A stretch of 51,175 bases of DNA, from positions 1 to 51,175 of the forward strand of contig QIAH01000345.1 in the NCBI GenBank assembly GCA_003225465.1, written 5' to 3'. A program made the translations under genes and the position numbers. Below, piece after piece: positions 1 through 51,175 of this stretch; positions within the stretch are counted from its first letter, which is position 1, and each line of letters begins with the position of its first letter. The DNA is from Acidobacteriota bacterium (GTDB lineage Bacteria; Acidobacteriota; Terriglobia; Terriglobales; Acidobacteriaceae). The notes below the pieces were generated by a model. It worked only from the letters and a program-made list of their open reading frames with translations, made no database searches and was not told the origin of the DNA.

Positions 1-1
1 G

Positions 2-655
2 GGGCCCTGGCAGGTGGTAGGGATTTTTGATGCGGGTGGGAGTGCCTACGAGTCCGAGGTATGGGGCGATGTGAACCAGATGGCGTCGGACTTCGATCGC
101 CAGGGCGCGTTCGCCTCCGCCTATTTACGCGCGACCGACGCGTCGACAGCGAATGCTTTGAAGAACGCGGTGAGCGATGACCAGCGCCTGAAACTCGATG
201 GAATGCTTGAGACCGACTACTATGCGAAGCAGACCAGGTCCGGCGGGCCCATCAAAGTGGTCGGGTACATGGTCGGCTTCATTATGGGTATCGGATCGAT
301 TTTCGCGGCCATGAACACGATGTACGCTGCCGTGGCGTACCGCAGCCGCGAGATTGCGACGCTGCGCGTCATCGGGTTCAGCAAGCCGAGCATCCTGACG
401 TCCTTTGTATTCGAATCGCTGGTGCTGTCATTGCTGGGCGCGGTGGTGGGTATCGTGCTGATGCTGCCGTTTAACGGGATGTCGACGGGAACGTCGAACG
501 CGGTCACGTTCAGCGAAGTGGTGTTCGCGTTGCGCATGACGCCCACGGTCATTCTCTATGCATTCATTTTTGCGCTGGTGATGGGTTTCTTCGGCGGATT
601 GGCTCCGGCGTGGCACGCGGCGCGGCAGAATATCCTGACCGCGTTACGCGGTTAG
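2..655 (+). CDS. ABC transporter permease, MacB/FtsX type (5' truncated)
   Basis: The open frame runs in from the left edge, so the N-terminus is missing. The visible 217 residues hold the end of a MacB-like periplasmic core domain, then an FtsX permease domain. That domain has three hydrophobic segments, at about residues 90-115, 140-160 and 180-205. The cytoplasmic loop reads YRSREIATLRVIGFSK, the usual coupling loop of FtsX/MacB permeases. It ends in PAWHAARQNILTALRG, the typical C-terminus of this family. The adaptor and ATPase genes follow on the same strand, so the three probably form one tripartite export or lipoprotein-handling system in the inner membrane. The substrate cannot be told from sequence. 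Confidence 0.9.
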   Translation, partial: GPWQVVGIFDAGGSAYESEVWGDVNQMASDFDRQGAFASAYLRATDASTANALKNAVSDDQRLKLDGMLETDYYAKQTRSGGPIKVVGYMVGFIMGIGSIFAAMNTMYAAVAYRSREIATLRVIGFSKPSILTSFVFESLVLSLLGAVVGIVLMLPFNGMSTGTSNAVTFSEVVFALRMTPTVILYAFIFALVMGFFGGLAPAWHAARQNILTALRG

Positions 656-667
656 CCTCGGACAAGA

Positions 668-692
668 CCCACCCAAGCGGAGCTTGGGTGGG
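668..692. repeat. Fold-back repeat (11-bp stem) between permease and adaptor
   Basis: The arms cccacccaagc (668-678) and gcttgggtggg (682-692) are perfectly complementary around a 3-base loop. There is no T-run, so it is not a clear terminator. It resembles other short GC-rich fold-back elements in this window (2858-2879, 45160-45233). Just downstream (719-740) is a scrap of cgacgaccaacgactaac-type sequence like that near 48608-48788. Confidence 0.6.
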
Positions 693-756
693 GCACCCAG
701 AGGTTGTGCTTGGTTTTGCCGACGACCAACGACTAACGCCTGTAGCTGGAACGAAA

Positions 757-2127
757 ATGTCCATCGATACCAAACACGACGACCTGCAGAGTCTCCGGAT
801 TGACCGCTCGCAGCGGGAGGACTCCCAAGGTGAGCCGCCGAAATGGGCGAGCCGCTACATCCTGGGCGGCATCGCGGTTGTGGTCTTGTTGGGACTGGTG
901 GCTCTGGTGTACCGCCTGGTATCTCCATCGGCAGCCGAAGTGGAGGTCGTGCGCGCGGCAACCGAGGGCGGCGGGGATGTGGGCGGAGTGGTGTTGTCGG
1001 CGGGCGGATACATTGTGGCGCACCACAAGATCAACGTGAACTCCAAGGTTACGGGGCGCGTGAAGTGGATCGGGGTGGAGAAGGGCGACAAGGTCAAGGA
1101 AGATCAAGTGCTGGTCCGGCTGGAGGATGACGAGTTTCGCGCCCAATACGATCAGGCGCGGGGCGCAGTCGAGAATGCGCGTGCCTATTATGAAGAGTTG
1201 CAGCACGGATCGCGTCCGGAAGAAGTCCAGCAGGCGCAGCACAATCTGGACGAGGCGCGCGCAACGGCGGCCAATGACAAAGTCACGCTCGACCGGACGC
1301 GCGAGCTGTACGGGCAGGGCGTGCTTTCGAAGCAATCGTTGGATGATGCGACCGCGAAATACGAATCCGATCAACAGCGGATGAACTCGCTGAACCAGGC
1401 GTTCACATTGTCGAAGCTCGGTCCGCGGGCCGAGGAAATTGCGCGTGCCAAGGGTGCGTTGTTGCAAGCCGAGGGACAAGCCGCTTACGCCAAATCGCTG
1501 CTGGATGCCACCGTTATCCGGGCGCCGGTTACGGGAACCATCCTCGAGCGTAAGGTTGAAAAAGGCGAGTTGCTCACGGCGCAATTCGCGAGCACGGCCG
1601 AGGGCGGTCCCCAGGGATCGGTGGTTGCGCTTGCCGACCTGAACGATCTGCAGGTGGAGCTTGACATCGCGCAGAACGATTTTTCGCGGCTGAAGCCTCG
1701 CCAGAAGGGCATCGTCACGGTGGACGCGTTTCCCAACCTGAAATGGGAGGGCGAGATTGCCGAGATGTCGCCCGAAGCCAATCGGCAGAAGGCGACCGTG
1801 CAAGTCAAGGTGCAGATCAAAAAACCCGACGAGCATCTGCGTCCCGACATGAATGCCACCGTGAAGTTTCTGGCCGACGATAACAAGAACGGAAATCAAG
1901 GACCCGGCGGCGCGATCGTACCTGCGAACGCGGTGCGCGATCGGGATGGGAAGAAAGTTGTTTTCCTGGTGCTCAATGGCAAGGTCGTGATGAAGCAGGT
2001 GAAGATCCTGAGCCAGCGCAGTGATGGGTACCTCGTGGATGGTCCCATCAACGGCGAGAATGTGATCACCAGCGGGCCCGAGAATTTGAAAGACGGTCAA
2101 TCCGTGAAAGTTAAAGGACAGTCCTGA
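757..2127 (+). CDS. HlyD/MacA-type periplasmic adaptor subunit
   Basis: A 456-residue membrane fusion protein. It has a short cytoplasmic N-terminus, one membrane helix at about residues 34-55, and a lipoyl/barrel-sandwich half. A long helical hairpin rich in A, E, Q and R follows at about 120-250. The second lipoyl half contains [12 protein letters not shown], and a beta-barrel/MPD domain ends the protein. These are the hallmarks of adaptors that link an inner-membrane ABC transporter to the periplasm or an outer-membrane duct. I chose ATG 757 because an upstream in-frame ATG at 610 lies inside the permease gene and the reading between them is repeat DNA. The stop overlaps the next ATG (TGATG at 2125-2129), so translation of the ATPase is coupled. 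Confidence 0.9.
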
Positions 2128-2840
2128 TGAGTACGATGACCACGCCCAAAATCGCGACCGGCACGAAGGTAGTGCAGGCCCGCAATGTCAGCAAGATTTT
2201 CAAGCGGGATGCGTTTGAGGTGACCGCGCTCGATAACGTTTCGATCGACATTGCGCAGGGGGAATTCCTCGCGCTCATGGGACCGTCGGGCTCAGGGAAG
2301 ACGACGCTGCTGAACATGATTGCGGCCATTGACCGGCCGACGTCGGGCGAATTGCTGGTGATGGGCGACAACATTTTCCGGTTGAACGATGCGCAGTCGG
2401 CGCGTTGGCGGAACGAGCACGTGGGGTACGTCTTTCAGACGTTCAATTTGATTCCGGTGCTGACTGCTTTCGAGAATGTCGAACTGCCCCTGCTGCTGAC
2501 CAAGCTTTCGCCGGCCCAACGCAAAGAGCATGTGATGACGGCGCTGAAGCTGGTTGGACTTGAGGAGCGGGTGCATCACTTGCCGAAGCAGCTTTCCGGC
2601 GGACAGGAACAGCGCGTGGCGATTGCGCGGGCGATTGTGAGCGATCCGACTTTGTTGCTCGCCGATGAACCTACCGGTGATCTGGATAGCCACTCGGCTA
2701 CCGAGATTCTGGAGATCCTGAAGCGGCTGAATGAGGACTTCAAGAAGACGATCGTGATGGTGACACACGATCCGCACGCGGCTTCGTACGCGCACGTGTC
2801 GCGGCATCTCGAAAAAGGGATGCTTTTGCCGCCGGCTTAG
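2127..2840 (+). CDS. ABC transporter ATP-binding protein, MacB/LolD type
   Basis: A 237-residue ATPase with Walker [10 protein letters not shown] (about 52-60), Q-loop VFQTFNL, signature [14 protein letters not shown], Walker [13 protein letters not shown] and the H-loop THD. The signature has E where most relatives have Q (LSGGQQQR), which is tolerated in the family. The PTGDLD and LNM(I)AAIDRPTSG patterns are typical of the LolD/MacB/FtsE branch that powers FtsX-like permeases. It overlaps the adaptor stop codon by one base. With the permease at 2-655 it completes a three-gene export operon. A double hairpin at 2840-2879 closes it. Confidence 0.93.
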
Positions 2841-2879
2841 CGGAGCTTCGCTCCGCCGGGCAGACGAGGGCGTCTGCCC
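2840..2879. repeat. Double hairpin between convergent genes
   Basis: Two stems lie side by side: gcggag/ctccgc (2840-2856) and gggcagacg/cgtctgccc (2858-2866 and 2871-2879, 4-base loop). They sit exactly between the convergent ATPase and PAP2 genes, so they could end transcription from both sides, but no T-run follows on either strand. The second stem looks like a dispersed intergenic fold-back element rather than a dedicated terminator. Confidence 0.55.
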
Positions 2880-3578
2880 CTACGTGGTTTGTGCCAATCT
2901 TCTGGCTCTTCTGGCTTCGACTCTTCTTGCCATTACCCGGACGGCGCCCATCCAAATGATCGCGGCGGCGTACCCTGCGGCCACGTCGGTTGGCCAATGT
3001 ACGCCCAGATAGATTCGGGAGAGGCCGATAAGCCCGATCAAGAGACCCGCAACGCACCAGACCAGCACGCGCTGCCAGCGCTCTTCCAATTGAAAATCGA
3101 TCATTCCTGCGATCAGGCCATAGAAGCAGAGGGAAATAAGAGAGTGCCCGCTGGGGAAGGAGTAGGTGGTGGGCTTCGCTCCGAAGAACGGATCCGGGCG
3201 CAGCCGGTGGAAGGCGAGTTTCAGAACTCCATCGAGGACGCCCGCCCCCATCATGGTGACGACTAAAACTCCCAGATGATCGCGATCGCGGCGATACAAG
3301 AAAAAGAAGATCAGCGCCAGGGTGCAGGCGAGAACGACGGGCCAGTCTCCCAGGTTGGTGACGAATCGAAAGATCGCGGTGACGGAAGGAGAGGCGTATT
3401 CGTGAACCACGCCACGAACTGCGTTGTCGAAACGGGCGCTTCCCCGTTCGAGCACCTCTTCGGAGAGCCAGGCGAAGGAGAAGAGAGCCACCGTGGCCAG
3501 TCCCAGGCTGACGGGAATCACCGCTGGCCACGTTTTATTGGCGCGGGCGCGACTCGCAGCGTTGGCAGAAGGCGGCAT
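2880..3578 (-). CDS. PAP2-family membrane phosphatase
   Basis: A 232-residue polytopic protein with the three PAP2 acid-phosphatase motifs in order: KLAFHRLRP (about 120-128), PSGH (142-145) and SRIYLGVHWPTD (187-198). The catalytic histidines of motifs 2 and 3 are present. Six hydrophobic segments surround them. Members remove phosphate from phosphatidic acid, undecaprenyl pyrophosphate or related lipids at the outer face of the inner membrane; which substrate applies here is unknown. The frame is open further upstream, but the extra residues are low-complexity and overlap the winged-helix gene. ATG 3578 gives a normal family length. Confidence 0.9.
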   Translation of the reverse strand: MPPSANAASRARANKTWPAVIPVSLGLATVALFSFAWLSEEVLERGSARFDNAVRGVVHEYASPSVTAIFRFVTNLGDWPVVLACTLALIFFFLYRRDRDHLGVLVVTMMGAGVLDGVLKLAFHRLRPDPFFGAKPTTYSFPSGHSLISLCFYGLIAGMIDFQLEERWQRVLVWCVAGLLIGLIGLSRIYLGVHWPTDVAAGYAAAIIWMGAVRVMARRVEARRARRLAQTT

Positions 3579-3631
3579 CGCCCCAGAGTACCAAAGCCAC
3601 GGCAGAGCGTCCGGATCGAAATCAGGCCGGG

Positions 3632-4150
3632 CTAAGCGCGAGGCAAGTTCTGACGTCCTTGTGCCGGATCGTCTGGATCGGAAACCCATTGCCAGGCGCG
3701 GCGGCCATTCTCGCGCACCAGAGTACGGGCTTCGCCGTACTCGACCAGGCGGTTGAGAACAGTGGTCACCGAGGCCAGCGGATCTTTGTGGCGCGCCAGG
3801 ATGGGCGGCACCTTTTGCTGGATCAGTTCGCAAACCTCGCGAGCGCCCAGCGGCCGGCCCGCTTCCATCAACACCATGCGGCAAGCCTTGGTGAATCCTG
3901 GCTGGCGACCGTTGGACTTGCGGTCGACAAGTTCCAGCAGTTCGTCGTTCAGGACTTCATCGCCGAAAAGATTGGCGAGACCGACGATGGTCTGCTTGAC
4001 CGTGCCGATGCGTTTCATCACGTCAGCTCGCTGGCGCATCAACTGGCGGAGTTCTTCGTGAGCCTGGCGAACCACTTCCACAACGTGCGGATCGTTGCTG
4101 CCTGGCATACCTTTGTTCCCATTGCTGAACTCGGTGCGACCGATCTCCAT
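3632..4150 (-). CDS. Winged-helix (HARE-HTH-like) protein
   Basis: The start at 4150 is chosen because GGAGG lies 8 bases upstream; an in-frame ATG at 4291 has no such site. The 172-residue product has a polar N-terminus, a coiled-coil-like helix at about 25-60 (HEELRQLMRQRADVMKRI) and a C-terminal winged-helix at about 85-155. The helix reading GAREVCELIQQ, the LNRLVEYGE segment and a final GRRAWQWV wing recall the HARE-HTH fold, which is thought to act in DNA binding or protein interaction. No enzymatic residues are evident. It lies just upstream of the PAP2 gene and may be co-transcribed with it. Function unknown. Confidence 0.75.
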   Translation of the reverse strand: MEIGRTEFSNGNKGMPGSNDPHVVEVVRQAHEELRQLMRQRADVMKRIGTVKQTIVGLANLFGDEVLNDELLELVDRKSNGRQPGFTKACRMVLMEAGRPLGAREVCELIQQKVPPILARHKDPLASVTTVLNRLVEYGEARTLVRENGRRAWQWVSDPDDPAQGRQNLPRA

Positions 4151-4662
4151 GACCCCATCCTCCGGCGCGACGGTCCCGACATCGGAGGCCCGAGACGGAA
4201 GCGCGCATCCCTTCAACTGTGGATACGTTCCCCACAGCTGATCTGTTCCCTGAACTGAAGACAAACTCACCGCGAGAGCCCTTGTATACAACTTTGTGGT
4301 CTGATCCCTCAGCGGATGCGCTTGCCTGACTTGTCCGGTTAGACGACGCTAGTCAACAAGGGTGAGCACATACACTGTTTATTCCTACGAACTTAGCTGA
4401 CAGTTCCCCACATTCGGGAGGTCGTGTTATGTGCAAAGTTTGTGGGATGCGCCGGACGACTGGTCGGGATGTCCGTTTGCGAGAGCGAATTGAAAATCGA
4501 AAATCGCGCGCAAGGAATTGCTTCAGAAGAAATCTGATTTCTGGAATGCGTTACCGGGTGATGTGCGCGCCCTGCTATCGCCCAATGCTATGCACACACA
4601 TGAGTTCGAAGAAACGGGACCGACTCCGAGTCTGCTCTCCGCAATTTTGGATGCTCCAACTT
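4151..4662. other. Intergenic region, 512 bases, no confident gene
   Basis: This holds the promoter side of the winged-helix gene, including a TTGTATACAA palindrome at 4282-4291. An ATG at 4429 has a good GGGAGGT site in front, but its 129-codon frame has no recognisable domain and its 3' part lies antisense to the oxidoreductase gene. A second plus-strand stretch in another frame (about 4494-4690) reads like ordinary protein (DFWNALPGDVRALLSPNA) but has no clear start. It could be a gene remnant. I call neither. Confidence 0.5.
4282..4295. promoter_or_regulatory. Possible operator, TTGTATACAACTTT
   Basis: TTGTATACAA is a perfect 10-base palindrome of the kind bound by several GntR-type and similar repressors. 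The 12 bases GTATACAACTTT (4284-4295) recur exactly at 23552-23563, in front of the molybdenum hydroxylase operon and at nearly the same distance (130-145 bases) from the start codon. Regulation is inferred only. Confidence 0.3.
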
Positions 4663-6168
4663 TCAATAGGCGAAGCCGTCGGGTTGGCTGACTGCGCCCA
4701 CGCGGACGTGGCTGTCGATGAAGTTGCGTCCGGCAGCCAGGGCCTGGCGATCGATTTCGAGCAGATCGAGTTTCTTGATCTTGGTCTCGAGTACGCTCAT
4801 CGCCGTGTCCGGCAATAAGCACTCGGTTTCTTCGAGTAGAGCGCCCATCAGGACAATGTTGGTAACCTTGGTCGAACCGAGTTTGTCGGCGATCTCTGAC
4901 GCCGGGATGCAGATCACGCGGGCTTGCGGCAACGCGAAATCAGCAGGCAGGCGCTCGCGGTTGTAGAGAATTACTCCCCCGGGCACGACCTGCGAAGCAA
5001 ATTTGCGCAGCGAGATTTCGTTCATTGCGATCAGCACGTCGGGATGCGAGATGAGGGGCGAGCCGATGCGCTCCTTCGACAGGCAAACGTGACAGTGCGC
5101 ACTGCCGGAACGCATTTCGGGGCCATAGGAGGGCAGCCAGCTGACTTCCAGGCCTTCGCGCATGCCCATTTCCGTCAGCAACTGGCCCAGCAGAAGAACG
5201 CCCTGCCCGCCGAAGCCTGCAACTTTGATGGTGTACTCGCGGAAATGATGCGGGTGCTGGACCGCGACACGCTGCGCGCTTTCATCCTTGGCGCTGATCT
5301 CCAGCACATCGGTCACGGTGCGCTGCGGAGGCATGGTGCTCGGTGAAGTGTCCAGCTTGCGATCGCGGAATACGTTCAGGGGAAACGCCGGCACGAGTTT
5401 TTCGAGGACCCAGCGGCGCGCGTCTACCGGTTCCTTGCCCCAGATGGTGGGGCAGGGCGAGAGTATCTCGACGAAAGAGAAGCCGACTCCGTCTCTTTGA
5501 TTTTCGAGTGCGCGGCGGATGGCGCGGCGCGCTTTCATGATGTTCTTGTTATCGCACAGCGCGACTCGCTCCACATAGGCGGGAGCTTCGAGGGTGGAGA
5601 GCAACTCGGCCATGTGCAGGGGGTAGCCTTCATTCACGGGACGACGTCCCCACGGCGACGTGGTGCTCTTCTGGCCGACGAGAGTCGTGGGCGCCATCTG
5701 GCCCCCCGTCATTCCATAAATGGCGTTGTTCACGAAGAACACCGCGATCTTCTCGCCACGGTTTGCGGCATGCACGATTTCAGCCGTGCCGATGGCGGCG
5801 AGGTCGCCGTCGCCTTGATAGGAAATGACAATCTTTTCAGGACAGGTGCGCTTGATAGCGGTAGCGCAGGCAGGCGCGCGCCCGTGGGCGGCTTGCACAT
5901 TGCCGACATCGAAGTAGTAATACGCGAACACCGAGCAACCCACCGGGCTGACGAAGATGGTGCGATTCTGCAGACCTAGGTCTTCGATGGCCTCCGCGAT
6001 CAGCTTGTGCGCCACTCCGTGGCCGCAGCCGGGACAGTAGTGAGTCTGGTTCTTGAGCTCGGCTTTGCGTTCGTAGATGTCGTAGAACACCGGCGATTTC
6101 GCGTGCACCGTCTCGTAGCCAGCTGGAGCCTCTGCTTCTTTCACCATTGCTTTCGAATCCTGTGACAT
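4663..6168 (-). CDS. 2-oxoacid:ferredoxin oxidoreductase, fused beta (TPP) and gamma subunits
   Basis: A 501-residue fusion. Residues 1-270 are the TPP-binding beta subunit, with CPGCGH (45-50) and the TPP/Mg motif from GDGD (119-122) to VNN (146-148). Residues about 312-495 are the gamma subunit, beginning with GFGGQG (318-323) and containing SYGPEMRSG. In the best-known four-subunit enzymes these are separate proteins. With the alpha and ferredoxin subunits encoded just upstream, the complex would oxidise a 2-oxoacid plus CoA to an acyl-CoA, CO2 and reduced ferredoxin in the cytoplasm. The fold class fits Vor/Kor; the substrate (branched-chain 2-oxoacid, 2-oxoglutarate or pyruvate) cannot be assigned. 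GGAGAGG lies 5 bases before the ATG. Confidence 0.92.
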   Translation of the reverse strand: MSQDSKAMVKEAEAPAGYETVHAKSPVFYDIYERKAELKNQTHYCPGCGHGVAHKLIAEAIEDLGLQNRTIFVSPVGCSVFAYYYFDVGNVQAAHGRAPACATAIKRTCPEKIVISYQGDGDLAAIGTAEIVHAANRGEKIAVFFVNNAIYGMTGGQMAPTTLVGQKSTTSPWGRRPVNEGYPLHMAELLSTLEAPAYVERVALCDNKNIMKARRAIRRALENQRDGVGFSFVEILSPCPTIWGKEPVDARRWVLEKLVPAFPLNVFRDRKLDTSPSTMPPQRTVTDVLEISAKDESAQRVAVQHPHHFREYTIKVAGFGGQGVLLLGQLLTEMGMREGLEVSWLPSYGPEMRSGSAHCHVCLSKERIGSPLISHPDVLIAMNEISLRKFASQVVPGGVILYNRERLPADFALPQARVICIPASEIADKLGSTKVTNIVLMGALLEETECLLPDTAMSVLETKIKKLDLLEIDRQALAAGRNFIDSHVRVGAVSQPDGFAY

Positions 6169-6179
6169 GGTCGCCTCTC

Positions 6180-7251
<1,072 letters not shown>

Positions 7252-7268
<17 letters not shown>

Positions 7269-7527
7269 GGCTGTCTCCTTGGCGCGCTACGACCTTGAGC
7301 GCAGGCACGAGCCGGTAGACGGTAATGGCGCCCGGCTCGGGGCAGCAGTAGAAACAGATGCCGCATCCGGTGCAGCTTTCGCCGGTGTAGTGGGCGGGGT
7401 GCACTCCGTAAGCGCTCAGTTCGGGCGCAAGTTCAAGACACCTGGGCGGGCACGACTCAACGCACAGCCCGCATCCTTTGCATTCGTCAATGTTGACCGC
7501 AACCTTGCCACGTGCCGGCGTTGCCAT
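7252..7527 (-). CDS. Two-[4Fe-4S] ferredoxin subunit (delta) of the oxidoreductase
   Basis: A 91-residue ferredoxin with two clusters of cysteines: [12 protein letters not shown] (about 17-28) and [15 protein letters not shown] (about 52-66). Each can bind one [4Fe-4S] centre. Its place directly before the alpha gene identifies it as the delta subunit that carries electrons from the TPP site. The start at 7527 is set by GAGGTG just upstream; it begins 2 bases after the stop of the CoA-transferase gene. The second cluster has an extra Cys (CFYCC). Confidence 0.92.
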
Positions 7528-7529
7528 AA

Positions 7530-8861
7530 TCACCTCGCAGCGACTGGTTCTTTCGCTTGCGGACGCTGTAACCACTTGGTGCGTTCGCAGTATTCGTAGA
7601 GCTCATCCCGGAATTTGGGATGGGCGATTTCGATCAAAGCCTGGGCACGCTCCCGGATCGATTTGCCATGGAGATACGCGACTCCATATTCCGTGACGAC
7701 ATAGCGGATCAGCCCGCGCGAGGTCACCACGCCCGCGCCGGGAGCGAGCATCGGCGTGATGCGGGAGATGGTTCCGTTCTTCGCGGTGGAGGAGAGGGCG
7801 ATGATGGCCTTGCCGCCTTTGGAGCGGGAAGCGCCGCGCAGGAAGTCGACCTGGCCTCCAATGCCGCTGTAGAAATACGTGCCGATCGAATCGGAGCAAA
7901 CCTGGCCGGTGATATCCACCTGCAAGGCGGAATTGATGGCGACCATGTGGTCGTTGCGGGCGATCAGGGCGGGATCGTTGGTGTAGGCGGTGGGATGGAA
8001 TTCGAAAATCGGATTGTTATCCACGTAATCGAACAGGTTCTTGGTACCCAAAGCAAAGCCGAGGATGATTTTCCTCGGCTTGAAATTCTTGCGGGCGCCG
8101 GTAATGACGCCCGCATCAATAAGCGGAATCACTCCATCGGAGACAAGTTCGCTGTGCACTCCGAGATCCTTGCGGTCCATGAGCAAAGGCAGGACGGCAT
8201 CCGGAATGCCGCCGATGCCGGTTTGAAGCACCGCGCCGTCTTCAATCAGGCCCGCGACGTTGCGGGCGATGGCCGCCTGCATGTCGGTGATCTCGGGCTT
8301 CTTCATCGCACAAAGCGGACGCGAGGATTCCACAATCGCGTCGATTTTGCTGACGTGAATGAAACTGTCGCCGTAGGTGCGCGGCATCTGGTCGTTCACC
8401 TGCGCGACCACGTAGCGGGCCAGGCGGGCGGCCGTCAAAGTAGTGTCGACGCCGACGCCGAAGCTGCAGAAGCCGTGCGAGTCGGGTGGGGAGACCTCGA
8501 TGAGCGCGACATCGATCGGCATGGCGCCGCTTTCGAATAACTCCTCAATCTCGCTGAGGTAGACAGGCGTGTAATCGGCGCGGCCTTCGTTGACGGCTTC
8601 GCGTACGTTGCCGCCGATGAAAACCGCGTTGTGCCGGAAGTGGCCAGCCATCTCGGGCGCGACATACGGAGCTCGCCCCATGGTCATCATGTGCACAATC
8701 TCGACGTCCTGCACGTGCGGGGCACGCTGAATGAGCGCATCGACCAGAGTTTCCGGCTCGGCGCAGCCCGGCTGAATGTACACGCGCATCCCCGATTGCA
8801 CGCAACGCAGCGCCTCATCCGGTGTGCGCAATTTTTTCTTGTAATCGATCTCCCAAGACAT
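7530..8861 (-). CDS. Acetyl-CoA hydrolase/CoA-transferase family protein
   Basis: A 443-residue protein of the Cat1/4-hydroxybutyrate CoA-transferase family. The motif [10 protein letters not shown] (about 216-225) lies in the family's CoA-binding region. The segment [10 protein letters not shown] contains the glutamate that forms the covalent CoA thioester in characterised relatives. C-terminal [16 protein letters not shown] is also typical. It would exchange or hydrolyse CoA on a short acyl-CoA. Because it sits in one operon with the 2-oxoacid oxidoreductase, it may use the acyl-CoA made by that enzyme; this is inference from context. AAGGAG lies about 10 bases before the ATG. Confidence 0.9.
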
Positions 8862-8879
8862 TGCTGGCTTTCTCCTTGC

Positions 8880-9356
8880 TTATCCCCCAGAAACTTCTAA
8901 TGCAGCACGCGCGGCTCGCGCCCTCATGCACGCTTCCTCGTACCCCTGGGAGGCGTAGAAGATGGCGCGATCAAAGAACTGATCGAGCAGTTGCAGCATT
9001 TCCAACTCGCCGAAAACTTCCGCCGGACGCTCCATGCCGGCCTCGTGCTTCAGGTAGTCCCACAGATTTTCTTTGGTCAGCACGATGACCCAGATCAGCT
9101 GGCTGAGAGGAACCTGCTGCTCGGCGCGACGCGCGCCGATTTCCCGGTAGCGCTCCTTGATATCGAACTCGCTTTTGCCCAGAAGCCAGTCGCCCAGATG
9201 GCGGTAAATCTCGTAGACGCGCCGCTCCAGGTCCTGCGCAGGGACCTTGGCATAGTCCTGGGCGAGTTCCGATTGCTGAACCTTCTTGAGAAGGCCGGCA
9301 GCGAGTCCGTCCGAATGGGTTTCGATCAGACGGACGAGTCGGTAGGCCAGCATCAT
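8880..9356 (-). CDS. RsbRD N-terminal-domain-like regulatory protein
   Basis: A 158-residue all-helical soluble protein. The pattern LVRLIETHSDGLAAGLL, DLERRVYEIYRHLGDWL and YREIGARRAEQQVPLSQLIWVI resembles the globin-like N-terminal domain of RsbRD/RsbT co-antagonists. There is no STAS domain behind it. The start at 9356 is supported by GGAGG 8 bases upstream; the frame is open further but without a site. It is the first gene of the 2-oxoacid oxidoreductase operon, 18 bases before the CoA-transferase. A CRP/FNR-like palindrome lies about 80 bases upstream of its start. A sensory or partner-binding role is inferred, with moderate certainty on the family. Confidence 0.65.
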   Translation of the reverse strand: MMLAYRLVRLIETHSDGLAAGLLKKVQQSELAQDYAKVPAQDLERRVYEIYRHLGDWLLGKSEFDIKERYREIGARRAEQQVPLSQLIWVIVLTKENLWDYLKHEAGMERPAEVFGELEMLQLLDQFFDRAIFYASQGYEEACMRARAARAALEVSGG

Positions 9357-9697
9357 GACCGAATCCTCCCTTCCCCTCCAGTTTCCAGTGTGTGCTTCCG
9401 GACGGATCCAATCCGTGACTCGTCGCACTTGCAGGTGTGATCCAGATCACGTGTTAGGGCCTTAAAAACCAAGAGCTTGCACCGACCAGTCGGTTGGTGG
9501 GCAGGCCGATAGCCGGTTGGCGGGATCGCATCCCGCGGGAGTTCCGGGCTGCTTTTCTCTGAATGCGCCGTTAGGCGGGAGGCCCTGCAAGAAAATCTTG
9601 GCGGCATCGTCTTTGGGATCCGGGCTGTTTTGCCCTGGAATCGAATAAGACGGTGCGGCCGAAATCGTCAGCATCAGGAGGCGGCGACACGGGGCCG
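9357..9697. other. Intergenic region upstream of the oxidoreductase operon
   Basis: This carries the CRP/FNR-like site at 9436-9451 and a gcgggat/atcccgc hairpin near 9520-9537. A minus-strand frame reads 9722-9462, with PPNGAFREKQPGTPAGCDP near its end. It could be the C-terminal part of a lost protein, but it has no start of its own outside the IS110 remnant and no recognisable domain. I see no complete gene. Confidence 0.5.
9436..9451. promoter_or_regulatory. CRP/FNR-like palindrome TGTGATCCAGATCACG
   Basis: TGTGA-N6-TCACG matches the TGTGA-N6-TCACA half-site pattern of CRP-family regulators with one mismatch. It sits 80-95 bases upstream of the first gene (9356) of the oxidoreductase operon, a plausible activator position. 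A second, perfect copy of the pattern is at 46941-46956. Confidence 0.5.
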
Positions 9698-9875
9698 ATG
9701 ACGCATCCCGGCGTCGGTCCACTGACGGCGCTCGCCTTCAAGTTGGTGATTGGAACTCCAGAGCGTTTCCACTGTGGCAAACAAGTGGCCAGCTATGCAG
9801 GACTGTTTCGTCGGAAGAGTCTAGCGGGGATCGACGACGGTTGGGACACATCAGCAAGCAGGGCAAACGAATGGG
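9698..9875 (+). pseudogene. IS110-family transposase remnant, frameshifted
   Basis: The frame from 9698 reads MTHPGVGPLTALAFKLVIG then TPERFHCGKQVASYAGL. This is the Transposase_20 core of IS110/IS116/IS902 elements. Around 9830 homology moves to another frame (RRRLGHISKQGKR), the well-known continuation of the same domain. So a frameshift is visible. No N-terminal DEDD domain and no C-terminal end remain; about 60 codons of a protein of more than 300 residues are left. It is a dead fragment of a past insertion. Confidence 0.8.
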
Positions 9876-10234
9876 CCTTGGCATTCACCTGTCACTTTCT
9901 ATGAATCACATCGAGCTCGACGCAGCGTGTGAGAAGCTGCTATACACAGCAAACATTCGTGATTGAACAGCGGGAAGAGAGTCGGCCCGAGCTTTCCGTT
10001 TGGAAGTAGAAATCAAGGTTGACATGTAGTACCGGTTTCGCTAGAACTGGAGGCGTTCTTCGTCTCTCCCCCAGGGCCCCCTTTAAATCTTCTCAGACCT
10101 CTCACGTTGGCTTTAATCGTTCGCGGGAAACCCGTCGATACAGCCGGGTTCTTCGTGTGCATTTCACTTCGAACGGTGTTTGCGACCATCGCGACTCTTG
10201 CCGGGTCAGTGATCGCATCCGAGGGAGAACGTCT
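9876..10234. other. Intergenic region after the IS110 remnant
   Basis: No gene is supported here. A plus-strand frame is open from 10019 into the next gene, but it codes for Arg/Ser-rich filler and the true start (10235) has its own ribosome site. The stretch probably contains decayed insertion-sequence DNA and the promoter of the secreted-protein gene. Confidence 0.5.
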
Positions 10235-11755
10235 ATGATTCGCCTCAGTCGCGCGACGCAGGCCGCTCTGGGCCGGTGCTTTCTGGCAATGATTTCAGTG
10301 TTTGCCTTGGCAGGGAATCTTCCGGCGGCGCCCATGGTATACACCGGACTCGTGGTTACGGATGTACGTGTGGGGACGACTTTGATGCACAACGCCTCGC
10401 TGAAGATAACGTTCGAGGGCGATACGAACGATATTCTCTCGTTCTCGGTCCCTAGTGCAGAGTGCGGCGGAACTCCGTTCTATTACCTGGCGAAGGGCGT
10501 GGCCCGTATGGAGATCGAATTCCAAGGGCGGAGCCACAGGGCAAGACTCCAAGACGGTCAGGTCTTCGTTGCTGTGGATCCATGTAGTGGGGGGATCGGG
10601 TTCGGATCGTTCATAGGCCCCAATGGCCTGGAGCCCGCTTATCCACTTGGCTTTACTCTGGGGACTGCCGAATATGCTGCAATCAACTATTTCAGTCCCT
10701 TAGTGGGTGCTCTCAGCACGACCGGATCTGCCTGGTCATGCATTGGCTATCCGCCGCTGCCCGTCGATCCCCTGCCTGGGACCCCGGACGGTAATTGCAT
10801 TCCACCGGATACCTATCCGCTCAAGTCGAACATCGGCGACATCTTCGTATACCAGCCTTATTTCGAATACGAGGGGGCGCCGGCGATAGCCACTAACCAC
10901 GCCGGTAGCACGAATCGTGGTGCGTTCCTTGTCCGCCCGCAAACACGCCGCACCCTTGCGCCTCTGGGCGGTTCAGAAAGCGCTCATGGTTCGCGCGTCG
11001 TGTACACGTTGCAAACAGTTGCCGATGGTTCGCTCGGTGGGCATCTGTTCCAGCAGGCGCTCGTGACCTTTCAGATGATTAGCGACCGAGAGTCGGTAAC
11101 GTCACAACCGAGTCCCGTCGATGCAACCAGGCCGATGTACGAAAACCGAGTCGGCCACGCAACGATTACTGTCGACGATGGCGGGCAAGTAATCAACGCG
11201 GAATTTCAACGAGGAGAGGTATTTGTCCGTTACGATACGGGCGCAGGCGTAGCGGGCTTCGGTTCGCGAATTAGCCCCACTTATCCCATCGCACTCAACT
11301 GTTCGGATGCAGCCTACCCTTCCGATAGCAGCTACACGGTGGACTGCCTTCAAGGGAATACATGGAACTATCTCAATGCAGGCGAGTTCCATATCTTCAG
11401 GGAAGGAATTCTAGCCCAGCTCAGTTACCCTGTCGAACCCTCCGCGGGCGTCGCGGCGCTTCCGCAGTCGTTGTCTCGAAACACACTTCTTACGGGCACA
11501 GCGCATACCTGCGCAGGCGTCTATACCATTGGTTCGAGCACTCTGCAGGATTACTTTCCCGGTAACCTGGGGGTGTGTGCAGGTCCCGCCCCGCGCGGCC
11601 TCCATACAAGCAAAGGTGACCTATTCTTGCAAGATCTTGAAGGCGGAAGCCTTCTTCTGAACAATCCCCCCAGCGGGGAGGCGGGTTCTGAGGGCGGTTG
11701 GGATCTGGCGAACAGCGGATTCCTCCATGTGGAGGTGATCGGGAACGATGACTGA
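10235..11755 (+). CDS. Secreted protein of unknown function with two related halves
   Basis: The start is ATG 10235, with GAGGGAG 7 bases before it. The N-terminus is a signal peptide (hydrophobic stretch CFLAMISVFALAG, cleavage near PAAPM). The mature protein, about 475 residues, appears to contain two copies of one beta-rich unit. GQVFVAVDPCSGGIGFGS (first half) aligns with GEVFVRYDTGAGVAGFGS (second half), and each copy is preceded by an opening VYTxL strand. Several Cys pairs suggest disulphides outside the cytoplasm. No membrane anchor follows. I do not recognise the family. Codon use and neighbours (IS remnant upstream, no operon partners) leave transfer possible. Confidence 0.75.
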   Translation: MIRLSRATQAALGRCFLAMISVFALAGNLPAAPMVYTGLVVTDVRVGTTLMHNASLKITFEGDTNDILSFSVPSAECGGTPFYYLAKGVARMEIEFQGRSHRARLQDGQVFVAVDPCSGGIGFGSFIGPNGLEPAYPLGFTLGTAEYAAINYFSPLVGALSTTGSAWSCIGYPPLPVDPLPGTPDGNCIPPDTYPLKSNIGDIFVYQPYFEYEGAPAIATNHAGSTNRGAFLVRPQTRRTLAPLGGSESAHGSRVVYTLQTVADGSLGGHLFQQALVTFQMISDRESVTSQPSPVDATRPMYENRVGHATITVDDGGQVINAEFQRGEVFVRYDTGAGVAGFGSRISPTYPIALNCSDAAYPSDSSYTVDCLQGNTWNYLNAGEFHIFREGILAQLSYPVEPSAGVAALPQSLSRNTLLTGTAHTCAGVYTIGSSTLQDYFPGNLGVCAGPAPRGLHTSKGDLFLQDLEGGSLLLNNPPSGEAGSEGGWDLANSGFLHVEVIGNDD

Positions 11756-11777
11756 CCTTCCTCGCGCCCGGGAAGGT
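11755..11777 (+). terminator. Hairpin overlapping the stop of the secreted-protein gene
   Basis: The arms accttcc and ggaaggt enclose a 9-base loop starting at the last base of the stop codon. No T-run follows, so termination activity is uncertain. The remaining 267 bases to the next gene show nothing else. Confidence 0.35.
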
Positions 11778-12044
11778 AAGGAAATTCCCAAACGATCGGC
11801 GAAAATCGAGAATCTCCATCCTGTATTTAGAGCGGCCGTTGAGTACCCCTGACGACACCATGGTCGTGGAGGTGCGAGCAGGAAAGAGGTTGCAGAGCGC
11901 AGGTCAGGACGAAGTACGGCCGCCGGAGCGTTGGCTTCGGTGGCCGCAATGTTTACAGGTCATAGATCCATTGAGAGCCGTAGCTGGTTCATCGAAGTAG
12001 AAGCCCTGCCTGTCCCCGAGAGTGGCGCTTTCGTCGATTGCCGT

Positions 12045-12716
12045 TTACGACAGGAAGAACTCTCTGGCCAACGAGGCCCAATCTTTGTCGGGAATCTGTG
12101 CGGCCAGGTTATCGATGGCCGCCCCGCCGTCTTGCGCGAGCGCGCCCAGAGCCATCGGCATGCGCCGCTGCAAGCGGCCGGCGGATTCCTCTGTCCACCA
12201 GCGAGCCAGCGCACCGCCGAGCAAGTTGCGGAAATTGGTCTTGGCATCGGGGGACTGGACGGTCACCAGCCAGCCTTCGCCGTAAGGATCTTTGCGCGCC
12301 AGTTCGGGATTCTGAATGACGGCCTCGTTGATGTCGGCCACACTGCCCTCGATGGGGGAGAGCATATCGACGGAGGTGCCATCGCGATGCAGCGTCCACA
12401 CTTTTTGTCCCTGGCGAATCCACTGGCCGCGCTGGGGGAGGGCGATGCGCTCGACTTTGCCGGTGAGCTTGGACGCAAACTCGTCCATGCCGATGCGCAC
12501 CAGGCTGGGACTCTCACTCAAAGCCCAGGTATGGCCCGGATGGAAACGCAGTTTTTCGGGAACCTGGAACCCGCCTACGAGGCTCGGGGCTAGCCGAGGG
12601 GACGCGGGATGTTTTGCGGCTTGCAACGCCGGCTGAACGACGACCTGCTTGCGGCTGTGAAAATGATCGATCAGCAGGAAAGTCACGAACGTTAAGAGAA
12701 CCAGTAGGACTGTCAT
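12045..12716 (-). CDS. Membrane-anchored GcvH-like protein without the lipoyl lysine
   Basis: A 223-residue protein. A single hydrophobic helix opens it (LLVLLTFVTFLLI, residues 3-15). A biotinyl/lipoyl-like domain of the glycine-cleavage H-protein type follows at about 55-175: HPGHTWALSE, VRIGMDEFASKLTGKVE, SPIEGSVADIN and NPYGEGWL-like KDPYGEGWLVTV. In true H-proteins a lysine sits eight residues before the P of SPxxG in an ESVK motif. Here that region reads RDGTSVDMLSP and there is no lysine. So it cannot be lipoylated at the usual place. No other glycine-cleavage gene is near. GAGGTGAT precedes the ATG. Its role is unknown; a structural or redox-complex role is only a guess. Confidence 0.8.
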   Translation of the reverse strand: MTVLLVLLTFVTFLLIDHFHSRKQVVVQPALQAAKHPASPRLAPSLVGGFQVPEKLRFHPGHTWALSESPSLVRIGMDEFASKLTGKVERIALPQRGQWIRQGQKVWTLHRDGTSVDMLSPIEGSVADINEAVIQNPELARKDPYGEGWLVTVQSPDAKTNFRNLLGGALARWWTEESAGRLQRRMPMALGALAQDGGAAIDNLAAQIPDKDWASLAREFFLS

Positions 12717-13313
12717 ACATCACCTCGTTCGGAAGGGGCCGTCGTTTCGTGTCTGTTGCGTTTCCGGGCCGCTCGCCGCTTCTCCTAAAGGCAATCCCCT
12801 CGCCAAAGCTGGCGAGTTTCTCAATGGATCATGTGGCGAGGTTTTTCAGGGAATGGAATCAGCGAGTTGGCAGAGTGGTGAGGGGAAATGCATCTGCTCA
12901 TCCGCGAATGAACGCATCAGTGAGGCGATGAGAATCGCAACATAGGACAAGGTGATTTTCTGTGCAGTTGCGGCGGCAACTCGCGGAAGCGCTCTGCAAT
13001 CATCGTTTTCGCGGCGAAGGACGCAGCGATGTGAATGGCAACAGGGGAAAGATGCGAGACGCAACAGCAGAGGCGGAGGAATGCGAGTGCAGACGTCTGC
13101 GCCTGACGTGGCTTTCTGTTCGTGGTGTAAGTGCATATCTACTTTTCAGGAGATCCACACAGCAAGGGGGTCTTTCGACTCCGTTCGGCTGGCGCCTCAC
13201 TGCGCTCAAGATGACAGGGATCAAAATTGTGAGAGATCCGTTCGGCTAGCGCCTCACTGCGTTCAAGATGAAAGAGAATTAAACGTTTTTTAGAGCTGCA
13301 TTTCGGATCGGTG
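12717..13313. other. Long intergenic region, 597 bases, with hairpin and tandem repeat
   Basis: A hairpin ctcgcca/tggcgag (12799-12816) is followed by TTTCTC. A 34-base tandem repeat is at 13181-13271. Several frames stay open but all give Arg/Cys-rich filler without domains, and none has a good ribosome site. I see no gene or tRNA. Confidence 0.5.
13181..13271. repeat. Two copies of a 34-base direct repeat
   Basis: Copy 1 (13181-13214) and copy 2 (13238-13271) match at 32 of 34 positions, starting ccgttcggct and ending tcaagatga, with a period of 57 bases. The text is of the ttcggctggcgcctcactgc kind, which I recall as scattered between genes in Acidobacteriota. It lies upstream of no start codon; both neighbours point away or end here. 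Confidence 0.7.
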
Positions 13314-14006
13314 TCACTGCGGGGCGGTGCCCTTCACCACGAGAGCGAGCGGCATTTCCTCTCCTGAGGACAAGTGCACCTGCGTCGTAAAGATGACGTG
13401 ACCCTCGTCGTCTTTCGAAGTAGCGGGAGTGGCGCCGCCTTCGGCCTGGACGAGGCTGAGCGGCGCAGGGTGTTTTGTGCCGGAAGCCTGCCGGCTGAGG
13501 GCGACCAACTCTTGAAACTTGAGCATCTTGTCCGGACCGGGATCAGCGCTTGCAGGAATCAGCAGCAGGAAATCACGGCTGGGCGCGACGCCAAGATGGT
13601 TGCCATCATTGGGCATGAGCGCGTAGCGGAGAGTGTAAAAGCCGGCAGGAACGGTTTGATCGCGATAGTCCTGCGCAGGTTTTGAGAAATAAATGACACC
13701 GAGCAGAGTTGATTCCGCCAGCCGGTCGTAAATCGCGTCTGCCGAAGCATTTTTCGGTTGAGCGGGTACTTCTTTGCGGTACCAGACCTGTATGGCGGGA
13801 CTGTTGATGTCGGGCAGAATGCGGTAGCCCTTGGGTGCGAGCGCCTGGCGAATCGCCTCAGGGACGGCGGGGTTGTTTAGCGCTCCGGGGGTCTCGGACT
13901 TGCCAGCCTGCGCAGTGCCGTACGAAGAAATAAGGAGGATCGCGGCGAGAATGCCGCAGTTCGGTACGGGCACACGCCAACACCAGCGGTGAACGGAAAA
14001 TGACAT
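13314..14006 (-). CDS. Exported protein of unknown function
   Basis: A 230-residue protein with a signal peptide (basic start, hydrophobic GILAAILLISSYG, cleavage near AQA). The mature part carries segments GYRILPDINSPAIQVWYR, LGVIYFSKPAQDYRDQ, FYTLRYALMPNDGNHLGV and RDFLLLIPA. I have the impression of a conserved acidobacterial exported family, but it has no function that I know. There is no Cys pair, metal motif or anchor. It starts 9 bases after the stop of the DUF1326 gene upstream, with only GAGG touching the ATG, so translation is probably coupled to that gene. Confidence 0.75.
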   Translation of the reverse strand: MSFSVHRWCWRVPVPNCGILAAILLISSYGTAQAGKSETPGALNNPAVPEAIRQALAPKGYRILPDINSPAIQVWYRKEVPAQPKNASADAIYDRLAESTLLGVIYFSKPAQDYRDQTVPAGFYTLRYALMPNDGNHLGVAPSRDFLLLIPASADPGPDKMLKFQELVALSRQASGTKHPAPLSLVQAEGGATPATSKDDEGHVIFTTQVHLSSGEEMPLALVVKGTAPQ

Positions 14007-14015
14007 CCTCGGATT

Positions 14016-14681
14016 CTAGCGCGCGAATGTTCCTACAAACGCACTGCGGCGGCCATGCGAATCCCACGACTCGCCAAGGCCCGGCCCGCGGTATGCGTCA
14101 GTGACGGCGACGGCAGGCATGGAGTGCGAGACCTCGGTCAGTGGCGGATAGAACGTGACTTCATTGCCGCACACATGATCGTGGTCGCCGAGGGAACGGG
14201 TTTGCACGGTCGCGAATCGTCCAGCGCGCAACAAGGCCACGCCATGCCGCTCGTGATTGACGATCATCTCCATCTGCGCGGGCAGAGTCTCTTCCACATT
14301 CTTCAGCAACTCGCCGCCCATATGCTGGGCGAAATGTACAAGCGCAGCGCGTTGTTGTGGGTTCGCCTGCTCGTCGACCAGCAGGACAGCTTCGGCGGGA
14401 TACGGATCGCCGTAGGGATCGCCGAGAGTGGCGCGCGCGCGGACCGCAGCCGCGATGGTTAGCCCATCGAGGGTAACGCCATCCCAACTGCCATTCTGCA
14501 CGTGCCAGGCGAGAATGGCTTCCTTGCCGGCAAGGTTGACTTCTCCATTGGCGAAGCACTGGCCGGTGTACACATCGGCACTACGGGTTTCAATGTAGTC
14601 GCCCCGGATTTGCTGCGCCGAAAGCGCGACCGACAAGAAGGTTACAAGGAGAGCAATGAGCACCGGCAGGCTAAAACGCAT
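14016..14681 (-). CDS. Exported DUF1326-like protein
   Basis: ATG 14681 is preferred over the in-frame GTG 14693, because the GTG lies within the GAGGTG ribosome site of the ATG. The 221-residue product has a signal peptide ending SVALSAQ. A domain resembling DUF1326 follows: [17 protein letters not shown] near the N-terminus, then [16 protein letters not shown]. Only one of the cysteines usual in DUF1326 is in the first block (GQCF); another is at HVCGNEV. Function of the domain is unknown. It forms a two-gene unit with the exported protein downstream. Confidence 0.75.
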
Positions 14682-14849
14682 AACACACCTCACCCCTGGA
14701 TAGGATGCTTCTATTTTCGACCCGGATGCAGCGGAATGGAAGCGGGAAAATCACGGGTCGCGGATGAAGATTCGAGCGCCGGCCTGCCCGCGTTGACTTG
14801 TTTCCGGGCGCAGCCTACCATCAATTTAACCCGCACGAAATTCTTCTTC

Positions 14850-17678
14850 ATGATCACCGAAACCATTTCGCATTACCGCGTCTTGTCGCAGTTGGGAGGC
14901 AAGGGCGACGGTGTGCTGTACGAAGCGGAGGATCTGAACACGGGCCGACTGGTGGCGCTGAAATGGCTTCCGCCGGACCTGGAACGGGACGCGGAGGCGC
15001 GCGCGAGCTTCGAACGAGAGTCTCTGGCGGCTTCGGCGCTCGATCATCCCAACATCTGCAAAGTGTACGAGATTGGTGCGGCAGATGGACGGCACTTCGT
15101 CGCCATGGAGTTGCTGGAGGGCGAGAGCCTGAGGGCGAAGATTTCTGGCCAGCCGGTGCAGTTGGAGTCGGTTCTGGAACTCGCAATCCAGATCGCGAGT
15201 GCGCTCGCGGCAGCGCATGGCAAGGGCATCATTCATCGCGACATCCGGCCAGGAAACATTTTTGTTACCCGGCAGGAGCAGGCCAAGATTCTCGACTTTG
15301 GACTGGCGCGGCAGAGTGCCGATAAGGGTACGGCTCTCGGCGATACGACCCGGGGCACGACCGCGACCGTTCAGGGCGATGGGCTAACGAGCACTGGGTC
15401 CAGACTTGCAGCGGTCGCGTACATTTCGCCCGAGCAGGCGCGCGGCAAGCCACTGGATACGCGCACCGATTTATTCTCGTTTGGGGCGGTGCTCTACGAG
15501 ATGGCGACCGGCATGCTGCCTTTTCGCGGAGACACGCCCGCGATTGTGTTCGAAGCGATTCTCAATCGCACCCCGGTGGCGCCCTCCAGATTGAATCCCG
15601 GAATTCCTGAGCGACTGCAGGAGATCATTTACCGGCTGCTCGAAAAGAAACGCGACGCGCGTTACCAGGGCGCAGCGGAAGTTCGAGCAGATCTTCAACG
15701 GCTCAAGCGTCTAACTGCGCCAGCCCCCGATCATTCGTTGACAGGGTCAACGATCAGTCCGCCTCTGCGGCCTACTCCATCGGGCAGACTGGGTAAATAT
15801 GTTTCGGTGCTGGCGCTGTTGGCGGCCGTGTGCGCCGGAGGCGCGTTTCTGTACATGAAGCGCGAGCGCGGGCTTACAGAGAAAGATGCCATCCTGCTGA
15901 CGGATTTTGTGAACACCACGGCCGACCCGGTGTGGGACGTGACCCTCAAGAAAGCCGTGGCGGTGGACCTGGAGCAGTCGCCTTATCTGAATGTGTTTCC
16001 GGAAGGGAAGGCGCGTCAGACGTTGCAGTTCATGGGGCGGCCAGCGGATGATCGCATCAATACCGACACGGGCCTGGAGATCTGCAAGCGGGCAGGGATC
16101 AAGGCCATGCTAACGGGCAGCATCGCGAACGTGGGCGACCGGTACGCGATCACGCTGCAAGCAATCAATGCGGCGAACGGGGACATTCTGGCGCGGTCGG
16201 AAGCGCAGGCTGCGAATCGAAATGATGTGCTGTACGCCTTGCACAAAGCCGATTCGCAACTGCGCGGGAGCCTGGGCGAATCGCTCGCATCGGTCCAAAA
16301 ATATGATGTGATGCTGTCGCAGGCGACGACGCCCTCGCTCGACGCGCTGAACGCATTTACTCGCGGCGATGCCAAGCATGCGGCGGGCGATGAGTTGGCC
16401 GCGGTTCCGGAATATCAGCGAGCCATCCAACTCGATCCGAACTTCGCAACGGCGTATGCACGGCTCGGAACGGCTTACGTAAATCTTGGGCAGAGTGTGC
16501 TCTCGGAAGAAAATCGGAAGAAGGCGTTCGAGTTGCGCGACCGGGCCAGCGAGCGCGAGAAGCTCTATATCATGTCGCACTACTATGCCGACAGCGGGCA
16601 GTACGACAAGGGCATCACGGCGCTGGAACTTTACGAACAGACCTATCCCCGCGACTCTACCCCGGCCAACAATCTGGGGAACATCTACAACCAGCTCGGG
16701 CAGTATGAAAACGCGCTCGACAAAAGTCGCAAAGCAGTTGAGCTGGAACCCGACTCTATTAGCGGATATGAGAACCTGGCGATGGCCTATGCGGGGCTGA
16801 ATCGTATCGACGAGGCCAAGGCAACCGTGGTCGAGGCCTTGAAGCATGCGCCCAAGAACAGCGGCTTGCACGGAATTCTGGCAGGAATTGCATGGCATCA
16901 GAATGATTCCGCCACGATGGAGCAGGAAATTGCGGCTACCGAAGGCAGCGGGGCCGATGGTCAGTTGTTAGCCTTGGACATCCGCGTCGCGTTGGCGGCG
17001 GGCCGTGGGCAATTCAAGCAAATGCGACTGCTCACGAAACAAATCGAAGAAACTGCGAACCGGAACAATCTGCAGGAAGCGGCCGCCGCGGCGGATGCGC
17101 AGCGGGCCATCTGGGAAGCGCTGGGCGGGTTTCGGCCGATGGCGCAACAAGCGGCGACCCAGGTGCTGAAGGGCGATGCGCCAAACCGTGCGGCGCTCAA
17201 TGCCGCCCTCGCGCTGGCGCTGGTGCGGGAAGATGATCGCCCGCTGAAGATTGCCGAAAGCGCCGCCCTGGAGCGCCCCTTTGACACGCTGGTCCAGTTC
17301 GTCACCATCCCCAGCATCAAGGCGGTGGTTGCTCTCAATCATGCGCAACCGGCCAAGGCGATCGATCTGCTGGACGGAGCGATGGTATACGGGCGATCGA
17401 ATCTTGGCGTGCTGTACGCCCGGGGCATGGCCTATCTGGCAATGAAGCAGGGTGCGCAGGCGGCCCAGGAATTTAAGAGACTCATGGATGCGCGCAGCTT
17501 CAACTGCGATCCACTGGTATCACTGGCAAAACTGGGCTTGGCGCGGGCCTATGCCATGCAAGGCGACAAAGTGAACAGCCGCCTGGCCTATCAGGATTTT
17601 CTGGCGTTATGGAAAGACGCCGATCCGGATGTGCCTTTGCTGCGACAGGCGAAGGCTGAATACGCCAGCGTGCAATGA
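14850..17678 (+). CDS. Transmembrane Ser/Thr protein kinase with periplasmic TPR domain
   Basis: A 942-residue protein. The cytoplasmic kinase (about 1-290) has a glycine-rich loop [12 protein letters not shown], the ATP lysine in VALKWL, catalytic [14 protein letters not shown] and the APE-like YISPEQARG. In the catalytic loop the usual lysine of HRDLKPxN is Arg. One membrane helix follows at about 315-335. The outer part begins with a TolB/FlgO-like segment ([10 protein letters not shown]) and holds many TPR units from about residue 510 to the end. This architecture is common in Acidobacteriota. Start chosen at [11 protein letters not shown] because kinases of this type begin so; no clear ribosome site precedes it. 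Confidence 0.88.
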
Positions 17679-17740
17679 TGACCAAGTCGTCGCTCGTCGG
17701 CTCTTCAAGAGTAGTAGTTGGTCGTTGGCTCTTTCCCGAC

Positions 17741-19084
17741 TCATTGCAACACGACCACCAGGATGCGGCCGTCGGAATGGTAGCCGCCTCCCGTCGCATT
17801 GCGCGCGTCCTGCACCGGATTTGGCGGCAAATAGTAGGTCAGGTTTTTGGCCTTGTCGGTCTTCTGTAAAGTCGCGCCGATGTTGTCGCGCTCGCCGTCA
17901 ATCGCGGGATCGATTTTATGAGTGACTTTCCCGTTGCGCTGATCTTTCTCGAAGCCGATGTCGTGCGTGCCGGCGCCGACCCACACATCCTGTCCATTCC
18001 ACTGGAAAGGAGCCTTCCAGATCCGGAAATGATGACGGCTTGCGACCACGGCGTAGGGCTCGGCCTGCTCGTAGCCATAGTCCTGCACGCGGCCAAACAG
18101 GTAGAGCTGGCTCATCGGCATCGCCAGGTATGCCTTCTTCTGATAAGTTTCGAGCGCGGCCTTCAGGACAGATTCTTTTACATCGGTATCGGCAGGATGC
18201 CAATCGGCCGCAGTGAGCGCCTCCTGCACTTTTTTCAGATTGCCGACGATCACGAAGTTCACCATGTCGCCGGGATGCTGAAACTCGTCATTTACGCGCC
18301 GCGGCAGGTCGTCGATTTTGCTGCGGAATTGTAAATCGAGCGGCACATTGGAAATTTTGAGAGTCTGCGCTGTTGCTACCGCGGCACTGGAAGGTGCGGC
18401 GGCGCCGCCCGGGGTTGCGGCGGAAGTCGGAGCGCCCGGCGCACTCGCGGCCGTACTGGTACCGAACTGTCCGGTTAACCACGTCTGAGCGGCGGTTGAG
18501 AGCGCGCCCTTGATATCTTTCACTTCTTTCTCGCCCCCCGCGGTTTGTGTCCCCGCGGATGGCTGCGTTCCGGTGGCGGGCTTGGCAGCGGATGCTTTGT
18601 CGGTGAGAGACTCGGAGCTGGCCGGCGCCGCGGAAGCATCTGCTCCTCCTGCGGGCGTTATGTGCACCTTCACCGCGAAGCTGCCCTGGCAGGGTGGAGC
18701 GCCCTCGGCATTGATGCCGAGATAAAGATGTCCGGCCTGCGGTACGCGAACCTCTTGACTCGCTCCAACCAAGGTAGGAGCGCCATTCTCCTGCGTACGC
18801 GCGATCAGAGCGCCGGGAAGCGCGCTGGCTACAGGAAGATTGGGCGAGATGCTGGCGGAGGAGACGCCGGCGGGATCACAGGCGCTTCCACCTGAAGGGT
18901 GGTTCGCTGACGCAGTGATGGCGACCACGGCTCCCGTCGGCACGTCGACGCCGGTGTCGGTCCAGGGCTGCGTCGTGGGAATCGTGAACTTGTAATCCTG
19001 CGCGGATAGCGGACTTGCGGCCGCCAAAAGCACGAAGAGCGCTGAGCAGGGAAGCGCTAAAAGAGAAATCGCTCTGCTTTTCAT
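17741..19084 (-). CDS. Exported LecA-like / LssY_C two-domain protein
   Basis: A 447-residue protein with a signal peptide (cleavage near LSAQD). Residues about 28-155 look like a PA-I-lectin-type beta-sandwich: WTDTGVDVPTGAVVAIT at the start and AGHLYLGINAEG near the end. A low-complexity Ala/Pro/Thr linker (about 155-245) follows. The C-terminal domain is LssY_C-like: FVIVGNLKKVQEALTAADW, LYLFGRVQDYGYEQ, RHHFRIWKA and THKIDPAIDGERDNIG. Acidic and His residues in that domain are conserved in the family, but its activity is not known. Start at 19084 is set by GGAG six bases upstream. Confidence 0.8.
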   Translation of the reverse strand: MKSRAISLLALPCSALFVLLAAASPLSAQDYKFTIPTTQPWTDTGVDVPTGAVVAITASANHPSGGSACDPAGVSSASISPNLPVASALPGALIARTQENGAPTLVGASQEVRVPQAGHLYLGINAEGAPPCQGSFAVKVHITPAGGADASAAPASSESLTDKASAAKPATGTQPSAGTQTAGGEKEVKDIKGALSTAAQTWLTGQFGTSTAASAPGAPTSAATPGGAAAPSSAAVATAQTLKISNVPLDLQFRSKIDDLPRRVNDEFQHPGDMVNFVIVGNLKKVQEALTAADWHPADTDVKESVLKAALETYQKKAYLAMPMSQLYLFGRVQDYGYEQAEPYAVVASRHHFRIWKAPFQWNGQDVWVGAGTHDIGFEKDQRNGKVTHKIDPAIDGERDNIGATLQKTDKAKNLTYYLPPNPVQDARNATGGGYHSDGRILVVVLQ

Positions 19085-19164
19085 TGGAAACTCCACATGA
19101 AGAACCGCGAAGCAGGGATCGCGGATGATTGCCTCCATTATCCACGATCCTCAGCCGTGAAGCA

Positions 19165-19179
19165 CGGGCGAGGTGCCCG
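19165..19179. repeat. Short hairpin cgggc-N5-gcccg
   Basis: A small GC-rich stem lies in gcacgggcgaggtgcccgc, between the Cys-rich small gene and the LssY_C gene. It resembles other intergenic fold-back scraps in this window. It may reduce read-through from the molybdenum hydroxylase operon into the LssY_C gene. Confidence 0.35.
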
Positions 19180-19193
19180 CGCCGCACGAGAAT

Positions 19194-19427
19194 CTACTCA
19201 CATTTTCCGGTGCCGTGGCAGGCGCGCGTTTTTGAGGTGCAGTTGCCCGGTTCGGCTACTTCGCCGTCTGGCCCGATGCAGGTTTGCGTGTGCATGCACC
19301 AGAACAGGCCATCGTTGGAGCTTTGTACATTGGGGTCGGGCTCTGAAAGGATGAACTGACCTTTCCAGCGCAACGCGGAGCACAGATTCGGGTGACTGGT
19401 GTTGAAGCGATCGCGGTTGCGAATCAT
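19194..19427 (-). CDS. Small Cys-rich protein coupled to the molybdenum hydroxylase operon
   Basis: A 77-residue protein with six cysteines, in segments HPNLCSAL, LFWCMHTQTCIG, PGNCTSKTRACHG and the final GKCE. The ATG shares bases with the TGA of the FAD-subunit gene (ATGA at 19424-19427) and GGAGGTG lies 6 bases before, so it is translated with that operon. There is no signal peptide. The cysteines could bind metal or a cluster. I have the impression that similar small proteins accompany xanthine-dehydrogenase-like genes in Acidobacteriota; I know of no function. Confidence 0.75.
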   Translation of the reverse strand: MIRNRDRFNTSHPNLCSALRWKGQFILSEPDPNVQSSNDGLFWCMHTQTCIGPDGEVAEPGNCTSKTRACHGTGKCE

Positions 19428-20413
19428 GCGGCACCTCCGGCGGCTTTCAATATGGCTCGCTTCACGGCGACGCGCGCCAGTTGAACTTTATATGCATTCT
19501 GGCTGAGGGGTTTGGCGTTCGCGAGGGCGGCATCGGCGGCCTTCTTCGCTGAGTCTTCATTAGCGGGCTGACCCTTCAGTGCGGCTTCGGCTTGCGGCGA
19601 GGGCCAAGGCGTGGGGGCTACGTGGCCGAGGACAACGCGCGCGGCTTGCACGCTCGAACCATCCATTTTCAGCGCGACGGCGGCCACAGCCAACGGCCAG
19701 TCGAAGGCAGCTTTCTGCCGAATCTCGTAATGCGCGACTTTCCACCCGTTGGCTGCCGGGATGACCACCTCGGTGACGATCTCGTTGGGCAGGAGGTCGT
19801 GCTCGCGATCGCGGTCCGTCTTCGGGATGACGTAGAACTTCTCGAGCGGAAGCTCGCGCTTGCCTTTGGGACCTTCGAGGCGAACCTTGGCGCCGTAGGC
19901 GATCAGTACAGGCACAATCGTCGATGGGCTGACGAACCTGGCAGGACCATCATTGCCGAGAATCGCATGATAGCGGTTATCGCCCTCTTCCACGAGTTCC
20001 TTGCCCGACTCGTCTTTCGGAAGAAGGCCAAGGCCGTTGCGGAAATACCAGCAGCGGGGGCGTTGGCAGAGATTTCCGCCCACCGTGGCCATGTTGCGAA
20101 TCTGCGGGCTGGCGGCTTCGCGGACAGCTTCGGCAAATGCCGGGTATTTCTCTCGAACGCCCGCGTCCTCCGCGACTTCTGCCAGGGTCGTGAGCGACCC
20201 GATTCGCAATCCAGAAGAGTCAGACTTTACTCCGCGAAGATCCGCGATCTCCTTAATATTAACCAGGCGCTTGGGAGTGACCACATCCTCTTTCATCAAC
20301 GCAAGCAGATCAGTGCCGCCCGCGAGGATCTCTGTGTTTCCCCAAGTTGAGCTCAGCAAGTTTGCCGCTTGCCGGGTGCTTGTCGGACTGACATAGTCGA
20401 ACGCTCGCATCAT
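19424..20413 (-). CDS. Molybdenum hydroxylase, FAD-binding subunit (PaoB-like)
   Basis: A 329-residue FAD subunit of the xanthine dehydrogenase family. It begins MMRAFDYVSPTS and has the FAD motifs AGGTDLLALMKEDV (about 31-44) and TVGGNLCQRPRCWYFR (about 113-128). The C-terminal CO-dehydrogenase-flavoprotein domain ends the chain. In E. coli PaoB an extra [4Fe-4S] centre is bound in the loop after NLxQRxRC. Here C is present in CQRPRC, but the downstream GSGC-type cysteines are missing, so that cluster is probably absent. The ATG overlaps the TGA of the Mo subunit (20410-20413). It passes electrons from the Fe-S subunit to an acceptor. Confidence 0.9.
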   Translation of the reverse strand: MMRAFDYVSPTSTRQAANLLSSTWGNTEILAGGTDLLALMKEDVVTPKRLVNIKEIADLRGVKSDSSGLRIGSLTTLAEVAEDAGVREKYPAFAEAVREAASPQIRNMATVGGNLCQRPRCWYFRNGLGLLPKDESGKELVEEGDNRYHAILGNDGPARFVSPSTIVPVLIAYGAKVRLEGPKGKRELPLEKFYVIPKTDRDREHDLLPNEIVTEVVIPAANGWKVAHYEIRQKAAFDWPLAVAAVALKMDGSSVQAARVVLGHVAPTPWPSPQAEAALKGQPANEDSAKKAADAALANAKPLSQNAYKVQLARVAVKRAILKAAGGAA

Positions 20414-22782
20414 GCACCTGCTTTCTGGGTCTGATTCAGTGCTGCCAGGACCTTGGCGGGGGTCAGAGGAATAACGCCGACGCGCACGCCGATGGCGTTC
20501 GCGACTGCGTTGGAGATGGCGGCGCCGCTGGAGATCACGGGGGGCTCGCCGAGTCCAATCACACCGCGTTCGTCGTAGCCCGGGCCGGTCATCATATGGA
20601 CCTTGAGTTCCGGGATGTCGTTGAGGCCGGCGAGGCGGTAGAACTCCATGTCGGCATTCAGCATGCGTCCGGTGGTGGGGTCCATGATTTTTTCTTCGAA
20701 CAGCGAATAGCTGATGCCCATGACGAGGGCGCCTAGCACGCTGCTCTCCGCCATCTTCGGGTCGATGACGAGTCCGCAATCCTGGACGGCCACCATCTTG
20801 GTGACCTTGACGATGCCGGTTTCGGTGTCGACTGCAACTTCCGCCATCTGCACTCCGCCCACACCGCTGTTGGTGAGGTCGGGCTTGTTCTTGGCAGCGG
20901 CCTGATCGTTATGGCCGTGGGAGGTGATCGGCGTCGCGCCGATCTTGGAACAAGCTTCTTTCCAACTGAGCGAGCGGCTCGGATCGGATTTTACGCGCAC
21001 GCTGCCATCCCTGGCTTCGAGGTCATCGGGCTGCACATTGAGAGCGGGCGCGACTTTTGCGAACAGAGCATCGCGCGCATCGACAACCGCGCGGCGGGTG
21101 GAGGAGCTGACGCCTCCGGGCGTAGTCGAACCACCGGATCCGCCGGAGGGCGGATAGAGTGTGTCTCCGATGTAGAGCTTGATATCGGTGGCTTGCAGGC
21201 CCAGCGCATCAGCCGCGACCACGGCGATGCAGGTGCGTGTGCCGGTCCCGATGTCCTGCGTGCCCATCTTGATATCGACCGAGCCATCGGGATGGATGGA
21301 GAGATCGCAGTCGCTGGCGTGGCCGCGTCCACCCCAGGTGTGAAGCGAGAGACCCACTCCGCGCGCGATGTTTCCGGAAATGTTCTGTCCGCGCGGATGC
21401 CACTTCTCCTTCCAGCCCATCATTTCTGCGGCGATAGGGAACTCGTCGCGATAGATCTTCGAGAGGCGCGTGAGTTCGAGGTTCTTCAGGAAGAACTCGT
21501 AGGGATCCATGTTGAGCTTGGCGGCGAGGTCGTCGAGCGCGGACATGGTCAGAACACAGGCCTGGGGATGGTTGGGCGCTCGCCAGGCACGCGCGGGGCC
21601 GATGTTGTTGCGAATGGCGGTGTGCTCTTTGTGCTGGTTCGGGATGCTGAAACAGTAAGGAATCGGAGGCATGCCGCCGCCTCCGGGCCCGCCGGTCCCC
21701 CAGGAATGGGACTGCCAGGCGACGAGCGTGCCGTCTTTTTTCGCGCCAACTTTCACGCGTGCATAGGCGGAGGGACGCGCGCCCGCGACCTCGAGTTCCG
21801 AATCGCGCTCCAGCATCATGCGCACGGGCTTGCCGTCGGCTTTCTTGGAGAGCTGCGCGGTCACGATGCCCCAGCGGTCCGGACTGAACTTGCTGCCGAA
21901 GCCACCGCCCACGTGATCCTGGTGCACGCGGATGTTGGCGGCGGGCAATTTCAACGGTTCGGCCATCTGACCGGCAATTCCGGAGACATTCTGCGTGGAC
22001 ATATGCACGAAGAGGTGGTCGGGATCGGTCCACTCGGAGGTGGAACCATGAGCTTCCATACAGCAATGCACGATGACGGGAGCACCATAGAAGCCTTCGG
22101 AAGCGGCATCGGCCTCGGCGAATGCCTTGTCGACGTCCCCCTGAGATTGGGTCGCTGCTTTTATATAGTTGGACTTGGTTTTGTTGGCGGCCTCGGGATG
22201 CACGGTCGCGTTGCGTGCCGCCTCGATGACTGAATCGGGCACGCCCTCGTCCTTGGCTTCCTTGATGTCCTCTTCGGTGGGCTTGAAGCTGATGCCGTAC
22301 TCCTGGATGAGGGCCACAATCTGCCGTTCGGGGACCTGGTTTTGGAGCATGTCGCCCAAATCGTCCAGGCTGAGCGGGCCCTGGTTTTCCGCGGCTCCCG
22401 CTGGAGGCTCGGCGTCGCTCACCAGATGCGGGAGTTTTTGATACTTCACTTGAATAGCACGGGCGGCATCTTCGGCGGTGGCTTCGTCAATGGCTGCGAC
22501 CCCGACGACTTCGTCGCCGGCCCATGGGATGGTCGCGCCGGGCTTCTGCACAATTTCGATCGCCTTTACACCCGGCATCTTCTCCGCCGCACTGGTGTCG
22601 ATGCTGACGATTTTGCAGTGCGCGTACGGAGAGCGCACCATTTTGCCGTAGAGCATACCGGGCCGCTTGACGTCGTAGGTATAGCGGGCCTGGCCGGAGA
22701 CTTTCTCGGGCGAATCCACTCGCGGGGTTCGTTTGCCGATAAGGGTCCGGTGTGCGGGATCAGGCCATTGATAGTCGGGCAT
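20410..22782 (-). CDS. Molybdenum hydroxylase, Mo-cofactor subunit (PaoC/xanthine dehydrogenase-like) with helical insertion
   Basis: A 790-residue catalytic subunit. Motifs are HVGGGFGSKF (cofactor binding), AWRAPNHPQ, GSGGSTTPGG and the active-site glutamate in GLGEPPVIS near the C-terminus. Such enzymes hydroxylate aldehydes, purines or N-heterocycles; the substrate is not readable. Between the first domain and the cofactor domain there is an extra segment at about residues 134-203 with LDDLGDMLQNQVPERQIVAL and GVPDSVIEAAR. It looks like a separate small helical module and is not part of the usual fold. AGGGAG precedes the ATG, which lies 2 bases after the stop of the Fe-S gene. The subunit has no signal peptide and is presumably exported with the Tat-tagged Fe-S subunit. 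Confidence 0.92.
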   Translation of the reverse strand: MPDYQWPDPAHRTLIGKRTPRVDSPEKVSGQARYTYDVKRPGMLYGKMVRSPYAHCKIVSIDTSAAEKMPGVKAIEIVQKPGATIPWAGDEVVGVAAIDEATAEDAARAIQVKYQKLPHLVSDAEPPAGAAENQGPLSLDDLGDMLQNQVPERQIVALIQEYGISFKPTEEDIKEAKDEGVPDSVIEAARNATVHPEAANKTKSNYIKAATQSQGDVDKAFAEADAASEGFYGAPVIVHCCMEAHGSTSEWTDPDHLFVHMSTQNVSGIAGQMAEPLKLPAANIRVHQDHVGGGFGSKFSPDRWGIVTAQLSKKADGKPVRMMLERDSELEVAGARPSAYARVKVGAKKDGTLVAWQSHSWGTGGPGGGGMPPIPYCFSIPNQHKEHTAIRNNIGPARAWRAPNHPQACVLTMSALDDLAAKLNMDPYEFFLKNLELTRLSKIYRDEFPIAAEMMGWKEKWHPRGQNISGNIARGVGLSLHTWGGRGHASDCDLSIHPDGSVDIKMGTQDIGTGTRTCIAVVAADALGLQATDIKLYIGDTLYPPSGGSGGSTTPGGVSSSTRRAVVDARDALFAKVAPALNVQPDDLEARDGSVRVKSDPSRSLSWKEACSKIGATPITSHGHNDQAAAKNKPDLTNSGVGGVQMAEVAVDTETGIVKVTKMVAVQDCGLVIDPKMAESSVLGALVMGISYSLFEEKIMDPTTGRMLNADMEFYRLAGLNDIPELKVHMMTGPGYDERGVIGLGEPPVISSGAAISNAVANAIGVRVGVIPLTPAKVLAALNQTQKAGA

Positions 22783-22784
22783 GG

Positions 22785-23423
22785 CTAGGCTCCCTTCCGC
22801 GCGGCTTGCGCGATCGCGCCGCGAATTCCGGCATAGGTGCCGCAGCGGCAAATGTTGCCGCTGAGTTCGTGAAGGAGATCGTCGGGAGTGGGATCAGGGT
22901 GCTTGTCGAGCATCGCCTTGCAGGCCACGACGAAGCCGGGAGTGCAGAAGCCGCATTGAGATGCGTCGTTGTCGACAAAGGCTTGCTGGATGGGATGCAG
23001 CTTGCCGTTTTCCATCAAGGCTTCGACGGTCGTGATCTTTTTTCCTTGGCCCTCGATGGCGAGCATCGAGCAAGCGTAGACGGGCTTGTCGTCGAGCAGG
23101 ACCGTGCAGGCGCCGCACTCAGCTTTGTCGCAGACGCGCTTGGCGCCGGTGATGTCGAGCGAATCGCGCAGGGCGTCGAGCAGCGTAACCCGTGGTTCCA
23201 GGCTGGCCTTGTAGGCCTTGCCGTTGACGTTGAAAGTCATAGGGACCTTGCCAGGCCCACGCACGGGAACCTGCTCGCCTGCGGCTAGCACCATCTTCGG
23301 TCCGGAGACGACTGGAACAGCGGCAGCGATAGTCGAGATCTTCAGGAAGTCCCGCCGGGAAACACCGGAGCGTTCTTCCATGGGTTCTTCGGGAGTTTTT
23401 AGAACAGACTCGTCATCATGCAT
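22785..23423 (-). CDS. Molybdenum hydroxylase, Tat-exported [2Fe-2S] subunit (PaoA-like)
   Basis: A 212-residue subunit. The twin-arginine motif SRRDFLK (about 22-28), followed by a hydrophobic AAAVPVVSG stretch, marks Tat export. The N-terminal plant-type ferredoxin domain carries CDKAECGACTV, and the helical domain carries CGFCTPG and ICRCGTY. Together these bind two [2Fe-2S] clusters that relay electrons from Mo to FAD. GGAGG lies 6 bases before ATG 23423. The order Fe-S, Mo, FAD differs from E. coli paoABC (Fe-S, FAD, Mo), but the Tat-tagged Fe-S subunit suggests the same periplasmic location. Confidence 0.92.
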   Translation of the reverse strand: MHDDESVLKTPEEPMEERSGVSRRDFLKISTIAAAVPVVSGPKMVLAAGEQVPVRGPGKVPMTFNVNGKAYKASLEPRVTLLDALRDSLDITGAKRVCDKAECGACTVLLDDKPVYACSMLAIEGQGKKITTVEALMENGKLHPIQQAFVDNDASQCGFCTPGFVVACKAMLDKHPDPTPDDLLHELSGNICRCGTYAGIRGAIAQAARKGA

Positions 23424-23548
23424 CCCTGTCCTCCGCATGGCGAATGGTACCGGCGCCAGTGCCGGGTTGCGCCTGCCCTTATTCAAATGGGGAGGCGAAA
23501 AAGAGATATACGCAGCTACAACGTTGAACGGGGAAACTTGTAGGGGAA

Positions 23549-23563
23549 AAAGTATACAACTTT
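23549..23563. promoter_or_regulatory. Palindrome AAAGT-ATACA-ACTTT upstream of the Mo hydroxylase operon
   Basis: The arms AAAGT and ACTTT are inverted repeats around ATACA. Twelve of these bases (GTATACAACTTT) recur at 4284-4295 before the winged-helix gene. The site is 126-140 bases before the operon start and could be a repressor operator; binding is not shown. Confidence 0.35.
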
Positions 23564-23588
23564 CGAAGCAATCGTGAGGGCCGCGAGG

Positions 23589-23970
23589 CTACCAGATCAG
23601 TTCTGCTGGATAGCGAGCCAGGAGAGGATCGGCCGAAAGCAGCGGCCAACCCTCTTCCAGGCTCTGAGCGACCAGAATGCGGTCGAAAGGATCGCGGTGG
23701 TGCACTGGCAAGTCTTCCAGCCGAGCAACATGATCCAGGACGATGGGGAGCACGTCAATATTGTTATTTGCGAGTTGCTCGCGCAAGAAGGGTACGACTG
23801 GTTTCGCGAACGGCAGCTTTTTCAGCTGAACTTTGATGGGTATTTCCCAAATACTGGCGACACTAAGGAAAAGTTCGCTCGTACGAGCCGTGAAAATCTC
23901 GCGAGCGCGAAGAGACATTTGGGCATCTTCGGTGATCGCCTAAAGCGTGCGTGTCGAGCAGGACTTTCAT
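23589..23970 (-). pseudogene. VapC-type PIN-domain toxin, frameshifted after codon 10
   Basis: ATG 23970 overlaps the antitoxin stop (ATGA), the usual vapC start. It reads MKVLLDTHAL and then the frame breaks. Continuation of the PIN domain (AITEDAQMSLRAREIF and onward, to AELIW) is in the next frame from 23939. The family consensus here is LLDTHALLWAITED, so roughly five bases seem to be missing. The first catalytic Asp (LLDT) is thus cut off from the rest, including WEI and HRDPFDRILVAQS. An internal ATG at 23918 could give 109 residues but without that Asp. The toxin is probably inactive unless the frameshift is a sequencing error. Confidence 0.8.
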
Positions 23971-24197
23971 TTCCGGAAACTGTCTTCGATGTTCTTTGGA
24001 AGAGGAGCATTGAAGTCCTTGGGCACAATAAAGATTCCCTTGGCACTCCCGAGCTTACGGGCTTGCGCGCTTGTGCGGACAGGGACCAACTTGGCTATGG
24101 GTTTTCCTGCTTTTGCAATCACCACTTCTTCGCCCAGTGCGACCTTCTCTAACAGCCTGGACAGATGGATTTTGGCATGATGGATATTGACTTCCAT
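23967..24197 (-). CDS. Phd/YefM-type antitoxin
   Basis: A 76-residue antitoxin. The N-terminal domain (MEVNIHHAKIHLSRLLEKV, then EEVVIAKAGKPIAKLVPV) is the typical Phd/YefM DNA-binding fold. The C-terminal tail (PLPKNIEDSFRK) is the toxin-binding arm. It overlaps the toxin start by four bases, so the pair was translated together. The gene is intact while its toxin is frameshifted. It would still be able to bind and repress its own promoter. Confidence 0.88.
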   Translation of the reverse strand: MEVNIHHAKIHLSRLLEKVALGEEVVIAKAGKPIAKLVPVRTSAQARKLGSAKGIFIVPKDFNAPLPKNIEDSFRK

Positions 24198-24248
24198 CCC
24201 TTCATTTTAGCTAAGTTCTTAGCAAGTCACGATTATTGAAAAACATGG

Positions 24249-24285
24249 AAAAGCCGGCCCTCGGAATCGCACTAGCGCCGGCTTT
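24249..24285 (-). terminator. Rho-independent terminator after the mono-haem cytochrome
   Basis: On the minus strand a 9-base perfect stem (aaagccggc / gccggcttt, loop 18) ends in TTTTCC. It lies 35-70 bases past the stop of the cytochrome gene and before the antitoxin start, so it would separate the two units. Confidence 0.65.
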
Positions 24286-24319
24286 ATCTCGAAGTCGTGA
24301 AGACGAAACTGGTTTTGAG

Positions 24320-24634
24320 TTATTTCTTTAATGAGCGGACGTACTTCACCAGGCCATCAATCTGCTCTTTGGTCAGCTTGCCCTCGTAGCCGGGCATGGG
24401 TTTCTTGCCTTTCTCGATAATGGTGGTGAGGTCGGCGTCAGATTGCTTTTGGACTTCCGCAGAGCCGAGATCTTTCACCTTCATGGTCTTGCCCATGGCG
24501 GTGTCGCCCTTGCCGTCAGGTCCGTGACAGGTGGCGCACTTCGCTTTGTAGTCAGCTGCGGCATCCGCGAAACAGGTCGACAATGCAAACGCGACCGTCA
24601 AAACAACCAATGAAGCCCGGAAAATGTTTTTCAT
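24320..24634 (-). CDS. Exported mono-haem class I cytochrome c
   Basis: A 104-residue protein with a signal peptide (cleavage near FADA) and one haem site CATCH at about residues 33-37, followed by GPDGKGD. The distal Met is probably in KKPMPGYEGKLT (about residue 80). The size and the LTKEQIDGLVKYVRSL ending are typical of small c6/c551-like carriers. It would shuttle electrons in the periplasm and, in this genome, needs the ResB/CcsA system encoded at 31863-34734. AGGAG lies 9-10 bases before the ATG. It is divergent from hemA, with a shared promoter region. Confidence 0.93.
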   Translation of the reverse strand: MKNIFRASLVVLTVAFALSTCFADAAADYKAKCATCHGPDGKGDTAMGKTMKVKDLGSAEVQKQSDADLTTIIEKGKKPMPGYEGKLTKEQIDGLVKYVRSLKK

Positions 24635-24966
24635 GCTTTCTTCTCCTGATCAGGTGACGAGGGCACAAAAATCCCTCCGAGGTTAGTGATTGGCACGCAT
24701 CGTGCCAGAAGTGTGGGTATGCATATGTGGGTGAAGTGTAAGGATATAGCTGGGAGCGGGCAAGGGCGAAGCGAGTTTTACAAGGGTCAAAAAACACGCA
24801 GCTGGGGTGGAAACCCGCAAGAGGGCGTGTTCCCGATTCGGTCCCGCGATTCTCAACGCAACTAAGTCCATGAAAATATGAATAGAAAGTGGCGTTGAAG
24901 GCGCTCGTTGCATTTGGAAGCCGGGATGCGCTTATCGGGTTCGAAGTTTTTCTCGGGAGACCCGCA
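24635..24966. other. Divergent promoter region between cytochrome c and hemA
   Basis: This 332-base stretch holds the palindromic sigma-54-like element at 24691-24707. A plus-strand frame is open from 24889 into hemA, but without a family-like N-terminus. No gene is seen. Confidence 0.5.
24691..24707. promoter_or_regulatory. Palindromic sigma-54-type promoter candidate, TGGCACG-N4-GTGCC(A)
   Basis: TGGCACGCATCGTGCCA reads TGGCACG, four bases, then GTGC on both strands. The GG and GC pairs are separated by 10 bases, as in -24/-12 promoters (consensus TGGCACG-N4-TTGC). On the minus strand this would start transcription about 45 bases before the cytochrome c gene. On the plus strand the leader to hemA would be about 250 bases. 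It could instead be only a repressor operator. Confidence 0.4.
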
Positions 24967-26265
24967 GTGGACCCCAGCTTGATGGTAATCGGCCTGAACC
25001 ACCGAACGGCGCCGGTGGCGGTACGCGAACGTTTCTGGATCAGCGAGAGCCGAAGGTTGGAAGCGCTACAGGAACTGGTCCAAGCCGAGGGCGTCGAAGA
25101 AGTGATCGTGCTGGCGACCTGTAACCGCACCGAGTTTTTGCTCTGGGCGAGCGATCCCGGCTTGGCAGCCAATTCCGTGTTGCGTTTACTCTCGTCCCAA
25201 TATGGGCTCAAGCTTTGCGAATGGAAACACTTCTATCGCCTGCTGGATGAGAAGGCTCTGCTGCACATTTTCCAGGTGACCTCAAGCCTCGATTCGATGG
25301 TGCTGGGCGAGCCGCAGATCGTCTCGCAGGTGAAAGGGGCCTGGCAGCAGGCCCAGAAGGTGGGCAGCACGGGCCGTTTTTTGGATGCAGTGCTGCAGAA
25401 AGCGCTGACGGTTTCGAAGCGAGTGCGAAATGAGACCGCGATTGGGAATTCGGCGGTCTCGGTTCCGCGCGCGGCAGTGGAGCTGGCGCGACAGGTTCTG
25501 GGGACACTCGAAAACAAGCGAGTACTGGTTCTCGGAGCCGGCAAAATGAGCGAACTGTCGGCGCGCTACCTGGTCAGCCAGGGGGCCAGATCGGTATGCT
25601 TGATCAATCGCACCTACGAACACGCCGTAGAACTGGCAAAAAATCTTGGCGGCAGTGCTGCGCCTTTCGAAGAGCGCTGGCAGCACATGGCAGAAGTGGA
25701 CATCGTGATTAGTTCCACTTCTTGCCCGCACACTGTGTTGAATTGCGACGAGGCGGTCGCGATCATGACCAAACGCGGGAAACGTCCGCTGGTCGTGGTG
25801 GATGTCGCCTTGCCAAGGGATATCGATCCCTCGGTGCGGGAAGTGGAAGGAATTTTCTTATACGATCTGGACGATCTGGAAAAAGTGGTGCAGCACAATG
25901 CAGGAGAGCGCGAAGCCGCGGCACTCGAAGCACAGAAGATCGTGGAAGAGGAAGCGCGCGGATTCCGGCGCAAACTTCTGGCGGAGTATGTAGTGCCCAC
26001 CATTGTTGCGTTACGCAGCCGTCTGGACGAGATTTGCCGGCAAGAACTGGAGTCCTTCAAGCAGGAGTGCGGGCCGTTTTCGAAAGATGAAGACGCGTTG
26101 TTGGGAGATGTGGCAGGTCGCATTACTCGTAGAATCGCCGGTTCGCTGGCCCGCGAACTCAAGGAAGTTCCAGAAAAGACGGAACAGGAGCAAATGACGG
26201 TAGCGGTGCAGCGACTGTTCCATCTGGAAAAGGCCGAAAAGGCACTTGCCGGCACCAGCATTTGA
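24967..26265 (+). CDS. hemA: Glutamyl-tRNA reductase
   Basis: A 432-residue enzyme that makes glutamate-1-semialdehyde from Glu-tRNA using NADPH, the first step of tetrapyrrole (haem) synthesis. It shows LNHRTAPV at the N-terminus, the catalytic cysteine in ATCNRTE and the conserved [18 protein letters not shown]. The NADPH-binding [24 protein letters not shown] and a C-terminal dimerisation helix follow. The start is taken as GTG 24967, with GGGAGA 6 bases upstream; ATG 24982 has no site and would trim five residues. A haem pathway gene next to cytochrome genes fits the large haem demand of this region. Confidence 0.95.
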
Positions 26266-26307
26266 AGGATTGGCGCCACCCTCATCCGCTCATACTCAGG
26301 GCGCCCC

Positions 26308-26341
26308 AGGGAAGACCCGGCCGGGTCTTCCCTTTCTTTTC
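26308..26341 (+). terminator. Strong rho-independent terminator after hemA
   Basis: A perfect 13-base stem (agggaagacccgg / ccgggtcttccct, no spacer) is followed by TTTCTTTT. It lies 43 bases past the hemA stop. Confidence 0.85.
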
Positions 26342-26408
26342 GTCTGTTCGGAAATTGTCGTACACTTCGCTGCGTCTAAGGGACTCGTGCGTGGCTTACG
26401 ACAGCAAT

Positions 26409-27182
26409 ATGGGTGACAGTGGGCGGTTTCCTTCCACCCGCTGGTCGGTGATCGAAGGTGCCCGCAGCGTGCATACGGAGGAGCGTCAGCGCGCGCTCGG
26501 CGTGCTGGTCTCTGCCTACTGGAAGCCGGTATACAAATACATCCGGCTCCACTGGAATAAGGAGAATGAAGACGCGCAGGATCTGACCCAGGATTTCTTC
26601 GCTCGACTGCTGGAGAAGCAATTGCTGGATCGTTTCGACCCCGGTCGCGCACGCCTCCGCACCTATCTGCGCGTCTGCATTGACGGTCTGGTCATGAATA
26701 CAGACAAATCTTCGCAGCGCTTGAAGCGTGGTGGGGAGGTTGCATTTTTGGCTTTGGACTTCGAATCTGCCGAAGGTGAGTTGTCGAAGACGCAAGTTTC
26801 TCCGCCAGGAAATCCGGAAGAGATGTTCGCGCATGAATTCGCCCGAAGCCTATTCGGACTCGCCGTGGACCGGTTGCGGAGGGAGTGTGAAGCAGATGGG
26901 AAGGGAACGCATTTTCGGCAAGGTGAAGTCGCTGCCGCTTGGCGCTTTGTTTGGTTTGGGTATTGGATTATTGCTGGCATATGGAGTAGCCGCTATGCAG
27001 CCTCCGGGGCAGCACTATTATTTCGCGATCATGTTGCCGGGAGGAATTGTGGGAACGATTATCGGTTATGCGACGCAACGCTTTGGGCAGCCGACGACGC
27101 GTTTGAGAAGCAGCAAAGTCTGACGACGGTGCGATTTTCAGTGCCGTCCCCGGAAGGGGACTCAGCCATCTTTCCGGCTTAA
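26409..27182 (+). pseudogene. ECF-type RNA polymerase sigma factor, 3' part lost
   Basis: Up to about base 26913 the product is a normal acidobacterial/planctomycete-type ECF sigma factor: RFPSTRWSVIEGAR, SAYWKPVYKYIRLHW, DAQDLTQDFFARLL (region 2) and ARLRTYLRVCIDGLV. After GKGTHFR the expected region 4 is missing. Instead the frame runs through DNA whose sensible reading is in another frame (the two-helix ORF 26896-27123), giving about 90 meaningless residues rich in W, R and C. So the gene is cut by a deletion or rearrangement and lacks its -35-recognition domain. The visible part would be about 168 residues. Confidence 0.75.
26896..27123 (+). CDS. Small two-helix membrane protein overlapping the broken sigma gene
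   Basis: From ATG 26896 this frame codes for 75 residues with two hydrophobic segments (PLGALFGLGIGLLLAYGV and FAIMLPGGIVGTIIGYAT) and a basic tail. The composition is what a real small membrane protein would show, better than the sigma frame in the same bases. The first ten codons come from the sigma gene, so the original start may be lost. It could be the 3' remnant of another gene joined by the same deletion. Function unknown. Confidence 0.5.
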   Translation: MGRERIFGKVKSLPLGALFGLGIGLLLAYGVAAMQPPGQHYYFAIMLPGGIVGTIIGYATQRFGQPTTRLRSSKV

Positions 27183-27218
27183 CCCCCCGCACTTACGTGT
27201 GGGGCTAGTCTCTGCCGT

Positions 27219-27242
27219 CGCTCCGCGACTGGGAGCGGAGCG
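27219..27242 (-). terminator. Hairpin downstream of the sigma-54 activator
   Basis: The arms cgctccgc (27219-27226) and gcggagcg (27235-27242) form an 8-base stem with an 8-base loop, about 50 bases past the stop of the regulator on the minus strand. No clear T-run follows. Confidence 0.4.
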
Positions 27243-27245
27243 CTA

Positions 27246-27300
27246 GCCTGACTTAACGTGTTGGCCTGACTTCCGTGTTGACCTGGCTTAACGTGTGTTG
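27246..27300. repeat. Three tandem units of an 18-base repeat reaching into a gene end
   Basis: Units: gcctgacttaacgtgttg (27246-27263), gcctgacttccgtgttg (27264-27280) and acctggcttaacgtgtgttg (27281-27300). The last unit contains the stop codon (TAA, 27288-27290) and the final codons of the sigma-54 activator, so the repeat has set the end of that protein. Confidence 0.7.
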
Positions 27301-28757
27301 GACGGGTCGGATTGCGGTGCGCCCTCTTCTTCCTCGCCATGCATCAGGCCGAATTTTTTAAGCTTGTAACGCAAGGCGTCGCGGCTGATGTCGAGCAGCT
27401 TGGCGGCTTGTGTCTGGTTGCCGGTGGACTGCCGCAGCGCCAACTCCACCATGGCGCGCTCGACTTCCTCCAGGGACGTTCCCCCTTCGGGGATATAGAG
27501 GCGGGGAAGCATGCGTCCGTTGGCAAGCATTTGACCGTTCTCGGGCGCGGCGCTGCGTTCGAACACAGTGCGGCCACCGGTTTCGGCTACCGAAAAAGGC
27601 AAGTACACCGGGCGCAGGTACTGCTCGTCTTCCAGGATCATCGCGCGCTCGATGGTGTTCTTCAATTCGCGGACGTTGCCGGGCCAGGTGTGGTTCAGAA
27701 GCATTTTCCGGGTTTCATCGGTGATGCCGCGGATCGACTTCCGAAACCTTCGGTTGTAGCGGTCGATGAAGGAATCGACCAGGGGAAGAATGTCTTCCTT
27801 GCGGTCGCGCAAGGGTGGAATAAATATCGCGATGATGGCGAGCCGGTAATACAGATCCTGCCGAAATTGGGCTTCGCGCACTGCCTTTTCCAGATCGCGA
27901 TTTGAGGCTGCGATGACGCGAACGTCGACCTGCATGTCGCGCACGCCGCCCACGCGCCGGATGACCTGGTCCTCGAGGACGCGCAGCAGCTTGGCTTGCA
28001 AGAGCGGCGAGAGTTCGCCGATCTCGTCCAGGAAAAGCGTGCCGCCGTCCGCCATTTCGAACAGCCCCTTCTTCATCTGCTTGGCGTCAGTGAAGGCGCC
28101 TTTCTCGTGGCCGAACAGTTCGGCTTCCATCAAGGTCTCGGGGATGGCGGAGCAATTGATGGCGACGAAGGCCTTGTCGGCGCGTGTGCTCTCATAATGG
28201 ATGGCTTTGGCGATCAGGTCCTTACCGGTGCCGCTCTCGCCCTGAATCAGGATGGTGGTGGCTTCGCTGGCGGCTACTTTGCGGACGAAATTCATCAACT
28301 CGGTCATCTTGCCGGAAGTGCCGACCACATTGTGATAGCCCGCGCGGCGGTGGACTTCGCCGCGCAAGGATTGCACTTCGGTGCGCAGACGGGTGGTCTC
28401 CAGGGCATTCTTGATGGTGACGTGGAGTTCGTCGAAATCGAGCGGCTTGCCGACGAAGTCGTAGGCGCCGAGCTTCAGTGCGGCCTTGACGTCGTCCAGT
28501 TGCGGGTCGGCGGTGATCATGATGACGGCGCGGGCATCGCCGTTCTTTTTGAGCTGGTCGAGAACCTCCAGGCCGCTTATGTCGGGCATACGAACGTCTA
28601 GCAGGACGAGGTCGGGAGACTCGTGCTGTGCGACTTTCAGGCCCGGCTCGCCGGCCTCGGCCTCCACGACGTGGTAGCCCCATTCTTCACACTTCTGGCG
28701 CAGGGACCAGCGCACCAGGCGCTCGTCATCGACAATCAGGATCTTCTCGGAAGGCAT
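27288..28757 (-). CDS. NtrC-family sigma-54-dependent response regulator
   Basis: A 489-residue regulator. The receiver domain (1-120) has the acidic pair VDDE, phospho-acceptor Asp in LLDVRMPD, and the K of VGKPLD. The AAA+ domain (about 145-375) has Walker A GESGTGKD, Walker B LFLDEIGEL and the sigma-54 contact loop. That loop reads GAFTDA instead of the usual GAFTGA. The C-terminus is a Fis-type helix-turn-helix (TQAAKLLDISRDALRYKLKK). It needs a partner kinase; the HisKA kinase at 30696-31820 is the nearest candidate. It would activate -24/-12 promoters such as the one proposed at 24691. Confidence 0.93.
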   Translation of the reverse strand: MPSEKILIVDDERLVRWSLRQKCEEWGYHVVEAEAGEPGLKVAQHESPDLVLLDVRMPDISGLEVLDQLKKNGDARAVIMITADPQLDDVKAALKLGAYDFVGKPLDFDELHVTIKNALETTRLRTEVQSLRGEVHRRAGYHNVVGTSGKMTELMNFVRKVAASEATTILIQGESGTGKDLIAKAIHYESTRADKAFVAINCSAIPETLMEAELFGHEKGAFTDAKQMKKGLFEMADGGTLFLDEIGELSPLLQAKLLRVLEDQVIRRVGGVRDMQVDVRVIAASNRDLEKAVREAQFRQDLYYRLAIIAIFIPPLRDRKEDILPLVDSFIDRYNRRFRKSIRGITDETRKMLLNHTWPGNVRELKNTIERAMILEDEQYLRPVYLPFSVAETGGRTVFERSAAPENGQMLANGRMLPRLYIPEGGTSLEEVERAMVELALRQSTGNQTQAAKLLDISRDALRYKLKKFGLMHGEEEEGAPQSDPSNTR

Positions 28758-28983
28758 TCCCTATAGCTTACTACGACTGTTTTCGGGGGAGTTTCGGCGT
28801 GATTGTATGGGAAACCGGGCGGGGATGCCTATAGTTGACAACCTATTATTCGGAGCGATGGAGGCGGAGAACGCAAAAAGCCTGACGGAGTCCAGCCAGC
28901 ATGGCAGAAGTCACCTGCTGAGCTTGGAACTCCGTGATCAGGCGAATGGCAACTTTCGCAACCAGCCGCGAACGAAGCCCTGG

Positions 28984-29508
28984 TTAACTATTCGATTCCT
29001 TAATGTCCTCATCCGCTTGCTTGGATGCTTTCTTAGCTTCCGTCTTGCTGTCAGAGGTTGGGCGCAGAGTCTGAATGGCTTTGCCGAGGCTCATCGACTT
29101 GCTTCCGGTGCCGGCCGGGCACGCCGTGCTCGATTTGAGCGCGGTGCCAGTCATATCGGCCTGGAGGCAGGAGAAACTGATGCCCAGATTCTTGCTGACG
29201 TGAGCCGCGGCGACGCACTGACCCAGGTTCTTGAAGCCGGTGCAAGCCTGCTGTGCGCTCATCCCGGTCAGGTGCTGAATTTTGCCGGCCAGTTGCGTAT
29301 TCCGGGTGAGGATATCGTTCATTGTCTGACCATGAGACGCGCTCATGTTATTCCGCGCATTCGCGGCATGGTCACTCGCACCGTGGTTCATGCTGGCGCC
29401 GCCACCCATCCCGCTCCCCATGTCTCCGGGATGTCCGTGCTGGGCCAGTGCCGGTGCACAGCAGACTGCGAGAGCCAGGGCGATTACAAAAATGTGAATG
29501 GATTTCAT
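28984..29508 (-). CDS. Small exported His/Met-rich protein of unknown function
   Basis: A 174-residue protein with a signal peptide (cleavage near ALAQ). The mature N-terminus is rich in His, Met and Gly (HGHPGDMGSGMGGG), a composition that could bind metal. A helical middle part follows (NTQLAGKIQHLTGMSAQQAC) with four Cys in all. The tail is KAIQTLRPTSDSK plus a charged end. I recognise no enzyme family. GGAGG lies well placed before ATG 29508. It is 46 bases downstream of the beta-barrel gene on the same strand and may share its message. Confidence 0.7.
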   Translation of the reverse strand: MKSIHIFVIALALAVCCAPALAQHGHPGDMGSGMGGGASMNHGASDHAANARNNMSASHGQTMNDILTRNTQLAGKIQHLTGMSAQQACTGFKNLGQCVAAAHVSKNLGISFSCLQADMTGTALKSSTACPAGTGSKSMSLGKAIQTLRPTSDSKTEAKKASKQADEDIKESNS

Positions 29509-29554
29509 TGGTTTTGCTCCTCCTTCGCGGATGAGATTTCTTTGAGGCTGCGTT

Positions 29555-30418
29555 CTACTGCACGTGCTTTCCATACAACTGCTTCAAATTGAAGCCGAGC
29601 GCAAATGAGACTGAATTCAATTCGTAGTGCATGCTCCGGGTAAAACCCAGCGTGAGATCAACCCCTCGCCAAGGGTTGGCGTCGACCCAGGTCGAAAAGC
29701 CGTCGTCCTTGGCGATGTCAGCGCTGCCGGTGGTCTGCTGGCCGCTTTCGAAGATCCGACCGTGCTGCCCGGAGGCGCCATGAGCCACCTGGCTGAAGAC
29801 CGTCTGCTGGCCGCTGGGAAGAATGTCGTAACCCGATGCGCCCACGCTGAAGAACTTCCAAACGTCGTAGGTCGCGCCGCCTTCAAAATGGGTGTTGAAC
29901 CCCAGCGTGGTGTAAGGCCGGACAAACAGACGTGTGCTCACGATAGTGTTAGCGATGCCCACATTGACGAAGGGTTTCAGGTCGGAGAACGAATGATCGA
30001 AGTGATTGGTCCAATCGAAAGTGCCGCGTCCCGTGCTCAGGCCCTTCTTGCTGTCGCCCACGGGGGCGAATCCGGTTAGCACGGAACCGAAGTTCACGAT
30101 GGGAAGCGCGTATCTCACATGCACATCGACGGAAGGATTGCCCAATCCGTTGGTGGACGTCGCCCCGGTGGAACTGGAAGGTCGAACAAAGTAGATGGGC
30201 ACGCCCGCGTCGACACCGAAGTGCGGCGTGAAGTCGTAGCCAACACTCGTGGTGAGCTCGTAGATCTGGCCTTCGCTGTTGGCACTACCGTCGAATTCAA
30301 CGTAAGAGGTGAAGCCGGTCGATGCCTCTGCGGCCGGCTTCGGGCCAGACTGCGCCATTGCACCGGCTGACAGGAGAACAACTAGAACGACCACCGCGAG
30401 GACAGAATGTCGCTTCAT
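29555..30418 (-). CDS. Outer-membrane beta-barrel protein
   Basis: A 287-residue protein with a signal peptide (AVVVLVVLLSAGAMAQ). The mature part is about 12 alternating beta-strands, for example YELTTSVGYDFTPHFGVDAG, DVHVRYALPIVNFG, VDLTLGFTRSM and VSFALGFNLKQLY. Its pattern resembles the transporter/meta-cleavage type barrels and OmpW-like small porins. No Phe-terminated last strand is seen. Function unknown. It lies between the histidine kinase and the response regulator, and its upstream region has GGTAACC-type boxes that may be operators. Confidence 0.75.
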   Translation of the reverse strand: MKRHSVLAVVVLVVLLSAGAMAQSGPKPAAEASTGFTSYVEFDGSANSEGQIYELTTSVGYDFTPHFGVDAGVPIYFVRPSSSTGATSTNGLGNPSVDVHVRYALPIVNFGSVLTGFAPVGDSKKGLSTGRGTFDWTNHFDHSFSDLKPFVNVGIANTIVSTRLFVRPYTTLGFNTHFEGGATYDVWKFFSVGASGYDILPSGQQTVFSQVAHGASGQHGRIFESGQQTTGSADIAKDDGFSTWVDANPWRGVDLTLGFTRSMHYELNSVSFALGFNLKQLYGKHVQ

Positions 30419-30471
30419 GAGTGTTGGAAACTCCGATGAAATTTTTGTGCTTGGGAACGCGTCGCTTGCAT

Positions 30472-30528
30472 ACCAGGATGGCCCCACACCACCTGGTAAC
30501 GCGTCAATCCTGGTTACCGCCGGTAACC
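30472..30528. promoter_or_regulatory. Cluster of CCTGGTAACC-like boxes
   Basis: Boxes are CCAGG (30473-30477), CCTGGTAAC (30492-30500), CCTGGTTACC (30509-30518) and CCGGTAACC (30520-30528). The last two form an inverted repeat (GGTTACC-GCC-GGTAACC). Further upstream at about 30549-30562 is a separate perfect palindrome, caacatgcatgttg. They precede the beta-barrel gene (start 30418). Likely operator sites, by pattern only. Confidence 0.45.
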
Positions 30529-30695
30529 GTCCATGGGCGGCATGCTTTCAACATGCATGTTGTGCTCCCGAGGACGAAGGGGCAAGTTACGTAAGGGAAA
30601 TGAGGTACTTAGGTTGGCGGGGAAGACCGCAAGAGCCCATTAATTAAGGAAGTTCTTGCACGGCCAAAGCAAGAATTGCATCACGGCGCACCTGC

Positions 30696-31820
30696 TCAAG
30701 AGACCGCAGCCTCGGCATCTTCGGCATGAACCTGTGAGTGATGGATGGGGAGGGTGATCAGGAATTCCGTGCCTCTGCCGAGTTCGCTTTCAACGTCGAT
30801 CCGGCCCCGATGGTCCTCGACGATGCGGCGGGCCAGCGACAGACCCAGCCCCGTGCCGTTGCCCTTGGTTGTGTAAAACGGGCGGAAGATGAAGGGAAGG
30901 TGCTCGGGCGAAATACCACGGCCACTATCGGTGACAGAGATCAGGGCTTTATCCTTTTTTGCGGCGACGACGACCCGGATGGTGCCAGCGCCTTCGATTG
31001 CCTGCACTGAGTTCAGCAGGAGGTTGAGGACAACCTGGTGCATCTGGTCGGAGTCGTGTTCGACATTGGGGAGCTGGGGATTTTTTTCGAGCTCGATCTT
31101 GATGGGTTTCGAGAGCACCTGCTGGCGCGCGAGCATGACCGCGTGCTCCACCGTAGTATTGAGATCACTGGCGCGAACATCAGGCGGGTGCGGACGCGCC
31201 GCTTGCAGCAGGTCAGTGAGAATGCGGTTGATCTGTGCAACCTCCAAACGCACATCTTTGATCACCGCGCGCGCGGGGCTTGTGGTGGGCAGGTCGCGGC
31301 CTACTATCTCGATGACACCGGCGATACCTGCGAGCGGATTGCGGATCTCATGTGCGAGCCCGGTGGCGAGCTCTCCCAGGGTGGCCAGGTGCTCCGCGCG
31401 CGACATCTGGGTGCGATGCAGGCGGTCGATCTCTTCGCGGCTCTCGCGAAGTTGCTGGACCATGTGATTGAAGTTGCGACCCAGGTCACCAATCTCGTCG
31501 TTTCGCTTGGCAAATTTGACGGAAACGTCCAAGTCTCCTTCGCCCACGCGCGCAATCTTGTCCTGCAGCTCGACCATAGGACGCTGGATGAGATAGGCCA
31601 GGGCGATCATCACCGCCGCACAGATAGCGACGGCGCCGCAACCGGCTACGATCAGCACCTGATGGCGCTCGGGATCCCGCAAGGAAACGGTGGCCATCAG
31701 GAAGAGCAAGAGGCCGTTCAGCAACACGAAGGCGACCGGGAGCACGGTCTTGACCTGCCAATTCACGCGTACCGACGGCATGCCTGCGTCTTCGCGGCGG
31801 AAGCTGACCGGTGATTGCAC
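30696..31820 (-). CDS. HAMP sensor histidine kinase (NtrB-like output)
   Basis: A 374-residue kinase. Two membrane helices at about 24-45 and 55-80 are linked by a very short loop, so there is no outer sensor domain. A HAMP domain follows, then HisKA with the phospho-accepting His in GLAHEIRNPLAG. The ATPase domain has N-box LLLNSVQAI, DSGRGISPEHLPFIF and GTGLGLSLARRIVE. It starts with GTG 31820, preceded by GAGGGGG. It lies 42 bases behind ccsA in the resB-ccsA operon. The NtrC-type regulator at 27288 is the likely partner by class and closeness. Confidence 0.92.
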   Translation of the reverse strand: MQSPVSFRREDAGMPSVRVNWQVKTVLPVAFVLLNGLLLFLMATVSLRDPERHQVLIVAGCGAVAICAAVMIALAYLIQRPMVELQDKIARVGEGDLDVSVKFAKRNDEIGDLGRNFNHMVQQLRESREEIDRLHRTQMSRAEHLATLGELATGLAHEIRNPLAGIAGVIEIVGRDLPTTSPARAVIKDVRLEVAQINRILTDLLQAARPHPPDVRASDLNTTVEHAVMLARQQVLSKPIKIELEKNPQLPNVEHDSDQMHQVVLNLLLNSVQAIEGAGTIRVVVAAKKDKALISVTDSGRGISPEHLPFIFRPFYTTKGNGTGLGLSLARRIVEDHRGRIDVESELGRGTEFLITLPIHHSQVHAEDAEAAVS

Positions 31821-31862
31821 TATTTCCCCCTCTGGGTACAGAGCCCTGGCGTGAGCGGAAAC

Positions 31863-33263
31863 TCATGCATAGGCATGGAGTCCGGGCAGCAAGTAAGTCA
31901 CGCCAAAGAACGTGAACATCACCACTACGAATCCAAGAATAGCGAAGTAAGCTGCGCGACGTCCGCGCCAACCGCGGGTGATTCGCATATGAAGGTAGCC
32001 GGCGTAAACCAGCCACGTAATGGCCGCCCACGTTTCTTTGGGATCCCAGCTCCAGTAAGAGCCCCAGGTGCGGTTTGCCCAATATGCACCGGCTGCAATC
32101 ATCAGGGTGAGCAATGGAAAAGCAATACAGATTGTTTTGTAGGTAATGCGGTCGAGAGCTTCGGCTGTGGGCAACAGGCGTTCGAGATCGGGCCGGCGCC
32201 ACAGCAAGAGAAGATATAGCAGAGAACTAAAGATTCCGCTTACCAGGCCGGAGAGAATGAAAGGGCTCGCCGCCAGGCTGGTGGCATAGAGCCCTTCCGC
32301 ATCGAGGGAGGGATACTGGCCGGCGCGAGCGCGCAGCAGGAACACGAGCAGCGCCACAATCTGCAGCAGGATGCTGACGAAGACCGCGCGGTTGGCGAGT
32401 GTAAACAGCGCCTCGTTCTTGCGCACGCGGCCCACGATATAGAGAGCGAACGGTGCAGCCACTACGAGCAGCACCAGCAGCATGAGCCATCCCAAGTCTG
32501 GGATAACCACGAACAGCCGGACGCCGCGCTGCAGAAACATTTCGGATTTTTCCTGCGCGTTCCAGCCGACTACGCTCAAGCCTCCCCAGTTTTCGAAGCG
32601 AGTCAGGATTCCCAGATAGACACCGATCCCGAAGAGGCTGGTGGTCGCGAGGAACGTTTCGTTCTGCATTTTGTCCTGGATCAGGAACATTAAAGCGAGG
32701 GCGAAGCTGAGGGCGCAGGCGGCATAGGCGAGCATGGCCAGGGTCACATGCACGTGCAGCCAGGTGGATTGAAGCGCGGGCACCAACGGATGAACATCCG
32801 TACGAAGCAATTGCATCAAGACGACGCCGACGATCGCCACCGGCATGGTGACGGTCCCAATTACCTTCACGCCGAATTTCTTTTCCGCGATGAGAGTCAG
32901 AACGGCAAGCGTCCAGACGAAGCTCAGGAGCATTTCGTAGATGCTGGCGAAGGGCGGGTGCCCCGCCTCATACCAGCGATGCGCGACCGCGCCGGTGTTG
33001 GCGGCGAGGCCGGCCCAGGTCGCGAGCGAGGCGAAGCGTACGTAGGAATCTGTGCCGGTTACACCAAATCCAAGGTAGAGAGCACCAGCCCCGGCGTAGA
33101 AGATCAACGCTGCATAGAGCAGGTTTGATTCGTTGAGCAAGTTGCCGCTCTTCACCACGTTCAGGAATGCCATGAACAGCAGGAACGCGATGCCCAGTCC
33201 AACCATCACGATGAGCGTGGTTCCGGTTGCCGCAGGCTGCTGTTCTACTCGTGCGCGCGCCAT
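31863..33263 (-). CDS. ccsA: Cytochrome c biogenesis protein CcsA (System II)
   Basis: A 466-residue polytopic protein. It carries the haem-handling WWD signature [18 protein letters not shown] near the C-terminus, with conserved His residues in flanking segments ([16 protein letters not shown]). With ResB it exports haem and ligates it to CxxCH motifs in the periplasm. GGAGGAG precedes the ATG by 5-6 bases. It follows resB by 28 bases and faces a divergent operon that encodes 31 canonical CxxCH sites. Confidence 0.94.
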
Positions 33264-33291
33264 TATTCTCCTCCGATGCAGGTGTTGCCCC

Positions 33292-34734
33292 TTATGCGAT
33301 GGAAGGAACCCGCGTGCGTGCGGGTACTTCCGCCTGTGTCTTCAGTTCCGCTTCGATTTTGCTGACCAGTTCGCGAAAACGTTCTTCAAATGCCTCCCGG
33401 TTGCGATTGGCCAGACCCCCGACCCAGAGTGTGTATTTGCCATTCGCTTCGCGAACCGGAACCGCCCAGAAACGCGTGTGTGCCACATAAAAGACGAAGG
33501 TCAGGCCGATCCCCATGCAAATTACGCCCGCCCACACCGCCCACTGTCCGGGTTCGTGAGAAACCTCGAGCCCCGTGAAGTAGCCCATTTTTAAATCGAC
33601 CGCCTCGAATTCATAAGGCGACTGGGCGTTTTCCGCAAAGCCTTCCAACGCGGGGAGCCAAAAGTTGACGTGCTTGCCACTTTTGCGCGAAGTAACAAGC
33701 AGGTGCGCGGCAGGATTCTGCACTGAGGTCGAGCGCGTATAGACCTGACCATCGCTCACCACATAATCAGGAATGAACTCTGCCAACTGGACCGTGGTGT
33801 CGGGATCGAGGGATGCGATCTCATTCAGTCCCAGGGCAAGATCCTTCTTCTCGCCCGGGCCGCTCGAGGCCCTGGCCGTCAGCAGCAGTTTCTCGAGCTT
33901 GCCGGTAGGTCCGTAACTCGCCTGGTAGAAACGAACGCCGCCGTACACCAGCGGATCGTTTACGACGATTTCCTTGCGCTGCAGGTCTTGGCCGTTGCGA
34001 ACGACTGCCAGTTGCGACCACCACTTCTTCGGTGTGCCGTCAGCATAGTTCTCCTGGCCGGCGCCGTCGCACCGAACCGCGAAGGGCAGAGACTTCTGTT
34101 TGCCGTCGCGAAGTTCAACCAGGCTGGACTGCTGACCCTGGGTGAGCTTCACAAAGCCGCGCCAGCCCCAGAGGGCGTCCACGATGCCGCCAAAGAAAAT
34201 AAGGAGAAGGCTGGCGTGCACGATGTACACGGCCATCTCCGAAATGCGATTGCGCTCGGCAAAGAGCGAGAAATGATTGCTCTGCACTACGCGTTCCGGC
34301 TTAAATCCCAATTCGTGCAGTGAGCGCTCGGCGGCCACCAGGCCCGTTTCCTCGTCAGCAATGGGGATCTGCTTCTGTATCGGGAGCGCTCTACGGAAGG
34401 TCTTGTCCGGGGACTTGTAGGGGCGGGCGTAGTAGCGCCACGCATTGGGGAAACGCTCGATGGAAGCGGCGATGATGCAGAGACTGACCAGGATCATTAA
34501 GGCCACGAACCACCAGGCGTGGAAAACGTCTGTGAGGCCGACCGCATCGAGAATTCGCAGCACCTGGGGCGAATAGGCGCGTTGCATTTCGTCCGGATCC
34601 GTAACTGGCCGCTGCAAAACGATCGTGCCCGCCGCGGACAGCACCACCACGGTGATCAACAGGACAACCCCAGTCTTAATCGAACTCAGAGCCTGCCAGA
34701 TCTTCCTTCGCAAACTGCGTATATGGACAGCCAT
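33292..34734 (-). CDS. resB: Cytochrome c biogenesis protein ResB/Ccs1 (System II)
   Basis: A 480-residue protein with four membrane helices: [53 protein letters not shown] and [21 protein letters not shown] large outer domain lies between the third and fourth. This is the standard ResB/Ccs1 layout; it holds apocytochrome and works with CcsA. The segment [11 protein letters not shown] and the later YQASYGPTG are typical. GAGGACGAT leads to ATG 34734. It is the first gene of the minus-strand maturation operon. Confidence 0.94.
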
Positions 34735-35251
34735 ATCGTCCTCATCTCCACTGCAGAAAAAGCAACTAGCTCGCCGTCCTACCCTTTTATTTAAGTCATT
34801 TCATTTCAGCGATTTGCATTCCGGAAAGACGGAGGTCACCAGGTCCGGATGGGCCAAATCACACAAAACAGAGGGAGTGCGCGGGATTTCGCGCAGTCAC
34901 ATGAGAGTGTGTGCTGGATCACTTGTGGGAGTGCTGTGCGTACTACCGAGGCATCCAGGGGTCGCGTTGAATGTTTCAACAGCCCAGCAAATGTCTGCGA
35001 CTTTTCTCAACTCGAAGGGCAGGCCGAAAGTTGCATTTCCACGCCATGGTTACTTGGGGCATTTCACCAATGCCAGTGCGGGAGAAGGCCCATGGAGTGT
35101 TGCAATTCGCTGTTCGAGAATCTCAAAGCCTTCAAAATGCCGCTCGAAAGCTCTTCCGCTACAAGGGTTTACACAAGGCGAGGCAAAACGCCACAAAGTG
35201 ACGCTCAAAGGCGAGGGTCGTGCATTAGCACTTGTCGGAGGTACGCGGAAC
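34735..35251. other. 517-base leader between maturation operon and cytochrome operon
   Basis: This must hold the divergent promoters of the resB and multihaem operons. Plus-strand frames are open but give filler without a signal peptide. I find no perfect CRP-type or -24/-12 element, and no stable terminator-like hairpin. A gene-free leader of this length upstream of a cytochrome operon suggests regulatory content. Confidence 0.5.
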
Positions 35252-36727
35252 GTGTCGGTAGCAAGACAAAATCGGTGGCGGTTCGAAACGGTTCGCGATG
35301 GGGTGTTGCAAGTGCTTGTGGTGCTGTTCTTGGCTGCGCTTCCGGCGTTTGCGGCCACCCACCCTGTTCCTCTCGACAAGAACACAGATGCGGCAAAGTG
35401 TCTGGAATGTCATTCGGATAAGCAGCAAGGCAAAGCGATTCACTCGGCCATGGCCACAGGCTGCATGAGTTGCCACGAGATCCGGATCAACAAGGACGTT
35501 ACCCGCGTCAAGCTGATCACTGCAACGCCTGCGGCCCTGTGCCTCACCTGCCATGCCGACAAAAACGCTGCCGATCTCAAAGGTACAGTTCATAGCCCGG
35601 CGGTCCGCGATTGCCTGAAGTGCCATGATCCGCACTCGAGCGACAACAAGAACCAGTTGCTGAAGGCGAGTGCCGGTGGAGAGAAACAGAATCTCTGCCT
35701 CAGCTGTCACCAGATCGGGCTGAACGTTCCAGAAAAAGGCAGTCGTCACGCGGCGCTCGACATGGGATGCGAGACCTGCCATGTGACGCACAAAACCGGA
35801 GAAAAAGGGAAACCAGAATTCGATTTCCACCTGACCAAAGCGGCGCCGGCGCTTTGCCTCGATTGTCACGATGCCAAGGACGCGAGCTTGCAGAAGGCGC
35901 ACCGCAATCAGCCTTTCAGCACTGCCAATTGCCTGACTTGCCACGATCCCCATCAGTCGGCGGCGCCCAAGCTGATGGCGAAGTTCGTCCACCCGCCATT
36001 CGGAGAGAAGACCTGCGAAGTTTGCCACGAAGCGGCGAAGGACGGGAAGGTGGTCCTGACGCAGACTGACGTGAAGGCGCTTTGTGTCACCTGTCACGAC
36101 GATAAAGCGAAGCTGATCGAGACTGCCAAGGTACAACATCCGGGCGCTGCTGGGGATTGCACGGATTGCCACAATCCGCACGCCAGCAAAAGCCCCGGAC
36201 TGCCGAAGACGGATCCGGTAAGCATTTGCCTTGGTTGCCACACGGATGTGGCCGATCTCGAGAAGAAACCCGTTCACCACCAGCCCGCGTTTGGGCAAGG
36301 TTGTGCGGTCTGTCACGAGCCTCACGGGAGTGCCCGCGCGAAGCTGCTGCGGGCCGAAGGCAACGCGCTTTGCCTGGAGTGCCACGGCAAGGACACCGTG
36401 CCGCAGAGGCTGGAGGCTCAGCACCTGATCACGATATTCGACGGCAAGGTGCGGCTGCCGGAAGACTACTTCGACAAGAACAAAGCGTACGTGCTGCCCT
36501 TGCGCTACAACCTCGGCCATCCGGTAGCCCAGCATCCCGTGGCCAATGTGATGGATCCGACAAACATCCACAAGGTGAAGAACACACTCAGTTGTGTGCG
36601 CTGCCATCAGCCGCATGCCGGCGGCCAGCCCCGGCTGTTAGTGAAAGATCAGCAGAACAACATGGCTTTCTGCGACAACTGCCACCAGAACCGTCTGGAT
36701 ATGACACAAATTGTGGAGGCGAAGTAA
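35252..36727 (+). CDS. Exported 16-haem cytochrome c
   Basis: A 491-residue protein. The start is GTG 35252 (GGAGG ten bases before), giving a signal peptide (LQVLVVLFLAALPAFA). I count 16 CxxCH sites: CLECH, CMSCH, CLTCH, CLKCH, CLSCH, CETCH, CLDCH, CLTCH, CEVCH, CVTCH, CTDCH, CLGCH, CAVCH, CLECH, CVRCH and CDNCH. Many are followed by DPH, NPH or EPH, as in the doubled-CXXCH family. Haem density is about one per 30 residues, enough for a wire-like chain. It is the first gene of a seven-gene operon with two NHL proteins, two other cytochromes, an isomerase and a barrel. It could be periplasmic or cross or leave the outer membrane. Confidence 0.93.
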   Translation: MSVARQNRWRFETVRDGVLQVLVVLFLAALPAFAATHPVPLDKNTDAAKCLECHSDKQQGKAIHSAMATGCMSCHEIRINKDVTRVKLITATPAALCLTCHADKNAADLKGTVHSPAVRDCLKCHDPHSSDNKNQLLKASAGGEKQNLCLSCHQIGLNVPEKGSRHAALDMGCETCHVTHKTGEKGKPEFDFHLTKAAPALCLDCHDAKDASLQKAHRNQPFSTANCLTCHDPHQSAAPKLMAKFVHPPFGEKTCEVCHEAAKDGKVVLTQTDVKALCVTCHDDKAKLIETAKVQHPGAAGDCTDCHNPHASKSPGLPKTDPVSICLGCHTDVADLEKKPVHHQPAFGQGCAVCHEPHGSARAKLLRAEGNALCLECHGKDTVPQRLEAQHLITIFDGKVRLPEDYFDKNKAYVLPLRYNLGHPVAQHPVANVMDPTNIHKVKNTLSCVRCHQPHAGGQPRLLVKDQQNNMAFCDNCHQNRLDMTQIVEAK

Positions 36728-36729
36728 CC

Positions 36730-38019
36730 ATGTTTCCCGTTTATCGAACTTCCCAGCACGTTTGCAGAACGGTTACGGCGCTGATCGCGATTCTGGTGCT
36801 GTCGGTGCTTTCGCCGGTATCGCTGCACGCAAAGAAGAAGAAGCCCGTTCCGGCCAAGACGACAAAAGAAGAGCTGAAGGTGCAGGTCGACACCAGCAAG
36901 CTGGTGTGGCCGGAACCGCCAAGTCTTCCGCGCATTCGTTACACGAGTTATTTCGCGGGAATGAAGCTCGAGTACACGACCGAGGACAAGAAGCCCAAGC
37001 AGAGCTGGATGGATCGCCTGGCGGGTGGACAAACCCAAGACGAAAAACTCAGCAGCAAAAAGTTTCCATATCAGATGCTTGGACCCTATGGCATGGCTGT
37101 TGATTCAAAGAACCGGCTGTATGTGGCCGACCAGAAGGTGGGGGCGGTGTTCGTGTTCAACACCGAGACCCGGGACACGGAGTTGATCCGCAACGGCTTC
37201 GAAGCACACTTCGCCATGATCAACGCCATTGCCGTGGACGACGACGATCGCGTGTTCATCTCCGATGGGAAGCTGGCCAAGGTCCTGGTGTTCGATGCTA
37301 ATCACAAGATTGCCGGCCAGATCAACGAAGGCCTGGTGGATCCACTCGGTCTGGCGATCGACACGGAGCGCCGTCTGCTGTACGTGGTGGATACCAAGCA
37401 GGACGTAGTGTTCGTGTACGACGCCGACAGCCTGAAGCCGCTGCGCAAAATCGGCAAACCGGGCAAAAACCATACCCTGACGGGCCCGGGAGAGTTTTCC
37501 CTGCCCACCAATATTGCACTCGACCAGGATGGCAACGTGTACGTGACCGATTCACTGAACTTCCGGGTCGAGATTTTCGATGCCGAAGGAAACTTCCTGA
37601 GCCAGTTCGGTCAGCACTGCGACGCCATCGGCTGCTTCGAGCGGCCGAAGGGGATCGCGGTGGACAGCGACGGGCACATCTGGGTGGTGGACAGCAATCT
37701 TGCGCTGGTCGAGATTTTCAATCGCGATGGCGAACTGCTCGCCTATATAGGCGGGCCAGGGCGCAGCCTGGGCCGGTTCAATGCCCCAATGGGGATCGCG
37801 ATCGATAAGAACAATCGGGTGTTCGTCTCCGAGCAGTATCCCTGGGGACGGGTCCAGCAATTCCGTTACATCACGGATGCCGAATCAGCCACGATGAAAG
37901 CCGACCGCGAGAAGGCAGGCGTCGGAAAGCAGCAAGACGCGCAGAAAGACAAAAGTCAGGGCCAGGGGAATCCGAAAGACACCTCGCGGCTGAGTTCGCC
38001 GGCGCCGCAGGCGCAGTAG
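36730..38019 (+). CDS. Exported NHL-repeat beta-propeller protein (first copy)
   Basis: A 429-residue protein with a signal peptide (ALIAILVLSVLSPVSLHA) and a basic mature start (KKKKP). The main part is a six-bladed NHL propeller, with repeats such as GPYGMAVDSKNRLYVADQ, DPLGLAIDTERRLLYVVD, LPTNIALDQDGNVYVTDS, RPKGIAVDSDGHIWVVDS and APMGIAIDKNNRVFVSEQ. The tail is Lys/Gln-rich and probably disordered. NHL propellers serve as binding scaffolds. It starts 2 bases after the 16-haem gene, with GGAGG ten bases before, so it likely works with that cytochrome. Confidence 0.9.
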   Translation: MFPVYRTSQHVCRTVTALIAILVLSVLSPVSLHAKKKKPVPAKTTKEELKVQVDTSKLVWPEPPSLPRIRYTSYFAGMKLEYTTEDKKPKQSWMDRLAGGQTQDEKLSSKKFPYQMLGPYGMAVDSKNRLYVADQKVGAVFVFNTETRDTELIRNGFEAHFAMINAIAVDDDDRVFISDGKLAKVLVFDANHKIAGQINEGLVDPLGLAIDTERRLLYVVDTKQDVVFVYDADSLKPLRKIGKPGKNHTLTGPGEFSLPTNIALDQDGNVYVTDSLNFRVEIFDAEGNFLSQFGQHCDAIGCFERPKGIAVDSDGHIWVVDSNLALVEIFNRDGELLAYIGGPGRSLGRFNAPMGIAIDKNNRVFVSEQYPWGRVQQFRYITDAESATMKADREKAGVGKQQDAQKDKSQGQGNPKDTSRLSSPAPQAQ

Positions 38020-38163
38020 AGCAAAGTTCTTGGCGCCCTCCGTTTTGGACGCCGGAAAGGGACAGGACGCTGCCGGTAGCGCCCTTACCTGAAAGCAGCA
38101 ATTGTAGAAAGCAGCAAGGCAACAGATATGAAGTGTTCGAACACATCAGGAGGTCTTATCTAT

Positions 38164-39033
38164 ATGAAGAAAGCGCTCTTTGTTCTGCTCGCGATCTTCG
38201 CCGTGGCAGGTTTCGCAATGGCGCAGATCACAACGACGAGCACCGACGTTCTCGGTGCGCACCTCAACTACGGCCGCGGCTGCGCGGCGTGCCATGCTCC
38301 GCACAGCGGCGCCTATGGCAACGGCGCTGCCAAGACCGCTTATGCCAATGCCGGCGTCCATGCCCTCTGGGGCCAGGACCTTGGTTCGCTGGTTGGGCAA
38401 TCGTTGCAGTTTGGCGATGCTAGCGGCGGATGGACCGAGACACTGCCGGGTCTGGACGCGACCACGCCCGACACCAACATCACCGAGTGCCTGAGCTGCC
38501 ACGACGGCAACCTCGCGAAAGGCGCCATGATGAAGAACGCGGTGTTTGAGACACTGCCGAGCTCATACGGGAAGTACAACTCCATTCCAACCCTGCTGGG
38601 CGCCGATGGCAGTTCGACCGGCAACTACCTGAACGATCACCCCGTAGGGCTGAACGCCAAGGTAAGCTGCGGCGGAACCTATGACTGGGATTGCACCATT
38701 GTGAACGGTGCGATCACCTATCCCGCTGGAACCAAAATGTACCAGTTCGTTCAGAACTATGGTTTCTTTGTCAGGACCAGCGCTTACAACGGAAGCCCGG
38801 TCGTGACTTGCACTTCGTGCCATCACCAGCACGTGATGAACGTGTCGGTGGTTAAGACCGGAGCGAGCTCTGGTCTACCGGCGGGCAGCTACGCCACGAT
38901 GTTCTTCGTGCGTGGTCCTTACAACCCGGGCAGCACGACGCCGAACTCCAACCAGACGGCACAGTTCTGCCGCCAGTGTCATGGTGGCGAAGCCAACGAG
39001 ATGAACGGCAGCACCGCTGGAACGACGTTCTAA
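38164..39033 (+). CDS. Exported 4-haem cytochrome c
   Basis: A 289-residue protein with a clear signal peptide (MKKALFVLLAIFAVAGFAMAQ) and AGGAGGT nine bases before the ATG. Its four haem sites are CAACH, CLSCH, CTSCH and CRQCH. The first is in CAACHAPHSG and the second in CLSCHDGN. These two blocks, separated by an LWGQDL segment, match the N-terminal blocks of the 12-site cytochrome at 43086 (CTYCHAPHSG, LWNQTL, CLSCHDGT). So the two genes are related, one long and one short. Long inserts between the haem sites make this a low-density protein. Confidence 0.92.
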   Translation: MKKALFVLLAIFAVAGFAMAQITTTSTDVLGAHLNYGRGCAACHAPHSGAYGNGAAKTAYANAGVHALWGQDLGSLVGQSLQFGDASGGWTETLPGLDATTPDTNITECLSCHDGNLAKGAMMKNAVFETLPSSYGKYNSIPTLLGADGSSTGNYLNDHPVGLNAKVSCGGTYDWDCTIVNGAITYPAGTKMYQFVQNYGFFVRTSAYNGSPVVTCTSCHHQHVMNVSVVKTGASSGLPAGSYATMFFVRGPYNPGSTTPNSNQTAQFCRQCHGGEANEMNGSTAGTTF

Positions 39034-39048
39034 TTACCTCAACTCGGA

Positions 39049-39080
39049 AGGGGAGAGAGCTGATCTCTCCCCTCATTTTA
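39049..39080 (+). terminator. Hairpin with T-rich tail between 4-haem cytochrome and isomerase
   Basis: The stem aggggagag (39049-39057) pairs with ctctcccct (39065-39073), loop 7, followed by CATTTTA. It may be a partial terminator that lowers expression of the distal half of the operon, or an mRNA-processing/stabilising stem. Confidence 0.6.
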
Positions 39081-39101
39081 GAAGTTGGAAGGAACGTAGC
39101 T

Positions 39102-40115
39102 ATGAAATCCGCCCTCCTGATCGGTACAGTGCTCCTGGTGAGCGTCGCAACGTTTGCCCAGGTGGCGTCGCACGCACCGACGGCAGCAGTCAGCGCAGCG
39201 CCGGTATCAATCCAGTCCACGGTACAGCCGGTTGCGCGGGTGAACGGTGCAGTTTTGACAGATCGTGATCTGCAACGTGAAATCTTCACGATATTTCCGT
39301 ACGCGCGCCAGCATGGCGGCACGGTGCCCAAGGAACTCGAGCCCGAGATCCGCAAAGGCGCACTGCAGATGATCATCTTCGAAGAGTTGGTGTACCAGGA
39401 AGCGCAACGCCGGAAGATGACGATTCCTTCTGCGCGCATGAGCCACGCGGAAGCTGACTTCCGCAAGCAGTTTGTGACCGCGGAGGAGTACAAGAATTTT
39501 CTGGAAGTCGAGTTCAAGGGATCGCCCCAAGCCATGCGGGAGAAGATTCGCCGCTCTCTCCTGATCGAGCAACTTCTGAAGCAGGAAGTAGACGGCAAAT
39601 CGACGGTTTCGATGGCGGAAGCGAAGGCTTATTACGACAAGAATCCCAGGATGTTCGAATACGCAGAAACTTTCTCGATTCAAACCATTTCGTTTGTGCC
39701 GCCCGAGAAGGCCACAGCCAGCCAGGTGCAGGAAGCCCGCAAGCGGGCGGAAGAGACCTTGCCTAAGGCGAAAGCCACCAAGACTTACGAAGAGTTTGGA
39801 TTGCTGGCTGAAAAAGTATCGGAAGACGACTACCGCGTCATGATGGGCGATCACAAGCCTCTGGCGCGCAATCAACTGGCGCCGGTGGTTGTGCAGGCAC
39901 TCTTGAATCTCCAGCCCGGTCAAGTGAGCGACGTCCTTCAGGTTGAAAACATCTGCACCATCGTCCGGCTGAACAAACACGTCCCCGGCGGCAAGAAGAA
40001 GTTCGAAGAAGTCAAAGGGCAGTTAATCCAGCGGTTGGAGAAAACCAAGACGAACCAGATCCGCGCCAGTCTAGATAAGAAACTGAAACAGAAAGCCAAG
40101 ATCGAAGTGCTGTGA
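39102..40115 (+). CDS. Exported PpiC/SurA-like peptidyl-prolyl isomerase
   Basis: A 337-residue protein with a signal peptide (LLIGTVLLVSVATFAQ). The N-terminal SurA-like chaperone region starts VARVNGAVLTDRDLQREI and continues with FEELVYQEAQRRKM. A parvulin-like domain is at about 195-300 (QTISFVPPEKAT, LNLQPGQVSDVLQVENICTIVRL). SurA-type proteins escort outer-membrane barrels through the periplasm. The next gene encodes such a barrel and overlaps or abuts this one, so the pair is probably dedicated. AAGGAA lies before the ATG. Confidence 0.9.
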   Translation: MKSALLIGTVLLVSVATFAQVASHAPTAAVSAAPVSIQSTVQPVARVNGAVLTDRDLQREIFTIFPYARQHGGTVPKELEPEIRKGALQMIIFEELVYQEAQRRKMTIPSARMSHAEADFRKQFVTAEEYKNFLEVEFKGSPQAMREKIRRSLLIEQLLKQEVDGKSTVSMAEAKAYYDKNPRMFEYAETFSIQTISFVPPEKATASQVQEARKRAEETLPKAKATKTYEEFGLLAEKVSEDDYRVMMGDHKPLARNQLAPVVVQALLNLQPGQVSDVLQVENICTIVRLNKHVPGGKKKFEEVKGQLIQRLEKTKTNQIRASLDKKLKQKAKIEVL

Positions 40116-40135
40116 ATACAGCCGGAAGCTGGTAC

Positions 40136-42007
40136 ATGATGGCAAGTCAATTTCGATATCGAGGATGCAGCGTTTTTGGACTGCTGCTCTTGCTGGCCCT
40201 CTCCGCGGCAGCTCAGGTGCAAGTGGGTGACAATCTCAGCCTGAATCTGAACGGCCTCATGTCCGCTGGGTACAATGGCGTTTATGGAAATCAGATCAAC
40301 TCAAGCCACGGCCTAAGCGTCGGTGGAAACGGAACTTTATCAGGCTCTTATTACGATCCTAATTTTCTCACTTTCAATTTGTCGCCCTACTACAACCAGT
40401 CGCGTCAGAATTCCGATTCGCGCTCCCTCTTCAACGATGGTGGTTTCGATTTCACCAGCAATCTCTTCGGCGGCAGTCACTTTCCGGGGTCTGTTGGATT
40501 TTCGAAATCATGGAACAGCGAGGGGATTCTCAATCTGCCGGGGCTCCAAAACTACACCACTCGCAGCAGCGGTCAAGGTTTCAACATTGGATGGGGCGCT
40601 TTTGTGCCGGATTGGCCGAGCCTGACCGCCACGTTCAGTGATGGTCACGGCGACTATTCGGTCCCCGGAACGGATCTGAATGGGAATAATACCTATCACA
40701 ACCTGGCCTTGCGATCCGGATATATGATTGCCGGCTTCAATCTGAGCGCGGGTTACAACATCGGCAATTCCGAATCGAATATTCCGGTGGTGTTTGGGCC
40801 CCAGACGGTGGAGCATGTTAACTCAGATAATAACTCGTTCACGTTCAGCGCCTCGCATCTGCTGCCGATGCACGGCTCGTTTGGATCTTCGTTCAGCCGT
40901 TCATATATCGATTCCAACTATCTCGGTTCCGGCGACCACGGAACCGTCAACACGCTGAATGCGAACGCCGGCGTTAATCCGACCCAAAAACTGAATTTCT
41001 CAGCCGGTATGTCCTATACCGACAGCCTCACGGGCTCGTTGTATCAATCGCTGCTGCCTGGCGCGAGCGGGAGTGCAGTATCTCCCGTCAACGGCGTGTA
41101 CCAGTCGAATATGAGTTCCAATGCGCTTTCGATCAGCGGGATTACTAATTACGTGGTAGGTCACGGCGTGCAGGTGGAAGCTGACGCGCAACGTCGGCAG
41201 CAGACCTACCTGGGAACCAGTTACGGAGCGAATACCTTCGGTGGTGGCCTTACCTACTCTACTGGGGTGTTGGGTGGGTTCTTGAGCGCCTCGGCGAGCG
41301 TGAACGACAGTAATGGCGATTACACCAATGGGAATTCCATCGGCTTCTCGACGAATCTGGCATTCAGTCGAGCCATTCAGCAGTGGAATGTGAGTGGTGA
41401 TTTCACCTACGCGCAAAACGTGCAAGCGTACCTGATCACCTATACGAATTCCTTCTACGTCTATACGGGCAATGTCCGGCGCCGTTTGTTAAACGGACGC
41501 ATGGTGTGGAGCGCGAGTGCTGCGGGTTCGCGAAGCGCGTTGACCGCACAGCCTAACACGGGGAACAGCAGCCAGAGCTACTCCACGAGCTTGGGATTAC
41601 GTCACTACACTCTCGCCGGCAGTTATGCGAAATCCAGTGGCTTCGGGTTGTTAGGCCTGGGTGGATTGAACCCGCTGCCTCCCGGTCTTCCCCCGAGTGT
41701 GATACCTCCCGAGTGGATCCTTCTGTATGGAGGTCGCAGCTACTCTTTCTCGCTGGGCGCAAGTCCGGTTCGCAGACTCTCCCTGGGTGCGAGTTTCTCA
41801 AAGGCTCGAAGCAATACCTCGACGGGCGGGGTGGCTTCCTGGAACGATAACGAGCAAGTCAATGCTAACCTCAATTACCAGCTCAGAAAGCTGACATTCT
41901 CAGCCGGATACGGACGCCTTATCCAAGGTTTCAGCGCGTCCGGACTGCCTGCAGCCAACGTGAATTCGTTTTTCGTAGGCTTCTCGCGTTCGTTCAATTT
42001 CTTTTAA
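40136..42007 (+). CDS. Large outer-membrane beta-barrel, candidate porin of a cytochrome conduit
   Basis: A 623-residue protein with a signal peptide (FGLLLLLALSAAAQ) and long runs of alternating strands rich in Ser, Asn, Gly and aromatics, such as FNLSAGYNIGNSE, KLNFSAGMSYTDS and LGGFLSASASVNDSNGDY. The last strand ends SFFVGFSRSFNFF, a C-terminal Phe as in BAM substrates. By length it could form a barrel of 20 or more strands. I see no TonB box or plug domain. A GTG at 40112 overlaps the previous stop and could be the start, adding 8 residues. Similar large barrels hold cytochromes in MtrB- and OmbB-type complexes; sequence similarity to those cannot be judged by eye. Confidence 0.85.
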   Translation: MMASQFRYRGCSVFGLLLLLALSAAAQVQVGDNLSLNLNGLMSAGYNGVYGNQINSSHGLSVGGNGTLSGSYYDPNFLTFNLSPYYNQSRQNSDSRSLFNDGGFDFTSNLFGGSHFPGSVGFSKSWNSEGILNLPGLQNYTTRSSGQGFNIGWGAFVPDWPSLTATFSDGHGDYSVPGTDLNGNNTYHNLALRSGYMIAGFNLSAGYNIGNSESNIPVVFGPQTVEHVNSDNNSFTFSASHLLPMHGSFGSSFSRSYIDSNYLGSGDHGTVNTLNANAGVNPTQKLNFSAGMSYTDSLTGSLYQSLLPGASGSAVSPVNGVYQSNMSSNALSISGITNYVVGHGVQVEADAQRRQQTYLGTSYGANTFGGGLTYSTGVLGGFLSASASVNDSNGDYTNGNSIGFSTNLAFSRAIQQWNVSGDFTYAQNVQAYLITYTNSFYVYTGNVRRRLLNGRMVWSASAAGSRSALTAQPNTGNSSQSYSTSLGLRHYTLAGSYAKSSGFGLLGLGGLNPLPPGLPPSVIPPEWILLYGGRSYSFSLGASPVRRLSLGASFSKARSNTSTGGVASWNDNEQVNANLNYQLRKLTFSAGYGRLIQGFSASGLPAANVNSFFVGFSRSFNFF

Positions 42008-42009
42008 AG

Positions 42010-43089
42010 ATGGAGCTTGTATTGCGTAAGAGTCTGCAAATCGTAACCTTGGTGCTGATCGTAGTTCTGGCGGCGGCATTCAAGCCCACCAAGCCAGTTG
42101 CCAGAACGCAGGCTCCGCCGGACCTGCAACTCGAAGGTGGCCGCAAGCTGACCTACGAACGAAGCTTCAGTTCAGAGAACGAAGTGAAGCCCAAACGCGG
42201 TTTCTGGTCGCGGCTGGTAGATATCGTCGCGGGCGAACCGGACTTTCACAGCATGATCCGGCCCTACAGCGTGGTGACTGACTCCCGCGGCCGGGTGATT
42301 GTGAGTGACCCGGGCGCGATTGGCGTTCATGTTTTTGATTTTGCGGGCAAGAAGTACAAATTCCTTTCGCGCGCGGACGACACAAAAAATCCCATGCTCG
42401 CGCCCCAGTGTGTGGCCGTCGACGCGAACGACAGCATTTATGTGACGGATTCGGAAGCCGGCAAGGTTTTCGTGTTCGACGCCAACGGAAAGTACCAGCG
42501 CGTCATTGGCAGCTTGAAAGGCGGCGAAGGCTACTTCAAGCGGCCCACCGGGATCGCGGTGGACTCAAAGGCGCAGCGGATCTACGTCACCGACACTCTG
42601 CGGGACAAGATTTTCATGCTCGACATGGAGGGATCGGTCCTGCAGACGTTCGGGAAGAACGGGCGGGGAGAGGGCGAATTCAACTATCCCACCGAACTGC
42701 GCCTGGACGGTGACAACCTGATCGTGGTTGATGCCATGAATTTTCGCGTGCAGGTGCTCGACCGCTCGGGACAGTTCCGATTCGCGATTGGTGGGATTGG
42801 CGACAGCAGCGGCACGATGTTCCGGCCAAAAGGCGTCGGAGTCGATTCCGAAGGCGACCTGTACGTAGTGGACGGACTGTGGGGCATGGTGCAAGTCTTC
42901 AATCGCCAGGGCGACCTGCTTTACTACTTCGGAGGGAAGGGCACGGAAGCGGGCGAGTTCCAGTTGCCCACCGGGCTCTCGATCGATTCGCAGGACCGGA
43001 TCTTTGTGGTCGATTCGTTTAACCGCCGAATCCAGATTTTTCATTATTACGGTACGGGCAAGTGGTCTCGCGCGGGAGGAAGCCAGTGA
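42010..43089 (+). CDS. Exported NHL-repeat beta-propeller protein (second copy)
   Basis: A 359-residue protein with an N-terminal hydrophobic signal or anchor (LQIVTLVLIVVLAAAF). A six-bladed NHL propeller follows: APQCVAVDANDSIYVTDS, RPTGIAVDSKAQRIYVTD, YPTELRLDGDNLIVVDAM, RPKGVGVDSEGDLYVVDG and LPTGLSIDSQDRIFVVDS. It is related to the propeller at 36730 (RGFWSRLVDIVAG corresponds to KQSWMDRLAGG before the first blade). So each of the large cytochromes in this operon has its own propeller next to it. The ATG is 2 bases after the barrel stop, and its end overlaps the next gene. Confidence 0.9.
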   Translation: MELVLRKSLQIVTLVLIVVLAAAFKPTKPVARTQAPPDLQLEGGRKLTYERSFSSENEVKPKRGFWSRLVDIVAGEPDFHSMIRPYSVVTDSRGRVIVSDPGAIGVHVFDFAGKKYKFLSRADDTKNPMLAPQCVAVDANDSIYVTDSEAGKVFVFDANGKYQRVIGSLKGGEGYFKRPTGIAVDSKAQRIYVTDTLRDKIFMLDMEGSVLQTFGKNGRGEGEFNYPTELRLDGDNLIVVDAMNFRVQVLDRSGQFRFAIGGIGDSSGTMFRPKGVGVDSEGDLYVVDGLWGMVQVFNRQGDLLYYFGGKGTEAGEFQLPTGLSIDSQDRIFVVDSFNRRIQIFHYYGTGKWSRAGGSQ

Positions 43090-45050
43090 AATTAAAACTC
43101 CTGTTCGCCTGCGTCGTGTTGGCCAGCGCAACATTATTCGCGCAGATTACAGGGGACGTGATCGGCATGCACGATCTCTCTCCCGGCAGCACGTCTCCGA
43201 TCGTGGGCGCACGCCCCGGCTCCTGTACTTATTGCCATGCCCCACATTCAGGCCTCGCTTCCGGCAAGGCGCTGTGGAACCAAACGCTGACTCGCCAGGT
43301 CTATAACCTGTACACCAGCACCACCTATAATCAGGTGGGAGAACAGCCGACGCTGGGGGCTGATAGCAATTTGTGTCTTAGCTGCCATGACGGCACGGTT
43401 GCGGTGGGTCAGACGCTAGTTTCAGGCCAGGTGGCGACGATGGGCAAGATGTATGCCACCGATGTATTCGCGAATAATCTTCAATCCTCGCATCCCATCA
43501 GTGTGCTGACTCCTTTGAAAGACGGGCCCAGCCTGGTGGCCACGCTGGCGGCGAATGGCCAGACTGCGGATCCAACCGGCGCGATCAAACTGGTGAATGG
43601 CAACATCGAGTGCACGTCCTGCCACAACCCGCACGTGGAGGCTACCGATCCCAGCGCCAAAAACTTTCTTGCTAAGAATAGCGTGAACGGTGCGATGTGC
43701 CTGGCCTGTCACGATCCGAATCGCGTGGCGCAGAATCAGACCAATCCGCTGGCGGGATGGACCACGAGTATTCACGCGACCAACGGCGCGACTGTGCAGA
43801 ACCTGCCTTATACGACCCTGAGTACGAACGCGTGCTTTTCTTGTCACACGGATCACAATGCCGCCGGGGCGAGTTGGCTGCTGCGCGGAGCAGGCGACCA
43901 AGTGTGCTTGAACTGCCACGCCGGGGGAATGAGCGGAGCCGTGACCGTGGCGAGTGCAAATCCGTTCATGCGCACTATTGCGACGCCTCCTGGCCTGGTT
44001 GGTCCCGTAAAGGCGATGTCCAGTCTGAATGTCGCATCCGAGTACGCCAAGGTGGGGCATCCGGTATCGACCGGGTCGACCCAACCCAAAGTGCAAGCTT
44101 CGGCGCACAACCGGAAGGCAGTCACTGCCGCTCCCAATGTCGCCGGTCAAACTGGATGTACCGATTGCCACGAACCACATGCGATAGGGTCAGGCGGAAG
44201 CGCCCTCGTCGCCGCGCCGCTCGTGCGAGCGTCGCAGAAGGAAGTGTGGGGCGTCAGTGAAACCGATGGCGTGACGATCGTTCGGCCGGCGCAATACCAA
44301 TTCCAGACTTGCCTGCGCTGCCACGGCGCCAATGCGAAGAGTTTTGCCAGAGCCTCCAAATATGGATATGAGCCGGTGCGGATGGCTTCGGCGTCTGAGC
44401 GTCAGAATGTCATTCCACAGTTCGGGGCAACTGCCGGTTCCAGCCACCCGGTGTTTCATCCGCGGACAAGTTCGTTGCCACAGCCGAGTCTGCTTCCGAA
44501 CATGCTGAACCTGGACGGCGTCACCCAGGGTCGGGCGATGGGCACCCAGATCTATTGCACGGATTGTCACAACAGCGACGACAATCGCGAATTCGGAGGC
44601 ACGGGACCGACGGGGCCGCACGGATCGAAGTGGGGACACATTCTGGAGCGGCGTTATGAATTGAGCCAGGCGATGTCGCCCGGGCAGCCGATCACCAACT
44701 TGTTTCCGAATCCTGATCTCAGCGCGAATGGTCCTTATGCGATGTGCGCGAAGTGCCACAACCTTTCCAATGTGCTGCAGAATGCGAGTTTTGCGAAGCA
44801 TGCCCAGCACATCAAGGCGGGGTTCAGTTGCTCGACCTGCCACACCGGGCACGGAGCTGGGAATAGCAGCGCCAATCCGACAGGCCAGAGACTGATCAGC
44901 TTCGATGCGAACGTCGTGGCTCCGAATGCAGGAGTCCCGATCTCCTACAACCAGGGACCGAACACCTGCACGCTGACCTGTCACAATGCCGCGCATAATC
45001 CGAATGGAACTGTGACCCTTCTCGGGACTGGGAGCGTGGCGAGGAAGTGA
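43086..45050 (+). CDS. Exported multihaem cytochrome c, 11 CxxCH plus one CX3CH
   Basis: A 654-residue protein. GTG 43086 is used: it overlaps the previous stop (GTGA) and has GGAGG 6 bases before. The signal peptide is LKLLFACVVLASATLFAQ. Canonical sites are CTYCH, CLSCH, CTSCH, CLACH, CFSCH, CLNCH, CTDCH, CLRCH, CTDCH, CAKCH and CSTCH. Near the C-terminus CTLTCH (44967-44984) has three residues between the cysteines and may bind a twelfth haem. Several additional His residues (NPH, APH, EPH, TGH) can be distal ligands. Large Ser/Thr/Asn-rich stretches between haems suggest an exposed, perhaps cell-surface protein. It is the last gene of the operon. Confidence 0.92.
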   Translation: MKLKLLFACVVLASATLFAQITGDVIGMHDLSPGSTSPIVGARPGSCTYCHAPHSGLASGKALWNQTLTRQVYNLYTSTTYNQVGEQPTLGADSNLCLSCHDGTVAVGQTLVSGQVATMGKMYATDVFANNLQSSHPISVLTPLKDGPSLVATLAANGQTADPTGAIKLVNGNIECTSCHNPHVEATDPSAKNFLAKNSVNGAMCLACHDPNRVAQNQTNPLAGWTTSIHATNGATVQNLPYTTLSTNACFSCHTDHNAAGASWLLRGAGDQVCLNCHAGGMSGAVTVASANPFMRTIATPPGLVGPVKAMSSLNVASEYAKVGHPVSTGSTQPKVQASAHNRKAVTAAPNVAGQTGCTDCHEPHAIGSGGSALVAAPLVRASQKEVWGVSETDGVTIVRPAQYQFQTCLRCHGANAKSFARASKYGYEPVRMASASERQNVIPQFGATAGSSHPVFHPRTSSLPQPSLLPNMLNLDGVTQGRAMGTQIYCTDCHNSDDNREFGGTGPTGPHGSKWGHILERRYELSQAMSPGQPITNLFPNPDLSANGPYAMCAKCHNLSNVLQNASFAKHAQHIKAGFSCSTCHTGHGAGNSSANPTGQRLISFDANVVAPNAGVPISYNQGPNTCTLTCHNAAHNPNGTVTLLGTGSVARK

Positions 45051-45159
45051 CGGAATCGCTCGGGCGGGTTGGTGCGTTTCGATAGCCCGCGCCTAAAGCT
45101 GCCTCCAATTTGCGAGGTTTACGGCACGTCTGAAGAGCTTGCGGAAAAGCACGAGATTT

Positions 45160-45233
45160 GTAGCGCCGGCATCCTGCCGGCTGTCTGGAGGGCGTCCCGC
45201 CCTCGGAATTAGCCGGCGAGACGCCGGCGCTAC
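45160..45233. repeat. 74-base three-stem fold-back element
   Basis: The outer arms gtagcgccggc (45160-45170) and gccggcgctac (45223-45233) are perfect inverted repeats of 11 bases. Inside is a second stem gagggc/gccctc (near 45188-45204) and further gccggc boxes. This is the gtagcgccggcatcctgccggc type of dispersed intergenic repeat. It sits between the convergent ends of the cytochrome operon and the next membrane-protein gene and may stop transcription. Confidence 0.75.
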
Positions 45234-45289
45234 CTTGCAAAAGTGTTCCATGATTGAGTGCATCGCTCCCTGAAAGACTGGCCCTCCGT

Positions 45290-46795
45290 TTACTCAGCCG
45301 CGGTACCGGGATGTGGCTGCCTTACAAACATGACCGCCAGGTTGTCCTCGTAGATCTTTTGAAATCGTGGGTCGCTGGATAGGAGCGAAGACAGCGGCAT
45401 GTCGCGGAATAAGAGAACAACTCCGGCTCGCTCCAGATAAGGATCGCTCGCATAGGAATCGTCGCCATTCGCGGTGGCGTAGAAGCGGCCGTTCAGTTCA
45501 TCTCCGTAGAGATCCGCACGGCCGTCGATGGCGACCGGGTAGTCGGGCGCGTACCAGATCAGAAAGCCACCCCAGTCGAAAGCGTTGTACAGCGGGCCTG
45601 GCTCGGGATGCTGGCGCAGGTAGTTGGCCGCCTTGACGGGAAACAGGCGGCTGATCTGGGCATCGAGACCCGCACGATGAAAGCTCGTATCGCGAGCGAA
45701 CAGCAATCCCGCCACGACAAGAACGACGGCCAGGGCGGACCATTCATACCAAGTTTCGGCAGGCTGTGTGTCTTCCTCCCTCGCGGGGAAATCTGCCATG
45801 CAGGCAGCCGCGGCGATGCAGATGAACCAAGCATCGCGCATCATTCGGTAGCCAATCACGGCCGCGAGTATCAGAAGAGCGAGCTTGAAGAGGTCAATAT
45901 GCTTTTTCCGGCCGACCGCAAAAAACGCTACTCCCGTGAGAAGAAGCTGCAGGTACTGACTGGGAGACTGAAACGCGATGGGCTGCAATTCGCGAATCAT
46001 CTTGTATGGAATCCTGGCGCTGGCATAGCCGTAGACGATTTCATAGAGATGGTACGAGTACGGGCTGATGCAGGCTACGAGAACGCAGCTAACGGCAATC
46101 GCAAACAATGGGCCGAGAGGAAGAGTGGGCGCGGATAGATATTCCGGTTCCCAGCCTGCCTTCGCAGCCAGTCTTTGCGCCAGGTTCACGCCGGCCAGCA
46201 ATCCAATGGCGGCTAATCCGTAAACGAACTGGATGTGCAGGTTCGCCCAGAAAAAGAAGACCAGGGGCAGCCAATACAGCGTTTGCATTCGGCCGCTGCG
46301 ATTTGCTTCGAGGATCAGGGTGAGTTCCGCCGTAAACAGCATCATGCTGAAGTAGACAGGCCGTGGACAGACGGTGAACAGGAAGACGGAGCACGCCGCC
46401 GTGGCAATCAGGCAAGCCATCCAAAAACGCCCGGAAAGGCGGCGCGTCATTCGATAGACGCTGGCCGCGACCATGAGAGTAAGGACTGTCCCGAAGATGC
46501 TCATGCCCAGGATGTCCTGCCATTTGTATGACAGGGACAGCAGAATCTCGTAGCCCCAGCTGTAGGCGGCCCAGGGGCGGTTCGCGGCGGTCGCAGAAAA
46601 TATGCCGGTATGGGGGAAGGAATGATTCTGGAGAATCCAGTCACCCACCTTCAAATGCCACCAGTTATCCAGATCGCGGACCGTAAGCTTCAGCGCGAGG
46701 CTGCGCCACAGCACAAACGCGAAAAGCGAACCCAGAGTGGCAAGCTGAAGGATGCGTAGCCGAAAGAGAGTCCGCAATTCCTGAGCCACACTCAT
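45290..46795 (-). CDS. Polytopic membrane protein, GT-C-like, unknown function
   Basis: A 501-residue protein with about ten membrane helices in the first 380 residues and a soluble C-terminal part. An early luminal loop has RDLDNWWHLKVGDWIL, with acidic residues after the first helix. That layout is known from GT-C-type glycosyltransferases and related lipid-sugar enzymes. Later YNAFDWGGFLIWYAPDYPVAIDGRAD contains conserved-looking Asp and Trp. I cannot name a family firmly. It is divergent from another polytopic protein gene, with a CRP/FNR-like site between. Confidence 0.75.
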   Translation of the reverse strand: MSVAQELRTLFRLRILQLATLGSLFAFVLWRSLALKLTVRDLDNWWHLKVGDWILQNHSFPHTGIFSATAANRPWAAYSWGYEILLSLSYKWQDILGMSIFGTVLTLMVAASVYRMTRRLSGRFWMACLIATAACSVFLFTVCPRPVYFSMMLFTAELTLILEANRSGRMQTLYWLPLVFFFWANLHIQFVYGLAAIGLLAGVNLAQRLAAKAGWEPEYLSAPTLPLGPLFAIAVSCVLVACISPYSYHLYEIVYGYASARIPYKMIRELQPIAFQSPSQYLQLLLTGVAFFAVGRKKHIDLFKLALLILAAVIGYRMMRDAWFICIAAAACMADFPAREEDTQPAETWYEWSALAVVLVVAGLLFARDTSFHRAGLDAQISRLFPVKAANYLRQHPEPGPLYNAFDWGGFLIWYAPDYPVAIDGRADLYGDELNGRFYATANGDDSYASDPYLERAGVVLLFRDMPLSSLLSSDPRFQKIYEDNLAVMFVRQPHPGTAAE

Positions 46796-46940
46796 CGGTG
46801 ATTGGTTCCCTCCGGGAGATTTGGAATTTCAAAAGTTCGTTGCGATGGATGTCCGCGCAAGCGGGACAGATGCACACTTCCCACTCCCTCTAAGTTAAAG
46901 AGGAGAGCAGGGGGGAGCAGCAGTCCATGTCACAAGCGCA

Positions 46941-46956
46941 TGTGATCGAAATCACA
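46941..46956. promoter_or_regulatory. CRP/FNR-family operator TGTGATCGAAATCACA
   Basis: A perfect TGTGA-N6-TCACA palindrome. It is 146 bases upstream of the minus-strand gene (46795) and 108 bases upstream of the plus-strand gene (47064), so it can control either or both. It matches the pattern at 9436-9451. The regulator is not in this window. Confidence 0.6.
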
Positions 46957-47063
46957 CGAGGAAAAAGCCCGTCCCCGCGGAAGCTCCGAAGCACAGAAGG
47001 CGGGGCTGGGCGGAGAATGTGCAGTTTTGAGCGCCCCGAGGGAGTCAGTTAGTATCACGAACA

Positions 47064-48671
47064 ATGTTCGTAAAACTTCGCCGACAGATGCGGAATCCCT
47101 TATTCCTGCTGGGGCTGCCGGCCGGCCTGATCGCGTTCGTGGTGCAGTCGGGTGACGTCGATTCCGCCGACACGGCGCGGCGGCTGCAGACCACGCATTC
47201 TTTCTGGACGTCGGCGCCGCCGGTACTGCCCGGAGATTATCCGGAATTCGGGCTGCGAGGACGCGGCGGAAAGATCTACGCCTGGTATGGCATAGGGCAG
47301 TCGCTGCTCATGTTGCCGGCCGACATGGTTGGAACTGCTCTTGCGAAACTCCCAATCTTCGCTGAGTACAACGGCAATGACCCGAGCGTGCGGCACATCG
47401 TGGTCAGCTATTCGACCAACATTCTCCTCAATGTGCTTACCGCGCTGGTGTGCTTTCGCTTTCTGATTCTTCTGAAATTCACCATGCAGGAGGCAGGGGC
47501 CGGGGTTCTCGCCTTGTTGTTGTGCACCACCCACCTGCACTACACACAGAACATGATGGAGAACAACTACATCCTGTTTTTGACCTTGGCGGGTTTCACC
47601 TATCAGTACGAATGGCTGCTGACGGGTGCAAGGCGAGCGCTGGCGATTGGGTCGGCGGCATTCGGATTGAACCTGCTGACGCGACTCACGGTTGCCATGG
47701 ATGTGTTCGCCGGAGCCATGTTTTTACTGCTGGTGCTGGTGTTTCGTCGCGAGGGAGGGAAGGCTCTATGGACGCGGCTGCGGACATATGCGGAGGTCGC
47801 GCTCCCGATCTACGCGGTGTTTCTGCTGATAGACCGCACCTACCAGTACTATCGCTTCGGTTCGTTCCTGAACACCTATGTGACGGTGTTTGGGGAGCAA
47901 CAGCGAATGCTCAATCCCTCGTTGCCAGCGAACTATCCTTTCGAAACACCATTTCCCGTAGGTTTTCTGGGGGCGTTGTTTGCGCCTGAGAAATCCATCT
48001 TCCTGTTCGACCCGCTGCTGATTTTGACAGTCCTCATCGTCGTGGTCGGGTGGAAGCGATTCGCTCCGGAAATAAAGGCATTCCTGGTCACTGGCTTTTT
48101 CTTGCTGCTCATTTACGTCAGCTTTTATGCGCGCTACACGGTGTGGAGCGGCGATTCCGCGTGGGGGGACCGCTATGTGGCGAGCGCGGCTCAATTCGTT
48201 GCATTCATCTCCGTTCCATTGCTGTTGCGCCATCGCGAGCAACTTGGGGGCATGCTGTGGAGGATGGGCCTGGGGCTGATTGCTGTCAGCGCCGCAGTAC
48301 AACTGGCCTCGGTCGCATTCTGGCTGTCACTGGAGCTTTACCAGATGACCACGCTCGGACATCCGACGTTCGTTGTGTGGCTGCGCTTCAAAAACATCGT
48401 TGCGTTTGCTCTCGGAAAAATGGATGCCTGGGGCCTAACCAACGATGACATGACCACAGATCCGTGGGACTACGTCCACATCACGACGTGGAACTTTCTT
48501 CCGTTTGTCTTGCGCAGAGTGGGCGAGGCTCCGCTCTGGGCGGTGCGGATCGCATTTGCGGTGTGGATCGCGGGTTTAGGGATGCTTGCGTGGGTTCTGC
48601 GAAGACTAGTCGTCAGTCTTCCGGAAACGCAAGTCGTCAGCCATCAGTCGTCGGTCGTCAGCAAAGGCTAA
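47064..48671 (+). CDS. Polytopic membrane protein, unknown function, with repeat-derived C-terminus
   Basis: A 535-residue protein with about eleven membrane helices. Loop segments include RGRGGKIYAWYGIGQSLL near the start and ARYTVWSGDSAWGDRYV in the middle, with charged residues outside the membrane. It resembles the PMT/ArnT-like GT-C superfamily in layout, but I find no certain motif. The last residues (SLPETQVVSHQSSVVSKG) are encoded by the gtcgtcag-type repeat tract that begins near 48608. So the original end was probably replaced. No strong ribosome site precedes ATG 47064. Confidence 0.75.
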   Translation: MFVKLRRQMRNPLFLLGLPAGLIAFVVQSGDVDSADTARRLQTTHSFWTSAPPVLPGDYPEFGLRGRGGKIYAWYGIGQSLLMLPADMVGTALAKLPIFAEYNGNDPSVRHIVVSYSTNILLNVLTALVCFRFLILLKFTMQEAGAGVLALLLCTTHLHYTQNMMENNYILFLTLAGFTYQYEWLLTGARRALAIGSAAFGLNLLTRLTVAMDVFAGAMFLLLVLVFRREGGKALWTRLRTYAEVALPIYAVFLLIDRTYQYYRFGSFLNTYVTVFGEQQRMLNPSLPANYPFETPFPVGFLGALFAPEKSIFLFDPLLILTVLIVVVGWKRFAPEIKAFLVTGFFLLLIYVSFYARYTVWSGDSAWGDRYVASAAQFVAFISVPLLLRHREQLGGMLWRMGLGLIAVSAAVQLASVAFWLSLELYQMTTLGHPTFVVWLRFKNIVAFALGKMDAWGLTNDDMTTDPWDYVHITTWNFLPFVLRRVGEAPLWAVRIAFAVWIAGLGMLAWVLRRLVVSLPETQVVSHQSSVVSKG

Positions 48672-48788
48672 TTCGTCGTTGCTGCTTGGTTGCCGGCAAA
48701 ACCTAGTCGAGTCGTGAGTCGCCAATCGTCGCCTCAAGCTGCTAGCGCTCTTGCTTGAGACTGACGACTGAACGACTAGCGACTGCCC
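48608..48788. repeat. Low-complexity tract of gtcgtcag / cgactagcgac units
   Basis: Short motifs (gtcgtcag, cagtcgtc, tcgccaatcgtcgcc, gactgacgactgaacgac, tagcgactg) are reiterated on both strands, so segments can pair with each other. Similar scraps lie at 719-740 and 17688-17735. The tract forms the last codons of the gene at 47064 and the whole gap to the TPR gene. Confidence 0.6.
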
Positions 48789-49451
48789 TTACTCCGCCAT
48801 TGCTTTTGCCGGTGTGCCGGGCTTGATGCCGGCATGCTTTTTTACCTGCGCCATCAGCTCGACAATTTTGTCTTTGCCTTCGTAGTTGGGATTCGTGTCC
48901 AGCAATTTCTGCCAGGTTGCCAGAGCACCCTTAACATCCATTTTGCCTTGCCATTGGACTACGCCCAGGTTGAACAGCGTGTTCGGCTTGTTGGGTTCGT
49001 CGGCAAGGACACGCTTGAATTCGGCAATCGCCGTGTCAGGATTTCCCGCGTACCAGTATGCAGTCGCCATATCGGTGCGCACAGAGGCATCGCTGGGCTT
49101 CGCCTTCAGAGAGCGCTGGTAGTATTCGATTGCCGTTGGAAACTGCTGGGTGTCGTAGAAAATATTTCCGATCTTGGCTAACAGATCGGGATTCTCCGGG
49201 TCCGTCTTCAGCTGCGCGAGCAGAGGCCCAGCTTGTTTTTCGGCCATGCGCTTCATCTGCTCAGGCGATGGCTGGGCGCCCGCGTCGTTCGGCGCCTGGG
49301 AAGCCGTGGCCGCTGGGACTGCGGAGGAACCTTGTGATCCGCGAATAAACCATCCACCCGCCAGCCCGACCAAGAGGCAGATTACGGAAAGCGCGTAGGC
49401 TTGGACGCTGGTCCATTGAGTTGCGGGGGATGTGCTCTCGATCTTCGACAT
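48789..49451 (-). CDS. Membrane-anchored TPR protein (second of tandem pair)
   Basis: A 220-residue protein with one N-terminal membrane helix (AYALSVICLLVGLAGGWFI) and a low-complexity linker. A segment PSPEQMKRMAEKQAGPLLAQ follows. About three TPR units come next, such as NPDLLAKIGNIFYDTQQFPT and PDTAIAEFKRVLADEPNKPN. It is a paralogue of the gene directly upstream: same order, spacing and linker motif. AAGGAG is before the ATG, which lies 2 bases after that gene's stop. The layout resembles NrfG/CcmI-type TPR proteins, which bind apocytochromes, but that role is not shown here. Confidence 0.82.
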   Translation of the reverse strand: MSKIESTSPATQWTSVQAYALSVICLLVGLAGGWFIRGSQGSSAVPAATASQAPNDAGAQPSPEQMKRMAEKQAGPLLAQLKTDPENPDLLAKIGNIFYDTQQFPTAIEYYQRSLKAKPSDASVRTDMATAYWYAGNPDTAIAEFKRVLADEPNKPNTLFNLGVVQWQGKMDVKGALATWQKLLDTNPNYEGKDKIVELMAQVKKHAGIKPGTPAKAMAE

Positions 49452-49453
49452 GT

Positions 49454-50119
49454 CTACTCCTTGGGTGCTCCGGGGATTCCGGAAGATATTGGGGAATTCT
49501 TTTGCTGCCGGGCTTCGGCGATCATCTGCTCAACGATCGCTTTCTTATCGGGGCTCGGATGGGTTTTCAGCAGGTCCTGCCAGGCGGCAATGGCTCCTGC
49601 CGAATCCTGCTTACCATTCAGGCGGATCATGCCCAGGTTGAAAAGCGAATTCGCGTCGGTGGGGCTGATCTTCAAAGATTGCTGTAATTCAGCGAGAGCG
49701 CCGTCGATGTCTCCGTCGTAGTACAGGCACGAGGCTCTCTCGGTGCGCACGGCTACATTCTGCGGATCGAGCAGCAGCCCTTGTTCGAAGTAACGCGCCG
49801 CATCCTTGAATTGATGAGCCGACTTGTAAAAGTAGCCGACCCGGAGCAGGAGATCCTTGTTCTTGGGATCTTTCTTGAGTTGCTCAAGGAGAGGTTCGGC
49901 CTTTTTATCGGCCATTGCCTTCATTTGCTCCAGGGTTGGCATATGCCCAGTTTCGCTCTGCGCCGGGGCGTCGAGTGTGCTCGCAGCCGCCGCCGGCGAT
50001 TCCGATCCGCGTAACAGGTACCCGACCGACAGGCCCAATAGCAGGCAGACGGAAGCCATTCCGTAAACCAGTTTCGGTTGCCAGAGGGCGGGCCCGGAAT
50101 TCTTGGATTGAGAGGTCAT
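49454..50119 (-). CDS. Membrane-anchored TPR protein (first of tandem pair)
   Basis: A 221-residue protein with an N-terminal membrane helix (VYGMASVCLLLGLSVGYLL), linker, and PTLEQMKAMADKKAEPLLEQ. Three TPR-like units follow (NKDLLLRVGYFYKSAHQFKD, DGALAELQQSLKISPTDANS and onward). The start at ATG 50119 (GGGAG ten bases before) skips a longer open frame whose added residues are Arg/Ser filler. It and the next gene arose by tandem duplication. Its role is as for that gene: protein-protein interaction at the outer face of the inner membrane. Confidence 0.82.
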   Translation of the reverse strand: MTSQSKNSGPALWQPKLVYGMASVCLLLGLSVGYLLRGSESPAAAASTLDAPAQSETGHMPTLEQMKAMADKKAEPLLEQLKKDPKNKDLLLRVGYFYKSAHQFKDAARYFEQGLLLDPQNVAVRTERASCLYYDGDIDGALAELQQSLKISPTDANSLFNLGMIRLNGKQDSAGAIAAWQDLLKTHPSPDKKAIVEQMIAEARQQKNSPISSGIPGAPKE

Positions 50120-50428
50120 GACCGTTCGGCTCCCAGACGTAGGGCTGCAGCCCCTTTCCGAAAAGCACCTTCTGTGCCAAAATGGGCGCAATCTGGGGGC
50201 GGGGATTCTCCTTTGTTGTCAGGCAATTGCGGAATGTTGCGGGCCGGAGTCCGTCTGGGCACGCTTGCCGGCGCGGCATACGCCCCAGTCCGCGGGTTTT
50301 TTGGCGCGGGCTTGCGGGCCCTGCATATACGGGAAAATCCCACATCTACGGCGTGGGGCCACGGCATTTCATTACCAGAGTTTGTGTGCGCACGAAGAGC
50401 TTCAGTATTCCGTGCCGATTACCTAGGG
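50120..50428. other. Divergent promoter region, 309 bases
   Basis: This stretch lies between the TPR pair (minus) and the VWA gene (plus). It contains no open frame with a credible start and no clear palindromic operator. Short GC-rich pieces such as cgcgggttttttggcgcgg could mark a weak terminator-like structure. Confidence 0.45.
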
Positions 50429-51175
50429 ATGAAGCACATGCTTTGTCTGCTCCTCCTGATTTCGGGATCTCTGCTCAGCTTCGCCGCGGAATCGACCTTC
50501 CTGGTTCGCAAGCGTGTCAGCGAGGTGCAATTCACGTTGGTCGCAACCGATCCAAACGGCCGTCCCCGGCTGCATCTCTCACCGACCGACATTATGGTTC
50601 TGGAAGATGGGCGGCCCATCCCGCGTTTTGAACTTCGCTCCGCGGCCGATCTGCCTTTAAGGATCGGCGTGGTGCTGGATCTGAGCGATTCGACGGTGAA
50701 GTCGTGGGCTTCCGTCGGGAGTGCGCTGGTTCGATCGCTGCAGCAGGTGATGCGGCCGAACGATCAGCTGCTTGTTCTCGCCTTCAACAGCAAGATCGAG
50801 TTGGAGCGGACTGTCAGCGATCCAGTTCAATTGGGAGAGATTCTCGCGCACCCTGCCACGGGCGGACTCACAGCCCTCTACGATACCGTGTACCATGCGT
50901 GCGATGAACCGGTATTCAGCGACGAACGAGAGCCGCATCGCTCGGCCATGATTCTGTTCTCGGATGGTGAAGATGATTTGAGCGTTCGCGGACTTCCGGA
51001 TGCAATTGCAAGGGCCGAGCGTCGCGGCGTCGCGATTTATACGGTAGCGGCGCACGATCCAAAAAAAAGCGCACGTGGGGACGCGGTGCTTCGTGATCTC
51101 GCTGTAGCGACTGGCGGCCGCGATTACGTCGTAAAGAACGCGCGCCAACTCAGCGATGCTTTATCGGCGATCAAT
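50429..51175 (+). CDS. VWFA-domain secreted protein, acidobacterial type (3' truncated)
   Basis: The frame is open to the right edge, so the C-terminus is missing; 249 codons are visible. It begins with a signal peptide (LCLLLLISGSLLSFAA). A short domain resembling the N-part of acidobacterial VWFA-related proteins comes next (PTDIMVLEDGRPI). The VWA domain has the metal-ion site DLSDST and later LFSDGEDD. The fold binds proteins through a divalent metal. ATG 50438 is a possible alternative start, with AGGG nine bases before. The partner is unknown. Confidence 0.85.
   Translation, partial: MKHMLCLLLLISGSLLSFAAESTFLVRKRVSEVQFTLVATDPNGRPRLHLSPTDIMVLEDGRPIPRFELRSAADLPLRIGVVLDLSDSTVKSWASVGSALVRSLQQVMRPNDQLLVLAFNSKIELERTVSDPVQLGEILAHPATGGLTALYDTVYHACDEPVFSDEREPHRSAMILFSDGEDDLSVRGLPDAIARAERRGVAIYTVAAHDPKKSARGDAVLRDLAVATGGRDYVVKNARQLSDALSAIN

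Follow-up and report, generated by a model that had tools for sequence, protein, structure and literature searches.

A seven-gene cluster in the window, the 51,175-nucleotide stretch of acidobacterial DNA analysed here, encodes what we read, with about even confidence, as an extracellular electron-transfer machine whose NHL propellers would act as exported, partner-specific envelope adaptors and not as electron carriers. This reading rests on gene content, homologies, conserved gene pairing, the separate lineages of the propellers, co-divergence, gene fusions and lipoboxes in relatives. Both propellers lie inside the cluster, whose order is 16-haem cytochrome, NHL-A, 4-haem cytochrome, peptidyl-prolyl isomerase (PPIase), beta-barrel, NHL-B and 12-haem cytochrome. 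The features are:

31863-33263, - strand: CcsA/CcmF-like cytochrome c maturation gene, divergent from the cluster (Pfam Cytochrom_C_asm, 8e-49)
33292-34734, - strand: ResB cytochrome c maturation gene, divergent from the cluster (Pfam ResB, 3e-80)
35252-36727, + strand: 16-haem cytochrome (c16), MtrA/DmsE-like, 16 CxxCH motifs, predicted periplasmic side of the conduit
36730-38019, + strand: NHL-A, six-bladed-type propeller with signal peptide (Pfam NHL, 9e-25; 30-row alignment A2)
38164-39033, + strand: 4-haem cytochrome (c4), OmcE-like, putative filament subunit (profile A3 against OmcE)
39102-40115, + strand: SurA/EpsD-like PPIase (Pfam Rotamase_2, 7e-16; SurA_N_3, 4e-10)
40136-42007, + strand: outer-membrane beta-barrel, MtrB-like by fold (AF2 model)
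42010-43089, + strand: NHL-B, six-bladed propeller with signal peptide (Pfam NHL, 1.2e-26; AF2; Foldseek)
43086-45050, + strand: 12-site cytochrome (c12), an N-terminal OmcE-like 4-haem domain and an 8-haem C-terminal part (profile A5; haem sites)
43086-43718, + strand: OmcE-like domain of c12, haems 1-4 (profile A5 against OmcE 7tfs; phmmer)

The original prediction had placed one NHL gene 2 bases past the 16-haem gene and another overlapping the 12-site cytochrome, and both placements were borne out: the c16 ORF ends at 36727 and the NHL-A ATG lies at 36730; NHL-B ends at 43089 and c12 begins with a GTG at 43086, a 4-base overlap that becomes 28 bases if the longest c12 ORF is taken. Across the whole window, multiple CxxCH motifs occur in the 16-, 4- and 12-haem genes only. 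The seven-gene cluster is kept in approximately 20 genomes of its own family.

The c16 protein is an MtrA-like cytochrome (profile A6 against 6r2q_A, E 1.3e-30); its match to the DmsE-family decahaem profile reached an E-value of 9e-49, yet fell below the cut-off. The barrel protein had no Pfam match. Its AF2 model (pLDDT 80.5) has approximately 28 long strands and found MtrB as its best PDB match (6r2q_B; E 4e-10, TM 0.50, 11% identity), a likeness at the level of fold only, and at that level the protein is a large MtrB-type outer-membrane barrel. Submitted to the PDB as a single sequence, c4 returned no convincing relative; OmcE was found by the family profile only (A3 against 7tfs, E 4.3e-11, and against 9yuq, E 6.1e-13). 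With four CxxCH motifs and exactly four other invariant histidines, c4 agrees with the OmcE filament in homology, haem number and distal histidines, the correspondence of histidines being taken from the alignment. We regard c4 as a putative OmcE-type filament subunit, its polymerisation being suggested by the OmcE-like homology, which is no proof.

In c12 we counted 11 CxxCH sites and one CxxxCH site (CTLTCH). All 29 homologues keep the cysteines and the histidine of the CxxxCH site unchanged, so the haem count of 12 is correct. The N-terminus of c12 matches OmcE as a complete domain (A5 positions 5-211 against 7tfs residues 6-231, E 6e-33), and OmcE was matched by phmmer in 28 of 28 distant c12 homologues. 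The complete OmcE-like domain in a 12-haem protein, as recognised by profile comparison, is newly seen here, and its completeness makes c12 a candidate for the base, or else the cap, of an OmcE-type filament.

Both propellers belong to NHL family PF01436 (E-values listed above; Pfam cut-off 20 bits) and carry export signals of the same kind. The fold model is that of NHL-B (AF2, pLDDT 89.8), whose nearest folds by Foldseek were TRIM/Thin NHL domains, headed by the Thin NHL (1e-25). Neither lineage of propellers conserves a Cys, His or Met, so nothing points to ligation of haem or metal. The pre-blade likeness of the two proteins noted earlier (KQSWMDRLAGG and RGFWSRLVDIVAG) is real. As a marker of two modules it was discarded, since the element also occurs in both propeller lineages of other phyla and in stand-alone paralogues, and is therefore a trait of the NHL family. 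In the NHL tree, the A and B labels needed 4 changes as compared with 23.7 in shuffles, and by this measure NHL-A and NHL-B are largely separate, position-locked lineages. Of the 21 NHL proteins encoded at the OmcE loci of Geobacter-family and other Desulfobacterota-side genomes, 17 have a lipobox, as do 25 of 34 from Planctomycetota; acidobacterial propellers are mostly without one.

Gene pairing was conserved well beyond the window. Of 81 informative loci from several phyla, 79 have an NHL gene as the immediate upstream neighbour of the 12-haem gene, far above chance, with 4 bases again the commonest overlap; so do 9 of 10 Planctomycetota loci when the search was begun from NHL-B. Two NHL genes within 9 kb were found at 50 of 54 loci. 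NHL genes of four loci (L067, L069, L099 and L119), masked by overlapping long ORFs in the automatic ORF choice, were counted after inspection. The cluster persists without NHL-B at L049 and, among the 81, at L098 and L125. The 16-haem/NHL-A pair is kept in the family even where the cluster has split into a 4-haem, PPIase, barrel, NHL-B and 12-haem block and a 16-haem, NHL-A block. Beyond the family, NHL-A usually adjoins the 4-haem gene, and a 5- to 7-haem gene often occupies the place of the 16-haem one. Loss of the gene pairs in relatives, which would have counted against the original prediction, was not seen: NHL-B/12-haem is kept across phyla and 16-haem/NHL-A within the family. Two NHL-multihaem fusion ORFs also exist; at L108, an NHL domain and a cytochrome part with 8 haems are joined in one ORF, roughly where NHL-A would lie. 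The L108 fusion, used as a query, found no further NHL-cytochrome fusions in 343 Planctomycetota genomes, a first look too narrow to establish absence.

To quantify co-divergence we used partial correlations of distances, which lessen but do not abolish the effects of shared history and recombination blocks among operon genes, and computed them for two sets, one of 34 loci from the family and one of 28 spanning phyla. NHL-A correlated with c4 in both sets (0.60 [0.39-0.74] in the family; 0.49 [0.29-0.66] across phyla), as well as with the barrel (0.26 and 0.53, respectively). NHL-B correlated with the N-terminal part of c12 in the family (0.41 [0.27-0.54]) and with its C-terminal part across phyla (0.34 [0.18-0.53]); against whole c12 in the family set, the value was non-significant (0.16 [-0.08,0.35]). 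The partial correlation between NHL-A and NHL-B was approximately 0, and NHL-A showed no co-divergence with the 16-haem protein (0.16 [-0.03,0.32]). These values suggest a link of NHL-A with the 4-haem protein and the barrel, and of NHL-B with the 12-haem protein. The proposal of two cytochrome/propeller modules thus survives in part: both pairs are conserved and NHL-B co-diverges with its 12-haem neighbour, but the co-divergence of NHL-A is with c4 and the barrel. We accordingly set aside 16-haem/NHL-A as an evolutionary unit, even though the two genes are adjacent in the family.

Each propeller might instead be a permanent structural subunit with its large neighbour (c16/NHL-A and c12/NHL-B), putatively with one pair on each side of the outer membrane. 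Such an arrangement would fit the persistence of both pairs under cluster rearrangement, the near-universal NHL-B/12-haem pairing and the L108 fusion, but we consider it unlikely given the missing co-divergence of NHL-A with the 16-haem protein, the usual place of NHL-A beside the 4-haem gene outside the family, and the frequent replacement of the 16-haem gene there. Less probable still is a reading in which the propellers have only the regulon in common with the cluster and serve instead as SGL/ScyF-like enzymes or as binders of some ligand or substrate, for instance iron mineral, flavin or polysaccharide. SGL and ScyF-type profiles did match, the latter under the curated cut-off, and mineral binding by NHL proteins was suggested in one paper (PMC12016550); however, the propellers have no conserved metal-binding residues, and the cytochrome fusions and cluster-specific co-divergence better match a partner role. 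We likewise doubt that the genes adjoin only through block inheritance of the operon, with the propellers never contacting the cytochromes directly: every cluster gene does correlate with the others to some degree, and operons often collect the genes of one pathway whose products do not touch, but the pairing survives rearrangements and spans phyla with 4-base overlaps, the partial correlations with specific partners recur in both locus sets, even for non-adjacent genes (NHL-A/barrel), and NHL-cytochrome fusions exist.

For the electron-transfer machine with propeller adaptors, we infer physical contacts, localisation, an assembly order, filament formation by c4 and a base or cap role for c12. 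The 16-haem cytochrome, seated in the large barrel, would form an MtrAB-like conduit, as homology and the barrel model suggest. The 4-haem protein would build an OmcE-type filament, which the 12-haem protein may join to the conduit through its OmcE-like N-terminal domain. At the barrel, NHL-A could bind c4, the filament protein, and aid its export or polymerisation, and NHL-B could bind the 12-haem protein and place or hold it. A loose analogy would be BamB and SurA, which serve barrels: the propellers might likewise act together with the PPIase. More specifically, and only tentatively, we propose that an OmcE-type nanowire has the 12-haem protein as its base or cap. The OmcE-like domain of c12 would there stand in for a subunit of the filament, and the 8-haem part would wire the filament to the outer-membrane conduit, with NHL-B loading or clamping c12 and NHL-A feeding in 4-haem subunits.

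According to a 2025 review, the secretion and anchoring of cytochrome nanowires are still speculative (PMC12307469). The cluster supplies concrete candidates: an attachment protein with a built-in filament domain and two propellers, one evolutionarily tied to the filament protein and the other to the attachment protein. NHL, a recurring unexplained gene neighbour, becomes a testable assembly factor, and if the base or cap reading is true, a nanowire attachment and assembly system is conserved in many phyla.

NHL genes beside such cytochromes are already known from Uet, the SEEP-SRB operon and OmcE-like loci. The earlier remark that no NHL role in electron conduits was known is right in that their role is unproven, but NHL or propeller genes in cytochrome clusters had previously been reported. 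The undecahaem electron transfer complex (Uet) of Tenderiales and some Gallionella resembles the cluster in its listed gene content (PMC10734462), with an undecahaem and an extracellular tetrahaem cytochrome, a PPIase, a beta-barrel porin and two NHL proteins. Its three trihaem periplasmic cytochromes (UetDEG) are absent from the window, where the 16-haem MtrA-like protein takes their place. The SEEP-SRB1/Desulfuromonadales operon (PMC5539420), named OetABI elsewhere (PMC10553843), has a six-bladed propeller, a 16-haem cytochrome and a PPIase among its four core genes. It also has a 26-haem cytochrome, of which the window holds none, whereas a 12-haem protein with an OmcE domain, present here, is undescribed for that operon. 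In G. sulfurreducens, the osc (omcS companion) operon, as summarised in PMC13194489, likewise pairs a cytochrome filament with folding and secretion proteins of its own, but its filament is the hexahaem OmcS.

The MtrCAB conduit (6r2q) shares an MtrA-like cytochrome and a large MtrB-like barrel with the cluster. MtrA has 10 haems, as compared with 16 here. To our knowledge, MtrCAB is without NHL, PPIase or OmcE-like parts.

All 14 loci retrieved around OmcE homologues (L149-L162) have an NHL gene next to the homologue. They come from Geobacter-family and other Desulfobacterota-side genomes, relatives of up to 63% identity other than G. sulfurreducens itself. The Geobacter-family OmcE locus (structure 7tfs) resembles the cluster in its MtrA-like multihaem genes and in the NHL propeller directly beside OmcE; in one genome of that family, a Cytochrom_C_asm gene also precedes the locus. 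It differs in having no 12-haem gene and one or two NHL genes, and at L151 no PPIase was found among the Pfam-scanned neighbours. A protein of approximately 750 amino acids is also encoded at the Geobacter-family OmcE locus.

All genes of the original prediction, two NHL propellers each adjoining a large cytochrome, were confirmed at their positions, and the complete unit comprises seven genes, all on the + strand:

35252-36727, +, 16-haem cytochrome (cluster gene 1)
36730-38019, +, NHL-A propeller (cluster gene 2)
38164-39033, +, 4-haem cytochrome (cluster gene 3)
39102-40115, +, SurA/EpsD-like PPIase (cluster gene 4)
40136-42007, +, beta-barrel (cluster gene 5)
42010-43089, +, NHL-B propeller (cluster gene 6)
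43086-45050, +, 12-site (12-haem) cytochrome (cluster gene 7)

Cytochrome c maturation genes (ResB and CcsA/CcmF-like) lie just upstream on the opposite strand. Near them, a sigma-54-dependent response regulator and a HAMP/HisKA histidine kinase (27288-31820, -) could control either the maturation genes or the cluster. Glutamyl-tRNA reductase, the first step of haem synthesis, is encoded ~9 kb upstream of the cluster (24889-26262, +).

In profile searches, the 16-haem protein matched MtrA (6r2q_A; E 1.3e-30). The beta-barrel had no Pfam match; its AlphaFold2 model (pLDDT 80.5) contains about 28 long strands, and its nearest structure was MtrB (E 4e-10, TM 0.50). The 4-haem profile matched the OmcE filament subunit 7tfs (E 4e-11) and 9yuq (E 6e-13), and the protein has exactly four invariant His outside its CxxCH sites. 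NHL-B was modelled as a six-bladed propeller (pLDDT 89.8) resembling TRIM/Thin NHL domains. By sequence, the 12-haem protein joins an N-terminal OmcE-like domain to an 8-haem C-terminal part, because the first 211 positions of its profile cover the whole length of OmcE (E 6e-33) and OmcE as query recovers this N-terminal part in 28/28 distant homologues. The remaining matches of the profile were 9yuq (1e-25) and far weaker ones (3e-6 or worse). The twelfth haem site is a CxxxCH motif, and 29 homologues all retain its Cys and His.

Relatives of NHL-B were found in 32/120 related genomes, and most of the closer ones share the seven-gene order. In some named genomes and three fetched loci (L020, L028, L036), the cluster is split into a 4-haem, PPIase, barrel, NHL-B and 12-haem block and a 16-haem/NHL-A block, leaving both cytochrome/NHL pairs intact. 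Between these blocks, on the opposite strand, is a second 4-haem OmcE-like gene (L020:12814-13671, L028:10396-11256, L036:10916-11761). In a more distantly related variant, a 7-haem gene replaces the 16-haem one and the PPIase is missing; in an acidobacterial variant (L038:4294-6150) without a recognised 16-haem gene, a 23-haem cytochrome adjoins the 12-haem gene.

Scanning GTDB genomes with the 12-haem profile gave 564 relatives, and we examined the best 80 loci, which came from Acidobacteriota, Planctomycetota, Verrucomicrobiota, Bacteroidota, Pseudomonadota, Myxococcota and others. An NHL gene lay directly upstream on the same strand for 79/81 12-haem genes away from a contig edge (75 automatically, 4 upon inspection), a figure that holds for the sampled loci only, since these are the closest of the 564. 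The commonest overlap in these 80 loci was 4 bases, and two NHLs occurred within 9 kb in 50/54. Conversely, searching Planctomycetota with NHL-B, the 12-haem gene came next in 9/10 matches. The exceptions to pairing were L098 and L125 and, within the own family, L049, where a cluster copy without NHL-B (12482-16383) has its barrel ending at 14311 and its 12-haem gene starting at about 14374; another copy in that genome has NHL-B. At L104 and L114, a second multihaem run (up to 16-22 CxxCH) and a further NHL gene lie downstream of the 12-haem gene. On the OmcE side, an NHL adjoined the OmcE homologue in 14/14 fetched loci (Geobacter family and other Desulfobacterota-side genomes), one of which, L158, belongs to the 12-haem cluster type and carries NHLs of its own. 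In two ORFs, the NHL domain is fused to haem sites (L108, 8 sites; L098, 11 sites), and the L108 fusion occupies the expected place of NHL-A and its cytochrome neighbour.

We labelled the NHLs of a quick 70-row tree by position, as directly preceding the 12-haem gene or lying at another place in the cluster. These labels required 4 changes, compared with 23.7 in shuffles, and three rows against the pattern (L080, L083, L104) were extra NHL copies picked automatically. Since neither label forms a single clade and several deep branches are weak, we describe NHL-A and NHL-B as, on this tree, largely separate lineages. A similar pre-blade element is also present in NHL paralogues that stand alone (L044-L047, L050, L052, L032:15327-16580); except for L032, they have no cytochrome neighbours within the fetched stretch.

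We then correlated tree distances, controlling each correlation for the remaining cluster genes, in 34 loci of the own family and 28 loci across phyla (brackets, 5-95% bootstrap over loci); as pairwise distances are not independent, these values are indications. NHL-A co-diverged with the 4-haem protein (family, 0.60 [0.39-0.74]; across phyla, 0.49 [0.29-0.66]) and the barrel (0.26 [0.07-0.47]; 0.53 [0.33-0.67]). It did not co-diverge with the 16-haem protein (0.16 [-0.03,0.32]), with which it had been proposed to form a module, or with NHL-B. For NHL-B, correlations were found with the 12-haem N-terminal part (family, 0.41 [0.27-0.54]), the C-terminal part (across phyla, 0.34 [0.18-0.53]) and the PPIase (family, 0.36).

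That NHL or propeller genes accompany multihaem cytochromes is already known from reports on Uet (PMC10734462), a SEEP-SRB1 operon (PMC5539420), Desulfovibrio ferrophilus (PMC9769857), Dethiobacter, where NHL/TPR proteins were suggested as assembly aids (PMC10376724), and Geoalkalibacter (PMC12016550); part of these associations include a PPIase. For the osc operon, roles in folding (OscH) and secretion (OscE/F/G) have been proposed (PMC13194489). Within our incomplete literature coverage, neither the 12-haem protein's OmcE-like domain, nor the existence of two position-locked propeller lineages, nor the assignment of partners to them had been stated before; we claim no priority.

Our best reading is that both propellers would be envelope adaptors. 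NHL-A would act at the barrel on behalf of the 4-haem filament protein; NHL-B would serve the 12-haem protein, a possible link between filament and conduit through its OmcE-like domain. We infer contact of the propellers with their partners, as well as localisation and polymerisation. Alignments of each lineage contained no conserved Cys, His or Met, which counts against a redox role. By a simple pattern, which makes the counts rough, lipoboxes were present in 17/21 NHLs of the Geobacter-side loci, 25/34 in Planctomycetota and 7/8 in Verrucomicrobiota, and in only 4/60 named acidobacterial copies.
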